The notes beneath the pieces were generated by a model. It was given only the letters and a program-made list of their open reading frames with translations, was not told the origin of the DNA and made no database searches. From Chthoniobacteraceae bacterium (GTDB taxonomy: Bacteria; Verrucomicrobiota; Verrucomicrobiia; Chthoniobacterales; Chthoniobacteraceae), in NCBI GenBank assembly GCA_947471505.1, contig CANIWM010000005.1, positions 1 through 64,000 on the forward strand: a DNA stretch of 64,000 nucleotides. The letters run 5' to 3'. Shown in pieces: positions 1 to 64,000 of this stretch. Numbering within the stretch: position 1 is the stretch's first letter; every line of letters begins with the position of its first letter. Both the position numbers and the translations under genes were made by a program.

Positions 1-143
1 CTAAAAACGGCAGTTGAACGGATTTTCAGAGAAAAATGAGCCTTGGACGGGTGAGTGATTTTCAACTGCTCCGCAGTTGGCAATTTCCAGAGTAAAATAC
101 CCTATTTTTCGGCCTCAAAAACGGGGTCAACTGCCGTTTTTAG
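1..143. mobile_element. MITE-like element with 17-bp terminal inverted repeats
   Basis: Positions 1-17 (CTAAAAACGGCAGTTGA) are the exact reverse complement of positions 127-143. A smaller perfect palindrome (CAACTGC, loop TCC, GCAGTTG) lies in the middle at 63-79, and the CAGTTG/CAACTG core recurs in all arms, so the 143 bp can fold into a multi-hairpin structure. It has no transposase. Directly after the right end an open coding-like frame begins, so the element seems to have inserted into a gene. The left flank lies outside the window, so a target-site duplication cannot be checked and the left arm could be longer than seen. Confidence 0.6.
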
Positions 144-641
144 GATAATCCATCGTTCAGGTCCGACCCGTACGGGCCGCGCCAATATCGGAAAGTCAGC
201 CGCACAGCCGGAATCCTCACCGGTCTCCCCACGCCGAATGGCGTCCACGCGCGGAGCCTTCATCCAAATCAGGCACTCGTCCGCACGACCGACCGCGCTT
301 TCGCAGACCCGCAGTGGCATCGCGTGCCCGGTGCGCCCTACCTCGTCGCACGCTGCATCCCGAGCGGGGGCGCACGCTATGTGACGGAGACAGCGGTCGT
401 AGGCGACGCGTGGCGCTATCCGCTGGAGCAGGAGCCAACTTTCGCTTGGTCGAAAGCATTCGCTGCATTCGTCCCGTATCCCGTGGATTACTCCAATCTC
501 GCCATCGCCCCTGCGACCTCGCGCGTGGGCTATAGCAGCATCGACCGCGTGACGCCGAGCACGCCGCAAGACCCAGTCCCGCAAGTTTCACCGATAGTTG
601 CCAAAGCCACTCCCGAAGAGCGCATCTATCGCGTTCGGTAA
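144..641 (+). pseudogene. 3' remnant of an unrecognised gene interrupted by the 1-143 element
   Basis: The frame is open from 144 to the TAA at 639-641, about 165 codons, and reads like real protein (for example WRYPLEQEPTFAWSKAF and YPVDYSNLAIAP). It has no plausible start near its beginning; the first in-frame GTG is at 324. The in-frame stop just upstream, TAG at 141-143, is formed by the last bases of the inverted repeat. This fits a longer gene, whose 5' part lies left of the window, having been cut by the element. I do not recognise the family: there is no signal peptide, membrane segment or known motif in the visible part. A short gene starting at GTG 324 is the alternative but less likely. 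Confidence 0.5.
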
Positions 642-907
642 AGGCGGACGCCGCAATTGTTTTACAGGAAAAGGGGGGGGGCTTCAGATTCTGGCAGAAT
701 AGCTTTTCATGCCGCTCCGTATTTTTTGCTCCTTGGTGTAAAGTAACGCTCCTTTGCTTCCTTGGAATGTGGGTCGCCGTTCTCGTCATCATAAGAAGAA
801 TGGCCCGATTTCCACGATAGCCATGCGAATCCCGTTCGACTCGCTCCGCGTTCTCTCCAAAAGGAAGCATTCACTTCGCCGCAGTTTTCCTGCACAACTC
901 GCGGACC

Positions 908-2548
908 ATGAAAACTGCACTTCTCTTTTTCCTTTGCGCTCTGGTTTGCCGCGCTGCGGATAGGCCAAACGTCCTGCTCATCTGTGTGGATGATTTGAAG
1001 CCGCTGCTTGGCTGCTACGGCGACAAAAGGGTGAAGTCGCCGAACCTCGACCGGCTCGCGGCTCGCGGTGTGATCTTCGACCGCGCGTATTGCAACCAAG
1101 CGGTCTGCGCGCCTTCGCGCAATTCGCTGATGACGAGCCTCCGCCCGACGACGCTCGGCATTTACGACCTCGGGACGAACTTCCGCAAAGCCGCGCCGGA
1201 TGCGGTGACGCTCTCGCAGCACTTCATCGCGAACGGTTGGCGCGCGGAGGCGATGGGGAAGATTTTCCACGTCGGCCACGGGAACGTGGAGGATGCCGCT
1301 TCGTGGAGCGTGCCGCACTGGCAGGCGAAGAGCATCGCGTATCTGCTCCCGGAGAGCGCCGCGAAGAATGGGCTCACGCGCGAGGAGGCTTTCTTCGCCA
1401 ATAAGAGCCCGGAGAATCTCCCGCGCGGCGCGGCCTACGAAGCCGCCGATGTAGCCGATGACGCCTACCCCGACGGCAAGATTGCAGCCGAAGCCATCGC
1501 CCGACTTCGCGCGGCGAAAGAGCGCACGGGCACTCCGTTTTTCATCGCCGTGGGATTCCTGAAGCCGCACCTCCCTTTCTGCGCGCCGAAGAAATACTGG
1601 GACCTCTACGACCGCGCTTCTTTCCCCCTGCCCGAGCGCCGCACGCCACCGGACGGAGCGCCGAAGTATGCGCCGCAATTTGGCGGCGAGCTGCGCCAAT
1701 ACAAAGACATCCCGGAGAACGGCGTGCTGGCCGACGACCTCCAGCGCACGCTCATCCACGGCTACCACGCCGCCGTGAGCTACATGGACGCGCAGCTCGG
1801 CAAAGTGCTCGACACGCTCGACGAGACGGGCCTCGCCGAGAAGACGATCATCGTCCTCTGGGGCGACCACGGCTGGCATCTCGGCGACCACAGCATGTGG
1901 TGCAAGCACACGAACTACGAAGAAGCCACGCACATCCCGCTCATCATCGCCGGCCCCGGCATCGCCAAAGGCCGCGCCGCTGGCTTCGTAGAAACCGTGG
2001 ACCTCTACCCCACACTCGCCGAACTCGCCGGACTCCCAGCGCCCGCTCGCGCCGATGGACGCAGCTTCGCCGCCACACTCCGCGACCCGGCCACCGGGGG
2101 GAAAGAGTTCATCATGCACTGCTATCCACGCGGCGAGCGACTAGGCCGCGCCATCCGCACCACGCAGCACCGGCTCGTCGAATGGAAAGCCCCCGGCGCA
2201 CCCGCCGACACCGCCGACATCGAGCTTTACGACTACACCGCCGACCCTCTGGAGACGAAAAACATCGCCGCCGAAAACCCCGCCATCGTCGCCCGACTCC
2301 GCGCCATCCTCACGGAGAAGTTCCCCGAAGCCAAACCGCAGTGGCACGGCCCCGCCGCGCCAAAGAACGACCGCGCCACCATGTTCGCCCAACGCGACAA
2401 AAACAAAGACGGCCAACTCACCCGCGAAGAGTTCCTCGCCAATCAGCCCGACCCCGACAAAGCGCCCGCTCGGTTCATCCAGTTCGACGCGGATAAAAAC
2501 GGCACGCTGAGCGCCGAGGAGTTCATCCACAGCGGCGTGGTGAAGTAA
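908..2548 (+). CDS. Secreted sulfatase (iduronate-2-sulfatase type) with C-terminal EF-hands
   Basis: This 546-residue enzyme probably hydrolyses sulfate esters of sulfated polysaccharides in the periplasm or outside the cell. Residues 1-16 form a signal peptide. The N-terminal metal-binding stretch is NVLLICVDDLKP, and the sulfatase signature CAPSR spans residues 67-71, with C67 the cysteine converted to formylglycine. A later GDHGWHLGDHSMW block is typical of the iduronate-sulfatase-like subfamily. After the catalytic domain (to about 480) comes a pair of EF-hand-like loops, DKNKDGQLTREEF and DADKNGTLSAEEF, suggesting calcium-dependent stabilisation or docking. The ATG at 908 gives a clean signal peptide. 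The gene converges with the next one across 3 bp. The substrate cannot be told from sequence. Confidence 0.93.
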   Translation: MKTALLFFLCALVCRAADRPNVLLICVDDLKPLLGCYGDKRVKSPNLDRLAARGVIFDRAYCNQAVCAPSRNSLMTSLRPTTLGIYDLGTNFRKAAPDAVTLSQHFIANGWRAEAMGKIFHVGHGNVEDAASWSVPHWQAKSIAYLLPESAAKNGLTREEAFFANKSPENLPRGAAYEAADVADDAYPDGKIAAEAIARLRAAKERTGTPFFIAVGFLKPHLPFCAPKKYWDLYDRASFPLPERRTPPDGAPKYAPQFGGELRQYKDIPENGVLADDLQRTLIHGYHAAVSYMDAQLGKVLDTLDETGLAEKTIIVLWGDHGWHLGDHSMWCKHTNYEEATHIPLIIAGPGIAKGRAAGFVETVDLYPTLAELAGLPAPARADGRSFAATLRDPATGGKEFIMHCYPRGERLGRAIRTTQHRLVEWKAPGAPADTADIELYDYTADPLETKNIAAENPAIVARLRAILTEKFPEAKPQWHGPAAPKNDRATMFAQRDKNKDGQLTREEFLANQPDPDKAPARFIQFDADKNGTLSAEEFIHSGVVK

Positions 2549-2551
2549 CGT

Positions 2552-4093
2552 CTAGCTCTTCAACAACTCCCGCGCCTCGGCGATGCCCGCGGCGGGACGC
2601 CCGAACTCGCTCGCGACCACACGCGCCAGCCCGGCGACGTGCCGCCACCGCAGCGATGCCCGCGTGATGGCAAAATCATCGCTGACCGTGCGGTAGTATT
2701 TTTCCGCGTGCAGCGCGCCGTCCTCGCTCACCGAGTAGCCGAGCAGCACGTCGAACAGCGGGCGCGCATCCAGCCCCAGCGCGCCGTAGCGCGTGGCCAC
2801 AACGGCGGCGCGTGCTTGGAGATTGCCGCGCACGGCCTCGTGGAGCTGGCCGAGCAGCGTGGCGGCGTCCGTGGCCTTGATGCTATCGAGATGGTATGGC
2901 ACCGGAAGCGGCTCCCACTTTTGGAAATCTCCGCCGCGCTCCGTGCGGTCTTTCGCCACCTGCCACGCGCCGAGGATCAGACATGCAAACGTGTTTCGCG
3001 TATTGCTCACGCGCGCCAAGTTCCGCCACGCATTCGCGGAGTCGCTGGCGTGGACGCCGATGCTGTCGCCATGCACGCTGCCGAGCGGTTTGCCCGTCAC
3101 CTCATCGCGCGGCGTGCGTCCGTGGTCGCGCAGGACGAGCTGATTCGCCGTGAGCGAAATCGCCTCGCCGATTGCCGCTGGCGCGATGCCCTCCGCCAGC
3201 GCCGCAGCCGCAGCTTCCGCAGCCTCCGCCGCACTCGCGGTGAAGAGCGTTTTCACAAAGCCTTCCATCCATCCATCGTCCGCCACCTTCGTACCGGGCT
3301 GCTTTCCGAGGAGCCCGTGTTTTTCCAAAAGGCGCGGCAACAGCGTGCGCGGCTCGTTGTGCGGCGCTCGGTTCGACCAATCTTCCGCCTTCACGCAAAA
3401 GCGCACCGACTGCCGCAGCATGGTCAGCGCGTGGTCCCGCCCGATCAGCTCCAGCAAATCCCAAGCACGATACGGCAGCACCACGCGATGCACGTCGCCA
3501 GCATCCTGCACCACCGCGAGCAGATCGTTAAACGCCGCATCGAACGAACTCCCGCACAGCGTCGCCAGCGCCCGCTCCGCGCCCTCCGCATCGCGCGCAT
3601 GGATCGCATCCGCCAGCTTGCCCTCGCCCGCTACGACGGGATGCAGCACTTCGTCCTTTCGCCCGCCGTGTTCTTGGATGCGGTTCGTGTTGCGGTAGAG
3701 CACTTTCAAAACGGGCAGCGCCGCGTGCGGGGCCGCGAGTTCCCGGCTCATGTGGAGCGCAGGCGAGAGCGCCATCATCGTGTGAAAGCCCACGTAATCC
3801 TCCCCGCCAAACGTCCGCGCATTTGCCAGCGCACCCGCCGCAGTGAGGTCGCGCAGCGAAGTCCCCGCGCGCAATTTCCCCGCGAGAATGGGCAGCAGCT
3901 TGGCGACGGGCGTCTCCTGCATCAGCGCCACGAGCGGCTCCAGCGGGCCAAACGTGAGCGCGGTTTCGGGGGCTTCGGCAGCGGTCGCGGTCGCGAGGCC
4001 CAGCCCCGATGCGACTTCCAGACCGACGGTAGTGACAAGCATCCCCCGGCCAACTTCGGCGAGGAATTCACGGCGATTGCGTAGTGTGTTCAT
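2552..4093 (-). CDS. Tat-exported conserved protein of unknown function
   Basis: A 513-residue protein. The N-terminus has a twin-arginine motif (NRREFL, R7-R8) followed by a hydrophobic stretch and an Ala-rich cleavage region near residue 40, so export through the Tat system in folded form, possibly with a cofactor, is inferred. The mature part is rich in helices and His residues (for example FHTMMALSPALHMSRELAAP), but I recognise no catalytic motif. Such proteins are common as uncharacterised Tat proteins in Verrucomicrobiota and Planctomycetota. It sits 57 bp downstream of yraN on the same strand, separated by a hairpin, and ends 3 bp from the convergent sulfatase stop. Confidence 0.8.
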   Translation of the reverse strand: MNTLRNRREFLAEVGRGMLVTTVGLEVASGLGLATATAAEAPETALTFGPLEPLVALMQETPVAKLLPILAGKLRAGTSLRDLTAAGALANARTFGGEDYVGFHTMMALSPALHMSRELAAPHAALPVLKVLYRNTNRIQEHGGRKDEVLHPVVAGEGKLADAIHARDAEGAERALATLCGSSFDAAFNDLLAVVQDAGDVHRVVLPYRAWDLLELIGRDHALTMLRQSVRFCVKAEDWSNRAPHNEPRTLLPRLLEKHGLLGKQPGTKVADDGWMEGFVKTLFTASAAEAAEAAAAALAEGIAPAAIGEAISLTANQLVLRDHGRTPRDEVTGKPLGSVHGDSIGVHASDSANAWRNLARVSNTRNTFACLILGAWQVAKDRTERGGDFQKWEPLPVPYHLDSIKATDAATLLGQLHEAVRGNLQARAAVVATRYGALGLDARPLFDVLLGYSVSEDGALHAEKYYRTVSDDFAITRASLRWRHVAGLARVVASEFGRPAAGIAEARELLKS

Positions 4094-4097
4094 AAGA

Positions 4098-4118
4098 GAG
4101 TGCCGAAGCGTGGCACTC
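4098..4118. repeat. Short hairpin between yraN and the Tat-protein gene
   Basis: GAGTGCC (4098-4104) and GGCACTC (4112-4118) form a perfect 7-bp stem with a 7-nt loop. It lies just 5' of the Tat-protein start on the minus strand. It lacks a T-tract, so it is better read as a palindromic intergenic repeat or a leader hairpin than as an intrinsic terminator. Confidence 0.45.
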
Positions 4119-4150
4119 GCGCGCCGGGAGGGAAGGGTTATTTTCGCGAT

Positions 4151-4591
4151 TCACACCCGCGTGTTCTCCGGCACGAACGCCGCCTTGTGGAGCGTGATCT
4201 CGGGCGCTCCTCGGCCAGCGATGACTTCCACTACGTCGAAGCGCACCACCACATCGCGCCCACCCAGCAGCCGCAGCCATGACCGCGCGCCACGGGCGAT
4301 CAGCTCGCGTTTTTCTGCGTTCACGGCATCGGCAGGACGGCCAAACTCGTCCGAGGACCGCGTCTTTACTTCTACAAACGCCAGCGTCTCGCCGTCGCGG
4401 CAGACGAGGTCCACTTCGCCGCCGCCTTTCGGGCGATAATTGCGGTAGAGCACCTTGAAGCCCGAGCGCCGCAGGAATTTTGCGGCGAGTTTCTCGCCCT
4501 TCGCGCCCAGCCGATGCCGAGGGTCGCTAGAGCCCGAGTTCGGCCTGGCGGACCGGGAGAAAAGAGCGGCGATGATGCGGACAAGGCCCAT
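4151..4591 (-). CDS. yraN: YraN/UPF0102 family endonuclease-like protein
   Basis: A 146-residue member of the UPF0102 (YraN) family, a Holliday-junction-resolvase-like restriction-endonuclease fold often found next to rnhB. The family signature is clear: RHRLGAKGEKLAAKFL, then GGGEVDLVCRDGE and FVEVKTR, with D61, E74 and K76 as the expected metal-binding and catalytic-type residues. The first 25 residues are not conserved in the family, but there is no better start. The resulting 65-nt overlap with the end of rnhB (rnhB stop at 4527) is unusually long. Its biological role is not established in general. The order rplS, rnhB, yraN is a widely conserved cluster. Confidence 0.9.
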   Translation of the reverse strand: MGLVRIIAALFSRSARPNSGSSDPRHRLGAKGEKLAAKFLRRSGFKVLYRNYRPKGGGEVDLVCRDGETLAFVEVKTRSSDEFGRPADAVNAEKRELIARGARSWLRLLGGRDVVVRFDVVEVIAGRGAPEITLHKAAFVPENTRV

Positions 4592-5237
4592 ATTTCTTCA
4601 GCGCCGCGAGGTGTGCGGCGGTTCCGTAGCCTTTGTGTTTTGCGAATTCATAGATGGGAAATTGTGTGTCGAGCGCCAGCATCAGGCGGTCGCGCGTCAC
4701 CTTGGCGATCACGCTGGCGGCGGCAATGCTGAAACTCAGCCCATCCCCGCCGACGAGCGCCGTCTGCTCAATGGGAAAAGGGCGCACGGGCAGGCCATCA
4801 ATGAGCACATGCTCCGGCACCATCGCCAGCCCGGCGACCGCGCGGCGCATCCCTTCGTGCGTCGCCCGAAGGATGTTGATGCGGTCGATTTCCTCCGGCT
4901 CCACCACGGCGACACTCCACAGGATCGCGGAGTCCGCAGTCAGCTCGGCGAAAAGTGCGTCGCGCTTCCGGCTGGTGAGCTTCTTCGAGTCATTCAGGAT
5001 CGGGTGCGAGTAGCCGACGGGCAAAATCACCGCCGCCGCGACCACCGGCCCTGCCAGCGGCCCACGCCCTGCCTCATCCACTCCCGCGATAAAGCGCAAA
5101 CCTCGCGCCCGAAGTTTGTCTTCGTGCGCGAGGCTGCAAATCTGTGTGACTGCCCCCTTCAAGAGAGCACCTGTGATAGGTGATTCGTGATTCGTGACTG
5201 GTCGCAAGGGGTGATTCAATCGCTTGCGACAAATCAC
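4527..5237 (-). CDS. rnhB: Ribonuclease HII
   Basis: RNase HII cleaves the RNA strand of RNA-DNA hybrids and removes misincorporated ribonucleotides. The signature FIAGVDEAGRGPLAGPVV is present (D54-E55 counted from the 5237 start), with NDSKKL, the conserved HVLIDG aspartate and SIAAASVIAKVTRD further on. The start is uncertain: the GTG at 5237 lies inside an intergenic repeat that yields the junk-like peptide NHESPIT, so the true start may be the TTG at 5160-5162 (reading LKGAVTQICSLAHEDK), giving about 211 residues, a usual length. It lies between rplS and yraN in the standard order. Confidence 0.93.
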   Translation of the reverse strand: MICRKRLNHPLRPVTNHESPITGALLKGAVTQICSLAHEDKLRARGLRFIAGVDEAGRGPLAGPVVAAAVILPVGYSHPILNDSKKLTSRKRDALFAELTADSAILWSVAVVEPEEIDRINILRATHEGMRRAVAGLAMVPEHVLIDGLPVRPFPIEQTALVGGDGLSFSIAAASVIAKVTRDRLMLALDTQFPIYEFAKHKGYGTAAHLAALKKYGPCPHHRRSFLPVRQAELGL

Positions 5238-5258
5238 CTCTCACCAATCACTTCTCAC
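5171..5258. repeat. Palindromic intergenic repeat at the rnhB 5' end
   Basis: GTCGCAAG at 5201-5208 pairs perfectly with CTTGCGAC at 5223-5230, and AGGTGATT at 5178-5185 pairs with AATCACCT at 5232-5239, nested around it. Short GTGATT/AATCAC words recur on both sides. This looks like an imperfect palindromic repeat spanning the upstream end of rnhB, and it casts doubt on the long form of that protein. Confidence 0.55.
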
Positions 5259-5264
5259 GAAAAA

Positions 5265-5633
5265 CTACGCCGCAGGCGCTGCGACCACTTCCCGCTCCTT
5301 CACGGCCATAGCGGCCTTACCGGTGCGGTTGCGGAGATAGTTCAGCTTCGAGCGGCGGACGGCACCGCTCTGCTCCACCACGATCTTCGCGATACGCGGC
5401 GAGTGCAGCGGGAACACGCGCTCTACACCTTCCCCGTAGCTGATACGGCGGACGGTGAACGCTGCATTGATGTCGGAGCCACGGCGAGCGATGACGACGC
5501 CTGTGTACTTCTGAATGCGCTCTTTTTCACCTTCTTTGACGATGGTGTGGACGCACACGGTGTCGCCGATGCTGAACCCATGACGGTCCGACTTGAGTTG
5601 TTCTTTGTTAATTTTTGCGATGATGTTCGACAT
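5265..5633 (-). CDS. rplS: 50S ribosomal protein L19
   Basis: A 122-residue L19, part of the 30S-50S interface. The start at 5633 gives MSNIIAKINKEQLKSD, typical of the family; the frame is open further upstream but that part is not conserved. Core motifs GDTVCVHTIVKEGEKERIQ, GVVIARRGSDINAAFTVRRISYG and RRSKLNYLRNRTGKAA are present. It is the first gene of the rplS-rnhB-yraN cluster and has a good promoter-like sequence upstream. Confidence 0.97.
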   Translation of the reverse strand: MSNIIAKINKEQLKSDRHGFSIGDTVCVHTIVKEGEKERIQKYTGVVIARRGSDINAAFTVRRISYGEGVERVFPLHSPRIAKIVVEQSGAVRRSKLNYLRNRTGKAAMAVKEREVVAAPAA

Positions 5634-5661
5634 AAGCCAAGAGTGATAAAAGGGGGCGCGG

Positions 5662-5689
5662 TCTATAGCGTTTCGCGAAAACCACGCAA
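5662..5689 (-). promoter_or_regulatory. Predicted sigma70-like promoter for rplS
   Basis: On the minus strand TTGCGT (5684-5689) and TATAGA (5662-5667) are separated by 16 bp and end about 28 bp before the rplS start. Both boxes are close to consensus. Predicted from sequence only. Confidence 0.45.
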
Positions 5690-5767
5690 CTGAAAAGGTG
5701 AGATAATTCGCGGGACGGGTGATCAAGGAGCCGAATTCCGCTGATTTTGGCGATTTAGGGAAATAGT

Positions 5768-7051
5768 TTGAAAGAAAACCGCCAACACTTCGTATCAGGG
5801 CGTGTGAAACGGAGGTCTGCGATAATTTTGGCGGTCTGTATGGCTGCGGCGTGCGTCTGGTGGCTGCGGGCGACTCCGCGTACGGCGGGGCCGCTGCACT
5901 CGCAGTTTTATGTGTGGCAGCGCGTATGGGATGGGGCGGTGAGAGACGCCGTCCGCACTGCGCCGGAGGCTGTCGCCGGGCTTGCGCCGCTGTGCGCGGA
6001 GATTACGTGGGATGCGCAGGGGAAAGGGACTGCGGCTTGGCCGACGCTCGATTTTGATGCGCTGCGCGATGCGGCGCGTCCGGTGAGTGCGGTGATGCGG
6101 ATCGGGCTGCGGGAGCCTTCGATGAAAGCGGTGGATGACATTCGTGCGGTCGCTATCGAAGTGCTGGCTCGGCTGCGGGCGGCGAGGATTGAGCCTGTGG
6201 AGCTGCAAGTGGACTTCGACAGTGCGGAGTCGCAGCTTCGCGGATACCGCGCTTGGCTGGCGGCGCTGCGAGCGGCGGTCGCGCCGCTTCCTGTGCGGCC
6301 TACGGTGCTGCCGTCGTGGCTGGGGCGCGGTGAGTTTTCCGCGCTGGCGCGGGAATGCGGGGCGTATGTCTTGCAAGTCCACGCGACCGGGAAACCGCGC
6401 GTGGATTCGCCGGAGACGGCGCTGTGCGATGCGGCAAACGCTCGCCGCTGGGTGGAGCAGGCCGGGCGGCTGGGCGTGCCGTTTCGCGTGGCGCTGCCGA
6501 CTTATACTTACCGCATCGCGTTCACCGCCGATGGGAAGTTGCTCGCCACCGAGGCGGAAGGCGCGACGCACGCTTGGCCGGAGGGGACGGTGCTGCGGGC
6601 ATTTCGCCCAAATGCGGCGGACCTCGCGGCGCTGGTGGGCGAGTGGACGAAGGACCGCCCGGCCTCGCTCACCGGGCTGCTGTGGTATCGGCTCCCCGTT
6701 TCCACCGATGCGCAAAACTGGCGCTGGCCGACGCTGGCGGCGGTGATGCAAGGCCGCCCGCCACGCCACGAGCTGCGGGTGGAAAAATCCGGCGCTTCGC
6801 CCACAGACCTTGTGCTAATCAATGCGGGCGAGGACGAAGCGCCACTTCCTGCACGAGTGATCGCGACGGCTGCGGGCGGGATCGAAAGCGCGGACGGCGT
6901 GGGCGGCTATCGTGCGGAGTGGTCGGAAAAGCAGGTCATCTTCCATCGCGCCGAGTCGCTGGCTCCGGCGCGGCTCGCACCCGGTGCGCGCCATCCCGTC
7001 GGCTGGCTGCGAGCGGGCGCAGAGCTTCAAATCCAAACACAATCACCATGA
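5768..7051 (+). CDS. DUF3142 domain protein, membrane-anchored or exported
   Basis: A 427-residue protein of unknown function resembling the DUF3142 family, whose members start their domain with a QFYVWQRVW-type motif, seen here near residue 46. One N-terminal hydrophobic stretch (about residues 17-35, preceded by KRR) acts as a signal anchor or signal peptide. The frame begins with TTG at 5768; a GTG at 5804 just before KRRSAIIL is an equally good start. The middle (VELQVDFDSAESQLRGYRAWL) suggests a TIM-barrel-like glycan-related fold, but that is an inference. The stop overlaps the next start as ATGA, indicating translational coupling. Confidence 0.75.
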   Translation: MKENRQHFVSGRVKRRSAIILAVCMAAACVWWLRATPRTAGPLHSQFYVWQRVWDGAVRDAVRTAPEAVAGLAPLCAEITWDAQGKGTAAWPTLDFDALRDAARPVSAVMRIGLREPSMKAVDDIRAVAIEVLARLRAARIEPVELQVDFDSAESQLRGYRAWLAALRAAVAPLPVRPTVLPSWLGRGEFSALARECGAYVLQVHATGKPRVDSPETALCDAANARRWVEQAGRLGVPFRVALPTYTYRIAFTADGKLLATEAEGATHAWPEGTVLRAFRPNAADLAALVGEWTKDRPASLTGLLWYRLPVSTDAQNWRWPTLAAVMQGRPPRHELRVEKSGASPTDLVLINAGEDEAPLPARVIATAAGGIESADGVGGYRAEWSEKQVIFHRAESLAPARLAPGARHPVGWLRAGAELQIQTQSP

Positions 7052-9120
7052 AACGAACCATCCTCACCCTCGTCACAGCCAGCTTCCTTTTCGGAACTGG
7101 GCAACCTTCATACGCCACTGGCGGATGGTATCATCGGCAGGTTCTCGCGAACGGCGGCAAGAGCCTGCTGGATGCGCCCGAGTTCTTCTCGGAGATCGAG
7201 CTGAAGCTCCTTGCTCGCGAATTTCCCACGCCGTTCAAAGCCGTGCGCTTCGAGCATCCGCAGCAGCGCAATGCGGAACTCGACATCGAGGAGTTCGAGG
7301 CTGCGATTAAGGACGGCAGCATTCATCCGCCCGATGCCGACGCCGCCCGCGCTGCACACAAGCGGATGCGCGGCGTGCTGGGCCAGCTCGCCGGGCTCAC
7401 TGCCGCTGAAGGTCAGGCGCTGCCCGACGACGTGCTCGACGATGTGCGCAAGCGGGTCTTCCCGTCCGAGTTTGCCGACTATCACGAAGGCTGCATCGCC
7501 TACGCAAAGGGCGACCACGTAGCCGCCCGCGCCGTGTGGGAGCGACTGCTGGCACGGCCAGAAAAGGAACGCCGCTACCGCTCGGTGAGCGCCGCATTTA
7601 TGATCGGAGTGCTGGCGTCCGTGGACAATCTCGACGACGCCCCGCAGTGGCTTGCAAAGGCGCGGGAGCTTGCGCAGAAGGGCTTCCCTGACGCCACCGG
7701 ACTGGCGGCAGCGTCTTACCATTGGGAGGCAAACTGGCATCACCAGCGCGGCGAGCTTCACAACGCAGCAGTGGCATCACTGCGCGCAATCTCGACGGGC
7801 TACGCGACAAAAACTTGCGTGGAGCCCGTGAACGACACGCCGGAAGAGCTGGCGAAATTCGCGACGGACCCGCTCTTGCGCCGCATCCAGACGAGCCTCC
7901 TGCTTTCTCAATATGGCGCTGGGAATTATGATGTGACACAGCCCGCGCCGAAGCTCGCAGCTTGGCTGGCAGCACTGGAGGTCGCGAAGGTGAAAGACTT
8001 TGTCGGTGCCGAGCGCGTGGCGTGGATGTGCTACAGCATGGGCGATTTCCCCGCCGCGACTCGCTGGCTGGCCCGCGCATCGTCCACGACGCCCGAGTCG
8101 CTCTGGCTCGCGGGAAAGATGGCGGCGAGGGATGGGCGAAAGGAGGATTCCTACCGCGCCATGTCCGCCGCGACGCGCCTGCTTGCGGGGAGAAAGGAGC
8201 CGGAACTCGAAGTCACGAACACGGAATACGATAACGAAACTCCGCAGCAAGTTCTTCACGGAGACCAAGGAGTCGTCGCGCTTGGCGCAGCGGAGTTTCG
8301 TATGGCGTTCGATGCCTTTCTTCGCGGCGGGCATTGGGTGGATGCTGCGTATGTGGCCGAGCGGCTGATGACGGTGAGCGAGCTGCAAGCCATCGTCGCG
8401 AAGCGCGTCTGGAAGGGCGATGTGGTGCCGGAAAATGACCCAAAGCAGGGTGAAACCCGCGCACTCCGCTGGCTGCTCGCTCGTCGCCTCGCACGGCTCG
8501 GGCGCTTTGCCGAAGCGCGTCCCTTTTTCCCTGCGGAAAGTCGCGCTTGGCTGGACACTTACACGCAAGCCCTCGCCGAGGCGAAACGCCCCACACTTTC
8601 ACGCGAAGCAAAGGCGCTGGCATACTGGAAAGCCGCGCTGGAGGCGCGGTATCACGGCATGGAGCTATTCGGCACCGAGGTCGCTCCCGATTGGTTTGCG
8701 TATGATGGCCAAACTGAAAACGACGATCCCGCCGCATTCCGCACGGGCCGAAGCGAGAAGCCTGTGCCCGCCGTCCTCCAAGCCGGAGTGGAGGAGCGGC
8801 AGCGGCTGCAAAAAAGCATCATCACGCCCGACAAACGCTTCCACTATCGCTACCGCGCAGGCGACCTCGCTTGGCAAGCCGCGCGCCTTTTGCCTGATAA
8901 CGACCAGCGCCTCGCCGAGATACTCGACCTCGCTGGTCGCTGGCTCGCCCCACGCGATGCAGAGGCAGCGGAACGCTTTTACCAAGCCCTCGAAAAACGA
9001 TGCGCCGCGACCGACATCGGCAAGCGCGCAACGGCGAAGCGTTGGTTTGTGGACATCGAGCACTACACCATCCCCACCGGCCCAAAGCCCCCATCGCCCG
9101 AAACGGAACCGGCTCCTTGA
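7048..9120 (+). CDS. Exported protein of unknown function, 690 residues
   Basis: The ATG at 7048 overlaps the DUF3142 stop (ATGA) and starts a clean signal peptide (MKRTILTLVTASFLFGTG, cleavage near residue 23). The open frame extends far upstream but that part is the shadow of the DUF3142 gene. The mature protein is Ala- and Trp-rich and appears helical, with repeated motifs like AARAVWERLLARPEKE, DFPAATRWLARAS and RLARLGRFAEARPFF, which look like degenerate TPR/solenoid helices. This is inference from residue pattern; I recognise no catalytic motif. It is coupled to DUF3142 and followed 36 bp later by the galT-like gene. Confidence 0.75.
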   Translation: MKRTILTLVTASFLFGTGQPSYATGGWYHRQVLANGGKSLLDAPEFFSEIELKLLAREFPTPFKAVRFEHPQQRNAELDIEEFEAAIKDGSIHPPDADAARAAHKRMRGVLGQLAGLTAAEGQALPDDVLDDVRKRVFPSEFADYHEGCIAYAKGDHVAARAVWERLLARPEKERRYRSVSAAFMIGVLASVDNLDDAPQWLAKARELAQKGFPDATGLAAASYHWEANWHHQRGELHNAAVASLRAISTGYATKTCVEPVNDTPEELAKFATDPLLRRIQTSLLLSQYGAGNYDVTQPAPKLAAWLAALEVAKVKDFVGAERVAWMCYSMGDFPAATRWLARASSTTPESLWLAGKMAARDGRKEDSYRAMSAATRLLAGRKEPELEVTNTEYDNETPQQVLHGDQGVVALGAAEFRMAFDAFLRGGHWVDAAYVAERLMTVSELQAIVAKRVWKGDVVPENDPKQGETRALRWLLARRLARLGRFAEARPFFPAESRAWLDTYTQALAEAKRPTLSREAKALAYWKAALEARYHGMELFGTEVAPDWFAYDGQTENDDPAAFRTGRSEKPVPAVLQAGVEERQRLQKSIITPDKRFHYRYRAGDLAWQAARLLPDNDQRLAEILDLAGRWLAPRDAEAAERFYQALEKRCAATDIGKRATAKRWFVDIEHYTIPTGPKPPSPETEPAP

Positions 9121-9156
9121 CGCCGCGGCTCCACGCAGGCACATGGGGCGGCGCTG

Positions 9157-10161
9157 ATGGATAAATCCGAACTTCGCATGGACCCGCTGACGCGGGAGTG
9201 GACGATCTTTAACGACAACCGGGCTCTGCCGCCTTCGTGCTTGGCGGCAGGGGCGGGTGAGCTGGAGCCGACGCCGTTTCGCGCGGGGCTGGAGCGGTTT
9301 GCGCCGCACACGCTTTTCTATGCGAACAGGGCGGAGGGGTGGCAGGTGCGGGTGGTGCCAAATCGTGCGCCGGTGCTGGGGCTGGAGGCGAATCCGGCGG
9401 TGATTACGGACGGGGTGTACTCGCATCTCGGCGGCTTCGGCGCGCACGAGATCGTAGTGGAAGACCCGAGCGACCGCTGTTTTTCCGACTTGTCTGCCGG
9501 GGATGTGGCGAAGGTGGTGGAGGCTTGGCGGGCGCGGATCGCGGACTTGATGCGGGATGGGCGGATGACTTCCTTTACCGTGGTAAAAAATGAGGGCCGT
9601 GCGGCGGGGCAGACGGTGGCGCACAGCATTAGTCAGGTCGTGGCGATGGGCATCATCGCGCCTGCGCTGAGGCGGAAGTTGGATGCGGCGAAGGAGTATT
9701 TTGTGGGGCACGAGCAGTCGCTTTTTGCGGAGGTGCTGGCGGTGGAGCTGAAGGGCCGCGAGCGCGTGGTGTATGAGAATGCGGGGTTTGTGGTGTTTTG
9801 CCCGTATGCGGCACGGACGCCCTTCGAGATGGCGATTTGGCCGAAGCGCCACGGGGCGGATTTTTACCGCATCACGGCGGATGAAGTGGGGCAACTGGGC
9901 GACGCGCTGCACTGCGCGATTGCGAAATTGAACGGCGCGCTGGCGGGCCCGGCGTATCATCTCGTGCTCACGACTGCGCCTTCGCGGAGCACGCAGACGG
10001 AGGATTGGCCGGGGATGGATGCAGAGTTTTGCTGGCATGTGAATGTGCTGCCGCGCGTGCATCCCATCAGCGGGATCGAGATTTCCACAGGCTGCTACGT
10101 GAACGGTGTGTGGCCGGAAGTGGCGGCAGATTTCCTCCGTCGGAAGGAGATGCAGCCGTGA
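9157..10161 (+). CDS. GalT-family nucleotidyltransferase homologue lacking the nucleophilic histidine
   Basis: A 334-residue member of the galactose-1-phosphate uridylyltransferase (HIT superfamily) fold. Family features include [14 protein letters not shown] at the N-terminus, [21 protein letters not shown], the region around NEGRAAGQ and the C-terminal WHVNVLPR. The active-site motif, normally HPHxQ or HSHSQ, reads HSISQ at residues 156-160: the first His is kept but the second, which carries the UMP intermediate in GalT, is Ile158 (codon ATT at 9628-9630). The typical Cys zinc ligands near the N-terminus are also absent, as in several GalT relatives. It may use another chemistry, be inactive, or contain a sequencing error. 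It overlaps acyP by GTGA. Confidence 0.8.
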
Positions 10162-10427
10162 TCGGGCGGCACGTTTTTTACGAAGGCCGCGTGCAGGGCG
10201 TGGGCTTCCGCTGGAGCACGAAGAATCTGGCGCGCGGCTACGATGTGACGGGCTGGGTGAAAAATCTCCCCGATGGCCGCGTGGAGCTGCAAGCGTGCGG
10301 CGAGGCGGGTGAAGTGGAGGCGTTTCTGGAAGCCATCGAGGAGAGCGAGCTGAAGTCGCACATTAAAAACGTGGACGTGCGCGTGATCCCGGCATTCGTG
10401 GTGCAGGGCTTCGATATTGTGGGGTAA
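10158..10427 (+). CDS. acyP: Acylphosphatase
   Basis: An 89-residue acylphosphatase, which hydrolyses carboxyl-phosphate bonds in small acyl phosphates. The start is GTG at 10158, overlapping the previous stop (GTGA). The family motifs [10 protein letters not shown] (catalytic Arg in the phosphate cradle) and [12 protein letters not shown] (catalytic Asn) are intact. Length is normal. It is the last gene of the 5768-10427 unit; no intrinsic terminator follows. Confidence 0.95.
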
Positions 10428-10613
10428 AAAGGTTCAGGGCCGCTGGGGTTTCCAAAGTTGGCAACGGAAGCATGACTCCTCTCGTCAAGGAGGCGGGTGT
10501 ATTGGAGACTGAGCGCGAGGGTTTCGGTATAATTGCTGTCGGTCCGTCGAAAATATCCCCGACACGCCATTTTTGAGGCTCAAAGAAACACGCTCATCAA
10601 GACTAGACCCGCG

Positions 10614-11309
10614 ATGCCAGATCCAATCTACCTTGATGAGTTACAGAGAGACGGTGAAACATTCCATAACCGCGCTATCCGAATTGTGGGAAATTGCGGT
10701 GCGCAGCAAAATCTCGCTGCAATTTGCCGCGCTCACGGGCACTTGGACTTAAAAGCCGAAGATAACACAGCCCGATATTTGATCGGTGAGATTAAAGCCC
10801 AAGGCGTTAACATCCTAATTTCATCACTCTTCAAAACCGCATCCAACGGCGCAACGCACTGTTGGGCTGGCGTAGGGTACGAAGGCAGAATTGAATTTGG
10901 TTCGATTTCGAAATCTATTTCCTTTCTGAAGAAATTTTTCGACGTAAAGGCGTGCATGGGAAATAAGGAAATTACTCAGGAATTTATCGATGGTCTCCCG
11001 GTTTTTTCGGATACCTCGTGTACGGTTCTGAACCCAAGCGTGGAGCCAAGAACTGAGTCATCCGCACCTGTGCCTACCGAAACCAATGACTCATCTTTAG
11101 CGCCTGATCTTGGAGTTGCAGTCACTCCCATAATTCCAAACCGGAAACTGAAGGTCAAAGTCTTCCAACATATTACGCCAAGCTACATTGAATCTAAGAT
11201 GAACGAATGGATTGAGAAGGAGAACCCATCCGAGATTATTTCGATTACGCAGAGTCAGTCCCAAATTGGTTCCGCCTGCCCTATCGTCATTGTCGTCTTT
11301 GCTCAGTAA
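10614..11309 (+). CDS. Orphan protein, AT-richer than neighbours
   Basis: The ATG at 10614 (MPDPIYLDELQRDGE) gives 231 residues; the frame stays open to 10533 but without a better start. The gene is visibly richer in A/T codons than anything around it. The N-terminal 120 residues look globular (HCWAGVGYEGRIEFG). A Pro/Ser/Thr/Glu-rich linker spans about residues 140-180, then a short C-terminal domain (KVKVFQHITPSYIESKMNEW and ITQSQSQIG) vaguely resembles small Cse60/DUF2758-type domains; I hold that only weakly. No signal peptide. Likely acquired by transfer. Confidence 0.65.
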   Translation: MPDPIYLDELQRDGETFHNRAIRIVGNCGAQQNLAAICRAHGHLDLKAEDNTARYLIGEIKAQGVNILISSLFKTASNGATHCWAGVGYEGRIEFGSISKSISFLKKFFDVKACMGNKEITQEFIDGLPVFSDTSCTVLNPSVEPRTESSAPVPTETNDSSLAPDLGVAVTPIIPNRKLKVKVFQHITPSYIESKMNEWIEKENPSEIISITQSQSQIGSACPIVIVVFAQ

Positions 11310-11347
11310 AATTTGACGCCCCACAGGGTATCGGACATTTTCCGCGC

Positions 11348-11584
11348 ATGAGCACGTTGATTGAAATCGAAGCAGCCGCCGACACATTGCCGATGGACGA
11401 GAAGGTGGAACTCGTCCGGTTCCTCACTTCGCGCATTCAATCGCCCGGTAATCGGATTTCCTCGCAACCGAAATCCTTGCTCGGTGCGTGGCAGGGGTTG
11501 GTGACTTTTAACGAGGGCTGGGAGGAGCCGCTGGATACGATCCTGCCTTTGATACGTATGGCGTGGCTCGGCTGTGGTGATTGA
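11348..11584 (+). CDS. Antitoxin-like small protein, possibly frameshifted at its end
   Basis: A 78-residue protein whose start (MSTLIEIEAAADTLPMDEKVELVRFL) matches the addiction-module/DUF2281-like antitoxins of Verrucomicrobiota. The C-terminus after WEEPLDTIL is atypical (PLIRMAWLGCGD). Shifting the frame by two bases after GAT gives DPAFDTYGVARLW then stop, so a small indel may have altered the tail. No toxin gene follows: the next 140 bp is the ftsH leader. It is therefore an orphan or decayed antitoxin. Confidence 0.55.
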   Translation: MSTLIEIEAAADTLPMDEKVELVRFLTSRIQSPGNRISSQPKSLLGAWQGLVTFNEGWEEPLDTILPLIRMAWLGCGD

Positions 11585-11676
11585 ACCGAACGGTGCATTC
11601 TGAGGTGAAAGAGCCTGCCACGGCGAGAATGGGCGCTATTTTAGGAGCGGGACGTGCTGGAAAGACGGGTTAGCCG

Positions 11677-11704
11677 TTGACCAGACGCATTCACGCATTA
11701 GATT
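11677..11704 (+). promoter_or_regulatory. Predicted sigma70-like promoter for ftsH
   Basis: TTGACC (11677-11682) and TAGATT (11699-11704) are spaced by 16 bp and lie 22 bp upstream of the ftsH ATG, giving a very short 5' leader. The -35 box is near-consensus. Predicted from sequence only. Confidence 0.45.
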
Positions 11705-11725
11705 CAGAGACTTTTTAAGACACAC

Positions 11726-13717
11726 ATGGCCCAGCAAAATTCACGACCAAACCGCGACCGCGACCCTGAAGACGGAGCGCCCGAACCCAACTTTAATTGG
11801 AGGGGACTCATCCTTTTCGTAGTCGCAATCGCGCTGATCGGCGGGGCGTTCTATGCAAACGGGAATCCGAACGCAAAGAATCCGCCGATTTCTTACACGA
11901 AATTCCTGGATGAGCTGAAGAAGGAGGAGAGCAAGATCAACAAGTCGTCGGTCGTCGTCGTAGTCGCTCCGGGGCGTGTGCTCGACCATATCGAGGCCGA
12001 GTGGGACAAGAAGGCTATCCGCGTGCAGATCAACATGGAGTTTAACCGCACGGCGGAAGCGGACATTCGCGCGGCGGGCGTGGACTACCAACTGCGCGAA
12101 GATGGCAACAGTTTGCTCGTCACGATGATGGTGAACTTGATGCCGATTTTCCTCATCATCCTGCTCATCTACTTTTTCTTCCGGCAGCAGATTCGCATGG
12201 CGGGCAAAGGCGCGCTCAGCTTTGGCAAGAGCAAGGCGCGGATGCTCGCTCGCGATAAAAACAAGGTGACGTTTAAGGATGTCGCTGGCGTCGAAGAGGC
12301 GAAGGACGAGGTGCAGGAAATCGTGGAGTTCCTGAAAGACCCAAAGCGTTTCCAAAAGCTCGGCGGGCGTATCCCGAAGGGCATCCTCATGGTCGGTTCA
12401 CCCGGCACGGGCAAGACGTTGCTCGCTCGCGCCATCGCGGGTGAAGCGGATGTGCCGTTCTTTTCCATCAGCGGCTCGGACTTTGTGGAGATGTTCGTGG
12501 GCGTCGGCGCGAGCCGCGTGCGCGATATGTTCGAGCAGGGTAAGAAGGCTGCGCCGTGCCTCATTTTCATTGATGAAATTGATGCCGTGGGTCGCCATCG
12601 CGGACACGGCATGGGCGGCGGACACGATGAGCGCGAGCAGACGCTGAACGCGCTGCTCGTGGAGATGGACGGCTTCGATACGCAAGACGGCGTCATCATT
12701 ATCGCGGCAACGAATCGTCCCGATGTGCTCGACCCCGCGCTCCTGCGTCCAGGCCGATTCGACCGGCAAGTGACGGTCTCTTTGCCCGACGTAAAGGGCC
12801 GCGAGGAAATCCTCAAAGTCCACGCCAAGAAAGTCAAAATGGGCGACGATGTGGACCTCGCTGTCACTGCCCGTGGCACGCCAGGCTACAGCGGCGCGGA
12901 ACTCGCCAACGTCATCAACGAAGCCGCACTTTCGGCCGCTCGCCGCGGTGCAAAAGCCATCGCCCATTTGGATCTGGAAGAAGCCCGCGACAAAGTGCGC
13001 TGGGGCAAAGAGCGCCGCTCCCTCGCGATGTCCGACAAGGAGAAAGAGAATACCGCTTACCATGAAGCCGGCCACGCCATCCTCGGCTGCTTGCTGACGA
13101 ATGTGGACCCGCTTCACAAAGTCACCATCATCCCGCGCGGACCCTCGCTCGGCTCCACCATGTATCTCCCGACGGAGGACAAATACACCCACCGCAAGAA
13201 GGAACTGCTCGACCGCCTCGTGATGATCATGGGCGGGCGCGTCGCGGAGGAACTCGTCTTCGGCGACGTGACGAACGGCGCACGCGGCGACATCGGCCAA
13301 GCCACAAATATCACGCGCAAAATGGTATGCGAATGGGGCATGAGCGAGAACCTCGGCATGGTGGATTACAGCGAAGGTGAAGAGCACGTCTTCCTCGCCC
13401 GCGACATCAGCCGCAGCCGCAGCTTCAGCGAAGTCACCGCACAAGAGATTGACCGTGAGGTGAAGAAACTCTGCGACGACGCTTACGCCCGCGCGACAGA
13501 ACTCATCTCCGCCAATCGCGATAAACTCGAAATCATCGCCAGAGCGTTGCTTGAATTCGAGACGCTTGACGGCGACCAAGTCAAAGACATCGTCAAAACC
13601 GGCGGCATGAGCAACCCACCCGCTCGCCCCGTCAGCAAGACGGTGCCGACACCGAAAGAAACGCCCGTCATTGATCCACAACTTGAGCTGGGCGGGCTCA
13701 GCGGCGCTCCTGCTTAG
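11726..13717 (+). CDS. ftsH: ATP-dependent zinc metalloprotease FtsH
   Basis: A 663-residue inner-membrane AAA protease that degrades misfolded membrane and regulatory proteins. Two transmembrane segments (about residues 27-44 and 136-153) flank the periplasmic domain. The AAA module has Walker A GSPGTGKT (224-231), Walker [13 protein letters not shown] and the second region of homology ending RPGRFDRQ. The zinc-protease motif is HEAGH (446-450). The C-terminal tail, rich in Pro and Thr, is divergent as usual. Length is normal. The DegP-like protease gene starts 3 bp after the stop, so the two form a membrane and envelope protein-quality-control unit. Confidence 0.98.
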
Positions 13718-13720
13718 ACG

Positions 13721-14860
13721 ATGATGCGGCGACTGCTGCCCCTTCTCATCCTCGGCATCCTCCTCGGCTACAGTTGGTGGCGATTTGAGCATCGCACAGC
13801 CGGGCGCACTGCGGAAAAATACACGCTGCCCGACGCACCCGCGCTCAACCTCGACGACGTAAAAATCCTCGAAGCCACCGACGCAGCCTTCACCCGGCTC
13901 GTGCAGGCCGTTATGCCCAGCGTCGTCAGCGTCACCTCCTCGCGCGAGGTGTATCAGCGTCTCCCGCTCACCATTGACGACCTCCTTCGCGGGCAGCAGC
14001 GACTCCAGAGCGGCAAGAGCACTTCGCTCGGCAGCGGCGTTATCGTTTCTAAAGAAGGCCACATCCTCACGAACCACCACGTCATTGCCAATATGACGGA
14101 AATCCGCGTCCTCCTCACCGATGGGCGCAACATCCCGGCCAAACTCATCGGCAGCGACGAACGCACAGACATTGCCGTACTCCGCATCGAGGCGAAGGAC
14201 ATCCAAGCGCTCCCTCTCGGCGACAGCGAAGCTGTTTTCCAAGGCCAGCAAGTCGTCGCCGTCGGCAATCCCTACGGGCTCGACGGCACCGCCACCTTTG
14301 GAAAAATCAGCGCCACCGGACGCAAAACCAGCAACGACAGCGGCCTCGAATACATCCAGACCGACGCCGCCGTGAACCAAGGCAACTCGGGTGGCCCGCT
14401 GCTGAATGTGCGCGGCGAAATCATCGGCATCAACAGCGCCATTTTCACCAAGACGGGCGGCTGGCAGGGCATCAGTTTCGCCATCCCATCGAACACCACC
14501 AAGCGCGTCATGGAGAGCATCCTCTCACGCGGGAAGCTCGTGCGCGGCTGGCTCGGGACGGGCTTTGCCCAGCTCAACCCCCGCCTCGCGCTGAGCCTCG
14601 GCGTCCCCGATCTCAAAGGAGCCATCATCACCGAAATCTACCCCAATTCCCCAGCCGCCCGCGCCGGTCTTCTCCCCGAAGACGTCGTCCGTAGTATAGA
14701 CGGCAAAGTCATCGAAGACTTCCAAACTCTCCGCACCATCCTCGCAAAACTCGAAGTCGGCGCGACAATCGAAATCGAAATCCTCCGCGCCGGAAAACCC
14801 GTTAAGACCAAAGTCCTCATCGAAGAACTCCCCCCGCAGCTCGAAGGCCAGACTCGTTAA
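13721..14860 (+). CDS. DegP/DegQ-type (HtrA) serine protease with PDZ domain
   Basis: A 379-residue periplasmic HtrA-family protease. An N-terminal hydrophobic segment (residues 4-20) is a signal peptide or anchor. The trypsin-like domain has the catalytic triad H120 (ILTNHHV), D150 (ERTDIAVLR) and S223 (GNSGGP). One PDZ domain covers about residues 280-370 (LKGAIITEIYPNSPAARAGL, DVVRSIDGK), so the architecture is like DegS/HhoA rather than two-PDZ DegP. It follows ftsH after 3 bp. Its TAA stop (14858-14860) overlaps the stop of the convergent permease gene. Confidence 0.94.
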   Translation: MMRRLLPLLILGILLGYSWWRFEHRTAGRTAEKYTLPDAPALNLDDVKILEATDAAFTRLVQAVMPSVVSVTSSREVYQRLPLTIDDLLRGQQRLQSGKSTSLGSGVIVSKEGHILTNHHVIANMTEIRVLLTDGRNIPAKLIGSDERTDIAVLRIEAKDIQALPLGDSEAVFQGQQVVAVGNPYGLDGTATFGKISATGRKTSNDSGLEYIQTDAAVNQGNSGGPLLNVRGEIIGINSAIFTKTGGWQGISFAIPSNTTKRVMESILSRGKLVRGWLGTGFAQLNPRLALSLGVPDLKGAIITEIYPNSPAARAGLLPEDVVRSIDGKVIEDFQTLRTILAKLEVGATIEIEILRAGKPVKTKVLIEELPPQLEGQTR

Positions 14861-15696
14861 GCTGGGAGCTTTGTCCGGCGCATTAAGAGCCCGCAGTTTG
14901 GCGAGAAAAGGAGCGCAACAATGAAGACGACGGTCTGTGCGAGGACGATGCAGGCAGCAGGGGAAGCGTTCGCCTTAAAGCTGATATAGACGCCAACCCA
15001 CGCGGAGCCGACGGCAGTGCTGACGGCGATGGCGAGCATCCGGTCGAAGCGCTTCGTGAGCAGCAAAGCGGTCGCGCCGGGCGTGATGAGCGCGGCGACG
15101 ACGAGGATGACGCCGACGGCTTGCATCGTGGCGACGATGGTGAGCGAGAGGAGGACGAGGAGCAGGTAGGTAAGCCCGCGCACATGGAGCCCGAGAGCTT
15201 TCGCATGAGTGGGGTCAAAGCAGACGAGCAGCAAGTCGCGGCGCAGAGCGAGGACGACGATGAGGACGATGATGGAGATGGTCGCCGTCTCGACGATGAG
15301 CGTCGGGGTGAGGCCGAGGATGTGGCCGTAGAGAATGTGATCGAGGTGAAGCTCCGTGGGCGTGCGGGAGAAAATGACGAGGCCCACCGCGAACATCCCG
15401 GTGAACACGACACCCATCACGGTGTCCTCTTTAATCCGGCTGTTCGCTTTGATCCACCCAGTCGCCACCGCGCAGAAAAGCCCGCTGGCAAACGCGCCGA
15501 TGATGAGCGGTATCCCGACGATGTAGGCGAGGACGATGCCGGGGAGAACCGCGTGGGAGATGGCGTCGCCCATCAGCGACCATCCACGCAAAACAAGGAA
15601 GCACGAGAGCACCGCGCCGACTGCCGCGATGAGCCCGCCGATGGCGAAGGCGCGGAGCATGAAGTCGTAGTGGAATGGCTCGAGGAGTGTGTCCAT
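14857..15696 (-). CDS. sitD: Metal ABC transporter permease (SitD/MntB-like, ABC-3 family)
   Basis: A 279-residue ABC-3 family permease with about eight hydrophobic segments. Typical motifs include WSLMGDAISHAVLPGIVLAYIVG and the late GVILVVAALITPGATALLLT. It forms the membrane channel with the second permease at 15792-16625, with which it shares clear similarity (both begin with PFHYD and have the SLMGDA block). The symbol follows the SitABCD Mn/Fe system because the binding protein is closest to SitA/YfeA. It is separated from the upstream permease by 95 bp containing two hairpins, unlike the tight overlaps elsewhere in the operon. Confidence 0.9.
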   Translation of the reverse strand: MDTLLEPFHYDFMLRAFAIGGLIAAVGAVLSCFLVLRGWSLMGDAISHAVLPGIVLAYIVGIPLIIGAFASGLFCAVATGWIKANSRIKEDTVMGVVFTGMFAVGLVIFSRTPTELHLDHILYGHILGLTPTLIVETATISIIVLIVVLALRRDLLLVCFDPTHAKALGLHVRGLTYLLLVLLSLTIVATMQAVGVILVVAALITPGATALLLTKRFDRMLAIAVSTAVGSAWVGVYISFKANASPAACIVLAQTVVFIVALLFSPNCGLLMRRTKLPA

Positions 15697-15705
15697 TTAT
15701 GCGCG

Positions 15706-15758
15706 TCGTAGCTGCGACGCCCTCGTCGCAGTAAGTGCCTGCGACGCCTCGTCGCAAG
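15706..15758. repeat. Two tandem GCGACG/CGTCGC hairpins within the metal-transporter operon
   Basis: The first hairpin pairs CTGCGACG (15712-15719) with CGTCGCAG (15724-15731) around a 4-nt loop. The second pairs TGCGACG (15740-15746) with CGTCGCA (15750-15756) around a 3-nt loop. Both stems are perfect. They lie between the two permease genes, so they are transcribed in the operon. The first is preceded by CGTCGTAGCT, also seen in the repeat at 63666-63702. This is REP-like behaviour and may stabilise or attenuate the operon mRNA. Confidence 0.6.
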
Positions 15759-15791
15759 TGCCCAGAGTTTCCGGCAAAAAATCTATCACCA

Positions 15792-16625
15792 TCATGCCCG
15801 CGCCCTCCGAGTAGCGATGAGTCCGTGCTTCGGCGCGAGGACGAGAGCGATGAGGAAGAGCACCGCTTGGAGCGTGACGATGCAGCCGCCGGTCGCGCCG
15901 TCCACGAAGTAGCTGGCATACGCACCGATGAATGCGGTGACGGAGCCGAAGAGCGCGCCGAGGAACAGCATCGTGCTGAAGCGGTCTGTGAGCAGGTATG
16001 CCGTCGCGCCGGGCGTGACGAGCATGGCCACGACGAGGCACGCGCCGACGGCTTGGAGCGCGGCGACAGCGGTGGCGGACAGCAGGAGCAGGAGCAGGAC
16101 GTGCAGCGCGCCGACCCGCATCCCGAGCGCGCGGGCTTGGTTCGCATCGAAGCAAAAGAGCATGAGGTCGCGCCATTTGAGGAGGATGATAGCGAGGCAG
16201 ATGAGGGAGACGATGACGAGCTGGACGACATCGCCCGCTGCGATGCCGAGGATGTTGCCGAAGATGATCGTCTTCAAATCCACGCGCGTGGGAAAGAGCG
16301 AGATGAGCAACAGCCCGAGCGCGAAGAAGGCGGTGAAGACGATGCCGATGACGGCGTCCTCTCGCACGGGCGTCTTGATTTTAATAAACGCCATCGCCCC
16401 CGCTGCGATGAGCCCGCTGGCAAATGCGCCGACGGCAAATGGGAAGCCGACGAGATACGCGATGGTCACGCCGGGGACGACTGCGTGGCTGAGCGCGTCG
16501 CCCATGAGCGACCAGCCCTTGAGCGTGACGAAGCCGGAGAGCACGCCACAGACGCAGCCGATGAGCGTGCTCGTCCACATAGCGGTGAGCATGTAGTCGT
16601 AGTGGAAAGGAGTGAGCCAGTTCAC
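15792..16625 (-). CDS. sitC: Metal ABC transporter permease (SitC/MntC-like, ABC-3 family)
   Basis: A 277-residue ABC-3 family permease. It has the family block [17 protein letters not shown] near residue 35, several further membrane helices and [16 protein letters not shown] near residue 200. The GTG start at 16625 overlaps the ATPase stop (GTGA), showing translational coupling with the ATPase. With sitD it forms the heterodimeric membrane part of the importer. Confidence 0.92.
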
Positions 16626-17524
16626 GGCTTGTCCTCTTTCTCCCGCTCGGAGATGAGTTCTTCGCGGCCTGTGCGGTCGCGGTATTCGATGTGGCCTCGC
16701 TTGCCGAGGACGAGCGGGCGCTCGTCGTCGGTGAGGACGGTGACTTTCTTGCCGTCGTGGTCTTGGATGGTGGAACTCTCCAAATCGAACTGCCGCAGCA
16801 CGCCGCCAAACGCCGCGATGAGGTTTTCCGGGGTGAAGACTTCAGCGGTCGGGCCGCAAGCGAGGACGGTTCGATTGACCAAAACGACGCGGTCGCAGAA
16901 CTCGGGGACGGAGCCGAGATTGTGCGTGGAGACGAGGATGAGGCTGCCCGCTTTGCGCAGCTCGTGGAGGAGGGCGATGATGTCTTCCTCCGTCTTCGCA
17001 TCCACGCCGGTGAAGGGTTCGTCTAGGAGGATGATGCGCCCGCCCTGAGCGATGGCGCGGGCGACAAATGCGCGCTTCTTTTGCCCGCCGGAAAGCTCGC
17101 CGATTTGGCGCGCACGCAAGTCCCATAGCCCGACGCGCTCCAGCGCGGTCTGCACGGCGGCGCGGTCTGCGGCGCGAGGGATACGGAGGAAATTCATGTG
17201 GCCGTAGCGGCCCATCATCGCGACATCGTAGATGCTCACGGGGAACGACCAGTCCACATCTTCGGCCTGCGGGACGTATGCGACCCAGCTCTTCTTTTGC
17301 GCACTGCGGATGGGGCCACCGTTGATGCGGACCCAGCCGTGGACGGGCTTCACGAAGCCCATGAGTGCTTTGAAGAGCGTGGATTTTCCCGAGCCATTCA
17401 CGCCCACGAGCGCGCAGATGGTGCCGCCATCGAGGCGAAAAGTGGCGTCGCGCAGAGCGGTGTTTCCGTTCGGGTAAGTGACGGTGACTTCGCTTGCTTC
17501 GAGTGTGAGTGGGCTATTTTCCAT
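16622..17524 (-). CDS. sitB: Metal ABC transporter ATP-binding protein (SitB-like)
   Basis: A 300-residue ABC ATPase with Walker [10 protein letters not shown], the Q-loop region [15 protein letters not shown] (typical of Mn/Zn importers), signature [14 protein letters not shown] and Walker [12 protein letters not shown]. The C-terminus has an unusual extra 50 or so residues (from [17 protein letters not shown] to the end) rich in charged residues, beyond the usual end of the domain. The ATG at 17524 is preferred over a TTG at 17545; it overlaps the end of the binding-protein gene by 11 bp. Confidence 0.93.
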
Positions 17525-18416
17525 CGGGCAAAAATCCACGGACAATGGTGTCGGCGTTCGTCTCCAGAAGGCGCAGATACGTGGGCGCTGGGCCTTCGGC
17601 GTCGGTGAGAGAATCCACGTAGAGCACGCCGCCGTATCGCGCGCCGGTCTCCTTGGCGACTTGGCGAGCGGGCTTATCGCTCACGGTGCTCTCAGAGAAT
17701 ACGACGGGGACTTTGTTCACACGCACCGCATCAATCACGCTCTGCACCTGCTGCGGCGTGCCCTGCGCGTCGGCGTTGATGGGCCACAGATAGAGCGGCT
17801 TCAGCCCGTAGTCGCGGCAGAGATACGAAAACGCGCCCTCGCTGGTGACGAGCCAGCGCTGCTGCTCGGGGATGGTGGCGAGCTTGGCCCGAACGTCCGT
17901 CGCGCGTATCTTGACGATGTAAGCATCGGCGTTCGCTTTGAACCCAGCGGTGTGCCGCGGAAGTGTTTTCGAGAGCGCATCCCGGATATTCTCCACATAG
18001 CGGACGGCGTTTTCCGGCGACATCCAAGCGTGGGGATTGGGCTTACCGGTGTATGGCCCCTCGGTGATGCCCATCGGCTCCACGCCTGCGGAGATGGTGA
18101 ACTGCGGGACGTTCTTCACATTGGCAAAGAACGGCTCGAACCAGCGTTCGAGGTTCAGGCCATTCCACAAAACAAGCGTCGCGTGTTGAGTCTTCACGAT
18201 GTCGCCGGGCGTCGGCTCGTACCCGTGAATCTCAGCGCCGGGCTTCGTGAGGGATTCCGCGTCGGCATATTCCCCGGCGACGTTGCGCGCCATATCGGCG
18301 AGGATGGTGAAGGTCGTCAGCACGATGGGGCGACCCGAAGGCTTGTCAGTTTTCCCACAGCCGCAAAGGACTACGAGCACGAGCGCGAGGCAGAGTCGGA
18401 TATATTTCTTAGTCAC
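17514..18416 (-). CDS. sitA: Mn/Fe-type ABC transporter substrate-binding lipoprotein (SitA/YfeA-like)
   Basis: The GTG at 18416 gives [20 protein letters not shown], a lipoprotein signal whose Cys (second C of CGC) would be lipidated; the frame is open further upstream but that part is not signal-like. The mature protein is a cluster A-I metal-binding protein: [13 protein letters not shown] and [14 protein letters not shown] carry first-domain ligands and [13 protein letters not shown] the second His, with a late [10 protein letters not shown] block. These motifs match SitA/YfeA, which bind Mn2+ or Fe2+, better than zinc-type ZnuA, which has a His-rich loop absent here. It delivers metal to SitBCD. 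I see no convincing MntR, Fur or Zur operator upstream. Confidence 0.92.
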
Positions 18417-18555
18417 GGCTAACTTTAATAGCCGGATGGAAACTAGACGCAACCAATTTTCTCCGAGGCACTCTACAAGCCCAAGCTTGCCCATCCGCGT
18501 TCGCCGAAAGACGAGGCGGTTTTCAAAGCGCACACTGCTTTGAGCAAGTCACCCG

Positions 18556-18831
18556 CTACCCGAGATACTCGCGTTCCGCCGCGAGCCAGTCCTCCAGCGG
18601 AGCCGCAGGCATTCCCGAGTCTTGCCGCTCCATCGCGAGGAAGTAAGCCCTTGTCTCAATGTCCTCCCGGCGAGGCTCACGAGCAGGCGTGGCTTTTTTT
18701 ACGGTCTTACGGACCGCTGGCTTCGCTTCGCTGGCAGGCTTTTTCACGACCTTTGGCTTGGGCGCAGGTTTCGCTGTAGTTTTGGCGACCACTGGGGTTG
18801 CCTTTTCTTTCTTTGTTGTTTTCGTTCCCAT
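18556..18831 (-). CDS. DUF2934 domain protein with Lys/Ala-rich N-terminus
   Basis: A 91-residue protein. The ATG at 18831 (MGTKTTKKEKATPVV) is preferred; upstream codons of the open frame look non-coding. The first 50 residues are a low-complexity Lys/Ala/Pro tail resembling histone-H1-like or ribosomal extensions, suggesting nucleic-acid binding by inference. The C-terminal 40 residues (REDIETRAYFLAMERQDSG, then EDWLAAEREYLG) match DUF2934, a small domain of unknown function. It stands alone between sitA and tamA. Confidence 0.75.
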   Translation of the reverse strand: MGTKTTKKEKATPVVAKTTAKPAPKPKVVKKPASEAKPAVRKTVKKATPAREPRREDIETRAYFLAMERQDSGMPAAPLEDWLAAEREYLG

Positions 18832-18924
18832 ATATTTTTCTTTCTGCCGAGTTCGGAGAGCGGTGGGGCGGAGCCAACACGAGCAAGTGCTAACAGAATA
18901 CAACGTGCGTGAGAAGGATTTCCC

Positions 18925-20925
18925 TTAAAAAGCGAACCCGAAGCTGAAATGGACCGCTCCAGCAGCGTCGCCGAGGCGAGGTGAGGGATTGTAGCCGTAG
19001 TCCAAACGCATCGGGCCGATAGGCAAAAGATACCGAACCCCGACGCCGACCCCGAGCCGCATTTCTTCCAGCCCCGGCGTCGAATCGCTCACAAGATTCC
19101 CCGCATCCGCAAATACGGCTCCACCAAAAGCACCGGACACCGGGAAATCCCATTCGACATTAGCGACGGTGTAAAAGGCACCGCCGAGCGGATTGCCTGC
19201 GGTGTCTTTCGGGCCAAGGCCGCGCTCGGCGAAACTGCGCACGCTTGCGCCTCCACCGTTGAAATATCGAAGATCAATGGGCACATCCGCCGCATCGCCC
19301 ACGGGGATGATCCATCCCACGCGGAGGCCGACTGCGAGCAGGGAACGCCCGATACTTTGATAGCGGGAATATCGAGCCGTCACCCGGCCGAATGCGGGCT
19401 TTCCGTCGAGCGCATCCATCTCGATCGATGTCAGAAATAGAAACCCGAGCCTTGGATTGAGCGGGTCGTCGCGGTGGTCCACTTTTTGGGCGAGCCCGAT
19501 GGACATGAGCGTGTAGTCGAGCGGTCCGAGAAACTGCGCCTCGATCCCGGCAGGAGTGACGTTTGCGAGCGCAAGCTCCGTGAACGCGGAAAGCTCCCAG
19601 CGCGGCAATACCCGCCGCGTCGCATCCACCCGCAAGCCAGCTCCTTTTTTGGAGTATCCATCCTCATCTCGGAACTGCGAATAGAGCCTCGTCCGCAGCG
19701 CCCACTCGCTATCACGAAACCACGGGTCCACATGCAGGAGTTCGCCCTCGTAGCCGCGCTGTGAGCTTTTGAGTTCAAGCGAGAGCGGTCGCCCGGTCCG
19801 CAGGAAATTCCTATCGGCAACTCGCGTTTGAACTACGACCCCGTCGTAACTCCCGTAGCCGACTTCAAATCCAAACTCCTTCTGCTTCGCCTCCTCAGCT
19901 TCGAGTTCGATGGTCAGTCGCCCAGGGCTGCTCTCTTTCGGCACGACACGCAGCATGCGAAAGAGCCCCGTTCGCAGCAATTCGCGGTATTTCTCATCAA
20001 TCAGCGCCGGGGCGTAATCCGCGTTCGTGATCTTGCTAAACCGCTTCTCGATAAACTCCGGCTTCACCCGATCCAGCCCACGCGAGACGATGCCGCCGAC
20101 GCGAAACTTCGGCCCAGCCTTGATCGTGATGCGAATGGGAATCCTTCCATCGCGAGCGTGGAGCGTGTCTGCTTCGGCGACGACGCTGGCTGCAAAGTGC
20201 CCACGCCCGCGCAGCCATGAACGCACGGAGCCTTCCATGGTATCGAAAGCCGCCGGGCTAAATACTCCCTCGGTTTTCACGCCGAGTGCGGTGAGCAACT
20301 CCGCTCGGGAATACGGCGCATCCCCGGCGAACTCCACCGCGCCGAACTCGTAGCGAATCCCCTCAGTGATCTTCACCACGACATCTGCCGCTTTGCCGTC
20401 GGGAGAAAGCCGCGACGCGCTTGTATCCACGAGCGCGTCAAGCCAGCCCTCACTCAAGTAGTAGCCTCGCACACGGTCCCCACCTGCGACCACCTCGGCT
20501 TCGTGAAACGGGATTTGCGCCGCCGCGATTTCCTCCACCGCGACGCCGCTAAAATACCTCGCGAGCACCGCCGAGTCGGCCTTGATATTCCCGACAAATT
20601 GCAGTGACCGGAGAAACGCCCTCGGCCCTTCGGAAATCTTTAGGACGACCGTGGCTCCCCGAAGCTCGTAGTTCACCACTACCTTCGGATAGCCCTGCTT
20701 TCGGTAAAAGCTGGCGAGGAAAAAGGCGGCGTCATCGGCGCGCGCGGGAGTCAGTCCACGGCTCTCGATTTCCTGTATCTGCTCGCCGACAGCTTGCCGT
20801 AGCCGAGCCGCATCCACTTCTACCGCGCCGGAAAACTCCACGACTGCCGCGACTGCGGAAGCAAGCAGCAGAGCCGCGATCACGCAGCGGAGGAAAGGAA
20901 CGATGGTGGAAGGAAGAAGCATCAT
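18925..20925 (-). CDS. tamA: Omp85-family outer membrane protein, TamA-like
   Basis: A 666-residue protein with a signal peptide (residues 1-27), POTRA-like repeats (about 28-290, such as TVVLKISEGPRAFLRSLQFVGN and DVVVKITEGIRYEFGAVEFAG) and a C-terminal beta-barrel (about 340-666). The barrel holds the Omp85 lid/loop region GGGASVRSFAERGLGPKD and ends in aromatic-rich strands (GAVHFSFGFAF), ending in Phe as expected for Bam-inserted barrels. The ATG overlaps the tamB stop (ATGA). Together with TamB it likely forms the translocation and assembly module for outer-membrane proteins or lipid transport. Confidence 0.9.
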   Translation of the reverse strand: MMLLPSTIVPFLRCVIAALLLASAVAAVVEFSGAVEVDAARLRQAVGEQIQEIESRGLTPARADDAAFFLASFYRKQGYPKVVVNYELRGATVVLKISEGPRAFLRSLQFVGNIKADSAVLARYFSGVAVEEIAAAQIPFHEAEVVAGGDRVRGYYLSEGWLDALVDTSASRLSPDGKAADVVVKITEGIRYEFGAVEFAGDAPYSRAELLTALGVKTEGVFSPAAFDTMEGSVRSWLRGRGHFAASVVAEADTLHARDGRIPIRITIKAGPKFRVGGIVSRGLDRVKPEFIEKRFSKITNADYAPALIDEKYRELLRTGLFRMLRVVPKESSPGRLTIELEAEEAKQKEFGFEVGYGSYDGVVVQTRVADRNFLRTGRPLSLELKSSQRGYEGELLHVDPWFRDSEWALRTRLYSQFRDEDGYSKKGAGLRVDATRRVLPRWELSAFTELALANVTPAGIEAQFLGPLDYTLMSIGLAQKVDHRDDPLNPRLGFLFLTSIEMDALDGKPAFGRVTARYSRYQSIGRSLLAVGLRVGWIIPVGDAADVPIDLRYFNGGGASVRSFAERGLGPKDTAGNPLGGAFYTVANVEWDFPVSGAFGGAVFADAGNLVSDSTPGLEEMRLGVGVGVRYLLPIGPMRLDYGYNPSPRLGDAAGAVHFSFGFAF

Positions 20926-23900
20926 CGGAAGCGGAAGAGATACTTTACCCGGCCCGAGAATCCTCCACCAAGCTCAAGGTCGCCGATGAAGAACAAGCGG
21001 TCGGTGACGCGCAGTTGCGCGGTGGTTTCATTGCGCCCGGTCTTTGGATCGATCGCGCCGAAATCCACCTCGAACCGATCCATCAGCGAAGTCCCGCCGT
21101 CATCGCTCATGCCGAGCGGGAACTCCTTTTTGAACACCTTTTTATACCACCCTTTCACGACGAGAATCCCGGCCCTTGTCGCCATTGCTGAATTGTTGGA
21201 GCCGATCTCGCCCGTCAGCGAGCCTGTCGTCAGGAGCGATAGAATCTCTTGCTGCGGAAGGGGCGGCTCGCTTTGGAGTTCTAGTCGCGGCTTCTCGGCA
21301 GGGCCATCCACACGCACGATTACCGTATGCTGCCGGATCACGGATTCCGCTTCGAGCTCCACCTGCGGCTGAAATGGCGCATCTTCGCTAAACGTCACGA
21401 GCCCCCGCCGGACCACCAGCGTGCTCACGGGCAGCGTCGCGCTGAACTGCTCTATCGTCGCTGCCCCTGTGAGGAACGGCGTCCGCCCAGTTCCCGCCAG
21501 ATGCACGTCCACTGTGACCTTTCCACGGGCGAGATTTCCCCGGACGAGAAACGGATCGTCCGCCCGCGTTTTCACCGCAACGTCGAACGTCCAATCGCGG
21601 AGCGGCGGCTGGGGAAATGAGATTGTAAGTGGCCGTGCGATTGCGGCGGGCGCAGCCTTTGGCCTCCCCGGCAGCGCGAGCGGGAGTATCTCGATGTCTC
21701 GGTTAAAACGACTCCCCACCAAAACCACGTCACCGCTCACCCTTGCTGCGTTTAGCGGCCCTCGCACGGCGATGTCGGCTTCTGCGCGGACGAGGACCGA
21801 GTCGTCGCGTAGGACAAGAACGTCCTTCGATTTCAGCGCGAGAGCGAGTTCTGGCAGCGCGGGATTGGCGACGTTGAGCGTGCCCGACACCCCGAAGTGC
21901 CCACCTCCCGCCTCGCCGCCGAACTGAGTGAGCGTCACGAGCCCATTCGCAGACTCAATGCGCGCCTTGAAGTCGGTGATGACCGGGATTGCCCCATCGG
22001 TAAATCGCGCCGTCTTTACCGCCACACTCGCGGTGCCTTCGAGCGTAGGCTTTGCCAGCGTCCCACCGACGCGCATGGACACTGCGGCGGTGCCGTCGAT
22101 CCTCGCGATGGCGGGGATGTAGCGCGGTAGGAATGCGAGCGATGCCGCCGGCATATCCACGGCGGCTTTGAGCGGCAGCTCCGCAAGGCTGGGGAGTTTC
22201 CCCGCCATAATGGCCGCCGTATCCACGGTCGTCGCGGCGGAAAATGTGGTCGGCTGGACGAGCGGTTGCCGCACTGTCCCAGCGACCTTGAACTCTTTGC
22301 CCGTAAGCGTTGCGCGTGCATCGAAGGCCGTGGGCGGCACCGCTTCCATCGCGAGTGCGCGCAGTCCGTCGCCCTTCACCTCCAGCGAAAGTGCGGGCTT
22401 CGACAGCGTGCCCGCCGCCTCGAATGTCGCAGAAATCTTCCCTGCTGCGGAAGGCGGTTGCCCCAGCGACGCCAGCAGTTTCGCGACATCCAGCTCGCGC
22501 GCTGCGAGTTTGAAAACGAGCGGCTGTTCGGGCGCACCCGCCGCTTGCAATGGCCCGGAAAGCGATCCCGAAAGCACGGGCTGGCCATCCAGCCGGACAT
22601 CGATCTGCTCGACCGTCGCGCGCCCATCTTTCCACGCGGCGCGCGCGCTCCCTCGAATCTGCTCGTTCGCCACGAATAGCTCCGTGAGGTCCGCAGAATC
22701 TTGGCGGACGGTTCCTGCGACGCGCGCTTCGGAGATTCGGAGCGTGTCAAACCGCACCGCCTTCGCTCCGAGTTTTACCGCAGCCTCGGGGCGACCCTCC
22801 GCACTTTTTCCGTCCACGGAAAGCTCCACGCTGCCTGCCAGCGTCCGCTTCTCGCCGAACGCCGCGAGCATGGGTTGAAAGGCGGCGAGGTCGGGGATGC
22901 TGACGGCGAGCTTCCCGGAAAACGCATGGGGCGCGGCGATGCCGAAACGCCCGTCGGCCTCCACTCGCGCCCTCCCCGGCAACTGGACGATGCACTTGTT
23001 CGCCACCACTTCGCCCGCTGCCAGTACAGCCTCGATGTCGATCATCCCGGCATCCGCATCGCCGAGCTTTAGGTCTTTTGCATGGAGACTCAGCCGCCCT
23101 TTCGACGCCTCAATCGGCTGCCCGAGCGTGAACGCGCCCTCGCCCTCCACCGCACCCGAGAGCGGCACTCCACTTGCCGCTACTTGGAAGTCCGCAAGCG
23201 CCGGGATGTGAATCGCGAACTCGCCTTCCGGTTGCCCGACGAGTCGCCCCTTCTCATCACACACTGCCTGCGCGGATGCTGTGACGGTGCCGCTTCCACG
23301 CTCGACGCGAAGCTCCTTCATCGTCGCCCGCAGCTCGCGCAGACTCGCCACGACTCGCACCTTATCCACCTGCACGGCATCGGCGCTCACGGCTCCCAGC
23401 TCCACGTCTGCATCCGCGACGACATCGCGTAGCGTGATGCCCACGCGAGCCGGAGCGTGCGCCTGCACACGAACTGCGGAATGCGCCACAGTCAGTGCGC
23501 CCGAAGCCAGCGCGTCGGCAGTTGCGGTGAGGTCGAGTTTCCACTCCCCGCGCTCCAGCGAGAGGACGCCAGCGCCTGCGGCCTTTCCCGCCAACGGTGC
23601 AGGCAGTTTGGATAAATCGGCGGCTGCGAACTCAAATCGAAACGCGCCCTCCTCCGGCATCCCCGGCGCACCTTTGGGCGAAAGCAGACCGCCCACGGGC
23701 ACCTCGCCTTGGCCGCGAAGGACGACGCCTGCCACGTCCAGACTCAGCGTCTCCACTTTGGCCACGAGGTTAGAAAGCGACGCCCGCACATCCAGTCGCG
23801 CCGACTGCTCGGTGGCCACGGCTTTGGCGTCCAGCTCCGCGCTCCACGTCGCCGGGTCTTCCGGCACTCCGGCGAATGCCACGCGCACGAGCGGCACCGT

Positions 23901-24722
23901 GATGCCCGCGCCGAACTGCGGCTCCGCCACCTCCACTTCCACCGTTCCATGCACCTGCGCACCGATCGCATCGGGCTCCACGCGCGCCGAGACTCGACTG
24001 CCGGGCAGCTCTACTTTTAAAGCGAACGCCCGATCGGCTACGGACGCTGCAAGGCCCGGCACCACGATCAAACGCCCCGCACCAAACTCCGTCTTCGCGC
24101 TGTATGCCGCGATGGGCGGAGCGCCCGGAATCACCACCTCGTCCCACGCCACTCTCCCCGACGCGCTCGGCGAAAGCGCCAGCCGGAAATTGCGCACGCG
24201 AAAATCCCCATTGCCTGTAATGACGCGTGCATCGAGCCGCGCGACCTCGATCACCGGCGCGGGCAGCGGCTTTGCCAGCACCTCGCGGAGCTTGGCTGCG
24301 AGCGGCACCGGTGCTTTGCTCTGCGGCTTTTGCGCCGAGGGTTCGGGCCGCAATTCCACGTCCAGCGTCCCCACTACCACGCGCTGCAAGCCGCGAAGGT
24401 CGCCGCGAATCAGCGCCCACAGATCGTACCCGACGGTCACGCGGTCGAGCGACAGCTTCTCCACCGGAGCCGAGCCCGGCGCACGGCGACTCGCGCGGAT
24501 GCCCGACAGCTCCACCCCGCTCCACAAGTTCCCGCTGAGCTGAAAATCCAGCTCCACATTCTCCGCCCGCGCCATGCGGATGGCGACCCACCTTCCCCCG
24601 TAATGAACGATCGGCCTGTGCAGCAGCGCGAGCAGCAGCAGCGCCCACAGCCCCGCTCGCACCACGCGTCGCCACAGCGGACGCCGCACTCGGGGCTTGG
24701 GGATAGTTGGAAAATCGGGCAT
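20922..24722 (-). CDS. tamB: TamB-like AsmA-family protein (DUF490)
   Basis: A 1266-residue periplasm-spanning protein. One N-terminal transmembrane segment (about residues 14-32, after RRPLWRRVVRAG) anchors it in the inner membrane. The body is a long beta-helical AsmA-type region of repeating strand patterns. The C-terminal DUF490/TamB domain is clear: RPRLELQSEPPLPQQEILSL, LTGEIGSN and the ending GGGFSGRVKYLFRFR. Length is normal for TamB. It lies directly upstream of tamA with overlapping stop and start, so the two are co-translated; TamB works with TamA and in other bacteria transports phospholipids to the outer membrane. Confidence 0.92.
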   Translation of the reverse strand: MPDFPTIPKPRVRRPLWRRVVRAGLWALLLLALLHRPIVHYGGRWVAIRMARAENVELDFQLSGNLWSGVELSGIRASRRAPGSAPVEKLSLDRVTVGYDLWALIRGDLRGLQRVVVGTLDVELRPEPSAQKPQSKAPVPLAAKLREVLAKPLPAPVIEVARLDARVITGNGDFRVRNFRLALSPSASGRVAWDEVVIPGAPPIAAYSAKTEFGAGRLIVVPGLAASVADRAFALKVELPGSRVSARVEPDAIGAQVHGTVEVEVAEPQFGAGITVPLVRVAFAGVPEDPATWSAELDAKAVATEQSARLDVRASLSNLVAKVETLSLDVAGVVLRGQGEVPVGGLLSPKGAPGMPEEGAFRFEFAAADLSKLPAPLAGKAAGAGVLSLERGEWKLDLTATADALASGALTVAHSAVRVQAHAPARVGITLRDVVADADVELGAVSADAVQVDKVRVVASLRELRATMKELRVERGSGTVTASAQAVCDEKGRLVGQPEGEFAIHIPALADFQVAASGVPLSGAVEGEGAFTLGQPIEASKGRLSLHAKDLKLGDADAGMIDIEAVLAAGEVVANKCIVQLPGRARVEADGRFGIAAPHAFSGKLAVSIPDLAAFQPMLAAFGEKRTLAGSVELSVDGKSAEGRPEAAVKLGAKAVRFDTLRISEARVAGTVRQDSADLTELFVANEQIRGSARAAWKDGRATVEQIDVRLDGQPVLSGSLSGPLQAAGAPEQPLVFKLAARELDVAKLLASLGQPPSAAGKISATFEAAGTLSKPALSLEVKGDGLRALAMEAVPPTAFDARATLTGKEFKVAGTVRQPLVQPTTFSAATTVDTAAIMAGKLPSLAELPLKAAVDMPAASLAFLPRYIPAIARIDGTAAVSMRVGGTLAKPTLEGTASVAVKTARFTDGAIPVITDFKARIESANGLVTLTQFGGEAGGGHFGVSGTLNVANPALPELALALKSKDVLVLRDDSVLVRAEADIAVRGPLNAARVSGDVVLVGSRFNRDIEILPLALPGRPKAAPAAIARPLTISFPQPPLRDWTFDVAVKTRADDPFLVRGNLARGKVTVDVHLAGTGRTPFLTGAATIEQFSATLPVSTLVVRRGLVTFSEDAPFQPQVELEAESVIRQHTVIVRVDGPAEKPRLELQSEPPLPQQEILSLLTTGSLTGEIGSNNSAMATRAGILVVKGWYKKVFKKEFPLGMSDDGGTSLMDRFEVDFGAIDPKTGRNETTAQLRVTDRLFFIGDLELGGGFSGRVKYLFRFR

Positions 24723-24734
24723 CGGTCGGCGAAC

Positions 24735-25883
24735 TTACCCCGCGAGCATCCGCACCCGCTGGCTTGTCAGCGGCAGCTTCATCGTCAGCGCCAGCCCCGT
24801 GCCGGGCGAATTCAGCAGCTCCATTTCCCCGCCGTGTTCGCGGATGATGCGGCGGACGATCAACAGCCCCAGCCCGCTCCCGCCGGCCTTCGTGGTAAAG
24901 TACGGCTCAAAAATCTTGCTCATCTCCTCTTCCGGGATTCCCCCGCCCGAGTCCGTGAACGTCACACTCGCAAAGCGGTCGTCCACATCCGTCCGCACGC
25001 GCAAAACGCCCCCGCTCTTCATCGCTTGAAAGGCGTTTTTGATGACGTTGAAAAACACCTGCTTCATCTGCGTGCGGTCCAGCTCGAGCAGCGGAATGTC
25101 CGAGCGCAACTCCGACTCCACGATGATGTTCCGGTCCGCGATTTCCGCTTCGAGAAATCGGATACTCTCCTGCACGAGTTGATTCAGATTCTCCAACCGG
25201 CAGTCGAGCTGCGTGGGCCGGATCGCGCCGAGGAATTGCCGGATGATCGCATCCAGCCGCGCGATCTCCTCCTTCGCCACATCCACGATTTTCGTCAGCT
25301 CCTTGCGCTGCGAATCCGGCACCTTGCGCAACCGGCGCTCCATGAGCTGAAGATGGATGTGCAGCGAGTTCAGCGGATTCCCCAGCTCGTGCGCCACGCC
25401 CGCCGCGAGCAGCGTCAGCGCGTTTAGCCGCTCGGTGTGGATCGTCTCCTCCGTGCTCTTGCGGCTCTCGGTGATGTCGCGGAGGATCACCGCGTAGCCC
25501 AGCAAATCGCGCTCCTCGCTATCCACGCGCAGCGGGGTGACGTAGAAGTTCAAAAAGCGGTTCACGGGGTAAAAAACCTCCATGTCCCGCGAGATCGTTT
25601 TCTCCGCCTGCGCGATCGCATTCCAGTCGAGCCCCCGCAGTTTCTCCGTGAGCAGCACACCCATCGCCGTCTCCCGGTCCATGCCGAAAAACTCCGACGC
25701 CGCGCGGTTTAGGTAGGTAATGTGGCCCGTCGGGTCCGTGACGATGACGCCCTCGTGCAGCGCGTGAAAGATCGTCTCGAAAAACCCCTTCTCATCCGCC
25801 AGCCGCAGCACGTAATCGCGCACCTCCTCCGGGCGCACGCGCCCGATCCGTTCGAGCAGTTTATCGAGAAAGCCTGAGTTCAT
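24735..25883 (-). CDS. PAS-domain sensor histidine kinase
   Basis: A 382-residue cytoplasmic kinase without membrane segments. A PAS domain covers about residues 35-140 (HEGVIVTDPTGHITYLNRAASEFFGMD). The dimerisation helix has H165 in AGVAHELGNPLNSLHIHL, the autophosphorylation site. The ATPase domain has the N-box NVIKNAFQAMKSGG, G1 DSGGGIPEEE and G2 GSGLGLLIVRRI. It is most like NtrB/AtoS-class kinases. The partner regulator is not adjacent on the same strand: the divergent unit 76 bp away ends in a LytTR regulator, usually served by LytS-type kinases, so pairing is uncertain. The end is 12 bp upstream of tamB. Confidence 0.93.
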   Translation of the reverse strand: MNSGFLDKLLERIGRVRPEEVRDYVLRLADEKGFFETIFHALHEGVIVTDPTGHITYLNRAASEFFGMDRETAMGVLLTEKLRGLDWNAIAQAEKTISRDMEVFYPVNRFLNFYVTPLRVDSEERDLLGYAVILRDITESRKSTEETIHTERLNALTLLAAGVAHELGNPLNSLHIHLQLMERRLRKVPDSQRKELTKIVDVAKEEIARLDAIIRQFLGAIRPTQLDCRLENLNQLVQESIRFLEAEIADRNIIVESELRSDIPLLELDRTQMKQVFFNVIKNAFQAMKSGGVLRVRTDVDDRFASVTFTDSGGGIPEEEMSKIFEPYFTTKAGGSGLGLLIVRRIIREHGGEMELLNSPGTGLALTMKLPLTSQRVRMLAG

Positions 25884-25974
25884 CCTGAGCGGACGCTAAC
25901 CTCGATGCCTTAACGCGGACAGGCAAAAGAGACGTCGGGAGATTGATGGATTTTGCACTTTGCGTTTCGGTTTG

Positions 25975-26877
25975 ATGGCGATTATCTACGCGAGCACTAC
26001 GACGATGCGGATACCTCGCAGAGATACTTCTGATTTTCCAAGGGTTTGGAATCCAGGACGGCCAACCGCCGTTCTTCTTTTGCTGACGATCTTGCTCGGC
26101 TGGGGCGGGGCGCAGGGGGCGCTGTGGGTGGTGGATATGTTTAACGGGGGGCGCACGGAGCTGGGGGCGGATTTGTGGGAGGAGTTTCGGCTGCAAAGTG
26201 CGCTGGTGAGCGCGGGGAGCTACTGGAAGGTGATCACGTATGCGCTGGTGCATTCGGATGCGCTGCACTTTTTCCTGAATATCGGGGTGCTCTTTTTCGC
26301 AGGCCGGGAGGTGGAGCCGATCATCGGGCGGCGGCAATTTTTGGCAATGGCGTTGACGGCGTGGGTGATGGGTGGCGTGGTGACGTGGGCGGCGCGCGGG
26401 GAGATGGCGGGGTTCTCGGCGGTGGCGGCGGCGGTGCTTGCGGCGTATTCGACGATTATGCCGGAGCTGGAGCAGCGGTTGAATGTGTTCTTTGTGATCC
26501 CGCTGCGGTTTCGGGCGAAGTTTTATGCGCTGGTGGTGGTGGCGCTGGCGACGGTGTGTTTGTTCACGAGGACGATGGCGGTGGTGGGGCCGGCGGGGAT
26601 CTTGGCGGGGTGCATCGTGGGCTGGGCGTGGGTGAAGCAGTTGGGCTTTGGGAATCCGCTGTGGATTCAGCGGATGGTTTTTGAGCGACGGCAGCTAGAG
26701 AGCCGCCGGGAGCGGATGAATGCGGGGGAGTTTGTGACGCTGGAGGTGGACCCGATTTTGGATAAAATCTCGCGCTCGGGCTTGCAGAGCTTGACGCGGG
26801 CGGAGCGGCGGGTGCTGGAGCAAGGCCGGGAGAAGCTAGGGGCGCAGTCGCTGCCGGGGAAGGTGGAGCAGCCGTGA
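25975..26877 (+). CDS. Rhomboid-like membrane protein lacking the catalytic His
   Basis: About 300 residues with six hydrophobic segments. Rhomboid features are the helix-2 motif LVHSDALHFFLN (like HxxxLHxxxN), GREVEPIIGRRQFL, and MAGFSA with the serine S148 of the usual GxSG. The last membrane helix reads VVGPAGILAG where active rhomboids have AHxGG, so the catalytic His is replaced by Gly or Pro. The C-terminal tail DPILDKISRSGLQSLTRAERRVLEQG matches the DUF6576-type tail of rhomboids in Bacteroidota and Verrucomicrobiota. It is likely a pseudoprotease. The ATG at 25975 was chosen; TTG 25960 and ATG 26005 are alternatives. The stop overlaps the regulator start (GTGA). Confidence 0.85.
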   Translation: MAIIYASTTTMRIPRRDTSDFPRVWNPGRPTAVLLLLTILLGWGGAQGALWVVDMFNGGRTELGADLWEEFRLQSALVSAGSYWKVITYALVHSDALHFFLNIGVLFFAGREVEPIIGRRQFLAMALTAWVMGGVVTWAARGEMAGFSAVAAAVLAAYSTIMPELEQRLNVFFVIPLRFRAKFYALVVVALATVCLFTRTMAVVGPAGILAGCIVGWAWVKQLGFGNPLWIQRMVFERRQLESRRERMNAGEFVTLEVDPILDKISRSGLQSLTRAERRVLEQGREKLGAQSLPGKVEQP

Positions 26878-27566
26878 AGTATCTCGTCGCGGACGATGAC
26901 CCGCTGGTGTGCGAGACGGTGGAGGCGTTTCTTCAGAAGATCGAAGATACGGAGTTTTGCCTGAAGGTGGGCGATGGGCTGACGGCGCTTCAGGTGCTTT
27001 CGGCGGGGGGGATTGATGCGGTGTTCTTGGATTTGCAGATGCCGGAGCTAAATGGGCCGGAGGTTCTGCGGGCGTTGCCGCGCGATATTCCCATCGTGCT
27101 GATCAGTGCGAGTGCGGAGTTTGGGGCGGCCAGTTACGAGTTTCAGGTGGCGGATTATTTGGTGAAGCCGCTCGCTTTTCCACGCTTCGCGCAAGCAGTG
27201 GCGCGCATCCGGGAGCGGACGCAGGCGAAGGACGCGGCGCGCGGGGCGACGCCGTTGCGGGAGGTGTTTGTGAAGGATGGGACGAAGCTGGTGCGCGTGG
27301 TTTTTGAGGAACTGGTGCTGCTGAAGGCGGAGGCGAACTATGTGGAGTTCATCAGCAAAGAGTCGGCGGTGATGAGCTTGATGACGATCGGGCGGCTGGA
27401 GACGCAGTTGCCGCCGGAGTTCGTCCGCGCGCATCGCTCGTATATCGTGAACATCCGGCACATCACGAAGATCGAGGGGAACACGGTGTGGCTGGGGAAG
27501 CACTCGGTGCCGGTGGGCGAGTCCTACCGCGATGCGCTGCTGGCGCGCCTGCCGATGCTGCGGTGA
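26874..27566 (+). CDS. LytTR-family response regulator
   Basis: A 230-residue regulator. The receiver domain (1-115) has the acidic pocket ADDD and the phospho-acceptor D53 in AVFLDLQMPELNG, plus the conserved Lys in YLVKPL. The LytTR DNA-binding domain (about 130-230) has the hallmark RAHRSYIVNIRHI and VPVGESYRDAL. The GTG start at 26874 overlaps the rhomboid-like gene, so the two are co-translated. Direct coupling of a LytTR regulator to a rhomboid pseudoprotease suggests that a membrane event feeds into its regulation; this is inference. It ends 23 bp from the convergent peptidase stop. Confidence 0.95.
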   Translation: MKYLVADDDPLVCETVEAFLQKIEDTEFCLKVGDGLTALQVLSAGGIDAVFLDLQMPELNGPEVLRALPRDIPIVLISASAEFGAASYEFQVADYLVKPLAFPRFAQAVARIRERTQAKDAARGATPLREVFVKDGTKLVRVVFEELVLLKAEANYVEFISKESAVMSLMTIGRLETQLPPEFVRAHRSYIVNIRHITKIEGNTVWLGKHSVPVGESYRDALLARLPMLR

Positions 27567-27589
27567 ACTGAAAAAACGCTGTCGGGAGA

Positions 27590-28618
27590 CTACGGAGCGG
27601 CGACGAGCGCATTCACCACGGGCACTAGACCTTCCGCGACAATCGCCATTTTATTGTAGTCGAGCTTCTCCGCCGTGTCGCACACACGGTGGTAGCAGTG
27701 GTAGCGCGCGTGGGCCGTGTCGGTGACGCAAAAGGCGGTAATCCCTTCTTGGGTAAACGCCCAATCGTCAGACCACGCAATCAGCGGCACGACTGCCGGG
27801 ATGGCGACCGCTAGGCTCGGGAGCTTGTCCTTTTCTCCAAATGCTGCGTCCGCTTTCCGGATGAGTTCCTGCGGTCCCCATGTGCTGATAAATGCGACGT
27901 AGTTGCCCGTCTTCGGCAGACCGGCCACGTTCGGAAACGGATAAGTCTGCGAATCCTCATCCTGCGTGTAATAGCCGACGGTATCGAAAACCATCGCGCC
28001 AGTCAGCCTCTCACCATTGGCTTTGCACCAGCGGGCATAGACGAGTGAGCCCATGAATTCCGTGCGGAACCACGGCGGCTCCTCGTTGGTGAACGCTACG
28101 AAGCGAATGGTTTGCCGTGGATGAGTCCCGCGAAGGCGTCGCGCCAACTCGAGCATCACGGCGACGCCGCTGCCGTTGTCATTCGCGCCCGGCGTGCCCT
28201 GCAATTCGGGCAGCGGCGGACCGTGGACGCGCGGCGTGCTCATGGCCACACGAGTATCGTAGTGCGCGCCGATGGTGAAGATTCCCGGTCCCGAGCCCGG
28301 CAATTCCGCGATGAGGTTCCAGACTTTCACCGGCCCGTGCAAATCGAACTCCTGCTTCCTCACCGCGTATCCCATTGCACGGAACTGGCGTTCGATGAAA
28401 TCCGAGGCGGCGCACAGTTGCCCATACTGCCAAACATGACGCTCGCCTCTATGCAAAGGGTCCGCCCCGAGAGTCGTGAGATGCTGCACGACCGAGCGAA
28501 GGCGGTTCGCAGTCGAGCCTACAGCGGGCGCGGGCAGAGAGCCGGAACGCTCGGGACCCGAGCAGCAGACAAGCAACGCGCAGAGCGGAAGCCAAACACG
28601 CCGGACGATTCCTTTCAT
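27590..28618 (-). CDS. Exported M28-family zinc aminopeptidase-like protein
   Basis: A 342-residue protein with a hydrophobic N-terminus ending LLVCCS, a signal peptide and perhaps an imperfect lipobox. The M28 fold carries two-zinc ligands: H119 (GAHYDT), D147 (GANDNGSG), the Glu pair E179-E180 (TNEEPPW; proton acceptor and ligand), D212 (VFDTVGYY) and a late His in YHCYHRVCDT. Such enzymes are amino- or carboxypeptidases, or the related glutaminyl cyclases; the sequence alone does not decide. It converges with the LytTR gene. Confidence 0.9.
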   Translation of the reverse strand: MKGIVRRVWLPLCALLVCCSGPERSGSLPAPAVGSTANRLRSVVQHLTTLGADPLHRGERHVWQYGQLCAASDFIERQFRAMGYAVRKQEFDLHGPVKVWNLIAELPGSGPGIFTIGAHYDTRVAMSTPRVHGPPLPELQGTPGANDNGSGVAVMLELARRLRGTHPRQTIRFVAFTNEEPPWFRTEFMGSLVYARWCKANGERLTGAMVFDTVGYYTQDEDSQTYPFPNVAGLPKTGNYVAFISTWGPQELIRKADAAFGEKDKLPSLAVAIPAVVPLIAWSDDWAFTQEGITAFCVTDTAHARYHCYHRVCDTAEKLDYNKMAIVAEGLVPVVNALVAAP

Positions 28619-28657
28619 CGGACCAGGATTTTCATGCCGGCAATCATTTCGTAAGAC

Positions 28658-31369
28658 CTACGCCCCGAGCAACTGCCTTAGCACGTACGGCAGGATGCCA
28701 CCGTGGCGGACGTATTCTACCTCGATGGCGGTGTCTATGCGGCTGCGGAGAGTTACTTTGTCGGTGGTGCCGTTGGCGCGGTGGATTACTAGCGTGGCGT
28801 CGCTCATGGGCTTGATGTCGTCGTTCAGGCCGAGCAGGTCGAAGGTCTCGGTGCCGTCGAGTTTGAGCGTTTGGGCGGTCATGCCGTCGGGGAATTGGAA
28901 TGGGATGACGCCCATGCCGCAGAGGTTGCTGCGGTGGATGCGCTCGAAACTTTGCGCGACGACGGCTTTGACGCCGAGCAGCGCGGTGCCTTTCGCGGCC
29001 CAGTCGCGGGAGCTGCCGGTGCCGTATTCTTGTCCGGCGAAAATCATCAGCGGCGTCTTGGTTTGCGCGTAGAGCATCGCGGCGTCGTAGATGGGCATTT
29101 GAGTGCCGCCGTGCATCGTCACGCCGCCCTCGGTGCCGGGGCACATGAGGTTTTTGATGCGGACGTTGGCAAAGGTACCGCGCGTCATGATGCGGTCGTT
29201 GCCGCGACGCGAGCCGTAGCTGTTGAAGTCCTCAAATGCGACGCCGGCTTCCGTGAGGAATTTGCCTGCGGGCGAGGCTTTCTTGATCGCTCCGGCGGGC
29301 GAAATGTGGTCGGTCGTCACGCTGTCGCCGAAGATGCCAAGTGGGCGTGCGCCTTTGATTTCGCCGATGGTTCCGGCGGACATTCCGAAGCCGGTGAAGA
29401 ACGGCGGCTCCTGCACGTAAGTGCTCGCTTTGTTCCACTCAAACACGTCGCCGACGGTGCCGGGGATTTCGTTCCACTTCGGGTTCAGCGTCGCGAAGTC
29501 GGTGTAGAGTTTGCGGAAGACTTCCGGCGAAAGCGCGGTGCTCATCACGCTGCGAACCTCTGCCTGTGAGGGCCAGATGTCGCGGAGATAAACGGGCTGC
29601 CCGTTTTTCCCGGTGCCGAGCGGCTCGGTGGAGAGGTCAATGTCCACACGCCCAGCAAGTGCGAAGGCGACGACGAGCGGCGGCGACATGAGGAAGTTCG
29701 CTTTGATATTTTGATGCACGCGCGCCTCGAAATTGCGGTTGCCCGAGAGCACCGATGCGGCGACGAGATCATTTTCCGTCACCGCCTTTTCGATGTCCGG
29801 GTGAAGCGGGCCGCTGTTGCCGATGCACGTCGTGCAGCCGTAGCCGACGGTCTGAAAACCGAGCGCATCAAGATACTGCGAGAGCCCCGTTTTATCGAGG
29901 TAATCAGTGACGACTCGCGAGCCGGGGCCGAGCGAGGACTTCACAGCGGGGTTCACTTTCAGCCCGAGTTCGACGGCCTTTTTCGCCAGCAATCCCGCGC
30001 CGAGCATCACGCTTGGATTGCTCGTATTGGTGCAAGAAGTGATCGCCGCGATGAGCACGCTGCCGTTGCGGATGGACACGTCGCCGACTTGCGTCGGGTT
30101 CTCGCCCGTGAGCGTGAGCGCGACTTTTTTCTCCGCGAGTTCGGCGGCGGGTTTGCCGTAGCCGCCATCGGCCACGGACTTGGAAAAGAGTTCGCTGAAC
30201 GTGCTTTTGAGGTCCGTGAGATTAATGCGGTCCTGCGGGCGTTTCGGCCCAGCGACGCCGGGCACGACGGTCGCCAAATCCAGCTCCAACTCCACGCTGT
30301 AAGTCAGCTCGCCCTTCATCGGCACGCCCCACAAGCCCTGCGCTTTGTAGTAGTTCTCAAACGCAGCGCATTGCGCCTCCGTGCGCCCCGTGCCGCGCAG
30401 ATACGCGACGGTTTCTTCGTCAATCGGGAAGAAGCCCATCGTCGCGCCGTACTCGGGAGCCATGTTCGCAATCGTCGCACGATCCACCACGGCCAGCGCC
30501 TTCGCACCGGGGCCGTAAAACTCCACAAACTTCCCGACAACCTTCGCCTTGCGCAGCATTTGCGTGATGTGCAGCACCACATCCGTCGCCGTCACGCCCT
30601 CAGCCGGAGCGCAGGTGAGATTCACGCCCACGACTTCCGGCGTGAGGAAATAAACGGGCTGCCCGAGCATCCCCGCTTCTGCCTCGATGCCACCGACGCC
30701 CCAGCCGACGACGCCGAGCCCGTTGATCATCGTCGTGTGCGAATCGGTACCGACCAAAGTGTCCGGGTAGTAAGTATCGCCGCTCGAAAGCACGCCCTTC
30801 GCGAGGTATTCGAGGTTCACTTGATGCACGATGCCGATGCCCGGCGGCACGACGCCAAACGTCTCAAAAGCCTGCTGCCCCCACTTGAGCAATTCATACC
30901 GCTCGCGGTTGCGGGTGAACTCCAAATCGAGGTTCTTTTTCAGCGCATCGCCGCTGCCGAAAAAGTCCACCTGCACCGAGTGGTCCACCACCAAATCCAC
31001 TGGCACCAGCGGCTCGATCATCTTCGGGTCGCGACCCAGCCGCGAAACCGTCGAGCGCATCGCCGCAAGGTCCACAAGCAGCGGCACACCGGTAAAATCC
31101 TGCAACACCACGCGCGCCACCACGAACGGAATCTCGACTTGCGCGGGAGCCTTCGCGTTCCAGTTTGCGAGCAGCTTCACATCGTCCTCGCGCACGCGCT
31201 GTCCGTCGCAATTTCGCAACACGGATTCGAGCACGATGCGGATAGAAATCGGCAGCTTTGAAATCGGTCCGACGCCCGCTTTTTCCAGCGCAGGCAGGCT
31301 GTAAAAGGAACCTTGTTTTCCGTTGCCGAGATCGAATTTTGCGAGTGTGTTGAATGCGTCGTTGCTCAT
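28658..31369 (-). CDS. acnA: Aconitate hydratase (AcnA type)
   Basis: A 903-residue aconitase that isomerises citrate to isocitrate in the TCA cycle. The ATG at 31369 ([20 protein letters not shown]) is the family start; upstream open codons are not conserved. The [4Fe-4S] ligands are in [18 protein letters not shown] and [13 protein letters not shown]. Other motifs include [40 protein letters not shown] and [16 protein letters not shown]. Length is normal for AcnA/IRP1-type. It is divergent from the TolC-type gene 112 bp away. Confidence 0.98.
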
Positions 31370-31481
31370 GAGTCGAGCGACGAAAGCAGCCACCCCGCGA
31401 GTGTGCAAGCCGTCCGTGTTGCGATATATGCGCCAAAGGATTGAACTAACAGGAAACACCGAGGCTGGTTTTCACGGGACA

Positions 31482-32963
31482 ATGCTCCGAACCGTCACTG
31501 TCTTGTTTTTTGCCACCACCGCTTTTGCCGCCGAACCGCGCAGCCGAATCTTGGAGGTGAGCCTCGATGAATCCATCGGTATGGCGCTGAAAAAGAACTT
31601 CACTCTTGAGTCTGCGCGGCTGGAGCCGAAGAGCGCAAAAGAGCGTGTCACGCAGGCGAAGGGGCTCTTCGACCCCACGTTCGATTTTGGCTACACGCGG
31701 GGCGAGGCGACGACGCGCGACCAGTTCCGCCGCGATGCCACGGGGAAGGGCGGGCACTTTGAGTTTAACAGCATCTCGCAGAGCGCGACGTGGAGCACGG
31801 GGGTGAGCGGCGTGACGGCGTGGGGGCTCGGCTACGATGTGGGCGCAAGCACGCGCAGCCTCAGCGGTACGGGCAATTCGTTCGATCAAGATTTCAACAG
31901 CGAGGTCGCCTTCAGCCTGCGCCAGCCTTTGCTGCGTGGTGCCGGGACGGAGGTAAATCTAGCGAGCATCCGCGTGGCGCGGAACAATGTCGCGGTGTCG
32001 GAGTGGTCGGTGAAGCAGAGCGTGATGCAGGTCATCACGGACGTGATCGAGACGTATAACGATCTGCACTTCTCGCACGAAAATCTGGAGGTCGCACGAC
32101 GCAACCGAGGGCTCGCGGAGAAGCTGCTGCAAGACAACATCAAGTTCTTTGAACTCGGCGCCATGACCCCGTTGGATGTGACGACTGCGCGCGCCGAAGT
32201 CGCCTCTCGGCAGGAGGCTGTGATTACCGCGACGCGGGCGGTGAAGGACCAGGAAAATTTCCTCAAACAGCTCATCACCCGCGACATGATCCCGCTCCTC
32301 GGCACCCGCATCGAAATCTCCCCGCCAGAGTCGCCCGCCTTTACAGCGAATGTCGTCGCCGCAATTGAAAAGGCGCTGGAACTGCGGGCCGATTACCGGC
32401 AGGCGAAGCTCGATTTGGAGAACCGCCGAATCGTCCTCGTCGTGGAGAAAAACCAGAAGCTCCCACGCCTCGATCTGTCTGCCAGCCTTGCGGTGAACGG
32501 CTTCGACGACGACTTCGGCACGAGCGCCCAGCGCGCGGCTTCGCGCGACAAGACGGCGTGGAGCGGCGGTGCGACCTTCAGCGTGCCGCTCGGCAATCGC
32601 GAAGCGCGCGGGCGTGTGAATGCGGCGCAGATCGACATCGCGCAAGCACTGGTCAATTTACAACGGCTGGAGCAAGACATCGTCGTCCGCGTGGATAATG
32701 CCAGCGGCCAAGTGACCACAACGAAACAGCGCATTGAGGCCACCGAGGAGGCCAGTAAACTGGCCAAAGAAAGCCTCAAAGCAGGCGAAGCAAAGCTCGT
32801 CGCGGGCAGCGGGCGCATCTTTGAAGTACTGGAGCTTCAGCGCAAAGTCGCCGAAGCCGAGACAGCCGAACTGCGCGCCCGCTCGGACTACAACAAGGCC
32901 GTCGCCCGGTTTCACCTGCAAGTAGGCTCGACGCTCCGCACCCACGGAGTAAAGGTCGAGTGA
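31482..32963 (+). CDS. TolC-family outer membrane efflux protein
   Basis: A 493-residue protein. The ATG at 31482 gives a signal peptide MLRTVTVLFFATTAFAAEP; the frame is open upstream but overlaps the acnA start region. Two outer-membrane-efflux-protein repeats follow. Long helices contain the conserved LRQPLLRG motif, a TPLDVTTARAEVASRQEAV block typical of TolC, and a second repeat with KESLKAGEAKLVAGSGRIFEV. It would form the outer-membrane channel of a tripartite exporter, but no adaptor or pump lies beside it. The glycosyltransferase gene starts 3 bp after its stop. Confidence 0.92.
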   Translation: MLRTVTVLFFATTAFAAEPRSRILEVSLDESIGMALKKNFTLESARLEPKSAKERVTQAKGLFDPTFDFGYTRGEATTRDQFRRDATGKGGHFEFNSISQSATWSTGVSGVTAWGLGYDVGASTRSLSGTGNSFDQDFNSEVAFSLRQPLLRGAGTEVNLASIRVARNNVAVSEWSVKQSVMQVITDVIETYNDLHFSHENLEVARRNRGLAEKLLQDNIKFFELGAMTPLDVTTARAEVASRQEAVITATRAVKDQENFLKQLITRDMIPLLGTRIEISPPESPAFTANVVAAIEKALELRADYRQAKLDLENRRIVLVVEKNQKLPRLDLSASLAVNGFDDDFGTSAQRAASRDKTAWSGGATFSVPLGNREARGRVNAAQIDIAQALVNLQRLEQDIVVRVDNASGQVTTTKQRIEATEEASKLAKESLKAGEAKLVAGSGRIFEVLELQRKVAEAETAELRARSDYNKAVARFHLQVGSTLRTHGVKVE

Positions 32964-32966
32964 TTC

Positions 32967-33731
32967 ATGCAGATCGAAAAGTTTAACGTCCTCGGAGTCG
33001 CCGTCTCGGCGATGAACCTCGATATCGCCACGCAAGCCGTCCTCGACGCCTGCGCCTCGCGCACCAAAGGCTACGTCTGCGTCACCGGCGTCCACGGCAT
33101 CACCGAGGCGCAGAGCGATGCGGGCTTCCGGGCGATTTTGAACGGCGCATTCCTCAACACTTGCGACGGGATGCCGCTCGTCTGGGAAGGCCGCCGCGCC
33201 GTCGGGAGCTGGGTGGACCGCGTGTATGGGCCAGACCTCATGCTGCGAATCATGGAGGCGACGCGCGACGGGAAATGCACCCACTTTTTCTACGGCGGAG
33301 CGCCCGGCGTGGCCGACGCACTCAAGGCCGCGATGGATTCGCGCTTCCCCGGCGTCCGCATCGTCGGCACCTATTGCCCGCCCTTTCGCCCGCTGAATAC
33401 GGAGGAGGAAACCGAACTCACCGCCACGCTCGCGGAGAAAAAGCCGGACCTCTTTTGGGTCGGCCTCAGCACGCCGAAGCAGGAGCGCTTCATGTCCGCT
33501 TATCTGCCCAAGCTGGAGACGACGGTGATGTTTGGCGTCGGCGCAGCCTTCGACTTTCACACAGGCCGCATGAGCGAGGCCCCGCGCTGGATGATGCGCT
33601 GCGGCCTGCAATGGCTCCACCGGCTGTGCAGCGACCCGAAGCGCCTGTGGAAACGCTACGGCATCATCGTCCCCACCTACCTCTTCCGCATCCTCCTCCA
33701 GCGCACCGGGCTGCGGAAGTATCCGCTATAG
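32967..33731 (+). CDS. WecG/TagA/CpsF family glycosyltransferase
   Basis: A 254-residue GT26 family enzyme that transfers N-acetylmannosamine(uronic acid)-type sugars to lipid-linked glycans in cell-surface polysaccharide synthesis. Motifs in order: VTGVHGITEAQSD, NTCDGMPLVW (catalytic Asp), RVYGPDLML, FFYGGAPGVADAL, LFWVGLSTPKQERF and GVGAAFDFHTG. Length is normal. It sits 3 bp after the TolC-like gene, suggesting a link with surface polysaccharide export. Confidence 0.94.
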   Translation: MQIEKFNVLGVAVSAMNLDIATQAVLDACASRTKGYVCVTGVHGITEAQSDAGFRAILNGAFLNTCDGMPLVWEGRRAVGSWVDRVYGPDLMLRIMEATRDGKCTHFFYGGAPGVADALKAAMDSRFPGVRIVGTYCPPFRPLNTEEETELTATLAEKKPDLFWVGLSTPKQERFMSAYLPKLETTVMFGVGAAFDFHTGRMSEAPRWMMRCGLQWLHRLCSDPKRLWKRYGIIVPTYLFRILLQRTGLRKYPL

Positions 33732-33870
33732 AGCACCCAAGCCCGAAACGGACTCCGTTCTGTGAAAAATTTCGCTCCATCTGCATATTACAGTTGTCAC
33801 GAGTCGCCCTGCCCCACTAAACCGTCGCGCTTAAAGCAACCAGCCACAGAAAGGGGTGACACTTCATACC

Positions 33871-33987
33871 ATGCGCATTATCGCTCTAATCGCACTCGCA
33901 GCCGTAACATTCGGCTTCGCAGCTTGCTCCAGCTCACAATCGGCTCCGGCTCCCCAGCCCGGCCCATCGAAAGGCTACAAGAAGTAA
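33871..33987 (+). CDS. Tiny lipoprotein, 38 residues
   Basis: An ATG at 33871, preceded by AAGGGG about 15 nt upstream, starts a 38-residue peptide: a hydrophobic signal (MRIIALIALAAVTFGFAACS) with lipobox FAAC, then a Ser/Pro/Ala-rich tail ending in GYKK. A perfect intrinsic terminator follows 27 bp later, which supports a genuine, independently transcribed gene. Its role is unknown; small lipoproteins of this form (entericidin-like) are common in Gram-negative bacteria. Confidence 0.75.
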   Translation: MRIIALIALAAVTFGFAACSSSQSAPAPQPGPSKGYKK

Positions 33988-34014
33988 GCTGACTTCCCCG
34001 AAATGGGATTTCAC

Positions 34015-34049
34015 AGGCCAGACCGCACAACGCGGTCTGGCCTTTTTTT
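34015..34049 (+). terminator. Perfect intrinsic terminator after the small lipoprotein gene
   Basis: A 12-bp perfect stem, AGGCCAGACCGC (34015-34026) with GCGGTCTGGCCT (34032-34043) around a 5-nt loop, is followed by a run of T through 34049. This is the strongest rho-independent terminator in the window. Confidence 0.92.
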
Positions 34050-34102
34050 GCCGCCATCCTTACGTTGACGCGTTCCGGTGGTTGCGGCAAAGTGATCGCG
34101 TT

Positions 34103-34363
34103 ATGACTATGACGTTCGATATTCCAGCGGAGGTGCAAAGTGAGGTGGTGGGGATTCCGGGGCTGGATATGCGCGTGGCGCTGTTTTTGCGCCATGAGGC
34201 GCAACTTGAGCGGGTGCGACGCGAGCGGCACAGTGCGGAAGCGAGAGAGATTGCGGAGCGTGCCATGCGTGGAGCCGAGGCGGATAAAGCGGCTGGAAGA
34301 TCGCGGGAGGATGCGTTTGCGGAATTTCGCAAGCTGCACACCGAGGTGACGGAGCAACTGTAG
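34103..34363 (+). CDS. Antitoxin of a PIN-domain toxin-antitoxin pair
   Basis: An 86-residue protein of unrecognised family. The start ATG 34103 is followed by a second ATG at 34109; a TTG start further upstream is possible. The sequence begins with a short strand (MTFDIPAEVQSEV) and then is mostly charged helix (RVRRERHSAEAREIAERAM), as in antitoxins that wrap a toxin with their C-terminus. Its identity rests mainly on position: it ends 3 bp before a PIN-domain toxin gene on the same strand. Confidence 0.7.
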   Translation: MTMTFDIPAEVQSEVVGIPGLDMRVALFLRHEAQLERVRRERHSAEAREIAERAMRGAEADKAAGRSREDAFAEFRKLHTEVTEQL

Positions 34364-34366
34364 AGT

Positions 34367-34792
34367 ATGGCCGGACTGCGAGCTGTGCTGGATACGAACG
34401 TGTTGCTCGCCGCGAAAAGGAGCAACCATCCGACGAGCCCGAATATAGAGATTTTGGACCGCTGGCAGGCAGGCGAAACCGTGCTTCTTTATTCGATGGA
34501 TACGCTGACCGAGTATTCGGAGAAGCTGCTGGAGCATGGAGTTTCGCCAGCAGTTGTGGAGGCGCTATTGAGGCAGTTCGCGCAGCTCGGCGAGGTGGTG
34601 CCCATCGTATTCTTTCACTTCCGCCATTACCCCGTTGATGCGGATGACGTGATGTTTCTGCTCTGTGTGCTGAATGGAAACGCATCGCATCTCGTAAGCT
34701 ATGACGCACATCTCTTGTTGCTGCGTACGTATTACGAAACCGAAGTGTGCATCTGCGAGCCACTGGAGTTTTTGAGGAGTTGCCGGAAGTAA
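34367..34792 (+). CDS. PIN-domain toxin (COG1569 type ribonuclease)
   Basis: A 141-residue protein of the toxin component, PIN family. It has the PIN acidic residues in VLDTNVLLAA (Asp near residue 9), a Glu in LTEYSEKLL, the DADDVMFLL pair and the final Asp in VSYDAHLLLL, so a metal-dependent RNase active site is intact. It is likely a toxin that cleaves RNA, neutralised by the upstream partner. The pair lies between a strong terminator and two unknown genes. Confidence 0.85.
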   Translation: MAGLRAVLDTNVLLAAKRSNHPTSPNIEILDRWQAGETVLLYSMDTLTEYSEKLLEHGVSPAVVEALLRQFAQLGEVVPIVFFHFRHYPVDADDVMFLLCVLNGNASHLVSYDAHLLLLRTYYETEVCICEPLEFLRSCRK

Positions 34793-34947
34793 CGGCGCGA
34801 TCTTGGCGGGTTATTACCCCATCCCTTTATCCGTGCAGTCTTTCGCTGCCGACGGGCGGTCACCGAAACTGTTCCGCATCAAATCACACACGCATAAACG
34901 GCGTTGCGAAACCCCATGGCATCGCCGATGCTACCACCGTAATACCG

Positions 34948-35640
34948 ATGATTACTCCAACGTGTCGGGAAAGGCTTACAGCCGCAGATTTTGACTTCAT
35001 TATCCGCACACTCGCAGGCAGCGGCCAGCGCCGTTCAGCGTCTCTCGCTGAACTCCTCACCGACTCCGAGACACGCGACTCTATCCTAGATAGCGAGCCA
35101 CTTTTCCAAGCCGTGCTGGAAGCGGGCGCGAACCTCCAAATCTCCCCGCAGTGCTACTTCTACGTCCTCCTCCGCCACGTGCTGAAAGAGCACAAGCTCG
35201 CCAGCCGCGAGACTGCCGATTACCTCGCATCACTGCTGGAGAAATTTAGCCGCACCGAGCGAATGAGCGCACCCTCCGGCGCCGGCGAAGGGCCACAGCA
35301 ATACGTCAGCGACATGCTCCTCGCTTTGCAAAAAGCCGCCTCCACGCAAAGCTTCCTCCTCCGCGCGCACATCGGGAACTACACACTCTTCATCACCGGC
35401 GTCTTCCACGAGCGAGTCGAATGCCGCTCGCGACGCGGCGGGCCAGACGTCGAGTTCTTCGAGCACGTCGGCGCGACGAACTACTCCATCGCCGCCGAAC
35501 ACTCGATGGCCCGCGAGCACTCGCTCGCTCCCATCTTTCGAGAACTCGGCGAGCGATTCCACGACATCCGTCTTGCGCTCAACGACACCGCCGAGCGCCA
35601 CATGCACCTCGACGAACCTTCACCGCTCATCCTGCCATGA
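34948..35640 (+). CDS. Conserved-looking helical protein of unknown function, first of a coupled pair
   Basis: The ATG at 34948 gives 230 residues beginning MITPTCRERLTAADFDFIIR; the open frame upstream overlaps the PIN gene and is not used. The protein is soluble, largely helical and has no signal peptide. Noticeable stretches are CYFYVLLRHVLKEHKLASRE and a His-rich end (EHSMAREHSLAPIFREL, TAERHMHLDE). The stop overlaps the start of the next gene (ATGA), so both are made together. I do not recognise the family. Confidence 0.75.
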   Translation: MITPTCRERLTAADFDFIIRTLAGSGQRRSASLAELLTDSETRDSILDSEPLFQAVLEAGANLQISPQCYFYVLLRHVLKEHKLASRETADYLASLLEKFSRTERMSAPSGAGEGPQQYVSDMLLALQKAASTQSFLLRAHIGNYTLFITGVFHERVECRSRRGGPDVEFFEHVGATNYSIAAEHSMAREHSLAPIFRELGERFHDIRLALNDTAERHMHLDEPSPLILP

Positions 35641-36332
35641 GCACGCTCTTTCACGACATCACCCGTCTGCTGGAGCGCACCTACGCCAGCGCGGGCGTCG
35701 CGCTGGAAGATTGCATCATCCCCGAGCAACGCTGCGCCCAGCTCACTCATCTCGCTGGCGCGCAAGCCCGCGAACTCAGCCATCTTGCCCGCACCTTTCT
35801 TCGGCACAGCGGCGACAACCTCTTCATCGGGATCTACTACTCAAAGTGGCTCATCGACCACCTTGAAGCCCACGACCCGCGCCGCAGTCTCAGCGACACA
35901 AACATCGGCAGCCTCATTTCTTTCGTGGAAGAAATCGACCACGCCCTCCACGCCGCACTCGCATTCCGCCGAGGCATACCCGACGTCACCGCCGAGCCCT
36001 TCGTCCGCAATCTGGAACTCCAAGCGCGCGTCGATACCTACATGATCCTCCTGCTCTTCGTCGGCTTCTTCCGCAAGACCCAGCGCGTCTCCCTCGCTGA
36101 CAGGCGCTGGCTGCGATTCCACCTCTTCCAGCGCGAGAGCCACGACTACACCGACGCCGACCTCCGCGGCCGCTACATGGAAACCTCCGCGCTAGGACTC
36201 AAATACACGCGACTTCTCGACGCTCTAAACGCAGCCCGCCGAGTGGAAGAAATCCGCGTCTTTCATGCCCTGGATTATGACGAAAAAAAGGCGCGCATCC
36301 TCCAGCTCGCGGCCCCTCGAACGAAGGAATAG
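35637..36332 (+). CDS. Helical protein of unknown function, second of a coupled pair
   Basis: A 231-residue protein starting at the ATG of the ATGA overlap (MSTLFHDITRLLERTYAS). All-helical by eye, soluble, with acidic/His helices such as ISFVEEIDHALHAALAF and NLELQARVDTYMILLLF, which could bind a metal, though that is only an impression. It shares a similar helical character with its partner, and the same length. It converges with the large LTD/CotH gene, 41 bp apart. Confidence 0.75.
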   Translation: MSTLFHDITRLLERTYASAGVALEDCIIPEQRCAQLTHLAGAQARELSHLARTFLRHSGDNLFIGIYYSKWLIDHLEAHDPRRSLSDTNIGSLISFVEEIDHALHAALAFRRGIPDVTAEPFVRNLELQARVDTYMILLLFVGFFRKTQRVSLADRRWLRFHLFQRESHDYTDADLRGRYMETSALGLKYTRLLDALNAARRVEEIRVFHALDYDEKKARILQLAAPRTKE

Positions 36333-36373
36333 CCTCGAGCCTCTGCCCTTCTCCCCCTATCATAGCGAGAGCG

Positions 36374-39300
36374 TTACGGCGTCCGCACCGCGCGGTAGAA
36401 TCGGCGCGTCTGCGAGCCCGGCGTGTCCGTCACATCGAGTGTGGTACCGGTGGCTTTGATGGCGGGGCCGAGATTGGTCCACGTCGCGTCGGAGAGTTCG
36501 TTCTTAAACTGCGGCTGATATGTGAAATCCGGCGTGGTCGTGATGCTGAACGTGATCACGCCGCCGCTCAGCGTCGCTGTCGCGGTCGGCAGCGCGAGCG
36601 TTGCGGTGTTGGTGGTGCCGGCGCTTGGGCTCGCGAGGAAATCGACCGTTGCGCCGCCGTCGGGCGTGAGGCCCTGGCTGATGTTTTTGACCTGCGCGCC
36701 GAAAGTTACCGAGTCCACGACGGTGCCGTCCGGGGCGCGGAGCGTGAGGGTTTCGCCACTGTTGCTGAGTTTGAATGGGACGTGGAGCTGGCCGCTGCCG
36801 GTGTTTTGAATCGTCTCGTCGTCGGCCCACACGAGCAGGCGCCCGGAGGGGGCGATGGCGTAGCCGCTCGGGATAATGTAGGTGGTGATGGAATCGCTGA
36901 GGCTCCATCCGGCGAGGCTCACGGTGCTGGCGGTCGGGTTGTAGAGTTCCAGCCAGTCTTCACTATCGCCATCGGCGGGGTCGAAGTCGTGGGCAGCGTT
37001 GTCGGCGAGCCATTCGTTGATGCGCAGTGCGGCCCAAGCGTTCGTGCCGGTGAAGTTGACGCTGAGCGTAGTGCTGCCGGTCAGCGTGCCTGCGGTATTG
37101 TAGGTGGAGATAACGAGCGGATTTGTGCCACTGGCCACGGGCACGCTGGCACTCCATGCGGTCACCGTCGTCCAAGTAAGGGGCAGTTCGAGCCCGTTAA
37201 AGGTGATCGTTTTTGCGCTGACGGGCGCGGTGCCGGTGATGGTGATGGGGCTGACCGTCGTGCTGCGCGGGTTCGAGCCACTGACGGTGAAGGAGGCGGC
37301 GACGGTGTTGAGCTGGTTTTGCACATAGGTTACGCGCAGGTTAATCCACTCTGGGATGCCGCCGGTGATCGCGGGGTTGCCGCCCTGGGACACCTTGTAG
37401 TAGTCGCTGGCCACAAACGGCGAAACCACGGCGACGCCGTTGGCGATGTAGCCGTTGTATCGCTGCGTCAAACGTGTGGACACGGCGGTCCCGCTGAAAA
37501 ATGTGTTGAGTGAATCACTCAGAGCACGCCAGTAGGGGCGGACGAGCGCGGGGGTATCGAACATTTTCTGGACGGGCGCATCGATGCCCGATGCGAAGAG
37601 CGGCTCGATAGAGGGGTGGTGGTTGGAATTGTCGGCACCGAGGCCCACGTCCATGTCGTTGGTGATGACTTTCCAGCCGCTGAGCGTGGGTTTGTAGAGA
37701 TAGGCGTTTTTGTCGTTTGGGTTCCCAAATGTGTCCCAATATGCGCACAGGTCGGCGAAGGCAAAGTTGCCCATCCATTGGTCCACATCCACGAGCGCTT
37801 TGACTCCGTCCACGTAGTCCGCGCCGCTGCCCGTGATGTTCGAGGCGGTGACGAGGTTGAAGATGTCTGCGAAGTCGTTTTCGCTGCCTTCCGAGGAGCG
37901 CGGCATCCAGCACCAGCGGTAGCGGGCGGTTTTGTAAACTCCGCCCGTGGTGGTGAAGGGCAGCAGAGAGTTGAAGTCCCCGGCCAGCACGGCGTTGGTG
38001 TCGCTGGTTTCGTCCCAGCGGCTGGTCTTGATCAGTCGGCCCTTCGTGTCGTCCGAGAAGCTGGAAGCGAGATGGTAGCCGCCGGGCTGATGGCAGTCGT
38101 GATAAATGGGAGCAGCGCTGGAAGCTGGAATCCGTCTCACACCGTTGACCACGAGATGCACGTCTCGTCGGTGGAGCGTCGGTAGCTTCATTTGCTCCAG
38201 CATCCAGTGCATGAGCTGCTCGCGCTGGTTGGTGGTGTCGCGAATCGGGTAATCAAGCACCGCTTCGTCCTCGCCCATTAGCGGCTCGCCCGGCGGGAGA
38301 TCGATGTCGTAGCCGATGATCGCAGTCGCTGGGTTGTTCCCCGTATTATCGGAAAACTGGGCAAAATGCGCGCCGGTGCCGTAAAAGACCCGACTGCTGT
38401 TGTGCAGGAAAGTAATCGGGAAGGCTTCGTTACTCTTGCTCAACCGCGCCGACCAAGCGGTCAGCGTGGAACTCGTGATCCACATCGTGTAAGTGCCGAA
38501 CGCCCCCGTCGGCAGAGTGTCGCCGACACGCGCCAAGCATTCCGAGGTAGGAGGGAAAACTGCGCTGGCCGCAGCGGGATCGGTGGCCGTGATCGTGAAC
38601 CCGAGCAGTGCGCCTGCGGACTGCGCGGGGACTGTGCCGGTGAAAATTCCGTCGCCTGCGAGGAGATCGCCGCCTGTGCCGGAGTCGAGCATCGCGATGC
38701 TGGTGAGCGTCGCCGACGGGTCGAGGCGATATTTTAGCGTGACGCTCGCGACGCCGTCCGGGTCCGCTACCCGCGCGAAGACACGGAAAGGGAAACCGGC
38801 CACGGGGAGCACGGGAAGATGGGTGACGTCGGTGATCGAAGGCGCGGCGTTGGCGACGGCACGGCTATTAGCAGCGGCGGGCGTGCCGAGATTTTTCGGC
38901 ACCGTCAGCGCGCCGTATGCCTCCAGCCCTCCACCGCGCAGGCGGAGCAGGAAATCCGGCGAACCGTGAAGCCAGCGGGCGCGGGCGCGAAGCGTGGCGG
39001 TGGAGCCGGTGGCGATGGTTGCGGTCAGCGACGTCCGCACATGGTTTGGCATCGAGTCGCCGCGGCCCAGTGCGACGAGGCGCAGCGATTTGGTGCCGGC
39101 AAAGCCCGAGTTTTCGATGACGGAGCGATTGTGCGTGCCCTGCACGAGCCATGAGCCGATGCCGCTTTCAAAGCCGCCATTGGTCACGACATTTGCACCG
39201 CCGGAGGGCGTCGCCTCCACTTCATCGAGCAACGCTTCGCCCTTATTGAGCAAGCATGCGTCGAGGCGATTGGCGAGGGCGGTCGCGTTGAGGTTCACAT

Positions 39301-41827
39301 GGTCCAAAACGCCGGTCGTCTCCACGAGTGTCCACGGCGCTTTCGCCGTGTCATCGCTATCGAGCCAGAGCGGCGTGGCGATGTCGCGCGGGTCGGAAAG
39401 CTCCAGACTGCTCCCACCGCCGTCGGCCCACTGCGACCACCGGGACGCGTCGGCGTAGCTCACTTCATCAACCGCGGCAAAATACGTGAGCGGACCGGGA
39501 ATCGTTACGGGTTGGCCGAGCACGACCTCTTCGCCGCTGCCGGAGAGCGTTCCCGTGAAAGGCCCAAAGACCAGTGCCGCCGAAAGCCCCGGATGATTCG
39601 CGAGAAGACGAGCAGGGTTTTTTGCCACGACAACGTAGCCATTGGCTGCGATGCTCGCACCCGCTGGAAAGGTAAACGAAACACCGTCGCTGATGCGCCA
39701 GCCGGCGAGGCTCACCGCGCTGCCACTGAGATTGCGCAGCTCCAGCCACTGATCCTCGGCGTCGCCGGTGATCGGGTGAAAATACAGCTCATTGAACACC
39801 ACCGGTCCACGCGCGGCGGCGGAGTTTGTCGCGCCGGGTGTGGCGCTGTTCAGGCGGCGAACCAACCCTTCGCCGTCCGGCGTGCGACCGCTCGCAGTGT
39901 CGGGCAGTTGGCCGCGAAAGCGTACGGCGTCGAGCACGCGGGTTTGTGCCGCGTTTGTGAAATACACCGTCTCGCCTTCCGCGCTCAGCCCAAAGAGCAT
40001 CTGCGTTTGCGTGAAGCTCACGCGTCCCCGAGGCGGCAGGACGGTGCCGCCGGGGATTTGGAATTTGCCCAGCAGCGCCACGTCGTCCGAGATCCAGCAT
40101 CCGCTCACATCGATGCTGAGCGGACTGCTATTAAACAACTCGATGAAGTCCGTGCCCACCGTCGAGTGGGAGAGGATTTCGTTGATAAGCACATGATCCT
40201 GCGGACTGGCTGGCAGCCCTTCCGCGACGCCCGGCGAACCGCCGATGACCGCACTCGCACTCCACGCGCGCGCATCACCCTCACCGTAGCTGGGCCGCGT
40301 GAGCACCCGCGAATGTCCCGCGCCATCCGCCGCCGCTGGCCACTCCGGACCATCGTTCCACACCGCTTCGAGCACGATGGCATCGTTCGCCCGGCGCAGT
40401 CGCAGCTTGCCGCCCTCATTGGAAAGTGCGCCGGTGAACGGCCCAAGCACGCCCGTGATTCCATACACCGTCTGCACGTCCGCAGGCACTGCGGCCACTA
40501 CGAGAAATCCCTGCGCCGGGATGCTCGTGCCGGGCGGGAACGCATAGTCCACATCGCTCGAAATCCTCCAGCCCGTGAGGTCTTCCGGCCACGGGTTCGT
40601 GTTATAGAGCTCGATAAATTCAAGGTTCTTCCCATCGAGCCGCGTCGCGGGGTGCGTATGGAGTTCGGAGAAAATGATCGGCGTCTTTTTACTGGAGACC
40701 GCCAGCGGTTCGCCAGTGCGCTGCCAGCGATTGGGATACACCACGCTCACCGTCGCCGCAGTGGAAGTCGTGCTCCCAGCTAGATTCGTGATGGTCACGG
40801 TGTAGCTCCCCGCACTCGCCAGCGACGCGGTATTGATCGCGAGGGTGGAAGCGGTCGCGCCAGAAATCGGCACACCGTCTTTCAGCCATTGGTACGTCAT
40901 CGACGTCTGACTGGTCGCCGTGACACTGAGGATGGTGCTCTCGCCAAACACGATTGATTGCGACTGCGGCGGAGTCGCGACGACGGGCTCATTACCAAAG
41001 CGCGTGACCGTCAGATTCTCCACCCGCCCGTCCGCGGTGGCTCCGGGGCTCAGCGCGTTTCCACCATTTTGCATCCGCAGCTCGATGTAGCGCGCCGCAT
41101 TTTCCCACGTGATATTCCACGGCCCGAGATTCGAGGTGCTCCCACCCGCGACCGTCACCACAGCGCTCGCGGTGACGGGCGAAACGGTCTCATCAATCGT
41201 GAGGGCGACGGTATAGTTCGTTGCGTAAAGGTCTGGGCTCTTTAACACCGCCGCCGCACCGGCGCCGACGAGCGTACCGTCCGCATAGGTGTTCCACCCG
41301 CCGTTGCCTCGAACGAAAAAGCCGACGTCGGTCGAGGCGTTGGTCGGGCCGACGTGATTGGCGGTATCGCCAAGGTCCAGCGACACCCAAGTATCGGTGA
41401 TATTGGTGCTGCTGCGTTGGATGTTCGCGGTGAAACTGACGCTCCATTTTTTCCCAGCGACTTGCGGGCCAAAATCCGTCGAGAGCCGCACCGCCATTTG
41501 AGTGGGCGTCGTCGCATGGAACGTCCGCAGCAACAATGCGTCGCTCCCCGCAAAAGTGGCCGAGCTTTTCTCGATCAACGCGTCATTCGTCCCCGAGGCC
41601 CCGCTCGTCGGCAGCTCCGTGAAAGTCCCGCCCGTCAGCACGCCCGACTGCCGTGCCGGAATATCCACATTGATGTTCGTATCGTTCGCGCCGCCCGTGA
41701 TGGTGAACGGATCAGCAAGCACCACCGTATCCGCCCACGCGCTCGCGGAAAAAGCGAGCAGCGCGCAAGCAGCTTGAAGCGAGCGCCGGATGGCAGCGAA
41801 AGTGGAGATCGAAAATTCCGGGATCAT
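36374..41827 (-). CDS. Giant secreted protein with Ig, lamin-tail (LTD) and CotH-like domains
   Basis: An 1817-residue protein. A signal peptide covers residues 1-32 (after RRSLQAACALLAFSASAWA). Order: N-terminal beta-sandwich (about 35-275), Ig-like domain (about 280-365, with YQWLKDGVPISGAT), lamin-tail domains near 383-490, 545-640 and 675-775 (FIELYN, FIELFN, WLELRN with GWRIS), a carbohydrate-binding-like region (880-980), a CotH spore-coat-kinase-like region (about 1110-1510, with NDMDVGLGADNSNHHPS) and a fourth lamin-tail domain (about 1590-1720, DWLELYNP). The last 70 residues resemble the C-terminus of the two other giants here. Likely cell-surface or exopolymer-attached; the substrate of the kinase-like part is unknown. 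Confidence 0.9.
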   Translation of the reverse strand: MIPEFSISTFAAIRRSLQAACALLAFSASAWADTVVLADPFTITGGANDTNINVDIPARQSGVLTGGTFTELPTSGASGTNDALIEKSSATFAGSDALLLRTFHATTPTQMAVRLSTDFGPQVAGKKWSVSFTANIQRSSTNITDTWVSLDLGDTANHVGPTNASTDVGFFVRGNGGWNTYADGTLVGAGAAAVLKSPDLYATNYTVALTIDETVSPVTASAVVTVAGGSTSNLGPWNITWENAARYIELRMQNGGNALSPGATADGRVENLTVTRFGNEPVVATPPQSQSIVFGESTILSVTATSQTSMTYQWLKDGVPISGATASTLAINTASLASAGSYTVTITNLAGSTTSTAATVSVVYPNRWQRTGEPLAVSSKKTPIIFSELHTHPATRLDGKNLEFIELYNTNPWPEDLTGWRISSDVDYAFPPGTSIPAQGFLVVAAVPADVQTVYGITGVLGPFTGALSNEGGKLRLRRANDAIVLEAVWNDGPEWPAAADGAGHSRVLTRPSYGEGDARAWSASAVIGGSPGVAEGLPASPQDHVLINEILSHSTVGTDFIELFNSSPLSIDVSGCWISDDVALLGKFQIPGGTVLPPRGRVSFTQTQMLFGLSAEGETVYFTNAAQTRVLDAVRFRGQLPDTASGRTPDGEGLVRRLNSATPGATNSAAARGPVVFNELYFHPITGDAEDQWLELRNLSGSAVSLAGWRISDGVSFTFPAGASIAANGYVVVAKNPARLLANHPGLSAALVFGPFTGTLSGSGEEVVLGQPVTIPGPLTYFAAVDEVSYADASRWSQWADGGGSSLELSDPRDIATPLWLDSDDTAKAPWTLVETTGVLDHVNLNATALANRLDACLLNKGEALLDEVEATPSGGANVVTNGGFESGIGSWLVQGTHNRSVIENSGFAGTKSLRLVALGRGDSMPNHVRTSLTATIATGSTATLRARARWLHGSPDFLLRLRGGGLEAYGALTVPKNLGTPAAANSRAVANAAPSITDVTHLPVLPVAGFPFRVFARVADPDGVASVTLKYRLDPSATLTSIAMLDSGTGGDLLAGDGIFTGTVPAQSAGALLGFTITATDPAAASAVFPPTSECLARVGDTLPTGAFGTYTMWITSSTLTAWSARLSKSNEAFPITFLHNSSRVFYGTGAHFAQFSDNTGNNPATAIIGYDIDLPPGEPLMGEDEAVLDYPIRDTTNQREQLMHWMLEQMKLPTLHRRDVHLVVNGVRRIPASSAAPIYHDCHQPGGYHLASSFSDDTKGRLIKTSRWDETSDTNAVLAGDFNSLLPFTTTGGVYKTARYRWCWMPRSSEGSENDFADIFNLVTASNITGSGADYVDGVKALVDVDQWMGNFAFADLCAYWDTFGNPNDKNAYLYKPTLSGWKVITNDMDVGLGADNSNHHPSIEPLFASGIDAPVQKMFDTPALVRPYWRALSDSLNTFFSGTAVSTRLTQRYNGYIANGVAVVSPFVASDYYKVSQGGNPAITGGIPEWINLRVTYVQNQLNTVAASFTVSGSNPRSTTVSPITITGTAPVSAKTITFNGLELPLTWTTVTAWSASVPVASGTNPLVISTYNTAGTLTGSTTLSVNFTGTNAWAALRINEWLADNAAHDFDPADGDSEDWLELYNPTASTVSLAGWSLSDSITTYIIPSGYAIAPSGRLLVWADDETIQNTGSGQLHVPFKLSNSGETLTLRAPDGTVVDSVTFGAQVKNISQGLTPDGGATVDFLASPSAGTTNTATLALPTATATLSGGVITFSITTTPDFTYQPQFKNELSDATWTNLGPAIKATGTTLDVTDTPGSQTRRFYRAVRTP

Positions 41828-42080
41828 TGATGACTCCCTATTGCACCGGGATCGGGCGTTCTAACAGGGAAACTTTGCAGACCTCCTCCCCCCTCCGGGG
41901 ATTGGTCCCGATAAATCGGGAAGGCCGCCATTCTACGAATCCGCCGAGGGCGCACTTCCAAGAACGCGCGTCGTTCGCCAGGCGACAACGCCACTCTCGG
42001 TACACCTGCGCGGAATCCACACCGAGGCTCGTTCCCAGCACGGAGCGACCTCCCGATTCTTTCAAAAATAGTGCAAAATC
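41828..42080. other. Intergenic region with a small hairpin, no gene seen
   Basis: Upstream of the LTD/CotH gene. The only structure noticed is TCCCGATAAATCGGGA at 41906-41921, a 7-bp perfect stem with a 2-nt loop. No promoter was convincing. With the repeat array that follows, this stretch from 41828 to 42673 is essentially non-coding. Confidence 0.5.
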
Positions 42081-42374
42081 GTGAACAGTGCGTGCCATCC
42101 CCCGGACACGGCGTGTCACGCCGTGAACAGTGCACGCCATCCCCCGGACACGGCGTACCACGCCAAGAACGGGGCGCGCCACCACCCGGACACGGCACGC
42201 CACGCCGTGAACACGGCGTGCCACTACCCGGACACGGCACGCCACGCCGTGAACACGGCGTGCCACCACCCGGACACGGCGCGCCACGCCGTGAACAGGG
42301 CGTGCCACCACCCGGACACGGCGCGCCACGCCGTGAACAGTGCGTGCCACTACCCGGACACGGCACGCCACCGC
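42081..42374. repeat. Seven tandem 42-bp units built of interlocking hairpins
   Basis: Units start at 42081, 42123, 42165, 42207, 42249, 42291 and 42333, each 42 bp, differing by a few substitutions. Within a unit GGCGTGCC pairs with GGCACGCC across a short loop holding CCCGGACAC, and across unit borders CACGCCGTG pairs with CACGGCGTG around AA. The array can therefore fold into alternating hairpins. Because 42 is a multiple of three, several frames stay open, giving 14-residue peptide repeats, but base differences do not favour any one frame. There are no unique spacers, so it is not a CRISPR array. Confidence 0.85.
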
Positions 42375-42521
42375 CCGGACGAGTTTCGCCCCGCCAACAG
42401 AGAGAACCCCCAAGAAGGGGGGCCGCCCCGCCCCCTTGAAGTCCAGCGCCACCCCGCCCCGCCCGCCGCTTTTTCCCTTTCGACAAGCCCCAGCGCCCCC
42501 ATTACCCCCCTGCGCGAACAC

Positions 42522-42626
42522 ATGACCGACCTCGCCAAACGCTTCCTCCGCGCCAAACCCGAAGACCTCGAAACGCTAGACTCCATGAACCGCGCCCACC
42601 AGGACGGGGAGAAGTTCAGCGTGTAG
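42522..42626 (+). CDS. Possible 34-residue ORF after the repeat array
   Basis: An ATG at 42522 opens a short charged peptide (MTDLAKRFLRAKPEDLETLD) ending at the TAG 42624-42626, directly before a palindromic repeat. It looks helical and protein-like, unlike the Pro/His-rich translation of the repeat array in the same frame upstream, but it is short and has no clear ribosome-binding site. Confidence 0.3.
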   Translation: MTDLAKRFLRAKPEDLETLDSMNRAHQDGEKFSV

Positions 42627-42628
42627 CG

Positions 42629-42672
42629 CCCGAATGCCGCGATTGCCGGTCGTGGCTGACGCGGCGTTCGGG
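42629..42672. repeat. Palindromic dispersed repeat at the 3' end of the beta-strand-repeat gene
   Basis: CCCGAATGCCGCG (42629-42641) pairs with CGCGGCGTTCGGG (42660-42672) with one G-T pair, forming a 13-bp stem. The first 29 bp match 63666-63694 at 26 positions. It lies next to the stop at 42674 of the minus-strand gene. Only three T residues follow on the plus strand, so it is not a classical intrinsic terminator, although it may act as a 3' mRNA structure. Confidence 0.6.
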
Positions 42673-42673
42673 T

Positions 42674-45600
42674 TTAGTTCGACTGGACTTGGAGTCGCAG
42701 GAAGTTTCTCGCCGGAGTGCCGGGGGTGAATGTGTAGAAAATGGTGGTCGCGTTGTTCACGTAAGAACCGCCGGTGACTTCCGCCCAGACGTCGGTGATG
42801 CCGAGGTCGGTGGAGTCCTGGATGGCGTAGGTGAGGCCGCTGGTGCCGACACGTTTTGTGAAGCTGAGGGTGTTGCCGCTGAGTGTGCCGACGGACGGGT
42901 TTGGCACGGTGGGGTCTTGGCCGGATATGGCGTATTCTACGAGGTTGCGGATGCCGTCGTTGTCAGCGTCGTCGTTCGGGCCGCGCTTGTCCACCGGGAC
43001 GATGCCGCCTGCGAAGGTGCCGGTGATCCATGTGGAGAATGTCGTGATCGTGCTGGCGGTGAGGTAGCCGCTTGCATTCAGTGCGAACGAGTGGAAGCCG
43101 GGTGCGGAGATGAGCGCGAGTTGTGTGGGTGTGAGGCCGCTGCTGGTGGTGCCGAAGCGGAGCGACGTGCCGGATACGAAAGTGCCCGTGATGCTCAGGG
43201 TGCCGCCGGTCCAGTCGATTGCGCTGCTGTTTGCAAAGGCGAGAGCGGCACCGGCACCGAGATTGATTTTGGCGCTGCTGGTGATGTCGAGGGGGCCGAG
43301 GTTGTCGGTGAAGGTCGCGGCGTTGAGGGTGGCGTTGCCGATGATGATATCGGAGGTGCTGGAGATTACGTTGCTGGCACCGAGGGCGAGCGTGCCGCCG
43401 TTCACGGTGGTGTCGCCGGTGTAGGTGTTCGCGCCGCTGAGGGTGAAGGTGCCCGCGCCGCTCTTGGTCAGGCCGAAGTTGTTTCCGTTCGTTGTCCCCG
43501 GCATTGCGGAGGCCGCTACCGAGCCACTCGCACTGCCACCGAGATTGCCTGAAAACGTATAGTTGCCGCTGTTGTTGATCGTCAGCGTTGCCGCAGCGGA
43601 GATATCGCTGTTGACGACGCGTTGGATTCTCAAGGCGGCTTTCGCTCCGCTTCTTACGATATTGGTCAACCCGGCGAGCTGTTGGTTGAATCCGTTTAGA
43701 TTCAGCTCTGCAAACCGGCCGGTGCCACCGCCGTTCCCGCCATCAATGGTCAGCACCGTGGTCGTCGGCAGCGCGTTTTGGATTCCGAGCTTCACAATGA
43801 TCTGGTTCTCTCCGGCAGTGGTCGTTCCGTCCGTGGAGGCCGTCGTGTTCAGCAGCGTGCTGCCGGTATAGGTGCTTTGCGCGCCCAGATAGACGGTGGA
43901 CAAGGCGTTTTGAGCGACGCTGCTCAAGAACGTGACATTGCCGCTCCCGGCCAGCACGCTGTCGAGCGTAAGCGTGGAGACCACTCCTCCGCCTGGATTG
44001 TTTGTGGGCGCGCTGATGGTGGCAGTGGTTCCACTGCTGGCCACTGTGATGGGCGCATCGATAACCACGCCATCCAAGTTGGGTTGCAGAACGGTCCCGC
44101 CAGCCAGCGTCACGCCGAAGGTGGTGAGTAAGGCCGACGTGTTGTCGATGGCCAGCGCGCCAGTGCTGACGATAGTGGTGCCCGTGAAAGTATTCACGCC
44201 GGATAATGTGAGCGTGCCCGTGCCGGTCTTGGTCAGCGAGCCCGTGCCGGCGATGGAACCATTTACGGTCAGCGTTTGCGACGCGCCGACACTGACGGCG
44301 GCATTCGCGCTCAAACTCACGTCATTCGCGAGTGTGCAGCTCGCGGTGTTGGACAAGCTCCCGCCATTCAAAATCAGCCGTCCGGTGCCCAGAGCCGAGT
44401 TGTCGTTTGCCACCAGCGTGCCCGCGCTGACGGTTGTGTCGCCGCTGAAGGTGTTCGCAGCCTCCAGCGCCACGGTTCCCGCGCCATTGAGCGTGAGGCC
44501 CGGATAGCCGCTGATTTTTCCGTTGAATGTTGCGGTGCGCCCCGTGGCCACACTCCAGTTACTGGGAACGACCAATTGCACCGGACAGTTCACCGTGAGA
44601 TTCTGCGTGGCCGTGGTCATGTCCACGCCCGAGTCATCGAGGCCCAGGGTCGCGGTGCCATTGATGGTCACCGTTCCGCCGGGGTTGACGATTTTGATGC
44701 CAGCCCAATCCTGATCGCTGGCGAGCGTGGCGGTGTTCGCGGCGGTGACCGTGCTGTTCCATACCGCCTGCTTGTAAATCCCGGGATCCACGCCGCCCAC
44801 CCAGCTCCCTCCGGCGTCGAGGTTCGTGGCGTTGTTGGCTTTCGTGATCGTCGTGGTGGTGGCGGCCAGAGTGCCCGGCCAGGATTGCACCTGCGCACCG
44901 CTGACGAGCACGATGTTGAAATCGGCGGGAGGATTGAGGTTGTTCGCGCCGAAATACATGCCCCAGCGGAAGGTCGTCGTTCCCGTGGGGCGGGAGTAGC
45001 TGCTGGAGGCATACAACACGCCATCGATCCACAGCTTGTAATTCAGACCGTCGTCGAGCACGCGGACATCGAAGCCGCCGCCATCGAAATCCTTCGCACT
45101 GCCATCGGGATTCGTGACGACCACATCGGTGCCAGTCCGATTATTCACGGTCAGCGAACCGTCGCCGCCCATGCTGAGCTGCACCGCCCAATCATTGTCG
45201 GTGTTCTTGAGTTGAAAGCAGCAATACCCCTGCTGGAGGCGGGCGATGGTGTAATGGGCCGTCCACTCGTAGGTTGTGTAATCGGTGTACTGCCACCCGC
45301 CGCCCATGAAAGCCTCGGTGTGCGAGGAGGTGCCTGCCCGCGTGGTGGCCGTATTCTCATCATCCACAAACACCCGGAGCACATGCGTATTCCCGTCGGT
45401 CTGAAACCACCGGGTGAAATCCGCGACATTCGTCGTGGACGTGTTGCACGCGACATGGATTCGACGGTCGGGGACCGAAATGGGACGATTGCCGTAGAGC
45501 CCTACCTCGACGGCGGCATTGTTGACATTGATCACCGACCCATTCACCGGGCCGGGGTCCGGGGCGTCCACATTCAGCGTAGGCAAAATCGCGCTCCACA

Positions 45601-47368
45601 GCGGGTTCGCCGGGCTGCCGGTATCCGTGTAGAGCACCGCCGGAACGGGCACGGTGAACTTCCACCCCGTGTTGATGGCGATTCCCTCGTAGCTGTTGCC
45701 TGAAGTATCCTTCACCGCGCCAGCGGGGATCAGCACGTAATAAGTTTGGTTCGTCGAGAGACTATTGGTCGGGTTGATGACCAATTGTCCGGTGCTGAAC
45801 GTCAGGCGGGAGGATGAGGCCACGTTGAATGATTCCACCACGTTGTCATTGCTGAACCTTCGCAGCTCAATGCTGCCGGTGCCCGCGACGACCGTTTCGT
45901 CAAAGGTCGCCACGAGGTCGGCGGCGGCCAACACGTTCGCAACATTGTTGACCGGCACGGTGCTGCGCAAAGTTGGCGGCGTCGTGTCGCCCGCGGCGGT
46001 GATCACATAGTCCAGATAGTTTCCGCTGACCTGCAATGCGCCAGTCTGATTCCAGGCGAGCGTGGGCACCGTGCCGAGCGTGAAGCCGCTGGCATTCGCC
46101 GGGCCGCTGCCATATTGAACCAAATGGAAGGTGCCATTGAACCCCAGCCCCGTCGGCAGGTTAATCGTCACCGCCCCCGCTCCGCCGCCGACAGTCAGGG
46201 CATTGTTCACCTTGATGGCAGCCGCGCTGGTGTAGGCAGACAGGGTTCCCACATTGACCATCGCCGTGCCGCTGAACGTGAGGCTGGAAACGGTGAGGTT
46301 ACTGGCACCCGGCGTCACCGAGCCGCCGGCGTTTACGGTGACGGCCGCATTCACCGTCCCGTCTCCGGCCAGAGTCGCTCCGTTGCTGACCGTGGTCGGG
46401 CTGGCGATGGTGCCGTCCACTTGCAAAGTGCCAGCGCTCACCGTGGTGCTGCCGGTATAGGTATTTGCTCCGCCGAGAGCGAGCGTGCCGCCACCCGTCT
46501 TGACCAGCGAACCGCCCCCGCTCAACACACCGTTGTAAGTGGTGGAGCTGTTATTGCCGCCCACGGTCAAAGCGATAGGAGTGCTGGCGTCGTTCAGCAG
46601 CGCGAGGTTCGAGCCCGTGCCTGCGCTGCTGGCGGCCAGCCCGCCAAAGGTGAATGCGTTTGCAGTAACGCCGCTGTCAAAGATCACAGCGGCATCCGCG
46701 CTCAGGGTCACGGTGCTGTTTTGCAACGCGAGTCGATTGTTGAGGTTCACGCGGGCACCTCCCGTGGCGCCGGCGCTGAAACTGGTGGTGCCGCTAAAGG
46801 TGTTGGCACTACCCAGATTGATAGTGCCGGTTCCGGAGGTATCCGGGCCGGCGAGGACGAGATTTCTGCCGACTGGCCCTGCAATCACAGCATTCACGGT
46901 CAAGGTTCTACCGGTGGTGTCGTTGGCGGCCGCCAGAAACGTATTGGCTCCGGTAATGCCCAACGTGAGCGTGTAGGGGCCGCTGCCACCCGCGATGACG
47001 ACGGAGGTTCCACCGGATTTCTGAACGATCCCTCCGAGGATGATGTTCGCGCCGAGCGTGAGGGTTTGCGACGCGCCGTTGATGTCGGCCACGTTGCTGC
47101 CGTTCACCCACGCCACATGAGCCAGACCGCTGCCTTGATCCCAGTTCTCCAAAGTGGTGTTCCAAGTGCCACTGACGCCGTCGCTGTTACCATCACCGTT
47201 GGCCACGATGTCCACGCTCCCGCCATCCCAATACCTCGTCGCGGCTTGCGCAGGGACGGACGCAAGCGCAAGCAGCCCCGACAGCGCGCCGATTTTCACG
47301 CATGTGAAAAATCCCGCAGTGAGTAAGCGGAGGCAGTTGATATGTTGGCGCATGGCGCTTGGTGTCAT
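42674..47368 (-). CDS. Giant secreted autotransporter-associated beta-strand repeat protein
   Basis: A 1564-residue protein starting at ATG 47368 (a second ATG at 47353 is possible); the frame upstream passes through an inverted repeat and is not coding. Signal peptide: ALSGLLALASVPAQA. The body has many passenger-type repeats of the form LTKTGTGTLTLSGVNTFTGT followed by T(V/I)(V/S)..GTL, typical of beta-helical adhesins. Around residues 450-560 is an SbsA/Ig-like domain (DTTPPTLRSTVPVNN). A region near 600-830 with DFTRWFQTDGNTHVLRVFVDDE looks like a separate lectin/sandwich domain. No C-terminal beta-barrel is present; the end matches the Verrucomicrobia tail (DADNDGIRNLVEYAISG, then NFLRLQV). 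Confidence 0.88.
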   Translation of the reverse strand: MTPSAMRQHINCLRLLTAGFFTCVKIGALSGLLALASVPAQAATRYWDGGSVDIVANGDGNSDGVSGTWNTTLENWDQGSGLAHVAWVNGSNVADINGASQTLTLGANIILGGIVQKSGGTSVVIAGGSGPYTLTLGITGANTFLAAANDTTGRTLTVNAVIAGPVGRNLVLAGPDTSGTGTINLGSANTFSGTTSFSAGATGGARVNLNNRLALQNSTVTLSADAAVIFDSGVTANAFTFGGLAASSAGTGSNLALLNDASTPIALTVGGNNSSTTYNGVLSGGGSLVKTGGGTLALGGANTYTGSTTVSAGTLQVDGTIASPTTVSNGATLAGDGTVNAAVTVNAGGSVTPGASNLTVSSLTFSGTAMVNVGTLSAYTSAAAIKVNNALTVGGGAGAVTINLPTGLGFNGTFHLVQYGSGPANASGFTLGTVPTLAWNQTGALQVSGNYLDYVITAAGDTTPPTLRSTVPVNNVANVLAAADLVATFDETVVAGTGSIELRRFSNDNVVESFNVASSSRLTFSTGQLVINPTNSLSTNQTYYVLIPAGAVKDTSGNSYEGIAINTGWKFTVPVPAVLYTDTGSPANPLWSAILPTLNVDAPDPGPVNGSVINVNNAAVEVGLYGNRPISVPDRRIHVACNTSTTNVADFTRWFQTDGNTHVLRVFVDDENTATTRAGTSSHTEAFMGGGWQYTDYTTYEWTAHYTIARLQQGYCCFQLKNTDNDWAVQLSMGGDGSLTVNNRTGTDVVVTNPDGSAKDFDGGGFDVRVLDDGLNYKLWIDGVLYASSSYSRPTGTTTFRWGMYFGANNLNPPADFNIVLVSGAQVQSWPGTLAATTTTITKANNATNLDAGGSWVGGVDPGIYKQAVWNSTVTAANTATLASDQDWAGIKIVNPGGTVTINGTATLGLDDSGVDMTTATQNLTVNCPVQLVVPSNWSVATGRTATFNGKISGYPGLTLNGAGTVALEAANTFSGDTTVSAGTLVANDNSALGTGRLILNGGSLSNTASCTLANDVSLSANAAVSVGASQTLTVNGSIAGTGSLTKTGTGTLTLSGVNTFTGTTIVSTGALAIDNTSALLTTFGVTLAGGTVLQPNLDGVVIDAPITVASSGTTATISAPTNNPGGGVVSTLTLDSVLAGSGNVTFLSSVAQNALSTVYLGAQSTYTGSTLLNTTASTDGTTTAGENQIIVKLGIQNALPTTTVLTIDGGNGGGTGRFAELNLNGFNQQLAGLTNIVRSGAKAALRIQRVVNSDISAAATLTINNSGNYTFSGNLGGSASGSVAASAMPGTTNGNNFGLTKSGAGTFTLSGANTYTGDTTVNGGTLALGASNVISSTSDIIIGNATLNAATFTDNLGPLDITSSAKINLGAGAALAFANSSAIDWTGGTLSITGTFVSGTSLRFGTTSSGLTPTQLALISAPGFHSFALNASGYLTASTITTFSTWITGTFAGGIVPVDKRGPNDDADNDGIRNLVEYAISGQDPTVPNPSVGTLSGNTLSFTKRVGTSGLTYAIQDSTDLGITDVWAEVTGGSYVNNATTIFYTFTPGTPARNFLRLQVQSN

Positions 47369-47450
47369 TCGTCGCTTGAAGTGAGTCGGACGCTGTATTC
47401 GCACAAAAAAGTCCGTCCGTCCGATCTTTTTCCGGACTGCGGGAACCGAG

Positions 47451-47613
47451 GGGTTTGATTGAAAGCGGAAAGTAGCTCGCGAGTCCCTTCGCGGCGAAAA
47501 ACCAAACGGCGAAGCCGCACGAGACAGAAGTGTCGCTTCGCGAGTAGTGTGGTGCCGCGAAGGGACTCGCGAGCTACTTTGCGCCTTGCACAATTCCACT
47601 TTTGATCAAACCC
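47451..47613. repeat. 163-bp nested inverted repeat (MITE-like or giant hairpin)
   Basis: A perfect 27-bp inverted repeat (47469-47495 with 47554-47580; both contain the word AGCTCGCGAGTCCCTTCGCG or its complement) is flanked by an outer 18-bp arm pair (47451-47468 with 47596-47613, 15 of 18 matching, GGGTTTGAT/ATCAAACCC). The right side has about 15 extra bases between inner and outer arms. The centre also holds GCGAAGC/GCTTCGC-type words. It lies between the sulfatase stop and the start of the beta-strand-repeat gene, and has no coding content. Confidence 0.8.
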
Positions 47614-47632
47614 GGACCCGCGCATTTCAGAC

Positions 47633-49210
47633 TCAATCTTTCTCCGGCTTCTCGCCAACCGCTCCGCTCAAAAACTTCCGCCATTTGACTTCGACATCAT
47701 TGGCCTGCTTAGGACCGGGCGTGATGCGTCCGTCGTTGACGAGCTTCTCCATTGTGGCGGTGAGTTCGGCGACGAGTTCGGGCTTTTCGGCCCAGAGGTT
47801 TTTCGTTTCACCGAGGTCGGTGGAGAGGTCATAGAGCTGACCGGTCGGGAGCCTTCCACCTTTTGCCCCGAAGCCGCCGCCGCCTTGGCCGAAGATGATT
47901 TTCCACGCGCCCTTGCGCAGCGCGGGCAAGCCGCTGGAGGCGTGGCTGATGGCGTATTCGCGGACCGCCTGCGTGCCACCTTTGAGCAGCGGGACCAAGC
48001 TCACGCTGTCCTCGGCGGCGTTGCCGGGAAGCTTGGCGTCGAGTGTCTCGGCGAGCGTGGCGATCACGTCGCTCTGCTGAACGAGCGCGTCGCAGCGGGC
48101 GTCCGCTTTGACCACGCCGGGCCAGCGCACGATGAACGGAACACGGTGCCCGCCTTCCCACGCATCGGCTTTGTAACCGCGCAGAGGGCCGCTGGGAAAA
48201 TGGCCTTTCGCCTCCAACTCCGCCGCGCCGATGTAGGGCGCGCAGCCGTTGTCGCTGGTGAAAAAGACGAGCGTCTTGTCCGCAGCGCCGCTCTTTTCCA
48301 GCGCATCCAAAACGCGTCCCACGACGGCATCCGTCTGCATCACGAAATCCGCATAATCATTCAGCCCGCTCTTGCCGTGCCATCCTTCCGCGAGGGCGAT
48401 GGGCGTGTGCGGTGCGGTGAGCGGGAGGTAGAGAAAGAACGGCTCGGGCTGCTTCGCGGACCGCTCGATGAACGCACTCGCGCGGTCGGCCAGCGCGGGC
48501 AGGATGCCTTCGAGCTGCCAGCCGGCGAGCGCAGGGCCTTCCTTGCTTGCCTGTTGTTTCCCGAGCTTCGACGCAGGCAGGAATTCGGACGGGATACCGA
48601 CCGTACGGTCGTTCTCGATGAAACAAAACGGCGGCCAGTTTGGCACGTCGGTGCCGAAGTATTCGTCGAAGCCACGCGTCACGGGACCGCCGCCGACGGG
48701 CTTTGCAAAATACTCCCGCCACGCCGTGCGATGCGCTTCCGTTGCTTCGCCGGCATTCGCGCCGCGCCCGCCGCTGAAGAGTGGCTTCTGCGACGGCGCG
48801 ACATTCCAATCCCAGCCGAGATGCCACTTCCCCACGATGCCCGTGCGATAGCCGTTCTGCTTCAGCAAGCTCGCAATCGTGACCCGGTCCGCTGCGATGA
48901 GCGGCTTTTCGAGATAGCCCACGATGCCGCTCTGCAAGCGCGACCGCCAATGATAGCGCCCCGTGAGCAACGCGTAGCGCGAAGGCGAACACACGCCGCT
49001 CGAAGTGTGCGCATCGGTGAACCTCATGCCCTGCGCCGCGAGCTTGTCGATATTCGGCGTCGGGATTTTTCCGCGCTCCGGATTGTAGCAATGCACGTCG
49101 CCGTAGCCGAGGTCGTCGGCAAGGATGATGAGGACGTTCGGTTTGGATGCCGCGCGAGCGGGAAATGCGAGCGCGCAAGCCACGGTGACGAGAAGAATAA
49201 GTGCCTTCAT
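47633..49210 (-). CDS. Secreted arylsulfatase
   Basis: A 525-residue sulfatase with signal peptide (MKALILLVTVACALAFPARA). The N-terminal metal site is NVLIILADDLGYGD, and the signature CSPSR follows at 74-78 in SSGVCSPSRYALLTGRYHW with C74 the formylglycine precursor. Further blocks are GIVGKWHLGW, APHTPIALAEGW and FFTSDNGCAPYIG. This is the common arylsulfatase A-like subfamily, different from the iduronate-type enzyme at 908. It needs a formylglycine-generating enzyme that is not in the window. It lies 54 bp downstream of the PhoD-like gene on the same strand. Natural substrate unknown; probably sulfated polysaccharide. Confidence 0.95.
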   Translation of the reverse strand: MKALILLVTVACALAFPARAASKPNVLIILADDLGYGDVHCYNPERGKIPTPNIDKLAAQGMRFTDAHTSSGVCSPSRYALLTGRYHWRSRLQSGIVGYLEKPLIAADRVTIASLLKQNGYRTGIVGKWHLGWDWNVAPSQKPLFSGGRGANAGEATEAHRTAWREYFAKPVGGGPVTRGFDEYFGTDVPNWPPFCFIENDRTVGIPSEFLPASKLGKQQASKEGPALAGWQLEGILPALADRASAFIERSAKQPEPFFLYLPLTAPHTPIALAEGWHGKSGLNDYADFVMQTDAVVGRVLDALEKSGAADKTLVFFTSDNGCAPYIGAAELEAKGHFPSGPLRGYKADAWEGGHRVPFIVRWPGVVKADARCDALVQQSDVIATLAETLDAKLPGNAAEDSVSLVPLLKGGTQAVREYAISHASSGLPALRKGAWKIIFGQGGGGFGAKGGRLPTGQLYDLSTDLGETKNLWAEKPELVAELTATMEKLVNDGRITPGPKQANDVEVKWRKFLSGAVGEKPEKD

Positions 49211-49264
49211 AATGAAATCGCTTCGGATGGTGCGGTGTTCTCCGCGTGCTTCACAGCGATTGTT

Positions 49265-50416
49265 TCACTTCGACCGGATCTCCGAGAAAGGGATGTCGCG
49301 GGAAAGGACGACCTCGCCCTCCAAACCGCATACTTCCATGCGAAGCGACGGACTCGGGCCGTCCCATTTTATCCGAAGCAGGCCGAAGTTGGACTTCGTG
49401 TATGGACTTTCGTGGAGGCGGTAACGATTGATCTGCGGCTTCTTCGGAACAGCCGGTTTGGCGTCGGGAGCGGTAGGTTGAGGCTTCTGCGGGGCGACCA
49501 GATTCAGCCCGCTGGTAGTCATGTCGTAAAGCGGGTAAGGAACACCGTCGGCGGGGGCCAGCGAGGAGAGTTCGGCGAGGTGACGGTCGCCGCTGATGAC
49601 GACCACATTCTGGGCCTCGGTGCGACGCAGCAGCTCAAACAAACGGGCGCGTTCATTCGGGAAGTTCGCCCACTTTTCAGAACCATGGTCGGCCGCGATC
49701 ACCTGAATGCTGGAAACCACCACACGAAGTTCCGCCGGCTCGCGCAGGCGACGCTCGAGCCACGCCCACTGCGCCTCGCCGAGCACGGTCGCACCGGGAT
49801 CGTTGTTCGGGATTGTGACTTTGGGGCTCGCCGGATCTTTTTTCAGCGGCGAGCGAAAAGCCCGCGTATCCAAAAGGATGAGCTGAACCCGTTTGCCCTC
49901 CGGCCCAAGCGTCACGCAGTCGTAAACGCCCGGCGTCGCACGCAGGGGCGAAGCCGCCGGCACTTTGAAAAAATCGCAGAACTCCTTTTGTGCAGCAGCC
50001 GCACCGGGGAACCCGGCCCCGCCGTCATTAATACCGTAGTCATGGTCGTCCCAAGTCGCAAACAGCGGCGTGGCCTCACGAAGGTTCGCAAAACCCGGAT
50101 TCGCTCCGAGCAAGTCGTATTTCTTGCGCAACACCAACGGATCGGCGGAATCGCCGTAGATGTTATCGCCGCAGAGGACAAATGCATCGCAGTGGGCGGC
50201 ATGGATCGTGTCCCAAATCGGCAAAGGACGATCCTCATGCGCACAAGACCCAAAACCGATCGTAGTGATGGTCAACTCAGGCCGGGCCGACACGCGGTCC
50301 GCAACGACCGCCGGAAGCGACTCCGGCTTGGCTGGGCTGAGTGCGATTTCATCAGCCTGCATACTTGCCGACAGGTGCAGAGATAGCGCGCAAAGGCGAG
50401 CAAGTGTGTGTTTCAT
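49265..50416 (-). CDS. PhoD-like alkaline phosphatase/metallophosphatase
   Basis: About 383 residues with a short signal peptide (MKHTLARLCALSLHLSAS). Four metallophosphatase blocks of the PhoD type are present: GFGSCAHEDRP, VLCGDNIYGDSADP, TWDDHDYGINDG and VVISGDRHLAELS. These bind Fe/Ca in PhoD alkaline phosphatases, which hydrolyse phosphate mono- or diesters outside the cell. The C-terminal FLY/PF-type strand region (SSLAPADGVPYPLYDMTTSG) is conserved. The second ATG (50416) is preferred over 50425 for the signal peptide. It is upstream of the sulfatase in a probable two-gene unit. Confidence 0.9.
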   Translation of the reverse strand: MKHTLARLCALSLHLSASMQADEIALSPAKPESLPAVVADRVSARPELTITTIGFGSCAHEDRPLPIWDTIHAAHCDAFVLCGDNIYGDSADPLVLRKKYDLLGANPGFANLREATPLFATWDDHDYGINDGGAGFPGAAAAQKEFCDFFKVPAASPLRATPGVYDCVTLGPEGKRVQLILLDTRAFRSPLKKDPASPKVTIPNNDPGATVLGEAQWAWLERRLREPAELRVVVSSIQVIAADHGSEKWANFPNERARLFELLRRTEAQNVVVISGDRHLAELSSLAPADGVPYPLYDMTTSGLNLVAPQKPQPTAPDAKPAVPKKPQINRYRLHESPYTKSNFGLLRIKWDGPSPSLRMEVCGLEGEVVLSRDIPFSEIRSK

Positions 50417-50587
50417 CGGACGCATGACGGTTTGTCGATGACGCCCCCATGCGAGACAAGACTTCGTTTGAGAATGTGCGGGGCATAACGCACTTCCCCG
50501 CCCACCGTGTCTTTACGGGTTCATCGCAGCGAACGACTTAGTTTGAACGAAGAGACACGATGGAAATGGAGGCTTTTGTTTCTACCC

Positions 50588-53500
50588 CTACTGCGTAATC
50601 ACCGGAATGGTCACGCGGTAGAATCCGCGCGGCTGGGCGAGGCGGGCGGCGTCGAGCTCGGTGAAGGTGGCGGTGCTGCCGTCGCTGGTGACGCTGCCGA
50701 TGTCGGTCCAGGTGCCGGTGGTGAGGTCGGATAGGTATTGCAGCGTGTAGGTGGTGCCGGGGGTCGCGCGGAAGTCGAGCTGGATGAGGCTGTTGTCGCC
50801 GGTGCGCGTGAAGCTGGAGATGGCGAGGGCTTCGGTGGCGTTGTTCTTTACGACGAACTGCCCCATGAGCCCTTCGTCTTCGTGGTTCGAGAAGTGGCAG
50901 TGATACATGAAGGGGTTGGTCTCGCTGGCAAATCCATCGAACTTTGCGATGAAGCTGACGGTTTGGTTTTGGCCGATGAAGAGGACGTCCTTCCAGCCTT
51001 CCTCGTAGGTCTTGATGCCGGTGTTGTTGCCGCCGGTGCGCGAGATGAGGTGGAACTGGATGTCGTGGATGTGGAACGAGTGGCTGAAGCCGGAGGTGTT
51101 GGTGATGTTCCAGCGCTCGACGGCGTTGAGGTTGAGGTTCTGATTGATGACGCTCGACGAGTAGCTGAGGTTGTCGAAGTTGAACGGCGCGCCGCCGGGG
51201 AAGCCGTTGGTGATGGTGACGGTGCGGGTGTTGGTCACGTCGGCGAGGCCGTAGAATGTATTGGTGGTGAGCGTGGCGGGGCGTGTGGTGACGGCGTTGG
51301 CGGTCGCGGCGCCGACGTTGATGTGGAGGATGTTGAACGTGGTGTTGTTCAGCAAGCTGCCGAACTGTCCGGCGGTCGCAGCTTCGCCGCCGGGGAAGTC
51401 GTTTGCCTGGCCGGTGTTGAACGCTTGCAAGTCGAGCGACGAGCCGACGGTCGCGCCGGTGAGATCGACGAGAATCTCCGCGCGTTCGCCAACTGCGAGG
51501 ACGAGGCGGGTCAAGGCGACGGGCGCATTGACGAGGCCGCCGTCGGTGGCGATTTGGTAGAAGGTGCGTCCGTCGCTAAAGCCGAGGTTGTAGCTGCGCT
51601 CGATCTCGGCGTTGAGGATGCGGAGGCGGACGTATTGCTTGGGCAGTGTGACCTGCGGGCTGAGCGTTCCGTTTACGAGCATGTAGTCGCCGTATGCGCT
51701 GGCCGTGACGCCTGCGAGGCCGCTGACGAATTGATTCGCGGCCCAGCGGCGGCTGGTGAGCGCGAGCGGGAAGTCATCGACGCCGTAGGTGCGCGGGAGG
51801 CCGAGTGCTGCCTCCTGCGGGTCGCGGATGATGATCATGCCGCCGCCGCCTTTGATGAGTTGGTCCTGAGTGTGTTCGTGGAGATGCGGGTGGTACCAGT
51901 AGGTGCCGGCGTTGTTGTCCACTTTGAACTGCGGACGCCACGTGGTTCCGGCGGGGATGACCTGGTGCGGCCCGCCGTCCATGATGGCGGGGATGTGGAA
52001 GCCGTGCCAGTGCGTGGTGGTGGATTCGGTGAGGTTGTTGGCGACGTTGAGCTGCACCCAGTCCCCTTTGTTCATGATGAGCGTGGGGCCCCACATGAGC
52101 ATGTTGTTGTAGCAGACGGTGGTGGTGTCGGCGGTGTTTTGGAAGGCGGTATTGCCGAAGCGCTTTGCGGAGTTGTGGAGGTTCAGATTGAACGTCGTGC
52201 CGGTCATCACTTCGGGGACGATGAGCGGATTGTAGGTCTGCGTGGCGGTAAGCGTGACGTTCACCGGTGCTGTGGTGGTGACGTTTCCAGCGGCGTCGTA
52301 GGCGACTGCGGTGATGCCGTTCGTGCCGTAGCCGAGCGGGATGGTGATGCTCCAGTTTGCGAAGCCGTTCGCGGTGGTCGCGGTGACGCCGTTGACGGTG
52401 ACATTGCTCACGCCGGAAAGAGCATCGCTGCTCGTGCCGCTGACGGTGAACGTCGCGGTGGCCGTGGAAAGCGCGGACGCTGGCGAGGTGATCGCGACCA
52501 CCGGCGCGACGCTGTCCTGCGTGGACGAGACGACGTTGCTCGCGGCCGAGGAGCCGATGGCGTTTGTAGCCACGACGCGGTAGTAGTAGGTCACGCCGCT
52601 CGCGAGGTTCGTGAATGTGGCGCTCGGGCTGGTGACAGTCTGCGAAACGACGCTCGTCGTGAAGGCGGCGTTGGTGGCGATTTGGATCGTGTAGCTCGTC
52701 GCACCGCTGACTGCGGGCCACGTGATGGTCTTCGATGCGCCTTGGCTGAACAGCGGGAGCGCAGCAAGCACCGGCGCGGATGGCGCGGTGTTGGAACCGA
52801 CCGCGAGGCTCACAGCGCGCGTGGTGTTTCCGGTTCCGTTGGTGCTGTTCGTAAATGTGATCGTGTCACTGTAGCTGCCGACGGCGAGCGAGTTCGCGGT
52901 GGTGTTGATGCTCGCGGTGACGGTCGTATTTGCGCCCGCTGCGAGTGTGCCGCTCGCGCTGGAAAGCGTGACCCACGCGGCGGTCTTCGCGGCGGTCCAG
53001 TTCATTGAGGCGTTGCCGGTGTTGGAGATCGTGTAAGCCACGCTCGCCGGTGTGAATGGTCCGCCGATTGTGCCGATGGAAGTGAGGCCTGTGGCCGGAG
53101 TGACCGCGAGGACCGGTGCCGCCGCGACGACGGTGTATGAATTATTCGCGCTCGTCGTGGTGACGGATGCGCTGTCGGTCGCAGCGATGGTATAATTCAC
53201 TGTGGTGCCCACGGCCTGCGCTGGAATCGCGCTGTATCCATAGACGCCGTCGCCCGCTGCGCCGTCGCCGTTGAGCCCGTTGTCGAGCATGTTCACGGTG
53301 ACTGGCGCGCTTGCGCTGGTCGTCACGACTTTGATATCATCAACCCGGAAGGTGCCCGTACCGCCCATGCCGCCGCCGGCAAACTGGAAGCGCATCCGCA
53401 GCGTGTTCACACGCTCGCCCGCCGTGAGATCATAGTGAAACAGAAAGTGCGTCGCGTGAGTGATGTTGTTTTCGGTGATGCGTGTCGTCCATGTCGTGCC

Positions 53501-56068
53501 GCCGTTTGCGGAGATCTGAAAATTGAATCCCGTCGTCGTGGTTTGGTTCACTGCGGCGAGGTAAAACTCGACGTACGCGGCGGTGCCGACTGCATTGATA
53601 TTCGTCGAGTTCGCGACCGAGCCGTCCCCGATGCCCGCGTATGGCGGCCCGCCTACAACCTCAAGGCCGAACTGATTCCCTGATCCCACTGCAGTGTGAT
53701 TCGCAGCAGCCGTCTGGCTGAACGGATTCGGCGGCGGCGGCCCACCCGCGCCGACCGGAGCCGTGACGGTCCAAGCGTTGTTCGCGTTTGTGCCGGTCCA
53801 CGGAGCGGAGGCAACGGAGGCCATCGTTTCGTTAAAAACGGTGGTCGTTCCGCCCGCGCCGGTGTTGTGAGTTAATTGCACGCTGGTAATCGTCCGGCCC
53901 GAACTCGCTGCGACGTTCGCTTTGATGACGACCGCATCCGCGCTCGTCGGCGACGCAGGCGTGGCGATGATGTTCGTGATGGTCGGGGCTGTCGGCACGA
54001 CCGTCAAAGTGAACGCCGAAGTCGCCGTCGCCGCGCCATCGCTGACCGTGAGCGTGATTGCGGCGCTGCCCGTCTGGCCGGCCGCCGGAGTGATCGTCAC
54101 CGTGCGGCTCGCACCGCTGCTCCCAAAGACGATGTTCGCATTCGGCACGAGTGCCGTGTTTGCCGAAGAGCCGGAGAGCGTCAACGACGCAGCGCCCGTG
54201 TCCACATCGCCCACGGTGAACGCGATCGCGGAGGTCGCTGTGTTTTGGTTCGTGCTCTGCGCAGCAATCGCCGAAATCGTCGGCGCGGCATTCGTTCCCG
54301 TGACGGTGAGTGTGAAGGTCGTATTCGTCGTATCCTGCCCGTCGCTCACGCCGACTGTGATTGTCGCCGATCCCGTCTGACTCTGCGCTGGAGTAACGGT
54401 CACCGTGCGATTCGCGCTGCTGCCGCCGAAAGTGATGTTCGCATTCGGAACGAGCGTCGTATTTGAAGATGAGCCTACCATCGTGAGGCTCGCGACTGCC
54501 GTTTCCACATCGCCCACCGTCACCGCCAGAGCGCTCGTCGCTGTGTTCATTGCCACGGATTGCGCGGAGATTCCCGTGATGGCCGGCGGCGTGTTTGGTG
54601 TGAGCGAATAGCTCGCGATGGTGCTCTGCGCGACCGTCGCCGCCGTCTGGCCTGCCGTGTCATACGTCGCCAGCGCGGTCCGGTTCACACGGCCATACTC
54701 CGTGCCGGAAGAACCGAGCGTGGCGTAGGTCGAAGACTTGGAAACACCGGTCGCGACCAGGCCCGTCGCCCTATTTGTAAACGGCGTAAAGCTGGCCGAC
54801 GACGACGCGTCCACCGAGTAAGTCCCCCCCTCCACCGCACTCCATGTGAGAGTCACATTCGGTGCCGCAACGCTCGGCGTGCCGATGGTCAGAGGCGTAT
54901 TGGGCCCCGCGCTCACGTAGGTCGTTTCGGTGCCCGCGAGCGTCGCGGCCGCGCCGGTCGGGTTGCCGTAGTAGGCGCGGCCGATGTTGTAGGGAAAGGT
55001 GGGCGCGCCGCTCGCGTCTATGGCCACAAAGTAGGCGTAGGTGCCGCCGGGAAACTCGGGCGTCACGCAAAAGCGCCCGTTGTATTCGTCGAGGTCGTAG
55101 GTGCCCGCCGCACCCATGCTCTGCCCCGCGATGTCGCCGCGGAACGCCTTGTCCTCCATGTAGCGCCCGAAGGGATAGGTCGTGAAATTAGTCGGCCCCA
55201 CGACGGTCTGCGCGCCGTAGAGACGCAGCGCCCACGCGGGCAGCGTGCGCCCGGTCACACGCACGTCGTCCACATTGGCCGTGGTGCCGTCCCGCAGCAC
55301 ATAGCCGGTGCGCATGCGGGTCAGCGCGCTGGTTGCGTCCATTGCCGACGAGTAGCCGTACGGCCCATAGACTGGGTATCCATCGCGCACCCAGCCGAGG
55401 ATGGGCGAGTGCTTCGTCACCGGTGTCGTGCTTTCGGTGTAAGCCTTGGTCGATATGTTGAAATCCACATGATCGCCGAGCAGGTAGCGCAGCGCGATCG
55501 GGTTGGCGTGATAATGGTGATTGCCGGTGTTTTCCTGATGCGCCTTGCCTTCGTCGAAAGTGGCCCCCTCGTTCACATAGGCATCGCGATTCCAATAGCC
55601 GTTCCCGTTGCTTTCCGCCGCGCCCGTCCAGACGAAGCCGTCGCGCGAATCGAACATCGCCACGCCGTCTACGAAATAACCGATCGCCCCGAGCCCCGTC
55701 TGCGTCTTCGTCGTCGGCACCGTGCCCGGCGAGCGCGGGAAGCGGTAGGTCACGTTCTGGTTCTTCGGCAGATTGGGAAACGCGCCGTTCAACCACGGCC
55801 CCATCACATGCCCGGCCAGCCCGCTCGTTTTGATGTAGACCCAGTCCGTCGAATACGCGACCGACTGCACGCCGCAGTAGGCCGGGAGGGACTGCACCTG
55901 CGTGCCGTTGGTCCATGTTGTCGCGGAGACGCCGGCGAGCTTATTGGCGTCGCTCGTGTAGATGCGCGCGTATTTCGAGGAATTGTCAGTAAACCAGGAC
56001 GAGAGCAGCGGGTCTGCATGTGCAACCCCGAGACTGGCGAGAAGGGCGAAGAAGGTAATGGATTTCAT
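50588..56068 (-). CDS. Giant secreted YHYH-domain / multicopper oxidase fusion
   Basis: An 1826-residue protein; the ATG at 56068 gives the signal peptide MKSITFFALLASLGVAHA. Residues about 20-430 form a YHYH-type domain (GNHHYHANPIALRYLLGDH at 182-200, HSPILGWVRDGYPVYG). Next come cadherin/BIg-like repeats (at least two near-copies containing TVSDG), a carbohydrate/Ig-like middle and a fibronectin-like segment. The C-terminal multicopper oxidase (about 1290-1760) has all four copper motifs: HWHGFH (from 1353), YHPHLHEH (1392-1399), HSFHIH (1663-1668) and HCHFSNHEDEGLM (near 1723-1735; type 1 Cu with axial Met). The end is the shared C-terminal module (GFYRVTI). Likely an extracellular oxidase of phenols or metals. 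Confidence 0.88.
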   Translation of the reverse strand: MKSITFFALLASLGVAHADPLLSSWFTDNSSKYARIYTSDANKLAGVSATTWTNGTQVQSLPAYCGVQSVAYSTDWVYIKTSGLAGHVMGPWLNGAFPNLPKNQNVTYRFPRSPGTVPTTKTQTGLGAIGYFVDGVAMFDSRDGFVWTGAAESNGNGYWNRDAYVNEGATFDEGKAHQENTGNHHYHANPIALRYLLGDHVDFNISTKAYTESTTPVTKHSPILGWVRDGYPVYGPYGYSSAMDATSALTRMRTGYVLRDGTTANVDDVRVTGRTLPAWALRLYGAQTVVGPTNFTTYPFGRYMEDKAFRGDIAGQSMGAAGTYDLDEYNGRFCVTPEFPGGTYAYFVAIDASGAPTFPYNIGRAYYGNPTGAAATLAGTETTYVSAGPNTPLTIGTPSVAAPNVTLTWSAVEGGTYSVDASSSASFTPFTNRATGLVATGVSKSSTYATLGSSGTEYGRVNRTALATYDTAGQTAATVAQSTIASYSLTPNTPPAITGISAQSVAMNTATSALAVTVGDVETAVASLTMVGSSSNTTLVPNANITFGGSSANRTVTVTPAQSQTGSATITVGVSDGQDTTNTTFTLTVTGTNAAPTISAIAAQSTNQNTATSAIAFTVGDVDTGAASLTLSGSSANTALVPNANIVFGSSGASRTVTITPAAGQTGSAAITLTVSDGAATATSAFTLTVVPTAPTITNIIATPASPTSADAVVIKANVAASSGRTITSVQLTHNTGAGGTTTVFNETMASVASAPWTGTNANNAWTVTAPVGAGGPPPPNPFSQTAAANHTAVGSGNQFGLEVVGGPPYAGIGDGSVANSTNINAVGTAAYVEFYLAAVNQTTTTGFNFQISANGGTTWTTRITENNITHATHFLFHYDLTAGERVNTLRMRFQFAGGGMGGTGTFRVDDIKVVTTSASAPVTVNMLDNGLNGDGAAGDGVYGYSAIPAQAVGTTVNYTIAATDSASVTTTSANNSYTVVAAAPVLAVTPATGLTSIGTIGGPFTPASVAYTISNTGNASMNWTAAKTAAWVTLSSASGTLAAGANTTVTASINTTANSLAVGSYSDTITFTNSTNGTGNTTRAVSLAVGSNTAPSAPVLAALPLFSQGASKTITWPAVSGATSYTIQIATNAAFTTSVVSQTVTSPSATFTNLASGVTYYYRVVATNAIGSSAASNVVSSTQDSVAPVVAITSPASALSTATATFTVSGTSSDALSGVSNVTVNGVTATTANGFANWSITIPLGYGTNGITAVAYDAAGNVTTTAPVNVTLTATQTYNPLIVPEVMTGTTFNLNLHNSAKRFGNTAFQNTADTTTVCYNNMLMWGPTLIMNKGDWVQLNVANNLTESTTTHWHGFHIPAIMDGGPHQVIPAGTTWRPQFKVDNNAGTYWYHPHLHEHTQDQLIKGGGGMIIIRDPQEAALGLPRTYGVDDFPLALTSRRWAANQFVSGLAGVTASAYGDYMLVNGTLSPQVTLPKQYVRLRILNAEIERSYNLGFSDGRTFYQIATDGGLVNAPVALTRLVLAVGERAEILVDLTGATVGSSLDLQAFNTGQANDFPGGEAATAGQFGSLLNNTTFNILHINVGAATANAVTTRPATLTTNTFYGLADVTNTRTVTITNGFPGGAPFNFDNLSYSSSVINQNLNLNAVERWNITNTSGFSHSFHIHDIQFHLISRTGGNNTGIKTYEEGWKDVLFIGQNQTVSFIAKFDGFASETNPFMYHCHFSNHEDEGLMGQFVVKNNATEALAISSFTRTGDNSLIQLDFRATPGTTYTLQYLSDLTTGTWTDIGSVTSDGSTATFTELDAARLAQPRGFYRVTIPVITQ

Positions 56069-56257
56069 AAAGGTGTAGTTCAGGTGACTTTGTTCGAGGG
56101 GACAGAACACCATCCTCATTAAGATATTATGTGGAGCCAAAGTGTTTATTGTAAAGAGTCTGCAAAGTCGCGCGGACATGGATTGCCGACTCCCTCTCCG
56201 CCCGGCGGAAGATGCAGCGTGGGAGCTGCTGAACTCGAAGGAGTTTATCTTCCAGCG

Positions 56258-57133
56258 CTACGCGAGGGTCGCGAGGTATTTGCGCAGCTCTCCCGCCACG
56301 GCTGGGTCGCGGAGGGAGAACTCGATATTCGTTTTCACAAAGCCGAGCTTGTCGCCGATGTCGAAGCGGCGGCCTCCGTAGCGCCAGCCGTACACGCTTT
56401 CGCGGGTGATGAGTCGGGCGAGTGCGTCGGTGAGTTGAAGCTCTCCATTTTTGCCCGGAAGGGTGTGGTCGAGGCAGTCGAAGATGGCGGGGGAAAGGAC
56501 GTAGCGGCTGGTGATGGCGAGGCGGCTGGGAGCTTCTTCGGGCTTGGGTTTTTCGACGAGGACGTTCGCTTTCACGAGGCCGGGTGAGACTTCCGTGCCG
56601 CCGACAATCCCATAGCGGCTGACGCGCTCGGGGGCGACTTCCTCCACCGCGATGGCGCTGCCGCCGTGCCGCTCCCACACGTCGCAAAGCTGCCGCGTGA
56701 CAGGCGCTGCGCCGGGCGCGGGCTCCACGATGGTGTCGCCCATGAGCAAGGCAAACGGCTCGTCGCCGACATGGTGCCGCGCGTAAAGGACGGCGTCGCC
56801 CAGACCGCGCATCTCGTGCTGCCAGACGAAGTGGATGCGGGCCAAATGGGAGACGGCTTGGCAGGCGGCGAGGGCTTCCGTTTTGCCCTTCGCGGCGAGT
56901 TCGTCTTCGAGTTCGCGGTTGGGGAAAAAGTGTTCTTCGATGGAGCGCTTCGCTCGCCCGATCACGATGAGGATGTCGGTGATGCCGCTCGCGACGGCTT
57001 CTTCCACGACGTATTGGATGACGGGCTTATCCACGATGGGCAGCATCTCTTTTGGCACGGCCTTGCTGATGGGCAAGAAGCGGGTGCCGTAGCCAGCGGC
57101 AGGGATGACGGCTTTGCGGACAGGTAGATTCAT
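56258..57133 (-). CDS. galU: UTP-glucose-1-phosphate uridylyltransferase
   Basis: A 291-residue GalU making UDP-glucose for glycans. The ATG at 57133 (MNLPVRKAVIPAAGYGTRF) is preferred to the one at 57151. Family blocks: AAGYGTRFLPISKAVPKEMLP, DKPVIQYVVEEAVASG, MRGLGDAVLYARHHVGDEPF, VLVEKPKPEEAPS and LPGKNGELQLTDAL. Length is normal. It lies 51 bp downstream of dnaB on the same strand. Confidence 0.96.
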   Translation of the reverse strand: MNLPVRKAVIPAAGYGTRFLPISKAVPKEMLPIVDKPVIQYVVEEAVASGITDILIVIGRAKRSIEEHFFPNRELEDELAAKGKTEALAACQAVSHLARIHFVWQHEMRGLGDAVLYARHHVGDEPFALLMGDTIVEPAPGAAPVTRQLCDVWERHGGSAIAVEEVAPERVSRYGIVGGTEVSPGLVKANVLVEKPKPEEAPSRLAITSRYVLSPAIFDCLDHTLPGKNGELQLTDALARLITRESVYGWRYGGRRFDIGDKLGFVKTNIEFSLRDPAVAGELRKYLATLA

Positions 57134-57184
57134 CCAAGCCGTGTACCGCAAAAACGCATCGCGGGTCCACGTATTTGAGGAAAG

Positions 57185-60127
57185 CTATCCTTGCGGCTCC
57201 GGCGCATCCGCCCGATCCTCAAAGCGCGTGAACTCTTTGAGGAAGGTGAGCGGCACGTCGCCGACGGGGCCGTTACGCTGCTTGGCGATGATGAGCGTCG
57301 CTTTGCCTTTCATCTCTTCGCGCTGCGCATCGGTCTCGGCGTAGTATTCCTCGCGGACGAGGAGGCCCACGATGTCGGCGTCTTGCTCGATACTGCCGGA
57401 TTCGCGCAAGTCACTAAGGCGCGGGCGGCCTTTGCTGTCGCCCGTGCGGGACTCGGGACCACGGTTGAGCTGCGCGAGGACGAGGATGGGAATGTTCAGC
57501 TCTTTGGCCAGCGCCTTGATGCCGTTGCTGATTTCGGAAATCTCGATCTGCCGGTTCTCTTGCCCGCGCTTGCTGGGGCTGCGGAGGAGCTGCAAGTAGT
57601 CAATGAAGATGGCTTGGATGTCGCTCTGCGCTTTCATCCGGCGAGCCTTGGCGCGCAGTTCGCCGATGGTGAGGCCGCTGGTGTCATCAATGAGGATTTT
57701 CGCGGCGGCGAGTCGCTTGGCAGCGGCAGCGAGGTTGGGGAAATCGCGCTCGCTCATAAAGCCGTTGCGGATGTTGCCCATGTTCACCTTGGCGATGGAG
57801 CAAAGGAGACGCTGCACGAGCTGTTGCGCACTCATTTCCAGCGAGAAAACGGCGACGGCGTGCCCGAGATTCAGCGCCATGTGCTCGGCGATGTTCATGG
57901 CGAACGCGGTGTTGTGAACGCAGATGTCGTTGGCGACGAAGTTGTGCGTCTCGGGGATCGTCAGGTCATACACTTGCTGGCGACCGAGCGGCTCGATGGA
58001 GACGATTTCATCCCAATAAACTTCGCTCTCTGCGAGGGCCGCGAGCTTCTCGCTCTGAAGTGCTCGGGCAAAGGCGGAAAGCCGATCGCGAGTCGGGCGG
58101 CGGCGTCCGGCGTGGATATTGGTAAAGCCACGGATGCCAGCGCGGCGGGCCAGCGCGGCCCAAGGTTCGTTGCCTTTCGCGAGGCGAATTTCTTCCCAGA
58201 TTTCGATGGGGATGAGGTCGGAATTGGTCTGGTAATTCTTCGAGCGCACGGCGGCTGCGACTGCTTCGACGGCTCCTTCTTTTCCGAAGATGCCGACTTC
58301 CTCCGCCAGCTTGCGCAGGGAGTGCCCGTCGGTGATGTCGAGCTGCCACGCGGGCCTGCGCTCATCGCGGTAGCGGATGCTGCGGGCGCGAAGTTTCGCG
58401 ATGATTCCGAACCTGAGCAAAAGATGCTGCACTTGCCGGGCGAGCCGCTCGCTCGTGGTTGCGTAGCCTGCCTGCGCTTGGCCCGTGCGGAGCACACACG
58501 CCCATCCGTCGGTGGCGAAAAGGCGATTGAGGAAAATCACGAGTTGCTCGCGCGGGAGACGAAATACGAAGCTGGGCACGAACTTCTCCGCCGACTTGCG
58601 GCCCCAGAGCCCGAGCGAATCCAGCCAGCGCGTGAGGCGTTTTTTGTCGTTCTTCCTTCCGGAAACGGTGCTGTCGAAAAGCAGTGACGGCGAAACATCC
58701 AGCGCGCTGGCGAGGCGGGCGAGCGGCGCATCGGCGGGCACGCATTTGCCAGCGGCCCATTGTGTGAGCGACGACGGCAGGACGCCCGCACTGTGGGCGA
58801 TGACTCTGCGAGCGCGTCCGTCGTTTGCCAGCGCCACCGTCAGCCGCTTGCCAAACTCCGCGCGCTCCGTCGCGAGGTCGCTGCGGCACGAGGAGACGGA
58901 GAGCGTGGGCGCGCGGAGGCTGTCCCTGCTGGCCCTAACCGAGAGCCCGCCAAACTGCACGACGGCATCCGTGAACTCTTCCAGCACGCGCGGATTCGTA
59001 TTCGTGAACTCAGGCGTCGTGTCCGAGAGCCCGCCGTCGCCAAGCAAGTAGGCGAGCAGTTTCACCTCGCACTCGCGCGCTGCGGTGTCGCCAAAAACGG
59101 GGAGTTCTCGCGGGACGGCGATGGCTTCGCCCGGCTGGAGCTCGCCGAGCGGCTTCCACCCGCGCACGGTGAGAAAAGGATGCGGCTGGGTGGCGATGAC
59201 GGTGCGCCCTAGCCGCGTCGTCACTCGGAAAGTCGGCTTCTCTCCATCGTCCACAAACGCGGACGGCGCGGCGAAGCGGAACTTCCAGTTGTCGCCCAGC
59301 GTGAGCAGTCGCGCGGCGCGGCGGCGGTAGATTTCGCCGATAGTCGTTACGCTGCCGTCTGCGAGCAGGATTTCCGAGTTTGCTGCAAGGCATTTCCCCA
59401 TCGAAGGCCGTGCGGCGACGACCATCATTTCGGCTCCGTGGAGGCCGTCGCTCATCTGGTCGAATTGCTTGAAGCCTGTCTCCAAGCCCATGATTTTCCC
59501 CCGGTTGCTGTGGAGTATCTCGATGTCGCTGATGGCCTTTCGGACCATGTCTTTCATCGTCACGCCTTTCTCTTTATAGCGGTCTTTCGAGATGGCGAAA
59601 ATCTCCTGCTCTACCTTGTCGAGCAGGCTGGTGACTTCGCCCTGCTCGTCGTAGCTACGGGCGGCATACTCGGTGCAGACGCGGATGATTTGCCGAAGGA
59701 CATATTTCTCCTGAAGGAGGTCGATGTAATAGGCCGCGTTCGCTGCGGTCGGGAGAAAGGTGTAGAGCGAGGTGATGAAGCCCGCGCCGCCGACGGCTTC
59801 GAGCTTGTTCCGGTCGCGCAGGGATTGTGTGATCGCGATGAAGTCGAACGCCCCGCCTTTATCCCAGAGCCCCAGCAGCACTTCATAAATCTCGGCGTGC
59901 GCAGGGATGTGGAAATGCTCGCCTTTGATAACGGCCTCAGCGCACATCACACCGACTTCGCGTGGTGCGAGGAGGAAACTGCTCAGGACTCCCTGCTCCG
60001 CTTCCGGCGCTTGTGGGAGTAACCTGTGAATTTCCGGTAAATAACTTACCTTCGATTTTAGGTCAGGGCCGGATTTTCCATCCGACCTGCTTTGCTTCGG
60101 ATTCGCCTGTGTGGAACCCTCAGCCAT
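57185..60127 (-). CDS. dnaB: Replicative DNA helicase DnaB with intein in the P-loop
   Basis: The frame encodes 980 residues: DnaB residues 1-245, a 494-residue intein (246-739) and DnaB residues 740-980. After splicing a 486-residue helicase of normal length would result. The N-terminal domain (about 30-190) and helicase blocks are standard: AARPSMGK joined to TAFAMN forms the Walker A motif, followed by VFSLEMSAQQL, IFIDYLQLLR (Walker B), VLAQLNRGPE and GSIEQDADIVGLL. Splicing is essential because the P-loop is split between K245 and T740. The gene starts 6 bp after rplI, as in many bacteria. Confidence 0.97.
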   Translation of the reverse strand: MAEGSTQANPKQSRSDGKSGPDLKSKVSYLPEIHRLLPQAPEAEQGVLSSFLLAPREVGVMCAEAVIKGEHFHIPAHAEIYEVLLGLWDKGGAFDFIAITQSLRDRNKLEAVGGAGFITSLYTFLPTAANAAYYIDLLQEKYVLRQIIRVCTEYAARSYDEQGEVTSLLDKVEQEIFAISKDRYKEKGVTMKDMVRKAISDIEILHSNRGKIMGLETGFKQFDQMSDGLHGAEMMVVAARPSMGKCLAANSEILLADGSVTTIGEIYRRRAARLLTLGDNWKFRFAAPSAFVDDGEKPTFRVTTRLGRTVIATQPHPFLTVRGWKPLGELQPGEAIAVPRELPVFGDTAARECEVKLLAYLLGDGGLSDTTPEFTNTNPRVLEEFTDAVVQFGGLSVRASRDSLRAPTLSVSSCRSDLATERAEFGKRLTVALANDGRARRVIAHSAGVLPSSLTQWAAGKCVPADAPLARLASALDVSPSLLFDSTVSGRKNDKKRLTRWLDSLGLWGRKSAEKFVPSFVFRLPREQLVIFLNRLFATDGWACVLRTGQAQAGYATTSERLARQVQHLLLRFGIIAKLRARSIRYRDERRPAWQLDITDGHSLRKLAEEVGIFGKEGAVEAVAAAVRSKNYQTNSDLIPIEIWEEIRLAKGNEPWAALARRAGIRGFTNIHAGRRRPTRDRLSAFARALQSEKLAALAESEVYWDEIVSIEPLGRQQVYDLTIPETHNFVANDICVHNTAFAMNIAEHMALNLGHAVAVFSLEMSAQQLVQRLLCSIAKVNMGNIRNGFMSERDFPNLAAAAKRLAAAKILIDDTSGLTIGELRAKARRMKAQSDIQAIFIDYLQLLRSPSKRGQENRQIEISEISNGIKALAKELNIPILVLAQLNRGPESRTGDSKGRPRLSDLRESGSIEQDADIVGLLVREEYYAETDAQREEMKGKATLIIAKQRNGPVGDVPLTFLKEFTRFEDRADAPEPQG
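57911..59392 (-). other. DnaB intein with LAGLIDADG endonuclease and an embedded HTH
   Basis: Residues 246-739 of the dnaB product. Block A begins with C246 (CLAANSEILLADG), block B has TQPHPFLT, and the C-terminal blocks are VYDLTIPETHNFVANDICVHN with terminal His-Asn and +1 Thr; all residues for splicing are present. The homing endonuclease has two LAGLIDADG motifs, LLAYLLGDGGLSD (357-369) and FLNRLFATDGWA (532-543). Between them, about residues 425-486, is an XRE/Cro-like helix-turn-helix (FGKRLTVALANDGRARRVIA through DVSPSLLFD). A second HTH-like patch (ALARRAGIRGFTNIHAGRRR) lies near 658-677. The endonuclease probably spreads the intein into inteinless dnaB alleles. Confidence 0.93.
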
Positions 60128-60133
60128 CGGGCG

Positions 60134-60700
60134 TTATTCCTTGGCCGGAGCTTTGTGCTTGGCCTTGGCCTTCGCCTTGTAGCCACCGGCTTCCTTGCGC
60201 TCTTCGTCAGCCTGATCGGCTGCGGCAGCGGCTTCCGCTGCGCCCTTGGCGGAGACGGTGATTTCGATGGTCGCGGTGATGTCGTGGTGGAGCTTGATGA
60301 CGACTTCGTGCTTGCCGCTCTCTTTGATTGGGCGGTCAATGTGAATCTTGTGGCGGTCAATCTCGATGCCTCCGAGCGCTGCTTTGAGCTTCTCGGCGAT
60401 GTCGGCGGCGGTGATGGAGCCGAACGATTTGCCGGTCTCGCCGGTTTCGAGTTCCATCTCGATCTTCACTTTGTTGATCTTGCGAGCGAGTTCCTGTGAG
60501 TCGTTCAGCTCCTTGGCTTCACGCTCGGCGCGCTTGGCTTTGAGGATGTTGATGCGGCGTAGGGTCGCGGGTGTGACTTCGAGCGCTTTGCCACTAGGGA
60601 GCAGGAAATTGCGGGCGAAACCGGTTTTGACTTTCACGATGTCGGCTTCGACGCCGAGATTGTGAATTTGTTCGGTAAGGATGACTTCGGTAGTAGGCAT
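60134..60700 (-). CDS. rplI: 50S ribosomal protein L9, with extended Lys/Ala-rich C-terminus
   Basis: A 188-residue L9. The ATG at 60700 (MPTTEVILTEQIHNLG) is the family start. The N-terminal RNA-binding domain has TGFARNFLLPSGKALEVT, followed by the long connecting helix and the C-terminal domain (FGSITAADIAEKL, HKIHIDRPIKESG, IEITVSAKG). About 35 residues beyond the usual end are low-complexity Ala/Lys ([16 protein letters not shown] and YKAKAKAKHKAPAKE), an extra tail. It is followed by dnaB after 6 bp. Confidence 0.96.
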   Translation of the reverse strand: MPTTEVILTEQIHNLGVEADIVKVKTGFARNFLLPSGKALEVTPATLRRINILKAKRAEREAKELNDSQELARKINKVKIEMELETGETGKSFGSITAADIAEKLKAALGGIEIDRHKIHIDRPIKESGKHEVVIKLHHDITATIEITVSAKGAAEAAAAADQADEERKEAGGYKAKAKAKHKAPAKE

Positions 60701-60846
60701 AACTGGAAAATTTTTAAGATGATTCGGACGAAAAAGGGCGCGATGGATACCGGCGGCCTTTTGCTTTGTCAAAAGCCTTTTCCGGTATTTTTCAAAAAGG
60801 CTGTCTCGTTTGACTCCGCATCCCGAACCACGGCACAGTCGCCGGA

Positions 60847-63357
60847 ATGTTTCGTCGCCTCTCTATTATAGTGTCGTTTTCCGTCACCGCCTTGGCCCAA
60901 ACGCCGGATGCCGCCGGCTTTGCCAAAGTCGTGCAGCCTTTTATAAAAGAGAACTGCACCAAGTGCCACGGCCCAGAGAAGCAGAAGGGCAAGCTGCGGC
61001 TCGACACACTGGCAAACAACTTCGCCGACCCCGCGATCACCGCGAAGTGGGCCGAAGTCGTGAACTCCGTGAACGGCCACCAGATGCCGCCGGAGGACGA
61101 AAAGCAGCCGCCCGCCGTGGCTGCGGGCGCTTTCGCCGGATGGCTGGAAAATGCGCTGGCCCAAGGCGAGATCGCCAAGCGTTCGGCGCGCGTCGTCATG
61201 CGGCGCATCAATCGCGCCGAGTATAATAATACCATCCGCGACCTCGTCGGCGTGGACTTTCATCCGGCGGACAAGTTCCCCGAAGACCCGCCAGCGGGCG
61301 GCTTCGACAATATCGGGCAGGCGCTCACCATTTCACCGCTGCACCTGGAGCTTTACTACGCCGCCGCTCGGCAAATCCTCGACCGCGCGCTCGTGGAAGG
61401 CGAGCAGCCGCCCAAGATTCTCTGGCGCTTCGAGCCGGAGGAAAACACCCTCGGCAGCGACCGCTACCGCGTGAAGCGCGATGGCAACAACATCATCCTC
61501 AACGACGGCAAAAACGAAACCGAGAACGGCTTCACCGTCGTCCACCACGAGTCGTGGGACAAAGGCATCGGCTTCCGCGATTTCAAGCTCAAGGACGCGG
61601 GCGAATACATCATCCGCTTCCGTGCGGCGGGCCGTGTGCCGAACCGGGAGCAAGTCGTCGCTTCCGCAGAAAGAATCCTCGCCGCTCGCCGCGACGAGCA
61701 GGACGCCAAGAACCCCAAGGGCAAAGAATACACTCAGCGCGAATACGACAACTCGCTCGCCCATTTCAAAACCGCCCGCATCTACGAATACGGCCCACCC
61801 CGCGTTAAGGTCGGGCAGACCCTCGGCGGAACCCCGCGCGTCATCGCCGAGCTGGACATTGATGCCCCGCTCACCGAGGCCAAGACCTACGAAATCCGCG
61901 CCTACTTCACCAAAGACAGCGCGGGCGTGGAACTCGACTACGCCTACGACATCCCCAAAGTGCTGGAGAACTTCTGGATGCAAGGCCGCGACAACTTCGC
62001 CCGCCCCGAGCTGCTCGTAGATTGGGTGGAACTCGAAGGCCCCATCCACCCCACATGGCCGCCCGCCAGCCACACGCGAGTGCTCGGAGCCGCCAGCACC
62101 AAAGACGAAAAAGCCCAAGCCCGCGACATCCTCGCCCGCTTCATGGCACGCGCCTACCGCCGCCCCATCACCCCCGACGAACTCGCCGCAAAACTCGCCC
62201 TCTTTGAAAAACTCCGCCCCGAAAAACCCAGCTTCACCGAGGCGATGAAGACCCCGCTCGCCGCCGTGCTTTCCTCGCCGCACTTCCTCTTCCTCGTCGA
62301 GCCCGAGGCCGCCCAGCCGCGCAAGCTCGCCCCCTACGAACTCGCCTCGCGTCTCTCCTACTGGCTCTGGTCCACCATGCCCGACGACGAGCTGTTCAAA
62401 CAAGCCGCCACCGGCGAACTCACCAAGCCCGCCGTCCTCGCCGCGCAGGTGAACCGGATGCTCGCCGACGCGAAGAGCGATGCCTTTATAAAGAACTTCA
62501 CTGGCCAATGGCTCGGCCTCCGCAAAATCGGCGCGAACCCACCCAGCAAAAACCTCTACCCCGAATACGACCGCCACCTCGAACTCTCCATCGCCCGCGA
62601 AACCGAAGGCTTCTTCGCCGAAATCCTCCGGCACGACCTCGACGCCCGCGCCCTTATAAAGAGCGACTTCATCACCATCAACGAACGCCTCGCCCGGTTC
62701 TACGGCATCCCCGGCGTAAAAGGCGACGCCATCCGCCGAGTCCCGGCCGCAGAGCATCGCGGTGGCCTCGTCACCCAAGCCTCCATCCACAGCCTCACCT
62801 CCAACGGCACCCGCACCTCCCCCGTCACACGCGGCGTCTGGGTCATGCGCACCATGCTCGGCATAGACCCCGGCCTCCCCGTCGCCAACGTCGGCGAAAT
62901 CCCCAACAAAGTCCCCGGCCTCGACAAAGCCACCGTCCGCCAGCGCCTCCAGATCCACCGCGAAAACGCCGCCTGCGCCCGCTGCCACGACCGCATCGAT
63001 CCCCTCGGCTTCGCGCTCGAAAACTTCAACGCCGCCGGCGAATGGCGCGACCGCGAAGGCCACGGCTACCAAGGCCGCATCGAGAAAAACGACCCACTCA
63101 TTGACGCAAAATCCAAGATGCTCGATGGCACCGAAATCACCGGCGTCGAAGGACTCCAAGCCGCCCTCCTCGCACAAGAAGACCTCTTCCTCACCGCCCT
63201 CGCCAACCAGTTCGCCACCTACGCCCTAGGCCGCGAACTCGGCTTCTCCGACCGCCCCACCATCCGCGCCGCCGTAGAAACCATGAAGCGCAACCGCACC
63301 ACACTCCGCTCCCTTCTCCTGACAATCGCCACCTCCGAACTCTTCACCACGAAGTAA
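60847..63357 (+). CDS. Planctomycete-type cytochrome c / DUF1587-DUF1592-DUF1588-DUF1585 protein
   Basis: An 836-residue exported protein. The signal peptide covers residues 1-18. An N-terminal cytochrome c-like heme domain has CTKCH (C37, C40, H41). Then DUF1587 (about 115-180, MRRINRAEYNNTIRDLVGVD), a ligand-binding-like middle, DUF1595 (about 425-485, RFMARAYRRPITPDELA), DUF1592 (LSYWLWSTMPDDELF), DUF1588 (SPVTRGVWVMRTMLGI), which also holds CARCHDRIDPLGFALENFN with a second CxxCH, and DUF1585 to the end. Such proteins are a hallmark of Planctomycetota and Verrucomicrobiota and often pair with DUF1552 proteins; no partner is in the window. Electron transfer during polymer degradation is proposed but unproven. 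Confidence 0.93.
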   Translation: MFRRLSIIVSFSVTALAQTPDAAGFAKVVQPFIKENCTKCHGPEKQKGKLRLDTLANNFADPAITAKWAEVVNSVNGHQMPPEDEKQPPAVAAGAFAGWLENALAQGEIAKRSARVVMRRINRAEYNNTIRDLVGVDFHPADKFPEDPPAGGFDNIGQALTISPLHLELYYAAARQILDRALVEGEQPPKILWRFEPEENTLGSDRYRVKRDGNNIILNDGKNETENGFTVVHHESWDKGIGFRDFKLKDAGEYIIRFRAAGRVPNREQVVASAERILAARRDEQDAKNPKGKEYTQREYDNSLAHFKTARIYEYGPPRVKVGQTLGGTPRVIAELDIDAPLTEAKTYEIRAYFTKDSAGVELDYAYDIPKVLENFWMQGRDNFARPELLVDWVELEGPIHPTWPPASHTRVLGAASTKDEKAQARDILARFMARAYRRPITPDELAAKLALFEKLRPEKPSFTEAMKTPLAAVLSSPHFLFLVEPEAAQPRKLAPYELASRLSYWLWSTMPDDELFKQAATGELTKPAVLAAQVNRMLADAKSDAFIKNFTGQWLGLRKIGANPPSKNLYPEYDRHLELSIARETEGFFAEILRHDLDARALIKSDFITINERLARFYGIPGVKGDAIRRVPAAEHRGGLVTQASIHSLTSNGTRTSPVTRGVWVMRTMLGIDPGLPVANVGEIPNKVPGLDKATVRQRLQIHRENAACARCHDRIDPLGFALENFNAAGEWRDREGHGYQGRIEKNDPLIDAKSKMLDGTEITGVEGLQAALLAQEDLFLTALANQFATYALGRELGFSDRPTIRAAVETMKRNRTTLRSLLLTIATSELFTTK

Positions 63358-63372
63358 GCGTTCCCCCACCGC

Positions 63373-63576
63373 TCACGCTGCGGCAGTGTCGTTCAGCAGC
63401 AGGGTTTCAAAAAGGCGGACCAATTTGGTTTTCTGAGCGACGAGTGGAAGTTCCGGCACTAGCTTGCGCTCCACGGAGAGGCCCGTAGCCGGATCTTCGA
63501 TTCGCATGAGCTTTTGCCCATCAGTGAGCTGGACGAGTTGGATGCGGAAGTTCGGATTCAGAATCTTACGGTAGTC
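63373..63576 (-). pseudogene. 3' remnant of a small unknown gene
   Basis: The minus-strand frame from 63576 to the stop at 63373 reads as clear coding (YRKILNPNFRIQLVQLTDGQ, RIEDPATGLSVERKLVPELP), ending NDTAAA. It has no start codon before the middle (an internal ATG in KLMRIED) and is immediately preceded in frame by TAA (63577-63579). The frame before that TAA also looks somewhat protein-like (LGPASPENLNRMLEGFGF), so either a nonsense mutation split one gene or only a fragment survives. I do not recognise the family. Confidence 0.5.
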
Positions 63577-63665
63577 TTAAAAACCAAAGCCTTCCAGCAT
63601 TCGGTTCAGGTTTTCCGGACTGGCAGGGCCGAGCTTGGCGTGGGCTTCGTGGGCGGCGGATTCAA

Positions 63666-63702
63666 CCCGAACGCCGCGATTGCCCGTCGTAGCTCGCGCT
63701 AC
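63666..63702. repeat. Dispersed palindromic repeat at the 3' end of the DUF2231 gene
   Basis: The 29 bp at 63666-63694 match 42629-42657 at 26 positions. It is followed by a 5-bp hairpin, GTAGC-TCGC-GCTAC (63689-63702), which overlaps the stop codon of the DUF2231 gene (63699-63701). The core CGTCGTAGCT is also at 15706-15715 in the transporter operon. Confidence 0.55.
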
Positions 63703-64000
63703 CAGCGGTAATGATCGAGGCCGCCGTTGCTCAGAGCGCCGCCGAGGAAGCCGGTGGCGGAGACGAGGAGCGCGCCGAGTAGGAGTGCGCCGCGAAAACG
63801 TGTGCGCTCGGGCGAGCCTTCTTCGCATTCGGATAGGCAGACGAGCACGGCGCAGACGAGGGCCCAGACGGCGGTGGCGATGCCGAGCCAGCGGTGCCAT
63901 TCGGTGAGTGCGTCGCTGTGGTTTTGGTATTTGGCGTTGAGCCAGCCGAGGGTCGCGACCATCGGTGCGCTGGCAGCGGCGACGATGACGAGGAAGCGCA
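63699..64000 (-). CDS. DUF2231-like membrane protein, 5' end outside window
   Basis: The open frame runs off the right edge and ends at 63699. Visible are about 100 codons with three hydrophobic segments (LGIATAVWALVCAVLVCL and GALLLGALLVSATGFLGGAL), the motif LGWLNAKYQNHSDALTEWHRWLG with conserved His residues that resemble heme or metal ligands of DUF2231-type proteins, and the ending GLDHYRW typical of the family in this phylum. An internal ATG at 63962 is not the true start. Often linked with cytochromes of the type found just upstream on the other strand. Confidence 0.75.
   Translation of the reverse strand, partial: RFLVIVAAASAPMVATLGWLNAKYQNHSDALTEWHRWLGIATAVWALVCAVLVCLSECEEGSPERTRFRGALLLGALLVSATGFLGGALSNGGLDHYRW

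Follow-up and report, generated by a model that had tools for sequence, protein, structure and literature searches.

A C-terminal domain (hereafter, the tail) closes three very large exported proteins encoded in the 64,000-nucleotide stretch of Chthoniobacteraceae DNA analyzed here (the window). On present evidence, it represents a new family of C-terminal sorting-like domain that occurs phylum-wide in Verrucomicrobiota. We judge it slightly more likely than not that the tail targets and/or anchors the exported proteins of this phylum. The tail itself is real and far more widespread than first noted, and its predicted structure, terminal position, and distribution are considered below together with the alternatives that bear on its role.

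Three exported proteins with a common C-terminal domain

The three genes and their tails are listed in Table 1. In each case the stop codon directly adjoins the tail, and a script heuristic placed a signal peptide at the N-terminus of the product. A common C-terminal module had been proposed for these products in the first-pass annotation, and the proposal was confirmed: a phmmer search with tail 1 against all window ORFs recovered tail 3 (E 7.7e-5, with chance ORFs at 0.5 or above), and a profile of about 76 residues is common to all three. Tail 2 joins the other two via this profile and not through single-sequence search. Invariant columns in the three-row alignment include T-Y-x-x-Q, L, W, and R-x-F-x-R. 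The accompanying claim that the three proteins lack a beta-barrel likewise held in Pfam and NCBIfam scans, which found no autotransporter C-terminal 12-strand barrel in any of them, despite the PATR repeats of gene 2.

Table 1. Features of the three tail-bearing genes (window coordinates)
Feature	Position	Strand	Description	Basis
Gene 1	36374..41827	-	1817-aa exported protein; Ig + 4 LTD + CotH + LTD, tail at end	Pfam
Gene 1 tail domain	36377..36622	-	...TYQPQFKNELSDATWTNLG...RRFYRAVRTP*	Sequence and profile search
Gene 1 signal peptide	41732..41827	-	Ends SASAWA	Script heuristic; cleavage site by eye
Gene 2	42674..47368	-	1564-aa exported protein; PATR repeats + Big_5, barrel-free, tail at end	Pfam/NCBIfam
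Gene 2 tail domain	42677..42931	-	FLRL subtype, ...NFLRLQVQSN*	Profile search and model
Gene 2 pre-tail loop	42911..42976	-	TSP3/EF-hand-like acidic loop and short helix (NDDADNDGIRNLVEYAISGQDP) before tail	Sequence; loop enrichment; helix predicted
Gene 2 signal peptide	47243..47368	-	Ends SVPAQA	Script heuristic; cleavage site by eye
Gene 3	50588..56068	-	1826-aa exported protein; YHYH domain, Ig-like repeats, multicopper oxidase, tail at end	Pfam/NCBIfam
Gene 3 tail domain	50591..50845	-	...TYTLQYLSDLTTGTWTDIG...RGFYRVTIPVITQ*	Sequence and profile search
Gene 3 signal peptide	56015..56068	-	MKSITFFALLASLGVAHA	Script heuristic; cleavage site by eye

Gene 3 resembles a fusion of a YHYH protein with a multicopper oxidase. 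Two stand-alone YHYH relatives (L088 and L103) are encoded in the same genome, and the tail closes both. Residues 463-527 of the gene 3 ORF form a weak tail-like stretch (E 0.009), as if a former tail had turned internal. Between genes 1 and 2 lies a G+C-rich tandem array (window 42080-42371; period 42, 7 copies, 89% match), in which overlapping minus-strand ORFs translate as 'CPGGGTPCSRRGAP'-type repeats. The interval between genes 2 and 3 (window 47633-50425) holds a secreted sulfatase and a phosphodiesterase/PhoD-like phosphatase, both named by eye, with signal peptides and without a tail.

Copy number and terminal position

Searched against the genome (6.07 Mb), the three-row profile of the ~76-residue window tails matched at 35 places, nearly all of them 0-7 residues from the stop. 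Extending the profile to 24 rows raised the yield to 73 rows in this genome; with 55 rows it was 95 at E <=0.01, equivalent to about 93 loci. Full-length domain scanning was applied to 92 ORFs, comprising 72 matches from this genome and 20 from other genomes. Exactly one significant tail copy was present in 90 of the 92 proteins, and in 89 of these 90 it was terminal (<=45 residues from the stop; <=7 residues in 87). Uniform placement would leave just about 5 of these 72 own-genome matches so near the end of the ORF, and the LTD domain, taken from the same proteins as a control, lay internally in all 30 cases. The sole real internal copy in the scan is that of L089. A profile search of this kind had been suggested in order to see whether its matches end large exported proteins, and they do; they are neither mainly internal nor limited to Ig- or fibronectin-like repeats within proteins, though the predicted fold is itself FN3-like.

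Bodies and export signals

Tail-bearing ORFs of this genome have a median length of 1387 residues, with 51 of 70 longer than 700. A strict script detected a signal peptide in 53 of the 72 own-genome tail ORFs; among those that failed, several show one by eye from alternative start codons or are truncated at a contig end. The bodies that precede the tail include LTD/CotH, PATR/Big_5, YHYH with multicopper oxidase, exo/endonuclease-phosphatase, alpha-amylase, S9 peptidase, and GDSL lipase architectures, in addition to PKD, Calx-beta, NHL, GH16 with CBM, glucose/sorbosone dehydrogenase, metallophosphatase, and endonuclease I. The description of these bodies as unrelated stands insofar as they differ widely, but it needs qualification, as roughly half of the own-genome bearers are LTD-repeat giants: about 45 of the approximately 52 LTD ORFs bear the tail (count from the result tables). 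The genome contains 140 LTD matches in about 52 giant exported ORFs, often together with CotH, an unusually large expansion.

Two tail subtypes can be distinguished by their final strand, F-Y-R-[VIA] and F-[LIM]-R-[LV]-x-V, and both occur equally on the two types of body (12 FYR and 11 F.R on LTD proteins; 17 FYR and 16 F.R on other bodies). A tree of 66 tails was poorly resolved, with tails from LTD and other bodies interspersed (14 changes vs 22 in shuffles). That one C-terminal module is common to differing exported bodies is strongly supported.

Predicted fold and the segment preceding the tail

The tail was modeled by AlphaFold2 as a confident small beta-sandwich (pLDDT 88.7, pTM 0.73). 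Its closest solved folds are fibronectin type III (FN3) domains, with a top VIA-align Z of 7.6 (1dan chain T; 66 residues, rmsd 2.0) and a Z of 6.7 for 3mpc, an Fn3-like protein of Clostridium thermocellum; all structural Z values are below 8, a level that may reflect just a common arrangement according to the tool's own warning. In a model of a longer gene 2 construct, a short helix precedes the sandwich and the final strand extends to residue 111 of 112. The most conserved residues are W and F-x-R. The tail is accordingly predicted to be an FN3-like sandwich whose final strand (FYRV or FLRLKV) reaches the stop. Its likeness to FN3 domains, such as 3mpc and the N-terminal domain of the pectate lyase PelI, is one of predicted fold; the tail differs from them in its negligible sequence match, its strictly terminal place, and its single copy. 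A sequence search against solved structures gave no match below E 0.5 (3mpc, E 0.55), and a Foldseek search of the PDB yielded no tail match at E <=0.001, with no type IX C-terminal domain among the matches listed. The 49 tails scanned against Pfam and NCBIfam were not covered by any model, and Pfam fn3 had no hit among them. Membership in DUF3999 (9 of 25 tails, best 6e-5) and in the F5/8 type C family (4 of 24 tails, best 1e-5) was rejected, the hits being short and partial and due to a local R-[YF]-x-R-L/V motif.

A DxDxDG-like loop was found upstream of 49 of 67 own-genome tails, compared with 21 of 1020 random windows from the same proteins. In many cases the loop has the form DxDGDGxxNxxEYxxGTDP and weakly matches PF18884, the bacterial TSP3 repeat. 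This resemblance concerns a linker and not the tail, and the loop is absent before many tails, two of the window's three among them. At the other end of the domain, proline is the final residue in 40 of 70 own-genome tails vs 5 of 132 neighboring ORFs (Fisher p 8e-18), a ratio that is only approximate because the crude neighbor set includes spurious ORFs and PEP-CTERM proteins. The Pro-ending tail proteins carry KP, TP, or VP right before the stop codon. We speculate that a terminal proline could shield the C-terminus from carboxypeptidases.

These structural features also bear on the main alternative, in which the tail is a passive FN3-like terminal module. It would cap or stabilize the C-terminus, or have a glycan or mineral ligand, and would have spread through domain shuffling without any dedicated machinery to read it. 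The FN3-like sandwich is a common fold, the TSP3-like loop often precedes the tail much as in ordinary extracellular modular proteins, and the conservation of W and F-x-R could have structural reasons. However, FN3-type adhesion modules are usually tandem and internal, whereas the tail is single-copy, with its last strand at the very end of the protein and proline enriched as the final residue. We regard a passive module as a serious contender that nevertheless falls short of an even chance.

Comparison with type IX secretion

Type IX C-terminal domains are beta-sandwiches of 70-100 residues that occur once per protein on unrelated large exported proteins with signal peptides. The tail resembles both the type A (Por_Secre_tail, PF18962) and type B domains in being a terminal beta-sandwich, present in single copy on diverse exported bodies; it differs in its F-x-R final strand, in its range, restricted to Verrucomicrobiota in the scan made, and in the lack of a PF18962 match. 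The possibility that the tail is a type IX domain diverged past recognition draws on this similar logic of a signal peptide combined with a C-terminal beta-sandwich on diverse large proteins. Against it, PF18962 had no match in the whole genome, and Pfam scans of 49 tails revealed no type IX tail family. The type IX translocon profile SprA_N (PF14349) was found in 0 of 288 Verrucomicrobiota genomes, a result of limited weight, as none of the control genomes gave a match. We consider such an origin highly improbable, and the tail did not match the type IX tails with which the first-pass annotation compared it.

The GspD/PilQ secretin profile was present in 282 of 288 genomes, and the six secretin-free genomes, all from one family, are tail-free. 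Being near-universal, the secretin does not discriminate the genomes that have the tail. Among the candidates examined (secretin, exosortase, and type IX components), no partner gene for the tail was found.

Comparison with PEP-CTERM and exosortase

PEP-CTERM, first noticed in Verrucomicrobium (Haft 2006, PMC1569441), is a C-terminal homology region found in many copies on diverse proteins with signal peptides. The tail is alike in its many copies, its C-terminal place, and its diverse signal-peptide bearers, and it occurs in the same genomes. However, the PEP-CTERM region spans about 24 residues, with a PEP motif, a transmembrane helix, and a basic end, whereas the tail appears as a folded soluble domain, and PEP motif, transmembrane helix, and basic cluster are all absent from the tails. 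This genome encodes one exosortase (C8:35097-35834) and about 39 PEP-CTERM proteins above the cut-off (PF07589), apart from the tail proteins. Of the PEP-CTERM proteins checked, 0 of 30 carried the tail. As the two tags were never found on one protein, they split similar giant bodies between them, and the tail is no match to PEP-CTERM, with which it had earlier been compared.

At the level of genomes, the two systems nonetheless co-occur. An exosortase hit (PF09721) was obtained in 132 of 134 tail genomes vs 82 of 154 tail-free genomes (odds ratio 58, p 1e-21), values for which the genomes are not independent and the association tracks clades. Counted by family, 45 have both, none has the tail only, 9 have the exosortase only, and 8 have neither (p 7e-6). 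Since the association follows clades, phylogeny can account for much of the co-occurrence. In Akkermansia muciniphila the exosortase is Amuc_1470 according to the literature; a PF09721 search of the putative A. muciniphila genome in our set (G113) found none. Thus, one of the two tail-only exceptions is probably false, and a genome without a PF09721 hit may still have an exosortase, so that the test within the Akkermansia family (p 6e-4) is undermined. In the Akkermansia-like family f8 (genus g9), every exosortase listed for a tail-bearing species is a 319-codon open frame (no hit in G113), and those listed for tail-free species have 331-347 codons; these lengths may mark two exosortase subtypes.

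In a further alternative, the exosortase/exopolysaccharide system would use the tail as another kind of substrate or as an accessory, and the tail would dock its protein to the exopolymer that exosortase-linked loci make or decorate. The counts by genome and by family fit this idea, as does the pairing of the Akkermansia exception with Amuc_1470. The missing PEP motif, transmembrane helix, and basic cluster speak against it, as do the many exosortase genomes that have no tail, the dependence of the association on clades, and the softness of negatives from a profile that can miss exosortases such as that of A. muciniphila. We therefore hold this alternative to be improbable. That tail genomes are nested among those with an exosortase suggests that the tail is connected with the exopolymer layer, or possibly that just a lifestyle is shared.

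Distribution across Verrucomicrobiota

The tail was detected at E <=0.001 in 134 of 288 Verrucomicrobiota genomes; 20 candidates were scored per genome, so that the per-genome counts are lower bounds. In these other genomes the terminal position recurred: all 28 assessable tail loci lie within 12 aa of the stop, and all 20 full tail regions are terminal, with one further locus meeting a contig end. A species-wide scan (84,980 species, one genome each) gave 21 confirmed loci, all in Verrucomicrobiota and 0-4 residues before the stop, although the two short peptide patterns used derive from the FYRI subtype and bias the scan toward it, such that the tail may also occur in other phyla.

Two tail proteins are encoded in the Akkermansia genome G113. 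By eye, one is a sulfatase in which some parts resemble PATR and BACON, and the other reads as a LamG/GH18 glycoside hydrolase. From their sizes and described domains, they putatively correspond to Amuc_0953 (sulfatase) and Amuc_2164 (glycoside hydrolase), the tags being assigned here. Both have been described as candidate mucinases with a C-terminal BACON module (PMC3048395).

A proposed targeting or anchoring domain

A lone folded domain that sits last on diverse signal-peptide proteins, and never together with PEP-CTERM, looks like a targeting or anchoring domain. The tail shares the general hallmarks of C-terminal sorting domains, namely a place at the extreme C-terminus, one copy per protein, and diverse exported bodies. 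In a mechanism of this kind, the N-terminal signal peptide would take the protein through Sec, and the folded FN3-like terminal domain, with its last strand F-[Y/L]-R-[V/L] at the C-terminus, would be recognized beyond the inner membrane. Recognition would then put the protein in the outer membrane, on the surface, or in the exopolymer layer. On this view, the tail would be a structured address label used in addition to PEP-CTERM, the cleavable transmembrane tag that other giants of the same genome carry. Several points weigh against the targeting reading: FN3-like folds are often passive or ligand-binding, the LTD giants inflate the number of bearers, and L089 has an internal copy. Of the original suggestion of a sorting or anchoring signal, the common C-terminal module on differing exported bodies is strongly supported, and the sorting role is the best reading of it that we can infer. 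Neither a description of the tail nor localization data for any tail protein were found in the literature.

A bolder extension, which we consider less likely than not, is that Verrucomicrobiota have a delivery route of their own, in which the FN3-fold C-terminal label would be read by a dedicated phylum-specific machine for outer-membrane or surface attachment, independent of type IX secretion and of exosortase.

Significance

It is poorly understood by what means the very large secreted proteins of Verrucomicrobiota, Akkermansia included, are delivered. Across the phylum, the tail singles out a defined set of these proteins. This set includes the two Akkermansia proteins that match the candidate mucinases Amuc_0953 and Amuc_2164. 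The tail profile could further serve to predict exoproteins that are missed by current family databases. The tail is also a short, testable module, and its phylogenetic profile could guide the search for a partner machine.

Follow-up and report, generated by a model that had tools for sequence, protein, structure and literature searches.

The tandem array at positions 42081-42374 of the window, by which we mean the whole 64,000-nucleotide stretch of Chthoniobacteraceae DNA analysed here, belongs, as a displaced copy, to a class of arrays with a 21-bp step (periods of 21, 42 and 63 bp) that nearly always lies just upstream of the genes of one family, here termed F1. The link of these arrays to F1 genes is strong, and while their period and position are constant, the unit sequence is locus-specific and fast-changing. 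A preliminary description of this DNA had recognised the array and missed the 21-bp step, the further copies and the accompanying gene family.

The array is real and beyond chance. TRF places it at 42080-42371 (42 bp x 7.0 copies, 89% matches, 0% indels, score 416), in keeping with the seven 42-bp tandem units described at 42081-42374, and, judging by a second copy on contig C9, we assign it to the minus strand, on which the downstream gene is also encoded. Written in register, each 42-bp unit consists of two diverged 21-bp halves, of types GTGAACANNGCRYGCCACNAC and CCGGACACGGCRYGCCACGCC. TRF lists just one further row over the window, a 24-bp repeat in 2.2 copies at 44198-44250, which falls inside the gene at 42674-47599. 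As the preliminary description stated, two long minus-strand genes for giant secreted-type proteins bound the array: directly downstream on its sense strand, 36374-41827 encodes a 1817-aa secreted-type protein with CotH, four LTD stretches and Ig, and has an orthologue in the sister genome G032, and on the other side 42674-47599 encodes a 1641-aa autotransporter-type protein with PATR repeats and Big_5. The array had also been called open in multiple frames, which we confirm; two sense frames are open through it. A candidate translated leader, a 220-codon ORF with a TTG start (41824-42486, minus strand), runs through the array and shares an ATGA (41827-41824) with the CotH/LTD gene, its own TGA stop overlapping that gene's ATG. 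Such an overlap is automatic whenever a gene starts ATGA and the frame is open.

The palindromes reported within and between the units are present, but the hairpins are not perfect as had been claimed: the A-core/B-core pair carries 4, 2, 1, 0, 1, 1 and 1 mismatches in units 1 to 7 and is therefore exact in unit 4 only (1/7). Inside the array, GGCGTGCC and GGCACGCC occur three times each, CACGCCGTG five times and CACGGCGTG three times. The whole array folds far below dinucleotide shuffles (z -5.67 for DNA of the plus strand, z -5.56 for RNA of the minus strand), which break the tandem order; z is -2.3 and -1.8 (plus and minus strand) against a period-keeping column permutation and -0.4 and -1.1 against a period-keeping dinucleotide shuffle of the consensus. 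The best dyad reaches P = 0.080 in one test and 0.043 in another. Because of these period-keeping nulls and dyad P values, we regard the array as beyond chance but its hairpins as only marginally so. Rfam gave 0 matches over the window at gathering scores, and for the recombination or nucleoid role that had been suggested we found no evidence.

Further copies, for which the preliminary description had proposed a search, are present in the same genome (6.07 Mb, 153 contigs): an array on contig C9, 92% alike and with both flanks homologous, and a two-unit remnant on contig C16. A loose unit pattern gave 15 matches over this genome, 14 of them in the array loci of C5 (the contig of the window), C9 and C16, and its reversed control gave 0. 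The C9 array and the C16 remnant rule out an element unique to the window, and the assembly artefact that had been named as the refuting explanation is excluded by the C9 array with its homologous flanks and by array-bearing relatives. Copy numbers are 7.0 in the window, 5.8 at C9 and 7.0 in the related genome G025, three sites in two genomes. Between the array and the CotH/LTD gene, the flank at 42010-42080 (minus strand) is 87% identical to the C9 flank and 78% to the G025 flank; on the opposite side, 42366-42405 (minus strand) is common to C9, with 90% over 40 bp. At the level of the unit itself conservation is narrow: by DNA, 0/39 other genomes of the family match, and the unit pattern has 0 exact matches in the genome and viral collections, which rules out a broadly conserved unit sequence. 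A flank pattern found three stretches in the genome collection, one of them a Verrucomicrobiaceae MAG with a G025-type array; in the remaining two (Parachlamydiaceae, Enterococcus) TRF found no such array.

Judged against G032, where the orthologous flanking genes sit ~70 bp apart, the array lies in an insertion of ~800 bp, approximately 41828-42667. The C16 remnant is also missing in G032, with 32 bp between two matches there versus 132 in its own genome. The inserted window DNA holds the final 34 codons and stop of a gene that, from comparison with gene ends in relatives, is probably of restriction-modification/methylase type; this C-terminal tail (42522-42626, plus strand) is a decayed remnant. 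Beside it lies a terminator-like hairpin (42629-42665, plus strand) that is dispersed in this genome and its relatives, where it matches multiple other sites, including window positions 63666-63694. The C9 array is flanked on one side by a complete MmeI-type restriction-modification gene (L076 6651-9494) and on the other by a 237-aa gene for which Pfam gave no match. The 237-aa gene is an F1 member whose G025 orthologue (80% identity) has an array of like build at the equivalent place, with like flanks and largely different units. Because G025 has array and flanks at an orthologous gene, we take C9 as the probable older site and the window array as a displaced copy, carried with C9-like flanks and oriented to the CotH/LTD gene as the C9 array is to its F1 gene. 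G025 has a second array (L181 10700-10977, contig C84) with units resembling those of its C184 array; the gene behind it is not F1 and has a signal-peptide-like start, a parallel to the C9/C5 pair.

The 21-bp step recurs well beyond these copies. We surveyed 40 stretches of 20 kb (800 kb) with TRF, taken from the beginnings and interiors of 20 contigs among the 23 largest of the same genome, with C5, C9 and C16 left out, and counted as arrays those with at least 3 copies and a score of at least 100. Among the 14 arrays obtained, only periods 42 (six arrays) and 21 (two) recur, 8, 15, 36, 183, 264 and 276 being seen once each, and the 42- and 21-bp arrays differ in consensus unit. Extrapolating from the survey, we infer ~60 such arrays genome-wide. 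In 20 stretches from relatives (398 kb), two of four arrays had period 42, and in a TRF-free period scan 9/13 peaks fell at 21, 42 or 63. One 42-bp array (L171 12567-12793) has the ends of two convergent genes on either side and stands upstream of no gene, which contradicts a purely promoter-side role. A second unannotated protein family, encoded at L190 15639-16589 (316 aa) and L200 18629-19336 (235 aa), adjoins 42-bp arrays. An array-profile search (15/213 genomes), whose query favours a 7-residue period, served only for leads and for the mixed array set used here in dyad, period-keeping folding and G-U tests.

F1 comprises genes of ~230-240 aa, and its loci were collected by protein search alone, prompted by the similar build of genes beside several arrays. 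At the search threshold F1 genes occur in 7/387 genomes of the phylum (23 loci, of which 3 were dropped for <250 bp upstream). In 16 of the 20 testable loci the upstream DNA was more self-similar at a lag of 21n than the 95% level set by 386 control genes, and in 15/20 no other lag between 12 and 70 did better than 21n; the partial genes L234 and L247 are kept here, and without them 15/18 loci exceed the control level. Within the genus (10 genomes, 1/24 loci dropped, and leaving out search rows without a locus: C25, C57 and C105 of the genome itself and C71 and C70 of G028), 22/23 further testable loci were positive by both counts. Pooled, the signal of a 21-, 42- or 63-bp period is found at 38/43 F1 loci versus 19/386 controls (Fisher P 1.3e-34), in a comparison that is conservative since some control genes may carry arrays themselves and in which orthologues, and loci within one genus, are not independent; the relatives' genomes are mostly drafts.

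For measurements on the arrays themselves we used a set of 39 loci, from which L229, clearly negative, and L234, L236, L237, L243, L247, L257 and L269 are excluded; tests needing longer arrays took 37, 33, 35, 30 or 36 of them. The array ends a median of 126 bp (range 45-361) from the F1 ATG. Nine of the 39 genes (L258, L252, L274, L230, L240, L248, L250, L244 and L231) have a W-rich in-frame N-terminal extension, often MxWDxGxWDxGxWD, so that the true array-to-gene distance is shorter in those. Runs of 8 bp were also seen near F1 genes: the unit GGAGCGTC x16 at L174 1-127, the contig end at the start of C23, and further runs in L241 and L244. The scanned F1 proteins reached no Pfam or NCBIfam cut-off and matched nothing in PADLOC; relatives were absent from the viral collection (profiles), from plasmids and phages (single proteins) and, by profile, from PDB sequences, while similar proteins presumably occur in Bacteroidetes. 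The C-terminal half looks fibronectin type III-like, an assignment of our own for which Pfam support is weak (one associated protein, E 4.8e-4, below cut-off). An AlphaFold model of a G025-type F1 protein from its single sequence (mean pLDDT 39.5) was too poor for structure search.

Unit sequences turn over fast. Paralogues within one genome that are 86% and 88% identical in protein have array likenesses of 0.46 and 0.54, against a background of 0.47 (sd 0.05), and a pair at 81% reaches 0.52. For orthologues the likeness is 0.97, 1.00 and 0.86-0.90 at 94%, 94% and 86% identity, with 0.63 for the C9/G025 orthologues (80%); a cross-species pair at 89% identity has 0.73. Across Verrucomicrobiota, almost every F1 gene may possess a private 21-bp-step repeat that is swapped for an unrelated one at duplication, with period and placement selected and sequence free or actively diversified, and the window would hold an array moved out of this setting; we give this general picture a chance approaching, though short of, even.

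The arrays have a strand bias. In 35 of them, stop trinucleotides number 8.7 per kb in sense versus 20.6 in antisense (P 9e-4), and 2.17 sense frames are open versus 1.31 after column permutation (P 1e-6); the 200 bp ahead of the arrays have no such asymmetry (16.7 vs 16.8 per kb), and the A/C-rich leader between array and gene has a mild depletion of its own (17.0 vs 25.0 per kb). At C9 an ORF of 135 codons crosses the array and ends just ahead of the F1 ATG. Because stop depletion is confined to the sense strand and because of the ATGA overlap, we tentatively prefer a translated, hairpin-prone leader array that controls the downstream gene, the window copy standing before the CotH/LTD gene; a DNA-binding array and an inert passenger follow closely, and we would not call this leader probable. 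The gene behind the array would be transcribed together with it as a leader that is translated at least in part. Slippage by a 21-bp unit, being seven codons, would alter leader length and keep the frame, and ribosomes crossing the hairpin-prone leader would determine how strongly the downstream gene is expressed. The window copy, whose leader ORF ends in the ATGA overlap, would then place the CotH/LTD gene under leader control, or else be inert. Against a translated leader count the lack of excess variation at any codon position (0/35 arrays, and likewise the window array), the loss of the open-frame effect in dinucleotide shuffles of consensus units (2.86 vs 2.84), the arrays at L190 and L200, beside non-F1 genes, whose sense strand has no open frame, the placement at L171, and one F1 array without an open frame on either strand. 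Nor does the leader reading offer a reason for a step of 21 over other multiples of three. Coding on the plus strand (heptapeptides such as VNTACHYPDTARHA) was rejected: at C9 and G025 the frame is open with an ATG, which is replaced by ATC in the window; the window also has an in-frame TAG, and codon-position bias is absent.

That lost start codon and the TAG also fit a minisatellite without function here, produced by slippage or unequal exchange, whose window copy, lacking an F1 gene and adjoining a gene remnant, would have come along as a passenger of the insertion with its decayed gene tail. Pooled over 30 arrays, units resemble their neighbours more than they resemble distant units and are more diverged at the edges, as expected from tandem duplication with homogenisation, which bears out the earlier proposal of a slippage product as far as amplification is concerned. 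Such a minisatellite leaves unexplained both the 21n arrays at 38/43 F1 genes and the single favoured period, and we consider it unlikely, if well short of negligible. Slightly lower still we rate a DNA operator array, in which dyad sites every two helical turns would seat a dimeric protein side by side, each locus having its own site. Dyads are significant (P <= 0.05) in 16/37 F1 arrays, palindromes with no centre or a short one, for example ACCACGCGTGGT, are kept between orthologues, and mismatches at the dyads are symmetric (G-T 24, A-C 29 in F1 arrays), which fits duplex DNA and not RNA; but the other 21/37 arrays have no significant dyad, the A/T signal at the half-period is absent (z 0.0), the depletion of stops affects one strand, and near-identical paralogues would require unrelated binding specificities.

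The same mismatch counts weigh against a structured RNA array, for example a regulatory or antitoxin RNA of the type III toxin-antitoxin kind. Its position upstream of a protein gene is suitable, and at period 42 the arrays fold more stably than their column permutations (z < -2 on a strand in 9/16). Folding of 21-bp arrays is no better than chance (2/11), an excess of G-U over A-C is absent at dyads both in the mixed array set (22 vs 16) and in F1 arrays (24 vs 29), covariation between units is weak (9/33 F1 arrays), units are unrelated between 86-88% identical proteins, and no toxin family matches. A structured RNA is accordingly improbable, and the mRNA structure proposed in the preliminary description gains no specific support. 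The translated leader remains our preferred, if tentative, reading.

Bacterial tandem repeats are usually taken as markers or noise. Here a 21-bp period recurs with unrelated sequences ahead of one uncharacterised gene family, across families of the phylum, so that what is conserved (step, place and a stop-poor sense strand) is separable from what is not (sequence), and this gives a direct experimental handle, namely step, copy number or frame against output of the downstream gene. If true, this would be an undescribed, lineage-wide class of gene-linked arrays, of which the window holds one moved before a different gene. In the literature searched, mainly its freely accessible part, we found no account of such 21-bp-step gene-linked arrays, nor in the accessible portions of PMC4210602 and PMC4060949.

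The window array differs from a CRISPR array in that its units are contiguous and 89% alike, with spacers absent. Type III toxin-antitoxin loci (ToxIN, CptIN, TenpIN) have short tandem repeats immediately upstream of a protein gene, and a tandem array likewise stands just upstream of a protein gene at 38/43 F1 loci and, in the window, of the CotH/LTD gene; unlike them, the F1 proteins scanned match no toxin or defence model, the unit of F1 arrays does not co-evolve with the protein, and the RNA signature is absent. Bacterial minisatellites, or VNTRs, show head-to-tail units, edge decay and similarity of neighbours, and the window and F1 arrays are likewise head-to-tail, homogenised and decayed at the edges; unlike them, the 21n arrays combine one favoured period with unrelated sequences at one gene family. 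PARCELs, according to the accessible portion of PMC2996958, are tandem repeats with DNA dyad symmetry, dispersed within genomes, whose unit is coding, 25 residues (75 bp) long and carries a conserved motif. The window array shares with them tandem repetition with dyad symmetry and dispersal in the genome and differs by a period of 42 bp, that is 2 x 21 bp, a seven-codon step, by the absence of a unit sequence common to the arrays and by coding that is at most putative.
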